27,338 bases of DNA, from positions 1-27,338 of the IMG/VR virus record IMGVR_UViG_3300044841_000030, one strand, 5' to 3'. Below, one piece after another: positions 1 to 27,338 of this stretch; position 1 is the first letter of the stretch, and the number at the start of each line of letters is the position of its first letter. Below the pieces are notes generated by a model. The model had not been told where the DNA came from. It was given only the letters and a program-made list of their open reading frames with translations, and ran no database searches. The position numbers and the translations under genes are program-made. The DNA comes from a virus.

Positions 1-61
1 ATAGAGAAAGCAAACTCTCCCCATTCTCGGTGGCATCTTTGATATAACTATACGGATTCAT
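1..61 (-). CDS. 5' end of an unidentified gene, cut by the window edge
   Basis: The reading frame starts with ATG at 61-59 and stays open to the left edge (about 20 residues, beginning MNPYSYIKDATENG). GGAG lies five bases before the ATG, and the start is only one base past the stop of the 2-epimerase gene (63-65), so it continues the same operon. Too short to identify. By position it is probably another sugar-cassette gene, for example a transferase or transaminase, but that is only inferred from its neighbours. Confidence 0.55.
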   Translation of the reverse strand, partial: MNPYSYIKDATENGESLLSL

Positions 62-62
62 T

Positions 63-1097
63 TCATCTCCAATAACTTAATATTATTCTCACCACAGTAT
101 TACTAACACTAGTAGCCAAATACTCTACCGGTGGTTTGCCCATGTTGGTCTCTAGTACTGTTTTTATGCCCCGCAAAATGTCAGTAGGCTCGCACCCTGA
201 TATAAAATTGCATCCCACCTCAATAGTCTCGGGGCGTTCAGTTGAATCTCGTAACGTAACTACCGGAACTCCGAATATAGCGCACTCTTCCTGCACCGTA
301 CCGGAATCAGTCAACACGACATAAGCGTCACGCTCATAATCAGTGAATTCTACAAAACCCATCGGGTCTACCAGTTTAATTAAGGGATGAAGGGTGTATT
401 CCTCTAGGGGTTGTCTAGCATGAGGGTGTACCGGCCAAATTAAGGGCAGTTGGTGTTCTAATACTATCCGTTCGAAAGCCTCAATAAACTTCGCTAACCT
501 AACTGGGTTATCAACATTTTCACTTCGATGGAGGGTTACTACAAACTGCGGCTCTTGAACGGGCCCTCGATGGACACAGTCGAGAACCTCATTGATTGGG
601 TTGCCGGTAACATAAATCCGTTGGCTCTCAATGCCTTCCCGCAGGAGGTTCTGGCGACTACGTTCAGTGTACGGCAAGAGAATATCAGAAGAGTGGTCGA
701 TAATGCGCCGGTTGGTTTCTTCGGGAACGCGGTCATCATAACAGCGATTACCGGCTTCCATATGAAAGACTCTTATGCCAAGTCGTTTGGCGATGATTAC
801 TCCTAAGGCGGAGTTGGTATCTCCTAGGACTAGTAGTGCATCGGGTTTCTCATATTCAAGGATGGCTTCAAACTTCCACATAAGTTTGGTTAATTGGCCA
901 CCAAAGCTACCGGTCATCTCGAGCTGGTAATCTGGCTTGCGAATATCCAGTTCATCAAAGAAGATCTTGCTCAGCTTGTCATCATAGTTCTGGCCGGTAT
1001 GGACCAAGATATGCTTGCAGAGCTGATCCAGCTCTGGGATGATCAGAGACAGCCGAATCAGTTCCGGGCGGGTTCCGAGCAGAGTTACGACTTTAAT
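63..1097 (-). CDS. UDP-N-acetylglucosamine 2-epimerase-like (WecB/CapG/WbvD family), apparent ATT start
   Basis: Non-hydrolysing UDP-HexNAc 2-epimerase, 344 aa, the last step in making an L-configured UDP-deoxy-aminosugar. Family motifs are all present: GTRPE at residues 8-12, GDT at 92-94, HMEAGNR at 112-118, PEETNR at 125-130, HRSEN at 190-194 and DSGTVQEE at 264-271. The essential N-terminal GTRPE strand lies upstream of the first usual start codon (TTG at 1007). Between the in-frame TGA upstream and 1007 there is no ATG, GTG or TTG. An ATT at 1097-1095 has AAAGGAG five bases before it and gives the family-typical beginning IKVVTLLGTRPE, so ATT is my chosen start. The gene overlaps the reductase stop by 13 bases. 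Family is near certain; the start is an inference. Confidence 0.9.
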   Translation of the reverse strand: MKVVTLLGTRPELIRLSLIIPELDQLCKHILVHTGQNYDDKLSKIFFDELDIRKPDYQLEMTGSFGGQLTKLMWKFEAILEYEKPDALLVLGDTNSALGVIIAKRLGIRVFHMEAGNRCYDDRVPEETNRRIIDHSSDILLPYTERSRQNLLREGIESQRIYVTGNPINEVLDCVHRGPVQEPQFVVTLHRSENVDNPVRLAKFIEAFERIVLEHQLPLIWPVHPHARQPLEEYTLHPLIKLVDPMGFVEFTDYERDAYVVLTDSGTVQEECAIFGVPVVTLRDSTERPETIEVGCNFISGCEPTDILRGIKTVLETNMGKPPVEYLATSVSNTVVRIILSYWR

Positions 1098-1846
1098 GAC
1101 AACTCCTTTACCATCTGTTCGATAGTTGGCGGCTGGTCATAGCCAGCGGCACGCCACAGTCTTAAATTCAAGGCTGGATTGGTGGTGGCCAGAGTCCGGT
1201 TAACAACCGTTGGAGTTTCAACCTCTCGGATGGTGATGTCTTTTTTATACACTGTAGCAATGATCTGCAAAAGCTCAGACTTAGTCACGCTATCGGCCGG
1301 AATAATGTGCTGCAATACCGGCAACTGGATATTCTCTCGAATGATACCTTCGACTATCTTGGCGAAGTGGTAACTAGTCACACCATTCCAAAAGTGGTTA
1401 GTAAACCCGTTAACGGTGTCTTCTTGACTCAAGAACCAGTCAAGTAATGAGAGATGGTTCTTCTCTTCTGGCCCAATGACTGAGCATCTAAGATTATTAA
1501 GATGGGGGGCTTCTCCTAAGCTCTTGGTCTTGCCATATACATCTAGCGCGTCATGAGGATCAGTCTCAATGTAAAGTCCGTCTTGACCGGAGTAGACACA
1601 GTCGGTAGCAATCTGGATAGACCCTGCGGGAAGATAATGAGGGAATAAAGCATTTACTCTAATAGCTTTCCCTGGATCCTCACAGTAAGGCTTAATCAGC
1701 CCGATGCAATTGACCATCCTATCTCTATTTTCAAACCACTTTGGTTCCGGCATCTCAGCGTTGACCGCTGCCCTGATGGTCCCAGGGGAGCCCGTAACTT
1801 TGACCATCATGCTGCCAAGCATCCCCGTACCACCAAGAATAATCAT
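1085..1846 (-). CDS. RmlD-like NAD(P)H-dependent 4-keto-sugar reductase (SDR family)
   Basis: 253-aa extended short-chain dehydrogenase of the dTDP-4-dehydrorhamnose reductase type. Visible are the Rossmann glycine motif GGTGMLG (5-11), TDCVYSG (81-87) and the catalytic pair Y104/K108 in YGKTK. It probably reduces the 4-keto group of the UDP-deoxy-aminosugar made by the neighbouring dehydratase. It ends after the SDR domain and lacks the C-terminal cupin domain that gives CapF/WbjC their 3-epimerase activity (those proteins are about 370 aa). That resembles the WbvR type, which leads to UDP-L-QuiNAc/L-RhaNAc rather than UDP-L-FucNAc. Its ATG overlaps the dehydratase stop (ATGA, 1843-1846). 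Substrate is inferred from context. Confidence 0.85.
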   Translation of the reverse strand: MIILGGTGMLGSMMVKVTGSPGTIRAAVNAEMPEPKWFENRDRMVNCIGLIKPYCEDPGKAIRVNALFPHYLPAGSIQIATDCVYSGQDGLYIETDPHDALDVYGKTKSLGEAPHLNNLRCSVIGPEEKNHLSLLDWFLSQEDTVNGFTNHFWNGVTSYHFAKIVEGIIRENIQLPVLQHIIPADSVTKSELLQIIATVYKKDITIREVETPTVVNRTLATTNPALNLRLWRAAGYDQPPTIEQMVKELSLKS

Positions 1847-2745
1847 TTTAATAGCTCCTTGGTCTGAGCTAGATCTAACCGAGTGGTGTTCTCAGAAGTG
1901 TAGGGGTTGTCGGTAAGCTTTTCCCCTGAAGTAAAGAACTTATCATAGTTCATGTCTCGACTGTCAGGTTTGACTCGATAATATCCACCCATATCTTGCG
2001 TGCGGTACATCTCTTCTTCAGAGATAAGAGTTTCATGGACTTTTTCCCCATGACGAGTTCCGATTATCTTAATGTCATCACTAATAGCTTTGGCGAGAGT
2101 CTCCATCGTGCAAGCCGGGGCTTTCTTTACGAATATATCGCCTGCAGATCCGTACTTGAGGGCGAACATTACCAGAGATATAGAATCCTCTAACGAGAGT
2201 AAAAACCGAGTCATCTTGGGATTTGTTAGTTGGATCGGCTCGCCAACCCTCGTGGCATTCTCCCAGATTGGGATAATAGATCCCCGTGACCGCATCACAT
2301 TACCATATCTCGTTATAATAGCTCCCTTAGAAATGGCTATTTTCTCCATCATAGCCTTAGAAACTCCCATCGCATTAATGGGGTACACGGCCTTATCGGT
2401 AGATAGGCAGACTACTCTTTTAACTCTATTAGCTTTAGCCGCGTCTAGTACATGATCAGTGCCTAAAATGTTAGTTTTAACAGCTTCTAGAGGGAAGAAC
2501 TCGCAGCTAGGCACTTGTTTTAAGGCTGCGGCGTGGAAAACGTAATCTTGGCCCTTCATGACTTCATCTAGTCTTTGCCGGTCGCGAATGTCCCCTATCT
2601 GGTAGTTAATGGCGGGAAGTTTTTGCCTCATCTCGTATTGCTTGGTCTCGTCACGGCTAAAGACAGTAATCTCATGTTCTAAATGGTATTTATTAGCAAA
2701 GGTTGAACCAAATGATCCGGTCCCACCAGTAATAAGGATCTTCAT
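1843..2745 (-). CDS. UDP-N-acetylglucosamine 4,6-dehydratase/5-epimerase (CapE/WbjB/FlaA1-like)
   Basis: 300-aa extended SDR enzyme, probably converting UDP-GlcNAc to the 4-keto-6-deoxy-L-hexulose intermediate. It has TGGTGSFG at 6-13 and STDK at 115-118, followed by M126-GVS-K130. Methionine in place of the usual SDR tyrosine is typical of this inverting dehydratase group. The sequence RYGNVMRSRGSIIPIW and HGEKVHETL near the end also fit the family. It overlaps the upstream glycosyltransferase (2742-2745) and the downstream reductase (1843-1846) by ATGA, so the three are translationally coupled. PseB-type dehydratases (pseudaminic acid) are the main alternative, but the reductase and 2-epimerase next door argue against that. 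Confidence 0.92.
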   Translation of the reverse strand: MKILITGGTGSFGSTFANKYHLEHEITVFSRDETKQYEMRQKLPAINYQIGDIRDRQRLDEVMKGQDYVFHAAALKQVPSCEFFPLEAVKTNILGTDHVLDAAKANRVKRVVCLSTDKAVYPINAMGVSKAMMEKIAISKGAIITRYGNVMRSRGSIIPIWENATRVGEPIQLTNPKMTRFLLSLEDSISLVMFALKYGSAGDIFVKKAPACTMETLAKAISDDIKIIGTRHGEKVHETLISEEEMYRTQDMGGYYRVKPDSRDMNYDKFFTSGEKLTDNPYTSENTTRLDLAQTKELLK

Positions 2746-3464
2746 AGCTTATCCAGCAGATCGTCGTAACCGCGTTCGAACATCGTCTTCTTGTAGTATT
2801 CGGGGTAGTCTAACCAGTTCGACTCATCGGCGAAGGTGTAAGCCACCTTTTCGGTTAAATGCCCCACCAAAAGTCCGGAGTTAATAACGTCCCGGCTGAA
2901 GCGATAATCCTCCTGAATCGTATGAATCCCCACGCCATTCTTCTCCCACGGGCGTTCATCATAGCGTAATCCTGTATCCCAGACCCGACGATGTATAACA
3001 CTGGTCCCACCGACATTACCCGGGAACTTGTTCAGGGTGATCCCATTTAAGGTGAACTCATACCCGTCTGCCAGGGGAGTATCAATTGCCGAATAATCTA
3101 AGCCTACCTGTCCGAGCGTTGGGATCTTATCAAAGGCCTTCTCTACGGCGGCGTCCCAGCCCGGCAAGAATACGAAATCATTATCCAGCCGCATGAAGTG
3201 AGTAGCCTTAGGGTACTTGAAGGCTCCAATGGCCCAACCGGAGTTGGTAGCGCGACCGGGGTAGTAGTTCTGTTGGTTCAGGACGATGCGATCAATCCTC
3301 CCGGATGATTTCTGCTCGGCTAGCCACAGCTTAGTCCCATCAGTTGAGTGGTTATCTACCACAATGATATAGTGAGGCACCTTTATAGTGTCTAACAAGT
3401 AGTCTAAAGTGCGCTTGGTATATTCCAACCGGTTATAGGTGATCATACAGATAAGGAGTTTCAT
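2742..3464 (-). CDS. Family 2-like glycosyltransferase
   Basis: 240-aa GT-A fold transferase. The N terminus (LLICMITYNRLEYTKRTLDY) and VVDNHSTDGT at about 35-44 are the standard nucleotide-sugar-binding start of GT2 enzymes. The metal-binding DXD motif is D94-N-D96. There are no membrane segments, so it is a cytoplasmic enzyme. The likely donor is the sugar made by the next three genes, with acceptor unknown (virion protein or host surface glycan). Its start overlaps the small gene before it (3461-3464) and its stop overlaps the dehydratase start. Confidence 0.9.
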   Translation of the reverse strand: MKLLICMITYNRLEYTKRTLDYLLDTIKVPHYIIVVDNHSTDGTKLWLAEQKSSGRIDRIVLNQQNYYPGRATNSGWAIGAFKYPKATHFMRLDNDFVFLPGWDAAVEKAFDKIPTLGQVGLDYSAIDTPLADGYEFTLNGITLNKFPGNVGGTSVIHRRVWDTGLRYDERPWEKNGVGIHTIQEDYRFSRDVINSGLLVGHLTEKVAYTFADESNWLDYPEYYKKTMFERGYDDLLDKL

Positions 3465-3637
3465 AATTCCTTCTCCTTATCGAGTAGAGCCTTCTGACAA
3501 TAATGTTTTGCTTCTTTATAGGAAAGAAACTTCTTCTCAGCTAATGAGTAGTACTCTTCCCCATCTTTTAATTTAGCTGTGAAGTAATGGTATTCTCCAT
3601 GCTCTGGGTGGGTCTTCAATTCATACTCAAACTTCAT
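3461..3637 (-). CDS. Small 58-aa hypothetical protein between glycosyltransferases
   Basis: Short, charged, soluble protein beginning MKFEYELKTHPEHGEYHYFT and ending in a lysine/glutamate-rich helix. I do not recognise it. It is supported by coupling at both ends: its ATG overlaps the TGA of the glycosyltransferase upstream (3634-3637) and its TGA overlaps the ATG of the one downstream (3461-3464). It fills a gap that would otherwise be the only break in the cassette. Confidence 0.75.
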   Translation of the reverse strand: MKFEYELKTHPEHGEYHYFTAKLKDGEEYYSLAEKKFLSYKEAKHYCQKALLDKEKEL

Positions 3638-4455
3638 AACAAGTTGGCCGTATCGTCAATCACGATGTAACGCTCCTCGGCTTTAATCGCTAACCCTGCC
3701 TCAATCAGCTTAGCGGCGTGAACTCTATCGGTCTCCACCTCTCCATTTGGGGTAGCAATGGTAACTAACTCTCCAGTCGGGAGCGGATCGGCTTTCTCAA
3801 TGTGCTTTCGAAGGTAATGCGGGACAATCTCGGTCCATTCATCGATCTGATGCGCTCCGTGATTAGTACCGGACTTGCCCATGGCCTTAAGTTTACGCTG
3901 CCCACACCTAATCGGTGAGAGTTTGATTGGGCTCTTCGATACATACAGCTTTATGCCAAAGGTTACATCATGAAGCCCATAATCACTAAGCCCTCGACCA
4001 CTAATAGAGGTGGTCATGCGAATATAAGAACCGTAGTAGGTAGCACCCCAGTGAATATCACTTCTAAAGTAAGGCCGTGTCAGGCGATCAAAGACTTCAC
4101 GCTTCACTAGGAGACAGCCGGTGCCGGAGAACACTACCTTGTTCTTCTCATCCAGAAACACCGCTCCCTGACCCGCAGCTGAAACTGGATAATCACAAGT
4201 GATCGCTTCAACGTTAGCTTTTAGTAGCTCGGTTAAGGTCTCCGGGCTGAGGATCATGTCATCCTCCACGAACCACAGATGGGTAATCTCCGGGTCTTTT
4301 AAGGCGAGTACGGTCGGTTGTTCGAAACAGCGTGGGATCGGCTGCTTATGTGAGAAAAAGAAACGGTAGGGCAGCCCCTTAAGGTTCTGTAAGATTTCCT
4401 CAGCCGTTTGGCTGAAGATCATCCCTCGACTAGGCAAAATAACGGCTATTTTCAT
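3634..4455 (-). CDS. GT-A type glycosyltransferase, paralogue 2
   Basis: 273 aa. The N terminus MKIAVILPSRGMIFSQTAEE and the acidic motif EDDM (64-67, in place of DXD) match the neighbouring gene at 4452-5240. Both share PI.P.CFE.PT..AL.DPE early, YGL.DV.FG in the middle and GQRKL later, so this is a tandem duplication that has diverged. The last ~60 residues, with ATPNGEVETDRVHAAKLIEAGLAIK, form a small extra tail absent from the other copy. Probably transfers a sugar from a nucleotide donor. It overlaps its upstream neighbour by ATGA (4452-4455). Confidence 0.8.
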   Translation of the reverse strand: MKIAVILPSRGMIFSQTAEEILQNLKGLPYRFFFSHKQPIPRCFEQPTVLALKDPEITHLWFVEDDMILSPETLTELLKANVEAITCDYPVSAAGQGAVFLDEKNKVVFSGTGCLLVKREVFDRLTRPYFRSDIHWGATYYGSYIRMTTSISGRGLSDYGLHDVTFGIKLYVSKSPIKLSPIRCGQRKLKAMGKSGTNHGAHQIDEWTEIVPHYLRKHIEKADPLPTGELVTIATPNGEVETDRVHAAKLIEAGLAIKAEERYIVIDDTANLL

Positions 4456-5240
4456 ACCGTCTCGTAGTCCTGATCTTTAATGTAGGCTTGCCCATCACGA
4501 TACCCCACAAAATCCGGGATATGATCCATAATCTCCGCACTCCCAACGGTCGCGAGCACCTTCTTGAAGCGTTGGATCTTGTCGTAGTCCATCGTCTTGA
4601 TGACCAGATCACGACCAACCCGGGTTAACTCCTTGATTTCATGCGGTCGCTTGGGATTGCGCACGTACTTGGTTAGCTTCCTTTGGCCAGCGGTACGTTC
4701 CATCGGGCTAATTGGGACACCAGCAGAATATAACAACATGCCAAAGTTCACATCTTGGAGGCCGTAGGCTACCATCTTTAACTTACGCGGCCAGAACATG
4801 ATTCGCGTGTTCTTAATTAGCACATCCCAGGTGGTGTCGGTGCGCCAGATCGGCTTCTGCATCTGTTCTAAGACCGTCCGAGCAACTAATAATAAGCCAC
4901 ACCCCGACCAGTAGGCATTACCTTCCGGGTCATGCAGCATAGTTGAGTCACCATTACTTTTAAAGGGGTAATCATACGCTACCACCGGGTAGTTTTGAGC
5001 GAACATCTCTCTGATTCCACCTCGAGGGAGGATCATGTCATCCTCGCAGTAGAGAATTGCAAACACTTCCGGGTCAGCTAGAGCACGGTCGGTTGGCTCC
5101 TCGAAGCATTGCGGAATTGGCAACCCATGAGCGAAGAATAGCTCATGCTCAATTCCCTCTAACTCACGCAGCAGCTCCTCGTAGGTCTCGCTGAAGATGA
5201 GACCACGCGACGGCACTACAACGGCCAGCTTCTCGCCCAT
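4452..5240 (-). CDS. GT-A type glycosyltransferase, paralogue 1
   Basis: 262 aa, the first gene of the sugar cassette proper. It begins MGEKLAVVVPSRGLIFSETY and has the metal/nucleotide-binding motif EDDM at 66-69. YGLQDVNFGMLLYSAGVPIS resembles the acceptor-side motif of small GT-A enzymes. It is paralogous to the next gene (3634-4455). No signal peptide or membrane segment is seen. It starts six bases after the stop of the 108-aa gene. Donor and acceptor cannot be read from the sequence. Confidence 0.8.
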   Translation of the reverse strand: MGEKLAVVVPSRGLIFSETYEELLRELEGIEHELFFAHGLPIPQCFEEPTDRALADPEVFAILYCEDDMILPRGGIREMFAQNYPVVAYDYPFKSNGDSTMLHDPEGNAYWSGCGLLLVARTVLEQMQKPIWRTDTTWDVLIKNTRIMFWPRKLKMVAYGLQDVNFGMLLYSAGVPISPMERTAGQRKLTKYVRNPKRPHEIKELTRVGRDLVIKTMDYDKIQRFKKVLATVGSAEIMDHIPDFVGYRDGQAYIKDQDYETV

Positions 5241-5246
5241 AGTAGT

Positions 5247-5573
5247 TTAGGCAGCTTCTTTCTCTGCGAGTTTATCTAGCTCATCGCGCAGTTGGATCAA
5301 AGTCCCAAGGCCTTCAGCCATCTGGCGGGCCTGAAAGCGGAAGTTACGGTCATTCTCAGCACCCTTAGAGGCCAGCATGTGGTCCTCACTCTTAAGTAGG
5401 TTGGTTGAGAGCAGAATATCGATACGATTGCGGAAGATTACCTTCTTGAACTCATCGATCTGGGCATTAACCAGGATAAGTTTCTGATTAACCGTCAGAT
5501 CATCCACCAGCTTCAGCTCTTTGGCATAAGCTTGGTCTTGTTTTAGTGGAGAGCTTGGAGAGATTAAAGACAT
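5247..5573 (-). CDS. 108-aa helical hypothetical protein
   Basis: Mostly helical, charged protein with heptad-like spacing (about residues 15-105), likely coiled coil. No recognised domain. AAGGGCG sits seven bases before the ATG and a candidate promoter lies just upstream at 5596-5624. It is therefore the first gene transcribed with the glycosyltransferases. It could be a small head protein or an accessory of the sugar cassette. Confidence 0.75.
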   Translation of the reverse strand: MSLISPSSPLKQDQAYAKELKLVDDLTVNQKLILVNAQIDEFKKVIFRNRIDILLSTNLLKSEDHMLASKGAENDRNFRFQARQMAEGLGTLIQLRDELDKLAEKEAA

Positions 5574-5595
5574 GATCGCCCTTTCTTATATCTCG

Positions 5596-5624
5596 ATAAT
5601 ACAACTTATGCTAGAGGAAAGCAA
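5596..5624 (-). promoter_or_regulatory. Candidate sigma70-type promoter for the sugar cassette
   Basis: On the minus strand, TTGCTT (5624-5619), a 17-base spacer and TATTAT (5601-5596, 5 of 6 to consensus). Transcription would begin near 5589, giving a leader of about 16 bases with a ribosome site before the ATG at 5573. It would let the glycosyltransferase and sugar genes be expressed apart from the capsid genes. Confidence 0.5.
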
Positions 5625-5635
5625 GAGGCCCCTAC

Positions 5636-5827
5636 CTAATTACCGTGCTTGTCCTGTCGTGCCGTGGCAGGGTAGAACTTGCTATCGGTCTTGGACTGAG
5701 CAATCTCGGTGTCAATCTTTATCCACATGGCGTTGTTGTTTAGCCCTTGGTTAGCTGGTAGCCCGCGGACCTTGTCTTCAATTAGCTTCTCGGAGTCGTA
5801 GACCGTTTGAACGATTGTTGCTGCCAT
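5636..5827 (-). CDS. 63-aa hypothetical protein following the capsid gene
   Basis: Begins MAATIVQTVYDSEKLIEDKV. AAAGGGA lies about seven bases before the chosen ATG at 5827. A longer frame reaching 6010 exists, but it would overlap the capsid gene in another frame and has a low-complexity start, so I reject it. Its place directly after the major capsid gene suggests a small head or decoration protein; this is inference only. Confidence 0.7.
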   Translation of the reverse strand: MAATIVQTVYDSEKLIEDKVRGLPANQGLNNNAMWIKIDTEIAQSKTDSKFYPATARQDKHGN

Positions 5828-5879
5828 CAGAGTATCCCTTTTAAGTATTATAGCATCTCGGCCGAAGCCGAGAAGAGTC

Positions 5880-6758
5880 TTATGACTTGATGACGAAGCC
5901 GAAGCCACTTCGAAGGGTGGTACCGCCGAACAGAATGTCGACAGTAACCAACCAACCAAGATACTCCTGCTTGTACTGGGCCTGGGTGCGTGCGTTTTGC
6001 TGGATCGCAATGGCGAACGCTTCTTTGTGGAAGAACAGATGGGAGTTCTGCGGAGTTGCGGTCGCGAGCTGAACTAGGTTCTGGCTCATGTAGACCTTAA
6101 CGCCGTAGATTTCACCAATCTGACCGCTCATGATCGAGTTTTGGTCCCCACCGACACCAATGGCATCGTAGCGGATGTACTTATCGATATTGAGCATCTC
6201 TTGCTTGCCCTGAGGTGTAACAACTAGTGAGCGATCAGCTCCGGGAGCTTTGTTGTCGTCCAGATAGCGGTTGATCACCAACACGATTGAGTCGGCAATG
6301 GCGGTACCAAATGCACCGTATGCCGTAAAGGCGGTGGTCATAGTGGTAGCTACAAAGCTGTCAATCTTGGCTGAAATCGCATAGGCAGCGGCCTGAGTGT
6401 AAGCACTTCGCAAATCGTACTTACTTTGGACCGAGACGAAGTCTTCCAGCAGGAAGGAACTCTCGTAGTGTTGGTTTAGGGTAATGGTGGTTTTAGTTTC
6501 GGTGTTGTAGTTGAGGGTAACGAGGGTGTTAGCGCTCTTCGCATTGGCTGAGATAGTTGAAACGTTAGGGATTTCAACGGTCTGACCGTAACTCTGCACT
6601 TCGGTATCGTAGTGGCGCACCAGCGGAACGAGAACCAGGTTCGCTTTAACGAACATGAGGACTTCGCTCGCCCATACGTTAGGACGAAATACTGAAGACG
6701 GAGTTGCTGAAACGTTAACATTGCCGCTACCGTAAGCACCTGTTACGGGGTTAGCCAT
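5880..6758 (-). CDS. Major capsid protein (HK97-fold type)
   Basis: 292 aa. It starts MANPVTGAYGSGN and contains a stretch typical of short-tailed phage coat proteins: GQTVEIPNVSTISANAK, then a hydrophobic/aromatic block around ITLNQHYESSFLLEDF, then helices, and VVTPQGKQEMLN in the second half. Length and position (after a scaffold-like gene, portal and terminase) fit. TAAGGAG is ten bases before the ATG. No protease domain is fused or adjacent, so processing is not shown. Confidence 0.85.
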   Translation of the reverse strand: MANPVTGAYGSGNVNVSATPSSVFRPNVWASEVLMFVKANLVLVPLVRHYDTEVQSYGQTVEIPNVSTISANAKSANTLVTLNYNTETKTTITLNQHYESSFLLEDFVSVQSKYDLRSAYTQAAAYAISAKIDSFVATTMTTAFTAYGAFGTAIADSIVLVINRYLDDNKAPGADRSLVVTPQGKQEMLNIDKYIRYDAIGVGGDQNSIMSGQIGEIYGVKVYMSQNLVQLATATPQNSHLFFHKEAFAIAIQQNARTQAQYKQEYLGWLVTVDILFGGTTLRSGFGFVIKS

Positions 6759-6805
6759 GTTAATGACTCCTTATAGTAGTTAAATGTTAGGTTGTTTAAA
6801 GCTTT

Positions 6806-7615
6806 TTAAGCTTCCATAGCTTTGTTGATTTCATCACGGTGCTCCATGTACCATTCTTGGCTGTTTGCACCTACTAGAGCATCAACATTCTGTGGAGTGA
6901 TTCGTGAGGCGGAGGTTTGGTTGGTGGTGGCATTACCACTCGCAACCGCTGCTCGCTGTTTATTGGCGAGTGATTCCAAGGCTTCTCGACCGCCGTCCTG
7001 CTTTAAAGCCGCGGCGTCTTTCGAAGAGTTCTTGAACTTGGCGACCGCATACAGGGCTTCTAGGTCATAGGCCAAATGAGGGCGTTCCTCAACTAATTTG
7101 CTGAGTTCGGCATCCATCAACTTCGCGTCAGGGTTGTCCTGGTAGAAGTTACGCACATCCTGTTCTAGCTTAAGGGACTGGATTTCGGCCTTGAGGTTAT
7201 CGATGTCCGTACCATTAAGCTCAGGAGCTTGGGCGGTGACTGACTTTTGAAGCGTAGAGGCTTCACTAGCTTTGGTGTGCATGGCTTTTTCAGAGTTTAA
7301 GGCCATCTCGGCAAGCTTGCGCTCACTGTCTGATGTAATAGAAACTCCTTTATTGCTAGCCCACTTCGCTAGATCTTCATCTATCTGTAGGGTTATCTCG
7401 TTACTACTAGTATTACTTGTTTCGTTCGTAACGTCGTCTGCTGAAGATCCCTGTTGATTTTCAGTAACGGTTGGCGTCTCCGCCGCTCCTTGGTCTGACG
7501 TGGTAGTTGGTTGTGGAGTTTCGTCTACTGCCAGCGCACGCCCTGAGGCGTCTACTGCAATACCGTTAATTCCGCCAGTACTTTGGTCAGGAGCGGTTAT
7601 GGTTTTGTCTTCCAT
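6806..7615 (-). CDS. Capsid scaffolding-like protein
   Basis: 269-aa hydrophilic, acidic protein. The first ~75 residues are low-complexity (T, S, Q, D, E), followed by long helices with coiled-coil character (about 80-215) and a basic/polar C terminus ending RDEINKAMEA. This composition and its place directly before the major capsid gene are typical of phage scaffolding proteins, which guide shell assembly and are removed. AAAGGAT is found before the ATG at 7615. No sequence-level match is claimed. Confidence 0.7.
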   Translation of the reverse strand: MEDKTITAPDQSTGGINGIAVDASGRALAVDETPQPTTTSDQGAAETPTVTENQQGSSADDVTNETSNTSSNEITLQIDEDLAKWASNKGVSITSDSERKLAEMALNSEKAMHTKASEASTLQKSVTAQAPELNGTDIDNLKAEIQSLKLEQDVRNFYQDNPDAKLMDAELSKLVEERPHLAYDLEALYAVAKFKNSSKDAAALKQDGGREALESLANKQRAAVASGNATTNQTSASRITPQNVDALVGANSQEWYMEHRDEINKAMEA

Positions 7616-7676
7616 ATACCTATCCTTTTTCTTACTCGCCCGAAGTAGAGCCGCGCCGGGCGATTAGGCAACGGCA

Positions 7677-7910
7677 CTACTTCCGATTAACAAGTTTATC
7701 CCCCATGGCCATGCTGTCGAGGTGTCTCAATATAACAGTATAAGCGTAAGAAGTCTTTGTCAAGCCAAAGGATTCTTCTAATGTAAGAGCTTTTTCGGCC
7801 CGATTAAGCGTAGCGTTGCGTTCCTGCTCAATCCATCCCCGTAGATGCTGGCCAATAGCAGATTTATTAAGGGCGTCATAGCCTTGAGCTAGTTGGTCTA
7901 AGTTAGCCAT
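7677..7910 (-). CDS. 77-aa hypothetical protein between portal and scaffold
   Basis: I start it at the ATG at 7910, which overlaps the last 8 bases of the portal gene and gives MANLDQLAQGYDALNKSAIG. The longer frame to 7964 would add 18 basic residues and overlap the portal further. Helical, soluble, no recognised domain. Small genes at this place often encode head-completion or portal-associated proteins, but nothing here shows it. Confidence 0.7.
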   Translation of the reverse strand: MANLDQLAQGYDALNKSAIGQHLRGWIEQERNATLNRAEKALTLEESFGLTKTSYAYTVILRHLDSMAMGDKLVNRK

Positions 7911-9624
7911 GCAACGCCATATGTGGCACTTCAGAAGGCGCTGCCTGTGCCGGGGGTTGGCCACCAGGTGCAGCTCCCGGAGGCATACCTTGAGCTTGCA
8001 TTGCCTGTTCTTGAGCCTGTTCTTGTTCCATTTGCATCTGTTGCTGAGATTTCATTAAGGTATCAACCTCATCGGGGTCAAGATCAAACTCTTTCTGCAT
8101 GATGAACTTAGTCATCTCTTCCTGATTAACATATGGATTGTTGAGCATAGTAGTGTAAAGTACCTGATATTTCTGGGAGTCGGCCGTCTCTTGCTTTTGG
8201 AGAGTAGATTGTAGTTGCACCATTGGGTCATACTCACCAGGGTATTGTTCTTGATCATAGACCGTCCAAGAAGTTCCCTGCGTGCCGGTGGTGCGGATGC
8301 TTTTAGGCTGTTTGATGTAGAGTTTTATCATTTGGAAGACTAGCTTGCCGAGTTGGTGGAAGCCGTCTTGCTCTAGCATGCTGGTCTTGGCATCGAAACG
8401 TTGGCCAACTTGTGCGATGATGGCATTTAACTGCGTTGCGGTCGAACGTCCACCACTAAGGTTAAGCCCAAAGATTTCATTAGCGGCGGTGGTTTCACGA
8501 ATCTCGTTCTTTAAGTTGCCGCGCTCCTCAAAAGCCTGCGGCGGAACCTGACCGTGGACTACTGGGTTCAAGGCACCAGCCGGGAAGGGATAAACTGCAC
8601 CCGGTAGATTCTCAACCTTCTCGATCCAGTCAGAATAGGCCGGATCTAGGGTGTACATCTGGTTTAAAGTGTAGGTAACCGAATCGATATTCTGGTTAGT
8701 TAGATCGTTCAAGAGTTCCTGCTGACCCATGATCGGCTCAATCTCGCCCTTACCGAGGAATAACGACTCATCGATGTAGTCACGCTGGACAATAAAGGGG
8801 TTCAATGACTGCGGATTCTTATCCTCGTTGGCTTTAGCCTGCACTAAGTAGGGGTTGTCGTCGTCTTGGATCAAGATCTTACGATTAACCACCGAGCGCA
8901 CCCTATCTTTGCTCCACCACTCAATCACCTCAACTTGCGATAGAGCTGCTTTCGGGCCAAGAGTTGACCCGATGAACATGTCCTTGTTCTCTTTATCAAG
9001 CGCGTCACTAGGCTTGTCTCCGGGCTGACTTAACTGGTCGAGATTCTTGTATTTTTGCTCCATCGCGCCAGTCTCAGGGTTGACGATCTGGAAGCTTTTA
9101 AGCTCATCGATGGTTGTAAGATAACGTCTACCTTGATACGCTGCGGTCTCTGGACTGGTAGCGGTAGGATCAAAGAAGAAGTCTCGCACGGGGATGTTTA
9201 AGAGGCGGGGCTTATCAATATCCCAGTAACAGTACATAACTCCCGTACCATACATCAGCATCGAACGTATCCACTGGTGGACTTTGGCGCCCCACTTGTC
9301 ACAGTCCCAGTAGTAATCTAATAGCCCATTGAGGCCGGTGGTGTCTTGGTTTTGGCTAATCTCTTGGGGAACGAAGGTAAACTTTGGCTTACCCCCAGCG
9401 ATTGCAGCTACCATCACTTCAATCGTGGTAAAGGTGATTGGTACAAATGAGTCGGTAATCCCTTGGTAAGCTATATCAACGCGTTCATTGTTATAAAGCT
9501 TGAAGCAGCTGTCCCATACCTCATGGTAAGAGCCAGCGGTGTAGTCCCAACATGATTTGAAGTCAGCTACGACTGAAGCAGCGGTTGCATCATCGGTAGT
9601 CTCAGTGGTAGTAACGTCGGCCAT
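7903..9624 (-). CDS. Portal protein
   Basis: 573 aa, forms the dodecameric channel through which DNA is packaged and ejected. It shows the expected acidic start, a DSFVPITFTTIEVMVAAIAGG segment near residue 60, a WDIDKPRLLNIPVRDFFFDP motif near 130-150, and long helices. A glutamine/methionine-rich tail from about residue 520 (QQQMQMEQEQAQEQAMQ) is followed by a proline-rich end. Tails of this kind are common in P22/T7-like portals. It lies between the large terminase and the scaffold gene. Confidence 0.88.
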   Translation of the reverse strand: MADVTTTETTDDATAASVVADFKSCWDYTAGSYHEVWDSCFKLYNNERVDIAYQGITDSFVPITFTTIEVMVAAIAGGKPKFTFVPQEISQNQDTTGLNGLLDYYWDCDKWGAKVHQWIRSMLMYGTGVMYCYWDIDKPRLLNIPVRDFFFDPTATSPETAAYQGRRYLTTIDELKSFQIVNPETGAMEQKYKNLDQLSQPGDKPSDALDKENKDMFIGSTLGPKAALSQVEVIEWWSKDRVRSVVNRKILIQDDDNPYLVQAKANEDKNPQSLNPFIVQRDYIDESLFLGKGEIEPIMGQQELLNDLTNQNIDSVTYTLNQMYTLDPAYSDWIEKVENLPGAVYPFPAGALNPVVHGQVPPQAFEERGNLKNEIRETTAANEIFGLNLSGGRSTATQLNAIIAQVGQRFDAKTSMLEQDGFHQLGKLVFQMIKLYIKQPKSIRTTGTQGTSWTVYDQEQYPGEYDPMVQLQSTLQKQETADSQKYQVLYTTMLNNPYVNQEEMTKFIMQKEFDLDPDEVDTLMKSQQQMQMEQEQAQEQAMQAQGMPPGAAPGGQPPAQAAPSEVPHMALHG

Positions 9625-9652
9625 TCATGTTATCTCTACGCCCTTTGGTGTA

Positions 9653-11092
9653 TTATCTACTATATTTGCGGTTAAGCATAGCCTGGGGTTTGTAGACTTT
9701 AAGTGTACTCTTTGGCGCATCGGCATAACTAACCATGAAGTAAGCTAAGGCTCTTACACCATCAAAGTGGTGGCCAAACCTACGATGATCATCCCATTTA
9801 GGCTGAACCTCTTCCCCTTGCTTGGAGACTTTCTCCAGCCACACCAGGTTCTCAATCTCTTGGACTAACCAGTTGTGCTCTTGACCGGTGCGTTCATCTA
9901 TTTCCACTAAGGAACTAGAGATAAAGAGGCGGGGCCTACCGGTGCCCGGCTGGATCTGACCATATTCCTCCATCTTTGTAGCTAAGGTCTCATCCCAGCT
10001 CTTAGAGTCATTAGGTTGCTTTACTACGGGGTCTAATCTCATGCCAATGTCTTGAAGATCTTTAGCCAATCTAGGATCATCGTTGTCTATCCATCCTCTA
10101 GTAAGAGTAAGCCCTGATGCTTTGATGTCTCGCAGTTGCTTGATCTGAGGAGCTTGCAGCCGTTTCTTACGAAAGCCTGATACTACATGGACGTTGTTGT
10201 CATTATCCACACCACAGAGTAACCACGCTGATGGGTCTGAGAATCCACCATCGAGAATTTCATACCATGTCCATCCTCTATCCAATGACTCATAGTCTTT
10301 AAGATGAGCTGATCGATCCCACCAGGCACAGACCAACCCAACCCGTTTCACAAACTTCCCTTCGCGTCGAACCTTAATAGCATTAGCTGAGAGCCCTCGA
10401 GACATTTGCTGCTTCTGAGATTCTGTAAGCCAGGGGTTGTCATCCCAGCCAGCTTCTGACACAAACAAATCAGGGTTCCCAGTATTGAGGTAAATGTCGT
10501 CATAGACCCAAGTCATACCTTTAATTGGAGTCATAGTGAGTAACACGTCTAAGTCTTGGCCGGCCTCTACGCGCACAAAGCACTCTTCCCAAATATCTCG
10601 AGGGGGTTCTTCATCAAACCAAATCAAACGCTTACCGGTGCCCTGGAACTTCTCACGACCTTGCTCATAGGACTTGAATGACAAGATGTTGCCATTCTTC
10701 AAGTGCATCTTCTTAATGATACGCCCACGGAGATAATCAATATGCTCAATCTCTTTAGGAGGAATGTAGGTTAGTAACTTCTTTTGGGTGGTTTCTTCTT
10801 GAGCATCGAATGACGGACAACAACACCATATCTCATAAGGAGGCCTTAAAGCTTTGTAGGGATGGTCGGCTACCGCGTACTGAGCTACTTCCTGTGCCCC
10901 CCATTCGGTCTTACCTACACGGTTACCCCAGAACAAGGTTTTAATAGCAGCAGATGATTCAGAAGCTTCTTTCTGCTTATTATGTTGTTTAATATATTTA
11001 AGCGGGTTCTCTATTCTTCTACGTTCTAGCTCTGAGAGCATTTCAAGATAAGAAATCTTTTCGGGCCTTGATAGCTTGCTCAAGCTGGTCAT
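9653..11092 (-). CDS. terL: Terminase large subunit (ATPase/nuclease)
   Basis: 479 aa, the DNA-packaging motor. Walker A is GNRVGKTE (56-63), Walker B LIWFDEEP (156-163), and the coupling motif TMTP is at 187-190. The C-terminal RNase H-like nuclease shows DGGFSDPSAW, WIDNDDP and DDHRRFGHHFDGVRAL, giving the expected acidic residues. The start at 11092 overlaps the small-subunit gene by 50 bases. An alternative ATG at 11041 sits just after that gene's stop, but residues 1-17 continue a helix usual for this family, so I keep the longer form. Confidence 0.95.
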   Translation of the reverse strand: MTSLSKLSRPEKISYLEMLSELERRRIENPLKYIKQHNKQKEASESSAAIKTLFWGNRVGKTEWGAQEVAQYAVADHPYKALRPPYEIWCCCPSFDAQEETTQKKLLTYIPPKEIEHIDYLRGRIIKKMHLKNGNILSFKSYEQGREKFQGTGKRLIWFDEEPPRDIWEECFVRVEAGQDLDVLLTMTPIKGMTWVYDDIYLNTGNPDLFVSEAGWDDNPWLTESQKQQMSRGLSANAIKVRREGKFVKRVGLVCAWWDRSAHLKDYESLDRGWTWYEILDGGFSDPSAWLLCGVDNDNNVHVVSGFRKKRLQAPQIKQLRDIKASGLTLTRGWIDNDDPRLAKDLQDIGMRLDPVVKQPNDSKSWDETLATKMEEYGQIQPGTGRPRLFISSSLVEIDERTGQEHNWLVQEIENLVWLEKVSKQGEEVQPKWDDHRRFGHHFDGVRALAYFMVSYADAPKSTLKVYKPQAMLNRKYSR

Positions 11093-11447
11093 CGGTCATG
11101 TCCTCATACTTATGTGTAATCTCACCCTTCTGATCGACTTCAGTCTTATCCCGCCAGCCATAGTTGTTCTTCAAATTGAATATAGCCCCGCCTACGTTCT
11201 TCCCAGTATAAAGATAGTCTTCTGCATACCCCTCACACTTGAGTTTTGCATCTTTTATGGTGTCAAAAAACTCTTCCCTGGATTCATAGTTGATTAATGT
11301 CTCTCGAGATGTTCTAAGTGCCAAAGCTAACCCTGTGATTAGGTATGGCTTATTATGCTCATCACACCAAGTAAAATACTCCTCAATCTTACCTTGAAGC
11401 TCCTCGCGAGATTTGAACAAGAGCGGTCTACCGCCTGGGTGTGCCAT
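11043..11447 (-). CDS. terS: Terminase small subunit (P22 gp3-like)
   Basis: 134 aa, recognises the phage DNA for packaging. It begins MAHPGGRPLLFKSREELQGK, and GRP..F.S.EELQ..I..YF is the hallmark of the gp3-like packaging family. A helix-turn-helix region (LITGLALALRTSRETLINYE) and a central helical segment follow, then the NLKNNYGWRDKTEVDQ motif also seen in this family. No ribosome site precedes the ATG; a -10 box lies only six bases upstream, so the message may be leaderless. Confidence 0.88.
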   Translation of the reverse strand: MAHPGGRPLLFKSREELQGKIEEYFTWCDEHNKPYLITGLALALRTSRETLINYESREEFFDTIKDAKLKCEGYAEDYLYTGKNVGGAIFNLKNNYGWRDKTEVDQKGEITHKYEDMTDDQLEQAIKARKDFLS

Positions 11448-11453
11448 AACTAT

Positions 11454-11462
11454 ATTATACCA
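11454..11462 (-). promoter_or_regulatory. Extended -10 promoter for the late operon (leaderless)
   Basis: Minus strand reads TGGTATAAT, a perfect -10 with the extended TGn element. A -35 box is not clear. The -10 ends six bases before the terS ATG (11447), so the transcript should begin at or next to the start codon. Confidence 0.6.
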
Positions 11463-11507
11463 CCTCGGCCTATCCCTGATCTACTACATACGTTGTACGC
11501 ATAAGTA

Positions 11508-11536
11508 TTTACAACTACATACAACTGTGCTACTAT
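11508..11536 (+). promoter_or_regulatory. Candidate promoter for the rightward early operon
   Basis: TTTACA (11508-11513), 17-base spacer, TACTAT (11531-11536, 4 of 6). It lies in the divergent region between terS and the first plus-strand genes and points into them. Confidence 0.45.
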
Positions 11537-11593
11537 TAAGCCAAGCTAAAGAACACCAAACGGCAGGGCAACTACGGACGCTACTCCCAACCG

Positions 11594-11752
11594 GTGATAA
11601 ATCATTTGGCGGCGATCATCCTGGGTCATGATGCAAAACTGACCCGAGCTGTGGGGTTAAAGCGAAACCTCAATATTAACAAACCGCTACATAGTGTTTC
11701 TGTAAATGCCATAGGCAAAATCAAGACTGGGTTTGCGTGGAAGATGGTCTAA
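11594..11752 (+). CDS. Small basic hypothetical protein with no clear start codon
   Basis: The frame is open from 11540 to TAA at 11750-11752 and reads like a real protein (NTKRQGNYGRYSQPVINH, LGHDAKLTRAVGLKRNL, GKIKTGFAWKMV). The only usual start inside it is GTG at 11594, giving 52 aa, but it has no ribosome site and would cut off a plausible N terminus (about 18 residues). An AAG codon sits where an ATG would be natural, so a lost or unusual start is possible. Function unknown; basic composition could suit nucleic acid binding. Confidence 0.45.
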   Translation: MINHLAAIILGHDAKLTRAVGLKRNLNINKPLHSVSVNAIGKIKTGFAWKMV

Positions 11753-11787
11753 ACTGGGCGATAGTATTAATAATCGAGGGCGATCCA

Positions 11788-11931
11788 ATGAAGAAGATTA
11801 AACCAATCCTAACCGTTATTGAGCATGTAGTGCTAATAGCGATTCTAAGTGGCGCTGTGGGCTTTTACCTAGGCAATAGCTATGGAACTACTCATCAGCC
11901 CGTAAAGACTGTTCCTACAGCGTCAAAATAA
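11788..11931 (+). CDS. 47-aa single-pass membrane protein
   Basis: Starts MKKIKPILTVIEH with GAGGG before the ATG. One hydrophobic segment (about residues 8-27, VVLIAILSGAVGFYLG) follows a lysine-rich start, so it is membrane-anchored with its C terminus outside. The frame ends at TCA AAA TAA, and the next gene continues in the -1 frame with a proline-rich linker and a transglycosylase domain. It may therefore be the N-terminal half of one exported enzyme made by frameshifting; otherwise a holin-like peptide. Confidence 0.65.
   Translation: MKKIKPILTVIEHVVLIAILSGAVGFYLGNSYGTTHQPVKTVPTASK
11925..11931 (+). promoter_or_regulatory. Possible -1 frameshift site at AAAATAA
   Basis: The zero frame reads TCA AAA TAA. 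Slipping back one base on the four A residues avoids the stop and gives ATA AGT GTG GCA, entering the downstream frame. This would join the membrane anchor to the transglycosylase domain. It is not a full X XXY YYZ heptamer, and no downstream stimulatory structure was established. Confidence 0.35.
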
Positions 11932-11933
11932 GT

Positions 11934-12218
11934 GTGGCAGCCGTGGTGCAAGCTCCACCAACCCCAGCACCTGTTAAAGTAGACACGTCCTATGAATCAA
12001 AGATGTTTGTCTACTACCATGAGTCAGGCAATCGACCGGGAGCTATTAACAACAAGTCTGGGGCCTGCGGAATTGGCCAAGCTCTTCCCTGCAGCAAGTT
12101 GCCCTGTTCCCTATCTGATTACAGTTGTCAAGATGCCTGGTTCACTCGTTACGCTTTGACGCGGTACGGATCATGGGACAACGCTAAACAGTTTTGGGTA
12201 AATCATAAATGGTGGTAA
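11934..12218 (+). CDS. Transglycosylase-like (lysozyme-fold) peptidoglycan enzyme
   Basis: 94 aa from a GTG with no ribosome site. Residues 5-17 are a proline-rich linker. From ~20 there is a compact transglycosylase/resuscitation-factor-like domain: YYHESGN with the probable catalytic E30, SGACGIGQALPCSK (42-55), and a YGSWDNAKQFWVNHKWW end that fits family members. Four cysteines (45, 53, 58, 65) suggest disulfides, so it acts outside the cytoplasm. It has no signal peptide of its own; the preceding frame supplies a membrane anchor, which supports a joined product. Likely role: wall cleavage at entry or lysis. Confidence 0.75.
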   Translation: MAAVVQAPPTPAPVKVDTSYESKMFVYYHESGNRPGAINNKSGACGIGQALPCSKLPCSLSDYSCQDAWFTRYALTRYGSWDNAKQFWVNHKWW

Positions 12219-12227
12219 GGAGAACGC

Positions 12228-12311
12228 ATGCCAGATCTACAGCAAACCATAGTTTTAGTTTTTTGCCTCATTGCGATAGCAGTATCCATATACGTTTACT
12301 GGAGAGTATAA
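12228..12311 (+). CDS. 27-aa membrane peptide
   Basis: MPDLQQTIVLVF followed by a hydrophobic stretch and YVYWRV. AAGGAG lies six bases upstream of the ATG. A single membrane helix fills nearly the whole peptide. Next to a wall enzyme it could be a holin-like peptide; no direct evidence. The next gene begins immediately after its stop. Confidence 0.55.
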   Translation: MPDLQQTIVLVFCLIAIAVSIYVYWRV

Positions 12312-12410
12312 ATGACATACCAACAAGCCGTACGGGCACTAAAAAGAGATTACTTTAAGGGGTACATTACCTTCAAGGAATATCTAGCTCTTCTTGAGCT
12401 GGCGCGATGA
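12312..12410 (+). CDS. 32-aa hypothetical peptide
   Basis: MTYQQAVRALKRDYFKGYIT and a short leucine-rich helix. It starts directly after the TAA of the gene before and its TGA overlaps the ATG of the next gene (12407-12410). This tight coupling is the main support. It resembles small SHOCT-like helical motifs, but that is only an impression. Confidence 0.5.
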   Translation: MTYQQAVRALKRDYFKGYITFKEYLALLELAR

Positions 12411-12559
12411 AAACTCGAGCCACCTTCAGTATAGAAAAAGAGGTATTGAATTTACTGATCACTATGGCCGAGAATGATCATAGAAGTAAATCAAACATGC
12501 TTGAGGTAATTATTCGTGAAGAACATCAAAAGAGGACTAGAGATGTTAAAGATAATTAG
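12407..12559 (+). CDS. Ribbon-helix-helix (Arc/CopG-like) DNA-binding protein
   Basis: 50 aa. MKTRATFSIEKEVLNLLI gives the N-terminal beta-strand with the R-x-T-x-S pattern that contacts DNA. Then come helix A (EVLNLLITMAEND), the turn RSKSN, and helix B (MLEVIIREEHQKR). Length and pattern match small phage ribbon-helix-helix repressors. It may regulate the early operon; the inverted repeat at 15701-15720 is one possible target, untested. It overlaps its upstream neighbour by ATGA and the downstream one by 17 bases. Confidence 0.75.
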   Translation: MKTRATFSIEKEVLNLLITMAENDHRSKSNMLEVIIREEHQKRTRDVKDN

Positions 12560-12662
12560 TTTCACCTTAGGCTTATTGACCGTTCTCGGTGTTGTAGCGA
12601 TCGGGACGATGCTTTACCTCTTTGAGGTGGTTGTTAACCTATTTACGGTGTTAAGCAAATGA
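12543..12662 (+). CDS. 39-aa membrane peptide
   Basis: MLKIISFTLGLLTVLGVVAI followed by more hydrophobic residues, so one or two short membrane helices. It overlaps the ribbon-helix-helix gene by 17 bases and the next gene by ATGA (12659-12662). No recognised family. Confidence 0.5.
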   Translation: MLKIISFTLGLLTVLGVVAIGTMLYLFEVVVNLFTVLSK

Positions 12663-12799
12663 GTAAGAACGCAACCGCCGAACAAGATATGAAACGTTGT
12701 TATGACTGCCGAGATGTAGTTACTAAGGATTATTACATGTGGGAAATTCTGAGTGAGGATGGTGGTGAGCCTGTTTACCCAGAAAGGGGTGAGAGATGA
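12659..12799 (+). CDS. 46-aa hypothetical protein with CxxC
   Basis: Polar protein with CYDC near residue 14, beginning MSKNATAEQDMKRCYDCRD. Coupled at both ends by ATGA overlaps (12659-12662 and 12796-12799). The single CxxC could bind a metal as a dimer. Function unknown. Confidence 0.5.
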   Translation: MSKNATAEQDMKRCYDCRDVVTKDYYMWEILSEDGGEPVYPERGER

Positions 12800-13035
12800 G
12801 TAAGCTTGATGAGCAAATAAAGCAAATAACGCATAGTGCTTTCCGCCACCCCGACATGCAGATGGATGACATAAAAGCTCTCCTAGCCGAGTTCACTGAG
12901 GCCATGAAAGCAGCGGTGCCAGAGAAATATACTGAAAATGATTATGGCTTAGCCCCGCATGAACAACCTTGGAACGATGCCATAGACGCAACCCATGAGG
13001 CGTTAGATAAGGTAATTAAGGAGTATTTAGGATGA
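12796..13035 (+). CDS. 79-aa hypothetical protein
   Basis: Soluble, helical, acidic protein (MSKLDEQIKQITHSAF, FTEAMKAAVPEK, ALDKVIKEYLG). ATGA overlaps with both neighbours, and a GGGGTGAGAG ribosome site. No recognised domain. It directly precedes the first of the two alanine-rich proteins and may be co-produced with it. Confidence 0.7.
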   Translation: MSKLDEQIKQITHSAFRHPDMQMDDIKALLAEFTEAMKAAVPEKYTENDYGLAPHEQPWNDAIDATHEALDKVIKEYLG

Positions 13036-13814
13036 AGGCATATTTAAATGACGCGGAGCTAAAGAAAGACTTCGTTAAAGAGATTAAGCGTCACCAAGAG
13101 GCAGACCAGATTATCCAGGGGACTTACGCCAAAGGATCAGGTAAAAACTGGAAAGGTTGTGCTGTTGGGTGTAGCATCCATTCGTTGAATCGGATTAAGA
13201 AAAAGACGTATAAAACTAGCAATCACTCAGTTTACGAGACAGAGCTGGGAATTCCTCGCCAGCTCGCGTACCTCGAAGACAGAATCTTTGAAGGCTTGGA
13301 TGTCAAAACTTCAAAAGAGTGGCCCCTCCGATTCTCGCAAGCTATTAGACCAGGCGCAGATCTGTCGCTCGTCGTGTCTAAGTTTATGGTGGCAGTGCTC
13401 AAAGATGAAAACTTCGGAGTATACAAATTTGCTCATAGGGATGGGAAGAAAGCGATTGATAATGTAGTAGCTTTATATGAGCGAAAATTATCTGGCAGTG
13501 AACCAACTCGCGAGGAGTGGCTAGAAGCTAGAGACGAAGCATCTTTGGCACGACGAGCTGCTTATGCTGCTTATGATGCTGCTTCTGATGCTGCTGCTTA
13601 TGCTGCTTATGCTGCTTCTGATGCTGCTTATGATGCTGATGCTGCTGCTTATGATGCTGCTGCTGATGCTGCTTCTTATGCTGCTGCTTATGCTGCTGAT
13701 GCTGCTGCTGATGCTGCTTCTGATGCTGCTGCTGATGCTGATGCTGCTGGACGAGACCATTACAAGAAAATGGCAGATAGGCTAATCGAGTTATTGGAGA
13801 AAGCAGGTGAGTAA
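13032..13814 (+). CDS. Alanine-rich rod protein A (Y/D/S type)
   Basis: 260 aa in three parts. Residues 1-150 form a folded domain shared with the gene at 14016, with AKGSGKNWKGCAVGCSIHS (C43, C47) as its most conserved piece. Residues 176-239 are a low-complexity helix of alanine with Y, D and S, every alanine coded GCT. A short conserved cap (YKKMADRLIELLEKAG) ends it. The rod is acidic. Similar alanine-repeat proteins are known from many phage genomes, with no function that I know of. It overlaps the gene before it by ATGA. Confidence 0.85.
   Translation: MKAYLNDAELKKDFVKEIKRHQEADQIIQGTYAKGSGKNWKGCAVGCSIHSLNRIKKKTYKTSNHSVYETELGIPRQLAYLEDRIFEGLDVKTSKEWPLRFSQAIRPGADLSLVVSKFMVAVLKDENFGVYKFAHRDGKKAIDNVVALYERKLSGSEPTREEWLEARDEASLARRAAYAAYDAASDAAAYAAYAASDAAYDADAAAYDAAADAASYAAAYAADAAADAASDAAADADAAGRDHYKKMADRLIELLEKAGE
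13066..13171 (+). repeat. 106-base identical repeat, copy 1
   Basis: Identical base for base to 14050-14155, inside the N-terminal domains of the two alanine-rich genes. Flanks diverge at once on both sides, including at silent positions. This points to recent gene conversion or strong selection on this block. Confidence 0.9.
13557..13748 (+). repeat. GCT-rich codon repeat tract in rod protein A
   Basis: 64 codons made only of GCT, TAT, GAT and TCT, that is GCT units broken by NAT/TCT codons. Near-repetitive DNA of this kind can change length by slippage in steps that keep the frame. Confidence 0.9.
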
Positions 13815-13838
13815 CCATAAAGAGCATAGGAGAGAAGG

Positions 13839-14015
13839 ATGAGTAAATGGCAGAACAACCCAACATCCCCAGACTAAGCAATGGGAGGAGGCCGAGTGGC
13901 TCGATGATTACTTTGGGAGTCACCAGTATGGGGTGAGGTTTAAGGATGAACAGATATTTAATGCAAACCTATACAAATTATCCACCAAGGAATCTAACCT
14001 AAAAGGAGGAAATAA

Positions 14016-14019
<4 letters not shown>
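13839..14019 (+). pseudogene. Frameshifted small gene between the two rod genes
   Basis: An ATG at 13839 with AGGAG upstream begins MSKWQNNP and then stops at 13875-13877. The +1 frame from there on reads as good protein (QTKQWEEAEWLDDYFGSH, YGVRFKDEQIFNANLYKL) and ends at TGA 14017-14019, overlapping the GTG of the next gene as other genes here do. The natural reading is one gene of about 59 codons broken or recoded by one base near 13850-13875. A sequencing error is also possible. Confidence 0.45.
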
Positions 14020-14859
<840 letters not shown>

Positions 14860-14870
<11 letters not shown>

Positions 14871-14916
14871 GACAAGAGCAAAAATTAGAGCCGCTTTATC
14901 TGGCCAGAAATCCTAA
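14860..14916 (+). CDS. 18-aa peptide resembling a NUMOD3-type motif
   Basis: MPPETRAKIRAALSGQKS. The pattern ETR.KI..AL.G is the core of the NUMOD3 DNA-binding motif seen in phage homing endonucleases. GAGGAG lies about eight bases upstream, it overlaps the rod gene by 11 bases and its TAA shares a base with the next ATG. Either a tiny free-standing peptide, a leader, or the relic of a lost endonuclease. Confidence 0.45.
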
Positions 14917-15203
14917 TGAAAACTTTTAAGGTCATTATTCCGACCATTAACGCAGTCTGTGACAAGATAATTCCAGATTGGTTAGTAGAGAACTCCCTGA
15001 TAACGGTGTTCTCCAAGCCGTCGCTCGTGGCTCATACAGTTTGGTTTGTGGTGTGGTTTGTGGTGTGGTTTGTGTGGAAACTGGATGTATCTCTACTCAC
15101 CAACATTGTCTCGTTAGAGGCTATTTACCTAGGGGCGCTAATCGGAATCCAACAAACGCACCACCACAAGACAATCAAGAAGCATCTAGAAAAACATCAA
15201 TAA
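14916..15203 (+). CDS. 95-aa membrane protein (DUF1003-like end)
   Basis: Polar start, then an aromatic-rich first membrane helix (SLVAHTVWFVVWFVVWFVW, ~36-54) and a second (LTNIVSLEAIYLGALIGIQQ, ~61-80), then a histidine/lysine-rich cytoplasmic tail. The NIVSLEAI...  segment resembles the second helix of DUF1003 proteins, a weak match. The first helix is lengthened by a 12-base tandem repeat in the DNA. The start shares a base with the stop before it (TAATG). Confidence 0.75.
   Translation: MKTFKVIIPTINAVCDKIIPDWLVENSLITVFSKPSLVAHTVWFVVWFVVWFVWKLDVSLLTNIVSLEAIYLGALIGIQQTHHHKTIKKHLEKHQ
15042..15074 (+). repeat. 12-base tandem repeat within a membrane helix
   Basis: TGGTTTGTGGTG twice in full and then nine bases of a third copy, encoding repeated WFVV. 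Confidence 0.9.
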
Positions 15204-15239
15204 AACAAAAACTGCTTGCGCTGTTGGGCAGAAGCAGTT
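15201..15239 (-). terminator. Rho-independent terminator reading leftward
   Basis: On the minus strand, AACTGCTT (15239-15232), a 14-base loop, its exact complement AAGCAGTT (15217-15210), then TTTGTTTTA (15209-15201). An 8-pair stem followed by a U-rich tail. On the plus strand no U tract follows the stem, so it is directed against minus-strand transcripts, though no minus-strand gene lies to its right for over 500 bases. Confidence 0.6.
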
Positions 15240-15665
15240 AATGTTGTAGGTGTTGATCCTAAACTAATTCTTGCAATTATTTTAGAGATTGTCAACTGGT
15301 AGGGATACGTAGTGCTGCGTAAGGGACGCCATTAAGAAACCTGGACAGCGCCGACCGACAACCTGACACCTGTACTGGATAAGTATTTTCTTACTCACGA
15401 CCCTGACGTTTTCAGGGAGGGACAAGGGCACGGGGGACACACAAAGTGATGACTACACAAACCTATCCAGGTTGGTGGAGGGTAAGAGGGAAGGAGCCGG
15501 GGGCTGCACATCTCCAGCTGTATTTGTGATGGCTAAACACACTACAAAGCACCGAACAGGAAGTGGGCGCGTATTAGACCTTGCATGCCCGTAGTTCAAA
15601 TAAGTACATAAACCCCCACGCGCTAACAGAAGGAGCTTAAGCAATCGTTAGCAGCGCAGGAGTAT
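15201..15665 (-). ncRNA. Hypothetical minus-strand RNA of about 465 bases
   Basis: A perfect -10 box (TATAAT) on the minus strand at 15677-15672 would start a transcript near 15665, and the leftward terminator at 15201-15239 would end it. Nothing coding lies between. No known RNA family was recognised. The -35 box is weak, so this rests on the terminator, the -10 and the lack of genes. Confidence 0.3.
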
Positions 15666-15671
15666 GCAATC

Positions 15672-15677
15672 ATTATA
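15672..15677 (-). promoter_or_regulatory. Minus-strand -10 box (TATAAT)
   Basis: Perfect -10 hexamer with poor -35 candidates 16-18 bases upstream. It lies five bases left of the -35 box of the rightward promoter, so the two would compete. Confidence 0.35.
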
Positions 15678-15682
15678 ACCTA

Positions 15683-15711
15683 TTGACTAACAGTAAGAGG
15701 TATGCTAAGGT
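15683..15711 (+). promoter_or_regulatory. Promoter for the rightward DNA-metabolism operon
   Basis: TTGACT (15683-15688), 17-base spacer, extended -10 TGCTAAGGT (hexamer TAAGGT at 15706-15711). Transcription would start near 15718, with AAGGAG before the ATG at 15737. Confidence 0.55.
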
Positions 15712-15720
15712 TAAAGCATA
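15701..15720 (+). promoter_or_regulatory. Inverted repeat over the -10 box, candidate operator
   Basis: TATGCT (15701-15706) and AGCATA (15715-15720) are exact inverted arms around an 8-base centre. They cover the -10 and the transcription start, where a repressor would block the polymerase. The ribbon-helix-helix protein at 12407 is one candidate ligand, by inference. Confidence 0.45.
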
Positions 15721-15736
15721 ACGAAGGAGCTTACCA

Positions 15737-15931
15737 ATGAACGTGCATAATCTTTTAACCAACGCCATTAACGGAGTCACCTGCGCCCATGAGGGTTGTG
15801 AGCTTACCCCCGAAGAGGAGTACTGTCCCCTACATGAGCAGGAAGCCGCTATGGGTGCCTATGACAGCCTCTTTGATGGTGATGAGTACCAGCGTGAGAT
15901 GATGGTCGATCAGGCTGTAGGCAAAGAATGA
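15737..15931 (+). CDS. 64-aa protein with a small zinc-finger-like Cys/His cluster
   Basis: CAHEGC and CPLHE around residues 16-34 give C-x4-C...C-x2-H, consistent with one bound zinc ion. The rest is acidic. AAGGAG is seven bases before the ATG and it is the first gene after the promoter at 15683. Its stop overlaps the next start (15928-15931). Such proteins are common early phage genes of unknown role. Confidence 0.7.
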   Translation: MNVHNLLTNAINGVTCAHEGCELTPEEEYCPLHEQEAAMGAYDSLFDGDEYQREMMVDQAVGKE

Positions 15932-16335
15932 AACTCCTAGACCTAGCCCGCCAGGTAGAGGAAGCCAAAGAGGAGCATGAGTTCCAGAAGCTGGCCACTG
16001 AGACCGCCTATAAGGCCCTCCAAGACGCTCGAAGTGAGTTTGTGGCCGCTATGACGAAGATGGGCACAAAGAGCTTTAAATCGACCGACGGACGCCTCAC
16101 AGCGTCCTTAAAGGAAGTTCCTAAGTACGAATACGACCCCAATAAGAAGCTCGACACCATTGAGTGGATCGAACTCAACCTGATCGATCCCTATACCTAT
16201 CTAAGTGTTGACCGGGTAGCCTTCAAGAACATTCTGACCCAGGCGGTAGACCGCCAGGTAACCGTCCCAGGAGTATCTGCTACCACCACCGAGAGCCTGT
16301 CATTCACCATTAAATCCGAGAAAGAAGAAGATTAA
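15928..16335 (+). CDS. Coiled-coil phage protein (Gp157/host-nuclease-inhibitor-like)
   Basis: 135 aa. An N-terminal coiled coil (about 1-45: LARQVEEAKEEHEF...AYKALQDARSEF) is followed by MTKMGTKSFKSTDGRLTASLKE and a mixed C-terminal part. This helix-then-'G..SFK..DGR' plan is typical of phage proteins placed next to SSB and recombination genes. It is likely involved in DNA recombination or protection of phage DNA, inferred from pattern and neighbours. ATGA overlap with the gene before; the next start shares a base with its stop. Confidence 0.6.
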   Translation: MKLLDLARQVEEAKEEHEFQKLATETAYKALQDARSEFVAAMTKMGTKSFKSTDGRLTASLKEVPKYEYDPNKKLDTIEWIELNLIDPYTYLSVDRVAFKNILTQAVDRQVTVPGVSATTTESLSFTIKSEKEED

Positions 16336-16859
16336 TGAAGATAAATGTTACTCACGTAGGGTCGCCCTGGAGAGCCACGCCTACCTCAGACTACATGTAC
16401 ACCATCCACATTGAGAATAAGGGAGAACCTCAGAAAACCTTTGATGCTGCCTTAGCGAGTTTAGGTGAGCACGAAGCCGAAGAATACCAGAGCAAATCCG
16501 GCAAGACCTACTGGCGGGTCCCTAAAGCTGGCGGGTACGCTCCCCGGAGTTCTGGAGCTAAAACCTTTCAAGCCGACCCTAAGAAACTCAAACAGGAAAT
16601 GACGCTTGAAGTAGCCAAGAATCTCTCCATCCAGCGCCAAGTAGCTATGAAAGGCGCTGTAGATTTAATTGTTGCTGACAAACGTAAATACAACCAGCTC
16701 CACGATACCTACGCAGACCTAATGCAGCTGCTTAACCCCGACCAGGCTCCCGACCCCTTTGATGGGGTAGAAGTCCCCATGACCGACATGGGTGATTTCG
16801 CCGCCGAACAACCACCAATCGAGGCATATGATCAACTAACTCTAACGGAGCCTTTCTAA
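16335..16859 (+). CDS. Probable single-stranded DNA-binding protein
   Basis: 174 aa. The N-terminal half (about 1-70) is beta-rich with aromatic and basic residues (SGKTYWRVPKAGGY), compatible with an OB fold. A helical region follows (RQVAMKGAVDLIVADK, HDTYADLMQLL). It ends acidic with a final Pro-Phe, like the partner-binding tip of SSB proteins. Early-gene position beside the Gp157-like and NinG genes agrees. Weakly supported: no exact SSB motif is seen. Confidence 0.45.
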   Translation: MKINVTHVGSPWRATPTSDYMYTIHIENKGEPQKTFDAALASLGEHEAEEYQSKSGKTYWRVPKAGGYAPRSSGAKTFQADPKKLKQEMTLEVAKNLSIQRQVAMKGAVDLIVADKRKYNQLHDTYADLMQLLNPDQAPDPFDGVEVPMTDMGDFAAEQPPIEAYDQLTLTEPF

Positions 16860-17053
16860 TGAGCGGGACACAAGAGGGTGGATATAAAGCCCGAGAAACT
16901 AACCTAGGGAACAACCCCGACTTCTACAAAGAGATTGGTGCCTTAGGGGGTAAGAAGAGTCGCGGTGGCGGGTTCTCCAAAGCCACCGAGGAGCAACGCG
17001 CCGAGTGGGGGCACCGAGGGGGTAAGAAGAGTCGCCGCAAGAAGGAGTACTAG
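16859..17053 (+). CDS. KGG-motif small basic protein
   Basis: 64 aa with two GGKKSR repeats: ALGGKKSRGGGFS near 28-40 and HRGGKKSRRKK near the end. Similar glycine/lysine repeats are found in stress-type KGG proteins and in many phage genomes, generally with a GG.K(S)RGGGF pattern. Strongly basic, probably binds nucleic acid. Its start shares a base with the SSB-like stop (TAATG). Confidence 0.7.
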   Translation: MSGTQEGGYKARETNLGNNPDFYKEIGALGGKKSRGGGFSKATEEQRAEWGHRGGKKSRRKKEY

Positions 17054-17057
17054 CGGA

Positions 17058-17417
17058 ATGAGCCTCATGGAGAGGATGCAAGTACCGGTTACTTTCGATA
17101 AAGCCAATCGTAAGAAGGACAGGAGCGTCTCCCTAGCTTTCACAACAAATATGGAGATAAGCAACAAGGATTTTGCTCTAATGGATACCATTGTAAGCAA
17201 TGAGGGATGGTTGTTATTTTCGGCTAATGAACTTAAAGATTCCGATGTCCCTAAAGAAGACGCGTCTAGTCGCGAGAGCAAACCTAAGATTGTGCGCTTA
17301 AAGGCGGTTTATTTCCTCTACTGGCGGGACAAGACCGATCAGTCCGAACCCTTCGATAACTACTGGAACCGTAATTTTGAAAAGCTGATGGACACGGTCA
17401 AGGACAAGCTAGAGTAA
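17058..17417 (+). CDS. 119-aa phage early protein of unknown function
   Basis: Starts MSLMERMQVPVTFDKANRKK. I chose the ATG at 17058, four bases after the preceding stop, rather than the longer frame to 16965 that would run over the KGG gene. The pattern KDRSVSLAFTTNMEIS...LMDTI, then FLYWRDKTDQSEPFDNYW..NFEKLMDTVKDKL, is one I associate with a widespread phage family near SSB and RecT/Erf-type genes, with no known activity. Confidence 0.75.
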   Translation: MSLMERMQVPVTFDKANRKKDRSVSLAFTTNMEISNKDFALMDTIVSNEGWLLFSANELKDSDVPKEDASSRESKPKIVRLKAVYFLYWRDKTDQSEPFDNYWNRNFEKLMDTVKDKLE

Positions 17418-17527
17418 TGGGGGGCTGCATGGGTGAGCATGTCGATGAAGTTTATTTATGGGAGCGACGCATGATTATCTACAGGTGCGTTTGGTGCTTA
17501 ATGCTAAGGAGGCAGCAGTGCAGTTAG
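17417..17527 (+). CDS. 36-aa cysteine-containing peptide
   Basis: Starts at an ATG sharing a base with the stop before it (TAATG); a second ATG at 17431 with GGGGGG upstream is also possible. It reads GEHVDEVYLWERRMIIYRCVWC, with a CxxC pair like half of a zinc ribbon. It overlaps the next gene's start by 10 bases. Confidence 0.45.
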   Translation: MGGCMGEHVDEVYLWERRMIIYRCVWCLMLRRQQCS

Positions 17528-17859
17528 AACTATTCAATCATAAGCCGATGCCCGGAGGAACTTCCGAGTTTGCTAGCCAAGACATTACCGCTGCAAAGCA
17601 CCATGGTAACAAATACAGCGCGGAGGCCAACAAGAGCCTTACCTCTAATAAACAGCGCCTTCGGCTTTTGGTCTTAAGCCATATCAAGGCTCAAGGTAGC
17701 TATGGAGCTACCTGTGATGAGGCGGCTGGGAGCCTGGGAATGCTGGCTCAGTCCTGTAGCGCCCGCTTTACCGAACTCAAGGCCCTCGACCTTATTAAAG
17801 AAATCGGCAAACGTAAGACTCGCAGCGGACGTAATGCCGGAGTCTGGGCAGTTGTCTGA
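17518..17859 (+). CDS. Winged-helix DNA-binding protein
   Basis: 113 aa. A GTG at 17518 with AAGGAGG six bases upstream is a better start than the ATG at 17458. It then begins MQLELFNHKPMPGGTSE. Residues ~45-113 are a winged helix: LRLLVLSHIKAQG, then a recognition-helix region (CDEAAGSLGMLAQSCSARFTEL) and the wing RKTRSGRNAGVWAV. Similar proteins sit in phage early regions beside ninG/ninB-type genes; probably a regulator or replication accessory. Confidence 0.7.
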   Translation: MQLELFNHKPMPGGTSEFASQDITAAKHHGNKYSAEANKSLTSNKQRLRLLVLSHIKAQGSYGATCDEAAGSLGMLAQSCSARFTELKALDLIKEIGKRKTRSGRNAGVWAVV

Positions 17860-17869
17860 GGTGGATGGA

Positions 17870-18007
17870 GTGATCGGCGAGATTTATGGCATTGAGATAG
17901 CTCATACCTCAATGGTAGGCGATAATAGGACACATGATGATGACTGGGAAAACTGTTGGTGCTGGAAAGAAGAAAAAGAGCGTAAGCAAGCTAAAGAAAG
18001 AAGCTGA
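17870..18007 (+). CDS. Small protein overlapping the ninG start
   Basis: GTG at 17870 with AGGTGG nearby gives VIGEIYGIEIAHTSMVGDN, then THDDDWENCWCWKEEKERK. The composition is protein-like and acidic, with CWC. It overlaps the first 74 bases of the NinG gene in another frame. A GTG at 17861 is an alternative start. Could be a chance frame. Confidence 0.35.
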   Translation: MIGEIYGIEIAHTSMVGDNRTHDDDWENCWCWKEEKERKQAKERS

Positions 18008-18368
18008 TGACATCTATAGCCTCTATATTAGACAACGATATGCCGACCCGCACACGGGAATGGCTACATGTGTTACTTGCCAAGTATCCAAGCCTTGGAA
18101 GGAACAACATTGCGGGCATTATGAAACCAGGGGGACTAATAGCCTTAGATTCGACGAACGAAATGGGCATGTTCAATGCGTTGGATGCAACATCTTTAAG
18201 AAGGGTAATTACCCAACTTATGCGAGATTCATGCTGCAAACATATGGACCCACTATCCTCGAAGACCTGGCAAGAGATGCGAAGGTTATACGACAGTTCA
18301 AACCCCACGATTTGGAAGAGATTATAGATACATATAAAGCAAAGTTGTCAACGTTGACGAAGCGTTAG
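17934..18368 (+). CDS. ninG: NinG/Rap-like recombination endonuclease
   Basis: 144 aa, close to family length after a lysine-rich start. CVTC (46-49), WKEQHCGHY (55-63, with H59, C60, H62), LRFDERNGHVQCVGC (71-85) and the CN.F..GN..TYARF stretch are the hallmarks of lambda NinG (Rap), a structure-specific nuclease that resolves recombination intermediates. The cysteines and histidines bind zinc in an HNH-like fold. It lies with SSB-like and Gp157-like genes, giving a recombination cluster. Confidence 0.9.
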   Translation: MMMTGKTVGAGKKKKSVSKLKKEADDIYSLYIRQRYADPHTGMATCVTCQVSKPWKEQHCGHYETRGTNSLRFDERNGHVQCVGCNIFKKGNYPTYARFMLQTYGPTILEDLARDAKVIRQFKPHDLEEIIDTYKAKLSTLTKR

Positions 18369-18382
18369 AAGTTAGGTACCTT
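18347..18382 (+). promoter_or_regulatory. Palindrome and weak promoter before the CHAP-like gene
   Basis: GTCAACGTTGAC (18347-18358) is a perfect 12-base palindrome in the 3' end of ninG. It overlaps TTGACG (18354-18359), which is 17 bases before TACCTT (18377-18382, a poor -10). It could separately control the wall enzyme that follows. Confidence 0.25.
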
Positions 18383-18398
18383 AGCGCTGTAACAGGAT

Positions 18399-18908
18399 TT
18401 GCTTATTTTAGTATCTCTAGCAATGGCTGTCTTAGCGAGCAGCTTGGAACTCACGAATCTCAAACAACCAACCTTCCCCGATTACAAACAAAACTATATT
18501 AAAACCATCGTAGAACCCTGTACCAACCAAGGGGGCCATTTAGAGGGCTATAGTTGTATAGTCCCGCCTCCACCGCCGGTATTGCTACCAGCACCCGTAG
18601 AAGTGGCTTACGTGGCTCCTCCGCCTGTCGTACCGATTGATGAGCTGACCGGTTCAATTGGCATAGCTATTGCGGGCGGAAATTGCGTCTTAGAGGTTCC
18701 TCTAAGCATTCGTCCCGACGGTAACCCGATTACCTGGCTGGCCACTACCCAGACTCCCTATATTGGTGGAGTGGCGCTGTTTACATATAACCACGTTGGA
18801 ATAATTACAGGGGTATGGTCGAACGGGGACCTTGAGATTCGCCATCAAAACTGGAACGGTATGCCGGTAACACGATTTCCTAGAAGTGCAATGAGGGGCT
18901 TTAGGTGA
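18399..18908 (+). CDS. Secreted CHAP-like peptidoglycan peptidase/amidase
   Basis: 169 aa from TTG at 18399 (AGGA just before; an in-frame TAA lies four codons... upstream region closed), or ATG at 18423. A hydrophobic start (LILVSLAMAVLASS) is a signal peptide or anchor. Then comes a proline-rich linker (~55-80) and a papain-like CHAP domain: GGNCVLEV with C96 as probable nucleophile, NHVGIITGVW with H132, and HQNWNG.PVTRFP at the end. It would cut wall peptides outside the membrane. Last gene of the rightward operon; role in entry, lysis or host conversion is open. Confidence 0.6.
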   Translation: MLILVSLAMAVLASSLELTNLKQPTFPDYKQNYIKTIVEPCTNQGGHLEGYSCIVPPPPPVLLPAPVEVAYVAPPPVVPIDELTGSIGIAIAGGNCVLEVPLSIRPDGNPITWLATTQTPYIGGVALFTYNHVGIITGVWSNGDLEIRHQNWNGMPVTRFPRSAMRGFR

Positions 18909-18946
18909 TGCCTCAGATTACGCACTGAGACGCTGCGAGATTATCC

Positions 18947-19042
18947 TTAAAAGAGCTTGAGCTGAGGGTTGTCGCAGGTCTCTGCGAGGAACGCCCACCC
19001 ACCGGAGTGGAACAGACTTTTGATGAATCGAATCATCCTCAT
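18947..19042 (-). CDS. 31-aa hypothetical peptide
   Basis: MRMIRFIKSLFHSGGWAFLA then a short polar tail. GGAGG lies six bases before the ATG, which shares a base with the TGA upstream. It is the last gene of the leftward operon from 20178. The tail LAETCDNPQLKLF looks conserved-like, but no family is known to me. Confidence 0.5.
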   Translation of the reverse strand: MRMIRFIKSLFHSGGWAFLAETCDNPQLKLF

Positions 19043-19209
19043 CATTCACCTCCCTTGTAACAAGTGCATTTGATGTTCTTGTCTGACGGTAGGTGCCCAT
19101 GAGGGCACTCATATGCGGCATCCATCATCTCGAGAGGGTCAGGAGCCCGGATAATGTCGAGATACCAGTTACGGTATTCACGAGCCGCCTTCTCTACATA
19201 CCTAAGCAT
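19042..19209 (-). CDS. 55-aa protein with zinc-binding-like Cys/His cluster
   Basis: Amphipathic helix first (YVEKAAREYRNWYLDII), then CPHGHLPSDKNIKCTC (35-50), a four-ligand pattern fitting one zinc ion. Its ATG at 19209 overlaps the preceding TGA and its TGA overlaps the next ATG, so it is coupled on both sides. Confidence 0.65.
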   Translation of the reverse strand: MLRYVEKAAREYRNWYLDIIRAPDPLEMMDAAYECPHGHLPSDKNIKCTCYKGGE

Positions 19210-19448
19210 CAGGCAGCCAGGTTGGGGAATTGCATGCTCGACGGCAAACCACGGAGCAGGACGTACTCCAGGGTGTTGGAGTTGACCTTGAGAGCCTGTG
19301 CGACGCCGTAGACGTCCATCAGCTCTTTTACTGCATCGGTATAGCGGGTCTTGTCCAGCTCGCGAGCCTCGAAGGCTGCGGCTGCCTTACGGCACATTGC
19401 GACCAGATCCAGTACTGAGTCGCCTTGCTCGTGTGTAAGCGACTGCAC
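19209..19448 (-). CDS. 79-aa helical hypothetical protein
   Basis: GTG start with AAGGA eight bases upstream; MQSLTHEQGDSVLDLVAMCR then charged helices. Soluble, no recognised domain. First of three coupled small genes. An inverted repeat lies about 60 bases upstream. Confidence 0.7.
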   Translation of the reverse strand: MQSLTHEQGDSVLDLVAMCRKAAAAFEARELDKTRYTDAVKELMDVYGVAQALKVNSNTLEYVLLRGLPSSMQFPNLAA

Positions 19449-19503
19449 GGCTAATCCTTCCGTAGATCCTGATTACCAATTTACCGCAGGGCTCAATTAC
19501 CCT

Positions 19504-19527
19504 GATGAGTAGATCGATCAGCTCATC
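19504..19527 (-). promoter_or_regulatory. Inverted repeat in the leader of the 79-aa gene
   Basis: GATGAG (19504-19509) and CTCATC (19522-19527) are exact inverted arms around a centre holding GATCGATC. No U tract follows, so operator or mRNA hairpin rather than terminator. Confidence 0.3.
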
Positions 19528-19576
19528 TCTCTTTCAAAGGGCGGCTACAGCCTTACCACGAACTTATTCTATACCA

Positions 19577-19726
19577 TTATATACGGGGGAATCCAGCTCG
19601 TTCTGCTAAGAGAACAATGCCAGTAACCAGGGCGAGAATACCTAGTACCCAAGCTGGGATAGCAATAGTAAACAGCGTCACTAGTGAGTAAACGATTAAG
19701 AAAATGCTTAGTAGAATGATGCCCAT
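19577..19726 (-). CDS. 49-aa two-helix membrane protein
   Basis: MGIILLSIFLIVYSLVTLFT, a proline turn, then WVLGILALVTGIVLLAERAG. AGGAG is well placed upstream. Two membrane helices with both ends likely on the same side. Similar small proteins are frequent in phage lysis regions (holin-like), but no family signature is visible. Confidence 0.65.
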   Translation of the reverse strand: MGIILLSIFLIVYSLVTLFTIAIPAWVLGILALVTGIVLLAERAGFPRI

Positions 19727-19735
19727 AATAATCTC

Positions 19736-19945
19736 CTAACTTTTGATTGTTGTACGAGATGCTACGTAGCCAAGTTGTGAGGCTACCGCAACAACTAAGG
19801 CGGCAATCTTAACGACTGAGTTGTCTGCTGGGCCCAGGGCGACAATCATGCTGCAAACACTAATAGCAACGGAGAAGTAAAACTCAGTGGTCTTAACACC
19901 TGATTTAATCTCAGAGGCAACCTGGGGGGCAGTCAACTGACCCAT
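19736..19945 (-). CDS. 69-aa membrane protein, holin-like
   Basis: A polar start (MGQLTAPQVASEIKSGVKTT) is followed by two hydrophobic helices (~23-37 and ~44-62) and a short basic tail. It is close to the amidase endolysin gene and has the two-helix plan of class II holins. The start is only two bases past the stop of the 76-aa gene. Confidence 0.65.
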   Translation of the reverse strand: MGQLTAPQVASEIKSGVKTTEFYFSVAISVCSMIVALGPADNSVVKIAALVVAVASQLGYVASRTTIKS

Positions 19946-19947
19946 GA

Positions 19948-20178
19948 TTACGCCTCTAAAGGGGTATCGGTCAGGTCCTCAGCTGGGGTCTCGGTTTCAA
20001 CTGCAGTAGTGGTGACCGGGATAACCACCGCTGGGGCGGTCCAACCGGTAGCCAGCAACAGGGGCTTAAGAGCCTCTAGCAGATTGTCTCCGAGGCTTGG
20101 GGCCTGGGCTGCATCTGCGGTTACGGCTGACTGCAGAGCGGTTAATGCTGTTTGTAGATCTGTGGTTACTTCTGACAT
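19948..20178 (-). CDS. 76-aa acidic hypothetical protein
   Basis: Helical first part (LQTALTALQSAVTADAAQ), then a threonine/proline-rich acidic tail. AAGGAG lies nine bases before the ATG, and a promoter at 20202-20231 precedes it, so it heads the leftward operon. No recognised domain. Confidence 0.65.
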   Translation of the reverse strand: MSEVTTDLQTALTALQSAVTADAAQAPSLGDNLLEALKPLLLATGWTAPAVVIPVTTTAVETETPAEDLTDTPLEA

Positions 20179-20201
20179 AATAATTCTCCTTAGTTATGCT
20201 T

Positions 20202-20231
20202 ATTATACTAGTTATTTGAATATGCTTGCAA
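20202..20231 (-). promoter_or_regulatory. Promoter of the small-membrane-protein operon
   Basis: Minus strand TTGCAA (20231-20226), 18-base spacer, TATAAT (20207-20202, perfect). Transcription starts near 20195, with a good ribosome site before the ATG at 20178. Confidence 0.6.
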
Positions 20232-21015
20232 ATTTATTTACGAGGCCCTGTAGTAAGTCTAGGATCTGCTTTAATAAACTATTATTCTCCTGCCCGTAAT
20301 CATGCCCAGGAGTTGGCGGGGGGGTTGCCGGTGGCGGTAAAGGCGCTGGCACAGGGGCGGGCGTAGAGGGGGGAGTTGGTTGAGGCGCAGGTGTTGACGG
20401 TGGGGTAACAGGGTTGCCGCCAGGCTGATACTGAGGCCAGTCATAAGTTCCCTTATTAAGCAGGTGCGCTTGAGCTGAAGCATCATCCTGGATGGGATAA
20501 ATATCGGGGGCTAGGCCATCCCCACAGCAGGCGGTTGAGCTAAAATCACGGTGGGGGCGTACGTCGGGCCAGGTCGCCGGAAACTCTGGATGCTGCTCAC
20601 AGAGGTTCTTACAGAGTTGATAGAAAGCCTCGTACTGCTCGCGAGTCGGGATCTGATTCTGAGGAGGGTGGAAGTACCCGTCTAGACAGATGGCTATGTT
20701 AGTAACATTCTCTGCGCTCCCGACAACGTAGAGCCAAGTTTCGTGGGGGCGAATCTTGAAGATGACGCCGGTGTTGTCAATCTTATAATGATACTGCAGG
20801 CCCGGCCCTAGGGTTTGATAATGCAGCGCTGCCTCAGCTTGGTAACGAGCTACTGAATCATAATCATGAGGACGAAATTGACCGTCGTGATGGACCGAGA
20901 TACTGGTGATTGTCCCGACACTGCGCTGATGAAGACCGTTATCATAGTTAGCACCCTTAGGATCAAGGTAGTTATCACCGGTTAAGTCAACCATCCCTCC
21001 CAGGTAGTCCTTCAC
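20212..21015 (-). CDS. N-acetylmuramoyl-L-alanine amidase endolysin (Amidase_2/PGRP type)
   Basis: 267 aa, GTG start with AGGAA upstream. The zinc amidase domain (~30-175) shows VHHDG (H42/H43), YHYKIDNTGVIFKI, a TREQYEAFYQLCKNL helix, and HRDFSSTACCGD with H155 and C163/C164 as the remaining ligands. A proline/threonine-rich linker (~199-238) leads to an amphipathic C-terminal helix (NSLLKQILDLLQGLVNKF) that may bind membrane or wall. It cuts between the sugar chain and the stem peptide at lysis. Confidence 0.93.
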   Translation of the reverse strand: MKDYLGGMVDLTGDNYLDPKGANYDNGLHQRSVGTITSISVHHDGQFRPHDYDSVARYQAEAALHYQTLGPGLQYHYKIDNTGVIFKIRPHETWLYVVGSAENVTNIAICLDGYFHPPQNQIPTREQYEAFYQLCKNLCEQHPEFPATWPDVRPHRDFSSTACCGDGLAPDIYPIQDDASAQAHLLNKGTYDWPQYQPGGNPVTPPSTPAPQPTPPSTPAPVPAPLPPPATPPPTPGHDYGQENNSLLKQILDLLQGLVNKFASIFK

Positions 21016-21016
21016 G

Positions 21017-21331
21017 CTATTCCTCGTACTTATAGTTGTATATTAGCACAAGGACTACAGCAACGCATAAACTAGCAAATCCAGAAGCCACATTAGCGAT
21101 ATGGAATAAATCTACACTAATACGACCCGTGAGACTTAGATACTGATAAAGAATTATAGGAAGGCCAGAAATTACAAATAGGAATATCCAAACAAGGACA
21201 TACCACCGAAGCCTAGAGAACCCATCAACCACTCTTCTAACCTCATGGATCTGCCGTGGTATAACATACCATCCTAGTAGAATAAGCGATATAACCCGCG
21301 CAATGAGGCTAAAAACTAAGTACCAATTCAT
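21017..21331 (-). CDS. 104-aa membrane protein
   Basis: Three hydrophobic segments: ~3-23 (YLVFSLIARVISLILLGWY), ~43-63 and ~76-99, separated by charged loops. Its start overlaps the stop of the gene before (ATGA, 21328-21331) and it ends one base before the amidase. A holin or lysis regulator is likely from context; sequence alone does not show it. Confidence 0.7.
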   Translation of the reverse strand: MNWYLVFSLIARVISLILLGWYVIPRQIHEVRRVVDGFSRLRWYVLVWIFLFVISGLPIILYQYLSLTGRISVDLFHIANVASGFASLCVAVVLVLIYNYKYEE

Positions 21332-21504
21332 CTTCTCTTCCCACCTCCAGTAGCTATATATATCTGTAGCGTAATGCCATCTTTGCGCAATAAGTCGCGC
21401 AGAGCTTTTGCACTCTGCGCCGCCTCTGCGGCTCTTCTGGAGTTTTCCTCCGCGATGTTCTCGATAATCTTATCCTTTTTGCGGCCAAATAAGTCGAACT
21501 TCAT
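21328..21504 (-). CDS. 58-aa helical hypothetical protein
   Basis: MKFDLFGRKKDKIIENIAEE, then an alanine/arginine helix and a glycine-lysine tail. ATGA overlaps with both neighbours (21501-21504 and 21328-21331). Soluble, charged; probably works with the two membrane proteins beside it. Confidence 0.7.
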   Translation of the reverse strand: MKFDLFGRKKDKIIENIAEENSRRAAEAAQSAKALRDLLRKDGITLQIYIATGGGKRR

Positions 21505-21728
21505 ATTCGCTCCTTAGAGATTTGCACCTTTTGTTGGATCAGCTCTAGCGAGTCTTTAATGAATCCAATTGGTGCTATTAGCTCATCGCGCGTTCTCTCC
21601 GCCCCAAGTATGCGCCTATCCTTCTCGGCAAGTAACTGTCTAACCAACCAAATATTGGCCAGGATAGATAATGCTAACAATGTTCCGAGGACGCCCTGCG
21701 AAGCAATCTGGTTGAGCAGGACATCCAT
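21501..21728 (-). CDS. 75-aa membrane-anchored coiled-coil protein (holin/spanin-like)
   Basis: One N-terminal membrane helix (GVLGTLLALSILANIWLV, ~12-29), then a charged helix with heptads to the end. This layout is common in phage lysis clusters. Overlaps the next gene by ATGA. Confidence 0.7.
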   Translation of the reverse strand: MDVLLNQIASQGVLGTLLALSILANIWLVRQLLAEKDRRILGAERTRDELIAPIGFIKDSLELIQQKVQISKERI

Positions 21729-21735
21729 TCAGTAA

Positions 21736-21954
21736 TTAGAGCTTACCGGATTTGCGCATAGCTTGGAAAACCGCACCAGCTACCTTTTTACCGGCAGCTG
21801 CTGAACCATACTGTTTGGTAGCTTTAGCCGCTACCGTTTTAAAGCCGGTTTTACCGGGAACGTTCTTTTTGCCCATATCGACGCCGCGAACGGCCTTCTT
21901 GGCGGCTGCGGATTTCGTCATTACCTTCTTCATGGCACCCATATTATTCCCCAT
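21736..21954 (-). CDS. Small lysine/alanine-rich basic protein
   Basis: 72 aa from the ATG at 21954 (MGNNMGAMKKVMTK); an ATG at 21978 would add eight residues. Strongly basic with repeated A/K blocks and several GKK/KTG turns, histone-like in composition, so probably binds DNA or RNA. A candidate promoter puts the transcript start at about 21955, next to the chosen ATG. Function unknown. Confidence 0.6.
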   Translation of the reverse strand: MGNNMGAMKKVMTKSAAAKKAVRGVDMGKKNVPGKTGFKTVAAKATKQYGSAAAGKKVAGAVFQAMRKSGKL

Positions 21955-21961
21955 CCGCCCT

Positions 21962-21989
21962 TTGATATAGCATACCATTTACTTGACAA
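21962..21989 (-). promoter_or_regulatory. Leftward promoter sharing its -35 with the rightward one
   Basis: Minus strand TTGTCA (21989-21984), 16-base spacer, TATCAA (21967-21962, 4 of 6), then seven bases to ATG 21954. Confidence 0.4.
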
Positions 21990-22011
21990 ATAACAATAAG
22001 TAGAATAGAAT
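21983..22011 (+). promoter_or_regulatory. Strong rightward promoter (leaderless gene)
   Basis: TTGACA (21983-21988, perfect), 17-base spacer, TAGAAT (22006-22011, 5 of 6). The ATG of the next gene is nine bases past the -10, within two or three bases of the expected transcription start. Confidence 0.75.
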
Positions 22012-22020
22012 CCAGGCATT

Positions 22021-22362
22021 ATGACTTTTAGAACAGCTCTCCTAACCGAATTACTTGCAACCGTAGCCTTAGCGGGCTATATGACGATCCCCCCGACTCC
22101 AGTATTGGTAAGCGACATCTTCCCGCCCCACAAGGTAATTATCGAGCAGGCCGCTGTAGCCCCTACTGCAGCTCCTGCGGTTGCACCTAGTTATACTCCC
22201 AGCCCAGATCCCAGCGACGTATCCGTAGGCGCGGTAATTCCACCCCACCAAGATCCCGCACCAGCGGTTCCAGCTGCTTCACCAGCCCCCGTAGTAACAT
22301 CCGAGGTTAATCCAACTCCCTGTCGGTCAATAGGGAACAACGGGCCGGTAGACTGTAATTAG
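22021..22362 (+). CDS. Secreted or membrane-anchored Pro/Ala-rich protein
   Basis: 113 aa. Hydrophobic start (TALLTELLATVALAGYMTI) as signal peptide or anchor, followed by a long proline/alanine/valine-rich extended region and an end with two cysteines (PCRSIGNNGPVDCN) that could form a disulfide loop. No ribosome site. It is a lone plus-strand gene between minus-strand operons, with its own strong promoter, and its stop overlaps the stop of the converging gene by four bases. A possible host-surface or exclusion function is inferred from this layout only. Confidence 0.65.
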   Translation: MTFRTALLTELLATVALAGYMTIPPTPVLVSDIFPPHKVIIEQAAVAPTAAPAVAPSYTPSPDPSDVSVGAVIPPHQDPAPAVPAASPAPVVTSEVNPTPCRSIGNNGPVDCN

Positions 22363-24491
22363 CGTTGGTTGTACTTACCGGCCAAGACGTCAGCTTTACT
22401 TTCACGGCCCTGTTTGAAAGCCTGGATGGTAGATTGGGCGTTTTGTTTGCTAATATTACCGGATTTCAATTGTTTAGCTAAATAGTTCTCAACTGGGGTG
22501 TAGTTCTTCCATTGAGCCGTTGTAACAAGCTTTAAGTTACTAGAGTCATTAGACCCCCCAATCTCTAAAGGAACGGTATGGTCTAACTTATAGCTGGGGT
22601 TATTCTTGCCTCCAGCCTTCTTGGCGGCTGCCGAGGCAGATAGCGGCATGCGCTGGACGATGACGGTACCATTATCGACTCGCTTGATCTGTTCTCCTTT
22701 AAAGATACGATTAAAGGCGGTCTCAGGATCGGTCCCAATAGCTTGAGCATAGACCGTGATCTGATTGATCAAACTATTGTCCTTAATCTTCACACTAGTT
22801 CCTTGAGCATTATAAGGAGCCGGGATTGTGTTGGTGGTTATCCCTAGCGCGTCAGAAATCATCGCCAGCATGGTATTGGCTGAGTTGGGGTTACTCTTCA
22901 ACTCATTATAGTTAGCTATTGGAAGAGGCAAGAGTAGGTTACTTAGCTCCCCTCCTACAGTAATAGGGTTACCGCTAAAGTCCTTACCCTTAGCTATATC
23001 TTTAACGACCGATGATATTGGCGAAAGTTTACCCTCAAAGAAGTTATAGACCACATCCTTACGGGTAGGTTGGCCGAACTTCCCACTATCGAGAGACGTA
23101 ACAGTGCCGGTTGAACTCTTGGTTGATCCTTCGAGCATTCGAGCGGCTAGAGTAATAACAGGGGCCATCCCACCTGAGACAGTGAAAGTGGTGTTGCCGA
23201 TCTTTATCTTACCAAAGTTAGAGCTTCTGGGGTCGAGTTCCACCGAATTAGGATTAAGCGTACGAGCTATACCCAACACTGCGGCGGTACCACTAATAAC
23301 TTTCACGAGGTTAATTGCAGCTTGTTTACGCACGAAGGGGCTAACTCCTTTTTGAAGATTGTGCCCGGTCAGAAAATCAACCTGGCTCTTTAAAAAACGG
23401 GGGGAGAAGAAGATGTTGTTAACTCGGTTAGCTATCTTTTCACCGGCGCCTAAATACCCTCTACCGGTCAGGGAGTTTACTAGCTTCCCGATACTCTCGA
23501 GTTGAGCTTTGTCGTTGATATTGACGCCAGATTTGTCCGCTATCTGTAAATATTTATCAAAGACATCGGCTCGAGTACGATACTGAAACCCCTCAAAGGC
23601 GTTCTCGCTAGCTTTAAAGGCCTTCCCCAAAAGCGGGATCTTGGTGGGGTACTGCGAAGGATAAGCTTCCTCAACATTGCCAATTGCTAGTTTGGCTTTA
23701 ATCATCTTGTCATAAGTCGGCCGCGACATAATCTCAGCGCTAATCTCGTCCATTACCTTCTTACCGCCGAAGGTCTTATACATATCCACAAATGATTGGC
23801 GGGCATTTTTCTGCCACACCCCCGGATGAGTAAACAGCGTCTTCCAGCCCTGGTTAAAGAGGGCTGAATCATCCAGCGAAGCTTTGAGACTTTTACTAAC
23901 CCCGGCCACATTTGATACCCCCTGGGCGATACTTCCCAGTGGGTTATTCTTAATTACTCCTGGAATTTCCTTGAGGGAAGTCTTCCCGGCTTCTTGTTTT
24001 AAGCCATTAACGTAGTTCGCCAGATTAACCTTGGCCCGGCCGTAGTCTAATCTGTTACCACCTTGGTCCATGGCGGTCTTAGCATCATCAATCGCCTTAG
24101 ACAACTGAGCGATTTGTTTAGTCTCCTGCGCTGTTACGTCTACCCCCAGTCGGGTAGAAGCAAGGTCTTTCAAGAAAGCCTTCTCCTCAGCTGGGTTCAA
24201 GACTCGATCAAGTTTACTAATCTTAGTAAATAAATCTCGACGTACCTCGGGAGTGATTCCGGAAACTTTCTTAGCCCACGAGGCAAACCCTACCTGCTGG
24301 TTCTTTAAGAGAAGTTTGGATTCGAATAAAGCGTTAACCTCTTTGGCACTTTCACCAACGATACCCTCGAAGAAAGTCCGGCGTTCCTCGCTCGTCATAT
24401 TGGCTAGTTTCTCGGGGTCGATCTGTCCATTCCGAATAGCATCCAGGAACTTAGTTGCATCAGCTGGGATGAGACAGAAGTTAGCAGCCAC
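22359..24491 (-). CDS. Large virion-internal-type protein with C-terminal HNH-like motif
   Basis: About 710 aa from GTG at 24491 (GAGGTG just upstream; a TTG at 24503 would add four residues). Mostly helical. The middle (FKASENAFEGFQYRTRADVF, LTGRGYLGAGE, NNIFFSPRFLKSQVDFL) resembles the domain found in large polyvalent phage proteins and internal/ejected virion proteins. Near the end, LDHTVPLEIGG and SNLKLV match the first half of an HNH nuclease, though the last histidine is not seen. Likely ejected with the DNA or structural; any nuclease activity is uncertain. Confidence 0.65.
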   Translation of the reverse strand: MAANFCLIPADATKFLDAIRNGQIDPEKLANMTSEERRTFFEGIVGESAKEVNALFESKLLLKNQQVGFASWAKKVSGITPEVRRDLFTKISKLDRVLNPAEEKAFLKDLASTRLGVDVTAQETKQIAQLSKAIDDAKTAMDQGGNRLDYGRAKVNLANYVNGLKQEAGKTSLKEIPGVIKNNPLGSIAQGVSNVAGVSKSLKASLDDSALFNQGWKTLFTHPGVWQKNARQSFVDMYKTFGGKKVMDEISAEIMSRPTYDKMIKAKLAIGNVEEAYPSQYPTKIPLLGKAFKASENAFEGFQYRTRADVFDKYLQIADKSGVNINDKAQLESIGKLVNSLTGRGYLGAGEKIANRVNNIFFSPRFLKSQVDFLTGHNLQKGVSPFVRKQAAINLVKVISGTAAVLGIARTLNPNSVELDPRSSNFGKIKIGNTTFTVSGGMAPVITLAARMLEGSTKSSTGTVTSLDSGKFGQPTRKDVVYNFFEGKLSPISSVVKDIAKGKDFSGNPITVGGELSNLLLPLPIANYNELKSNPNSANTMLAMISDALGITTNTIPAPYNAQGTSVKIKDNSLINQITVYAQAIGTDPETAFNRIFKGEQIKRVDNGTVIVQRMPLSASAAAKKAGGKNNPSYKLDHTVPLEIGGSNDSSNLKLVTTAQWKNYTPVENYLAKQLKSGNISKQNAQSTIQAFKQGRESKADVLAGKYNQR

Positions 24492-24520
24492 TTGACACCT
24501 CAACGATTATAGTGTATGGT
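24492..24520 (+). promoter_or_regulatory. Rightward promoter of a leaderless mini-gene
   Basis: TTGACA (24492-24497, perfect), 17-base spacer, TATGGT (24515-24520, 4 of 6), then six bases to ATG 24527. A perfect TATAAT for the opposite direction (24511-24506) lies inside the spacer, pointing to the gene at 24491. Confidence 0.65.
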
Positions 24521-24526
24521 TTGCGC

Positions 24527-24625
24527 ATGAACAGCTTTCTATATAACCTATTTGAAGTCATCTTGGTAGTCCTATTAGTAGGCGTTGTATTCTCGGAATG
24601 GTTGTTCCCTGAAAAGGATGAGTAG
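24527..24625 (+). CDS. 32-aa single-pass membrane peptide
   Basis: MNSFLYNLFEVILVVLLVGV followed by VFSEWLFPEKDE. One membrane helix and an acidic tail. It lies alone on the plus strand between two minus-strand genes, ends 18 bases before the facing gene's stop, and has its own promoter, with the ATG at the expected transcription start. Function unknown. Confidence 0.6.
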   Translation: MNSFLYNLFEVILVVLLVGVVFSEWLFPEKDE

Positions 24626-24643
24626 CCCATTAAGTAACTCATA

Positions 24644-26428
24644 CTAACATCTTATCTCGTTTACAAATTGTTCCCAAGTCTGGCGTGTCACTTTTGGTTT
24701 GGCAGCCTGGACTTCCTTGGTCGTCGCCGTAACGGCTTTATTGACTGACTGCCCGGTCTTAGCTTCGAGAGCTTTGGCTCTAGCATCGGCTACTTTCTGG
24801 ATATTACCAACTGCCGAATTTGGATTGCGTTCTGCTAAGGCTCGGATTCTTTGCCCCATAGCGGTAGCCTCTCCAACTCGGGAAGAGGTTGCTAACTGTT
24901 GTAATAAGTCTACGTTCCCAGTTTTCGTGGCATGATCTTCTAAGGCGAGGGAGATGCTCTCGGGTAGAATATGGGGAGGCGGGGCTTCTTGACCTGTGGC
25001 TATGCGGGTGGCACGTTGGGGATCTTTTTGGATAAGGTCAGCGGCATGCGCAGCCTGCTCCTTCATGTTGACCTGATTGTATTCTGGAAGATTTGATAAA
25101 CCGGTGGTGAGTTTGGCCTCAACAGCTTTTTGATTGATACCAGCCCCTAACTTGCTGGTGCGCAGCTGACCAGTAGAAGCCGCGGGAGCCAAAGTAGTTT
25201 TAGGAAGTTGTTCCACGGTAGGAATATTCTTCACCCCAGCCGCTTTAAGGGCCTCTAGACGATGTTGCCCGTCCTGCACATAAGGAGTACCATCAATGGT
25301 CTTAACAATTAGAGGTTCAATTGGCTTACCGGCTTGAATATCAGCCGCTACCTTAGCAACCTGAGCTGTGTCTATTGGCACCCCATGGGTTTCGGTGCCG
25401 AGTTTCAAACTGTCTGCTGGGATGTGCTTGATATTCTCTGAAGCCACCCCTGAGTTTTGAGGATTAACCTGGGACGGTACCTCTCCGGGTGGAGTCCCAA
25501 GGGTCGGATGAAGCCTAGCCACCGCTGGGCTCTGGACAATGGTTTTTAATTCGGCTGGCGTAGAGGCTCTTGCAACATTAACCGCCAGATTGGTTTCTCC
25601 GGCATCGTGGAGGGTTCTAACGATATTAGCCTTAGTAGCGTTACTAATTGTTGGAGCAAGAGCTTTAGCTGCACCTACTTCAGACGCCTTCAGAAAGCTT
25701 TTTGCACCGCTGACTCCATAAGCTAACCCTGCTAGATCAGATAATGCCGCCATCACCTTGCCACCTGCGCCCGATTGGGAGCCTATATCGCTAGTGTAAC
25801 TGGTCTGTGGCCCAACTCCTGGGAGAGACACAGGAGAACCATGTACCGTAGCTGCACCCTTGGCAATGTTCTGCTCCAGAGCACCAATAGGGGAGTTCTG
25901 GTACCCCGTACCAACGATAGACTTAGTAAAGCCAGCCGTACTTTTAAGTGTATTAAGTAACTGCCCTCCGATATTAGGAGCGCGCTGGACCTTATCATTA
26001 GCAGCAAAGTTAAAGGCTGGCTGCAGAACAGCCGCACCCACTTGCCCGGCAGCTCTAGTAATCCCACCCCCAGGAGAAACTGCGTTACTCAGGGCATTTG
26101 CTAAACCGTTTCTAAACGGTCCGGCGACTTTAACCGGATTCGCTGTAGTGCCGTAGACATCCTTAATCGCCTGGAGCTGGTCATAAGAACGCTTGTCACC
26201 AGCTTGGGCTCGAGCGACCAAACGGTTAGCGATAGTCTTCTGCGTCTGTGCGTCAGCCTGTGAAAAAGTCTGCTTATAAGCCTGCCCCTGGGGGGTGTCT
26301 TTGAACTGAGGGGCCTGCGGAATTGAGATTTGCCGATTAATAGAAGCATACTGCCCAGGTACAAAGTCACTCGCAAAAGAGCCCGAGGAGCTAGAAGGCT
26401 GTTTACCTAAGATACTTTGGTATGGCAT
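24644..26428 (-). CDS. Large protein with ParB-like domain, probably virion-associated
   Basis: 594 aa. Long low-complexity N terminus (S, Q, A, G, P rich to about residue 320). A ParB/sulfiredoxin-like domain follows (~335-408): IPADSLKLG, AADIQAGKPIEPLIV, and DGQHRLEAL at 386-394, where D-G-x-H-R is the phosphoryl/nucleotide-binding motif. A helical C-terminal part with LAERNPNSAVGNIQ completes it. ParB-like domains in large phage proteins are often CTP- or DNA-acting modules carried in the virion. Position between other internal-protein genes fits that; activity unproven. Confidence 0.7.
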   Translation of the reverse strand: MPYQSILGKQPSSSSGSFASDFVPGQYASINRQISIPQAPQFKDTPQGQAYKQTFSQADAQTQKTIANRLVARAQAGDKRSYDQLQAIKDVYGTTANPVKVAGPFRNGLANALSNAVSPGGGITRAAGQVGAAVLQPAFNFAANDKVQRAPNIGGQLLNTLKSTAGFTKSIVGTGYQNSPIGALEQNIAKGAATVHGSPVSLPGVGPQTSYTSDIGSQSGAGGKVMAALSDLAGLAYGVSGAKSFLKASEVGAAKALAPTISNATKANIVRTLHDAGETNLAVNVARASTPAELKTIVQSPAVARLHPTLGTPPGEVPSQVNPQNSGVASENIKHIPADSLKLGTETHGVPIDTAQVAKVAADIQAGKPIEPLIVKTIDGTPYVQDGQHRLEALKAAGVKNIPTVEQLPKTTLAPAASTGQLRTSKLGAGINQKAVEAKLTTGLSNLPEYNQVNMKEQAAHAADLIQKDPQRATRIATGQEAPPPHILPESISLALEDHATKTGNVDLLQQLATSSRVGEATAMGQRIRALAERNPNSAVGNIQKVADARAKALEAKTGQSVNKAVTATTKEVQAAKPKVTRQTWEQFVNEIRC

Positions 26429-26430
26429 GG

Positions 26431-27093
26431 CTATCCCGACTTGCTTATAGCGTAATCATAGTACCCGTTTTGAGGGTTCTTAAGATCCTTAAAGGTGGAG
26501 TTAAATGAGGCCGGTGTAAACCCAGACTGTACCCAATCTTGGTAAGCCTTAGCATAGTCCTGGGGAGCCACGTAACCATCACGGCCCCGAACGGTATTCA
26601 GGCCAGATCTAATCTGACCGGCGATCGACTGCTGAGAAGGAGCCTTAGGGGCAGCTGAGGAGACACGCGAGGCCGCAACCTGTTGTTGGTTGTTCAGCTT
26701 CTGCTGCGCCAGAGCGTAGCTTTGTTCCTGCTGGAGCTGTGACTGTCTGGTGCTATAGGCTTGTTGAGCCTGGGACTGACGGATCTTCGCAATCGAGTCT
26801 TGCAGGTTGAAGGTCTTATCGGCAATGTTCTGTTTCAAACCAGCTACGGCCGGTAGGTACTTTTCCCCGACGTACTTAGCTTGCTCACCAATCGGGATAC
26901 CCGAGTATAATACCCCTTTAGCATTAGCTCCAGCCGTAATATCGCCGAAGGCGTTGGTCTTAGCCTGGTCTAACCCAGCCTGCTGAGCCGCCTGATAAGC
27001 CGGGAGTTGATTGAGTTGATTTTGGGCAGCATCGACCTGAGGCTTATAATACTGATCTAACTGGGTCATTATTTGATCGATTGAGTCGGCCAT
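26431..27093 (-). CDS. Glutamine-rich coiled-coil, probable internal virion protein
   Basis: 220 aa. Coiled-coil helices (~1-45 and ~75-135, with runs such as QAQQAYSTRQSQLQQEQ) flank a short glycine-containing motif GANAKGVLYSGIPIGEQ. A flexible S/A/P linker and a folded end (YVAPQDYAKAYQDWVQSGF) follow. This plan is common for genes beside ejection and internal head proteins of short-tailed phages. It ends two bases before the next gene's start. Confidence 0.65.
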   Translation of the reverse strand: MADSIDQIMTQLDQYYKPQVDAAQNQLNQLPAYQAAQQAGLDQAKTNAFGDITAGANAKGVLYSGIPIGEQAKYVGEKYLPAVAGLKQNIADKTFNLQDSIAKIRQSQAQQAYSTRQSQLQQEQSYALAQQKLNNQQQVAASRVSSAAPKAPSQQSIAGQIRSGLNTVRGRDGYVAPQDYAKAYQDWVQSGFTPASFNSTFKDLKNPQNGYYDYAISKSG

Positions 27094-27302
27094 CAGAAAG
27101 CACCATAACTAGGCAGGTCTACTATGACGTGGTGGCCTTGCAAATTATAGCCGCCCCCTAGAATATCAAACAACTGAGCCACTGCTGCCTCCTTCTCCGC
27201 TCGTTTTTGACCCGGAGGGGCGATTGACGAGAGTAACTCCGCTATGTCGGATCGGGAGGGGATTTGTGACCGGCTGACTATCTCGTTGAGTTTCTGTTCC
27301 AC
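27093..27302 (-). CDS. 69-aa hypothetical protein
   Basis: GTG start at 27302, GGGA about nine bases upstream. Helical, charged first part (MEQKLNEIVSRSQIPSRSDI...) and an end with GGGYNLQGHHVIVDLP. Its stop shares a base with the next ATG (27093). In the last 36 bases of the window an upstream minus-strand frame ends (TAA at 27335-27333). No recognised domain. Confidence 0.6.
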   Translation of the reverse strand: MEQKLNEIVSRSQIPSRSDIAELLSSIAPPGQKRAEKEAAVAQLFDILGGGYNLQGHHVIVDLPSYGAF

Positions 27303-27338
27303 TCGAAGTATTCCCAGGCGCCCTCTTATGCTTTAGTT

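Follow-up and report, generated by a model that had tools for sequence, protein, structure and literature searches.

Organisation of the late operon

The window analysed here comprises positions 1-27,338 of IMGVR_UViG_3300044841_000030 (27,338 nucleotides), and it belongs to what looks like a lytic, podophage-like phage. On its minus strand the late genes run in the order terminase, portal, scaffold, capsid, a 108-aa gene, two glycosyltransferases denoted B2 and B1, a GT2-family glycosyltransferase (GT2), the dehydratase FnlA, a reductase and a 2-epimerase (Table 1). No RNA families and no tRNA were found in the window. The same DNA is present in a complete circular 39.65-kb genome (39,778 bp as recorded, including a terminal repeat of 127 bp), which is 99.996% identical across all 27,338 bases. 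The cassette extends beyond the edge of the window, where the complete genome continues with a methyltransferase and then a further, fourth glycosyltransferase (Glyco_transf_7C).

Table 1. Features of the late operon and sugar cassette (window coordinates).
Feature	Position	Strand	Basis
Small terminase (GP3_package)	11043..11447	-	PF16677 E=4e-23
Large terminase	9653..11092	-	PF03237 E=6e-13; PHROG 2
Portal protein (SU10-like)	7903..9624	-	PF23899 E=3e-17
Scaffold-like protein	6806..7615	-	By position; clade relatives 29-45% identity, same place; no Pfam match
Major capsid protein	5880..6758	-	PF19821 E=2e-9; PHROG 267 major head E=7e-38
108-aa gene, between capsid and glycosyltransferase genes	5247..5573	-	Conserved in clade (cluster c1, 51 loci)
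B2, GT-A fold glycosyltransferase	4452..5240	-	AlphaFold/Foldseek; acidic motif; conserved behind capsid gene
B1, B2 paralogue, GT-A fold glycosyltransferase	3634..4455	-	AlphaFold/Foldseek; alignment
58-aa ORF (ORF58), between B1 and GT2	3461..3637	-	ATGA overlap at each end
GT2-family glycosyltransferase	2742..3464	-	PF00535 E=2e-11; DND motif
FnlA/CapE-type UDP-GlcNAc 4,6-dehydratase/5-epimerase, MxxxK active site	1843..2745	-	TIGR04130 E=7e-110; CapE structures 4j2o, 3vvb
RmlD-like 4-reductase without cupin domain	1085..1846	-	PF04321 28.4 bits; TDC and YGxxK motifs
CapG/WbjD-type UDP-sugar 2-epimerase	63..1097	-	PF02350 E=2e-85; wecB 218 bits; CapG 7ya2 E=1e-80
SAM methyltransferase, first 20 codons	1..60	-	Complete in circular genome, then Glyco_transf_7C glycosyltransferase

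A first-pass annotation of this DNA had described a dehydratase/5-epimerase, a reductase, a 2-epimerase and three glycosyltransferases behind the capsid genes, and all six genes are present. They were said to lie directly behind the capsid genes; they do share the late operon, but the 108-aa gene intervenes between capsid and first glycosyltransferase. The ATGA joins it reported occur at five junctions (B2/B1, B1/ORF58, ORF58/GT2, GT2/FnlA and FnlA/reductase), while the reductase and 2-epimerase share a 13-nt overlap instead. ORF58 itself had been overlooked, and the 2-epimerase probably starts at an ATT (1097-1095) rather than at the TTG at 1007.

Close cellular matches were confined to two Saccharibacteria-class MAGs, which were also the only genomes to carry B2 among 393 of the likely host class. 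The host is probably a member of the Saccharibacteria, ultrasmall parasitic epibionts which depend on surface contact and for which few phages are known. Chromosomal FnlA occurs in approximately 20 of the 393 genomes, which indicates that some hosts use this sugar themselves.

Enzymes of the sugar module

The known catalytic residues of the cassette enzymes are intact. FnlA has full-length homology to Polysacc_synt_2 (287.6 bits) and the C-terminal Polysacc_syn_2C (45.1 bits), and it matches TIGR04130 with 367 bits (E=7e-110), a score below the NCBI equivalog cut-off of 730. Alignment to 3vvb recovers STDKAVYPINAMGVSK and TRHGEK, with MxxxK in place of YxxxK, as well as Asp125, Lys126 and Glu257 (CapE numbering). 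All of the active-site residues which were mutated in CapE (PMC3699295) are retained. The phage FnlAs form a phage-only clade and share two deletions, which rules out recent capture of a host gene. Among 50,697 deposited phages the only two strong FnlA matches are unannotated 'Staphylococcus phage' records (53%), with LR745206 at 35%.

The reductase is a single-domain protein of 253 aa, with a weak match to RmlD_sub_bind (PF04321; 28.4 bits, cut-off 27). Its TDC and YGxxK motifs are invariant in an alignment of five phage reductases, and sequence searches found no solved relatives.

From these assignments, FnlA is predicted to convert UDP-GlcNAc to UDP-6-deoxy-4-keto-L-HexNAc, from which the reductase would form UDP-L-RhaNAc, having a cysteine where its Megavirus counterpart uses one for C-3 epimerisation. 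The 2-epimerase is then predicted to yield UDP-L-QuiNAc. The likely product is thus UDP-L-RhaNAc/L-QuiNAc, made by the three-enzyme route of Megavirus chilensis, rather than L-FucNAc. In M. chilensis the glycogene cluster Mg534-Mg539 provides UDP-L-RhaNAc/UDP-L-QuiNAc, and the set of sugars, which is found on virions, is clade-specific (PMC9614988). Both viruses encode a dehydratase/5-epimerase, an RmlD-like reductase with a conserved cysteine, a 2-epimerase and glycosyltransferases in a single cluster. However, Megavirus is a giant eukaryotic virus with fibrils, whereas here the genes lie inside the capsid operon of a 40-kb tailed phage, and Mg534 has YxxxK where the phage FnlA is of the MxxxK (CapE) type.

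It is doubtful, though conceivable, that the product is instead UDP-L-FucNAc, as made by CapE/CapF/CapG (FnlABC, WbjBCD) of S. aureus. The closest solved structures of FnlA and the 2-epimerase are indeed CapE-type and CapG, and a CapF-type cupin (PF14667) is present as a stand-alone gene in eight relatives. However, CapF is a fusion of reductase and C-terminal cupin, and no such enzyme, nor any cupin, is encoded in the window. The phage reductase instead resembles those of Mg534-536 and WbvB/R/D in being single-domain and RmlD-like with the cysteine where expected, and its size is near that of Mg535 (253 vs 270 aa), although the family score is weak and Mg535 was compared by description. The pathway recognised in the first-pass annotation is complete and belongs to a genuine phage, as part of its late structural operon, with UDP-L-RhaNAc/L-QuiNAc a likelier product than the generic deoxy-HexNAc it named.

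Glycosyltransferases

Neither B2 nor B1 has a match in Pfam, NCBIfam or PHROG. Their AlphaFold (AF2) models have pLDDT values of 92.1 and 91.5, respectively, and in Foldseek both match STIV A197 (the best fold match for each) and LH3, with B2 also matching COLGALT1 and Mimivirus R699. Of these, LH3 and COLGALT1 modify the side chains of proteins directly. Matches to solved GT-A enzymes reach a probability of 1.00 and E-values down to 1.6e-7, and on these models B2 and B1 are GT-A fold glycosyltransferases; TM-scores of about 0.5 are too low for donor, acceptor or linkage to be read from the fold. The acidic metal-binding EDDM motif is conserved in both (E66 and D68 invariant in 43 B2 sequences; E64, D66 and M67 in 37 B1 sequences), and the DND motif of GT2 is invariant in 34 sequences. 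With the PF00535 match of GT2, the earlier count of three glycosyltransferases is borne out.

A search of 2.9 million viral contigs found 80 relatives of B2. All 78 that could be tested lie behind this capsid gene, and the remaining two are at contig edges. Divergence of B2 follows that of the capsid (Spearman 0.78), a closer agreement than for portal or scaffold (0.35 each). B2 and GT2 had no match in the 50,697 deposited phages. The dN/dS of the cassette genes is below 0.4 in the closest pair.

A hydropathy scan detected no membrane segments in any cassette protein (maximum over 19 residues ≤1.29, vs 2.39 for a membrane control), and neither a flippase nor a polyprenyl-phosphate glycosyltransferase was found in the cassette. 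Serotype conversion of the Gtr type, which involves a membrane-bound flippase and a bactoprenol glycosyltransferase, was rejected, as no cassette protein reaches membrane-level hydropathy.

Exchange of sugar modules among relatives

Relatives were compared using the 32 phages with at least 5.5 kb of sequence downstream. The three-glycosyltransferase core follows the capsid gene in 31 of them. Nucleotide-sugar genes follow the core in 28 of the 32 and are of at least six different kinds. Mapped onto the capsid tree, the kind of module requires no fewer than 14 changes, where 5 would be the minimum, which rules out a single pathway inherited across the clade. No reductase was recognised in the relatives of the cupin type, so the host may be needed for their pathway.

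Relatives retain the attaching enzymes while exchanging the sugar genes, a pattern which suggests that these phages decorate their particles with sugars that change readily in evolution. A whole pathway in a late operon had been thought unusual, but almost all relatives carry the core next to a sugar module of another kind, and earlier reports describe nucleotide-sugar genes in phages, those of Patescibacteria among them (PMC12911398, PMC10980836).

Role of the cassette

We consider it probable, from gene content and conservation, that the cassette is a virion-glycosylation locus with an evolutionarily swappable sugar. Its enzymes would be made together with the capsid. In the cytoplasm, B2 or B1 would start the glycan by attaching a first sugar to a side chain of a capsid or fibre protein. 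Addition of the special sugar by GT2 and the Glyco_transf_7C enzyme would lengthen the glycan, which would then be capped by the methyltransferase. Swapping the module would alter the outer sugar while the core still served the same acceptor.

Several lines of evidence favour virion glycosylation. B2 is found solely behind this capsid gene and diverges with it, and the core is almost universal among relatives. The folds resemble STIV A197, LH3 and COLGALT1, and membrane helices are absent. The low dN/dS, the 14 module changes and the retention of FnlA active-site residues and the reductase TDC motif point the same way, as do precedents in other viruses, namely the Mg534-536 route with QuiNAc in Megavirus virions and the capsid and tail glycans of mycobacteriophages. 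In the latter (Che8; Freeman et al. 2023, via PMC12619734 and PMC11256854) phage-encoded glycosyltransferases have been linked to glycans of capsid and tail-tube proteins. These hosts are not Saccharibacteria, however, the passages concerned mention no sugar-making pathway, and in Maravista they place the glycosyltransferase genes near the 3' end of the genome and not behind the capsid gene. The coat protein of STIV is also glycosylated, and A197 is an essential glycosyltransferase (PMC10551542), although STIV is an archaeal virus with a single glycosyltransferase and a donor presumed to come from the host, and A197 has 15-16% sequence identity.

Remodelling of the host surface had been offered alongside virion glycosylation in the first-pass annotation, and we regard it as unlikely. 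Here the cassette would act as auxiliary metabolic genes (AMGs) altering surface glycans of the infected cell, with superinfection exclusion, masking or attachment of the epibiont to its own host as possible purposes. The surface-dependent life of Saccharibacteria and the chromosomal FnlA of some host-class genomes fit this, and galE, rmlB, rmlD, gmd and other genes of Patescibacteria-assigned phages have been interpreted in this way (PMC12911398), in passages that mention no capsid linkage, glycosyltransferase core, module swapping or FnlA route. Against it, the cassette has no membrane glycosyltransferase, flippase or polymerase and its proteins all look soluble; the glycosyltransferases are in a late structural operon, with B2 never away from this capsid gene; and the phage FnlAs, with their shared deletions, are not recent host copies.

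There is a slim chance that the glycosyltransferases hypermodify phage DNA against restriction, as DNA-glycosylating phage enzymes are known (Pyle et al. 2024, via PMC12619734). However, the genes are late and adjoin the capsid gene rather than being early, and a scan of window and genome proteins, several early ones of which have no match, recognised no base-modifying enzyme of the hydroxymethylase, TET or thymidylate-synthase-like type. Chance can be dismissed, as can misassembly of a bacterial cassette onto phage DNA, raised solely as a caution in the first-pass annotation, since the circular genome keeps the same gene order, the identical capsid-to-glycosyltransferase junction is seen in dozens of contigs, and FnlA belongs to a phage-specific clade.

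Possible implications for Saccharibacteria phages

More tentatively, and with rather less confidence than in virion glycosylation itself, these phages may form a Saccharibacteria-phage clade in which the capsid gene is followed by a glycan 'cassette site'. Its fixed core of three enzymes would glycosylate the virion and a plug-in module would be swapped between lineages, giving each phage a different sugar, much like the swapping of O-antigen genes in bacteria. This could evade capsid-targeting factors or tune attachment to the surface of the larger bacterium which carries the epibiont host.

If true, tailed phages would be able to vary the sugars of their coat in an O-antigen-like manner linked to the capsid operon, and many 'auxiliary' sugar genes of phages would be recast as virion-building genes. 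Specific rare sugars would be predicted on particles, L-QuiNAc/L-RhaNAc here and others in relatives, and there would be a concrete handle on the phages of Saccharibacteria.

Gene order and assembly

Read 5' to 3' on the minus strand, the window encodes a small terminase, a large terminase, an SU10-like portal, a scaffold-like protein, the major capsid protein, a 108-aa protein, the paralogous glycosyltransferases B2 and B1, a 58-aa ORF, a GT2-family glycosyltransferase (GT2), an FnlA-like dehydratase/5-epimerase, an RmlD-like reductase and a 2-epimerase. The six sugar genes named in the first-pass annotation were all found and are real. A SAM methyltransferase gene begins at the window edge; the complete genome shows a gene for a Glyco_transf_7C protein behind it. 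That genome is a 39,778-base virus record which matches the window from end to end with a single mismatch and carries a 127-base direct terminal repeat, making it circular at 39,651 bp. Misassembly is therefore rejected; the capsid-B2-B1-GT2 junction also recurs in many other contigs.

Features of the cassette, its relatives and the remaining genome (window coordinates except for the related loci L082 and L083 and for L114, the complete genome)
Feature	Position	Strand
B2	4452-5240	-
B1	3634-4455	-
GT2	2742-3464	-
FnlA-like dehydratase/5-epimerase	1843-2745	-
2-epimerase start region	1085-1139	-
ATT codon of 2-epimerase	1097-1095	-
Alanine-rich paralogue 1	13032-13814	+
Alanine-rich paralogue 2	14016-14870	+
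Large late protein	24644-26428	-
Large late protein	22359-24503	-
2OG-Fe(II) oxygenase	L082 8835-9551	
2OG-Fe(II) oxygenase	L083 16938-17675	
c4-cluster protein	L114 15866-18184	

A conserved core with exchanged modules

A B2 profile recovered 80 loci among 2.9 million viral contigs, with this clade's capsid gene upstream on the same strand in 78; the remaining two begin at a contig edge. The capsid protein as query also gave 80 loci, of which 32 (capsid identity at least 58%, at least 5.5 kb downstream, a few near-duplicates) were used for counting. B2, B1 and GT2 occur together in 31 of these, and nucleotide-sugar genes in 28. From gene content we labelled six module types: FnlA with reductase and 2-epimerase; FnlA with 2-epimerase and a separate CapF-type cupin; RmlB-like dehydratase with 2-epimerase; RmlB-like with a sugar C-methyltransferase; a UDP-glucose-dehydrogenase type, accompanied in one case by a nucleotidyltransferase and in another by a DegT aminotransferase; and a GDP-fucose-synthase-like SDR plus an additional glycosyltransferase. 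On the capsid tree these types require 14 changes against a minimum of 5 and a shuffled mean of 18.8, so they are somewhat clustered yet often exchanged. Gene order and reductase type vary even inside the window's own group, indicating rearrangement there too. Divergence correlated with that of the capsid protein at 0.78 for B2, versus 0.35 for both portal and scaffold (Spearman). More distant relatives with downstream sequence (capsid 42-49% identical) lack all of the sugar-gene clusters and have a single glycosyltransferase of the B2/B1 family.

FnlA relatives of at least 65% identity are confined to this clade, the next best reaching at most 54%. The phage FnlAs group together with good support (SH-aLRT 96, nine rows; 75 once the related locus L082 is added), separate from chromosomal Saccharibacteria FnlAs, and 8 of 9 aligned phage FnlAs lack a stretch shared by L082 and bacterial FnlAs. 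The genes have accordingly been carried by phages for a long time. In the closest pair, where substitutions are few, every cassette gene has a dN/dS below 0.4. Two unannotated, unverified 'Staphylococcus phage' records (OR849864, OR844989) carry a 53% identical FnlA; these deposits may in fact be host DNA.

Sugar pathway enzymes

The dehydratase retains the Asp, Lys and Glu residues at which mutations lower or abolish the activity of Staphylococcus aureus CapE (PMC3699295). Its full-length alignments to enzymes of the CapE type have E values of about 1e-95 to 1e-100, and it keeps their unusual MxxxK active site. The 2-epimerase is closest to CapG; its LGDTNS, HMEAGNR, PEETNRR and HRSEN motifs contain the catalytic residues, as established for WecB-type epimerases. 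Its start region has no ATG, GTG or TTG from the upstream in-frame stop to the GTRPE motif; an ATT aligns with the first codon of orthologues (ATG, once GTG), with AAGGAG 5 nt upstream. An AUU start overlapping the reductase stop is predicted from these features.

The reductase is short and RmlD-like, with GGTGMLG, TDC and YGKTK motifs and no CapF-type cupin. All five phage reductases share this cysteine and the YxxxK motif without exception; in other respects they are of two very different types. By motif and domain architecture it resembles the published description of Megavirus chilensis Mg535, an RmlD-like protein of 270 aa which carries out C-3 epimerisation (conserved cysteine) and C-4 reduction to UDP-L-RhaNAc; Mg536 then yields UDP-L-QuiNAc, a sugar present on Megavirus virions (PMC9614988). 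Because the reductase lacks the cupin, is RmlD-like and has a conserved cysteine as described for Mg535, its motif and domain architecture leads us to predict UDP-L-RhaNAc/UDP-L-QuiNAc rather than UDP-L-FucNAc as the product.

Host and remaining genome

A capsid profile scan of 84,980 genomes gave three close contigs, which belong to two MAGs. The MAG titled Candidatus Saccharibacteria contains two different phages of the capsid clade, and the other belongs to the same class. A Saccharibacteria-class host is likely, the link being co-binning. Among the proteins scanned in the complete 39.65-kb genome, no DNA polymerase, helicase or integrase was recognised, and replication may be wholly host-reliant. 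The two alanine-rich paralogues are near-identical N-terminally and end in long repeats, Asp/Tyr-rich in one and Trp-rich in the other; paralogue 1 matches only PHROGs of unknown function. One large late protein has a ParB-like domain (PHROG 1033, E=5e-9), the other an HNH-like motif at its end, seen by eye.

Proposed function

B2 and B1 have no match in Pfam, NCBIfam or PHROG. Their confident AlphaFold models (mean pLDDT 92.1 and 91.5) show a GT-A fold in Foldseek, nearest to STIV A197, the human LH3 GT domain, COLGALT1 and Mimivirus R699; viral matches of B2 include phage and giant-virus glycosyltransferases. An acidic EDDM motif is conserved in 43 B2 and 37 B1 aligned sequences.

The first-pass annotation had proposed virion glycosylation or host-surface remodelling. 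The former, with a special sugar from the module, stands as the best reading and is moderately probable. It is favoured by the late-operon position, the strict capsid linkage, soluble cassette proteins without export machinery, the resemblance of B2 and B1 to enzymes that attach sugars directly to proteins, and precedents in mycobacteriophages, giant viruses and STIV (PMC10551542). The latter, in the form of the host-surface auxiliary genes of PMC12911398, is the weaker and less probable reading. Glycosylation of DNA by these transferases is unlikely.

In most relatives (c4 cluster, 26 loci) the product of the gene after the cassette looks helical at its N-terminus, and its long versions look fibre-like at the C-terminus, with one weak match to a tail fibre; like the capsid protein, it is a candidate acceptor of the glycan. 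Two relatives, L082 and L083, both co-binned with Saccharibacteria-class MAGs, carry a 2OG-Fe(II) oxygenase inside the cassette. Given this enzyme and the LH3/COLGALT1-like fold, a residue might possibly be hydroxylated before glycosylation.

Sugar pathways encoded by viruses are already known, as is phage virion glycosylation; searches of an open-access library turned up no report of phages that share a fixed glycosyltransferase core downstream of the capsid gene across a clade while exchanging their sugar modules. Under virion glycosylation, the cassette enzymes would be synthesised together with the capsid, the soluble GT-A enzymes would act in the cytoplasm to place sugar on a virion protein, the module would supply the special sugar, and the methyltransferase and extra glycosyltransferases would complete the glycan.
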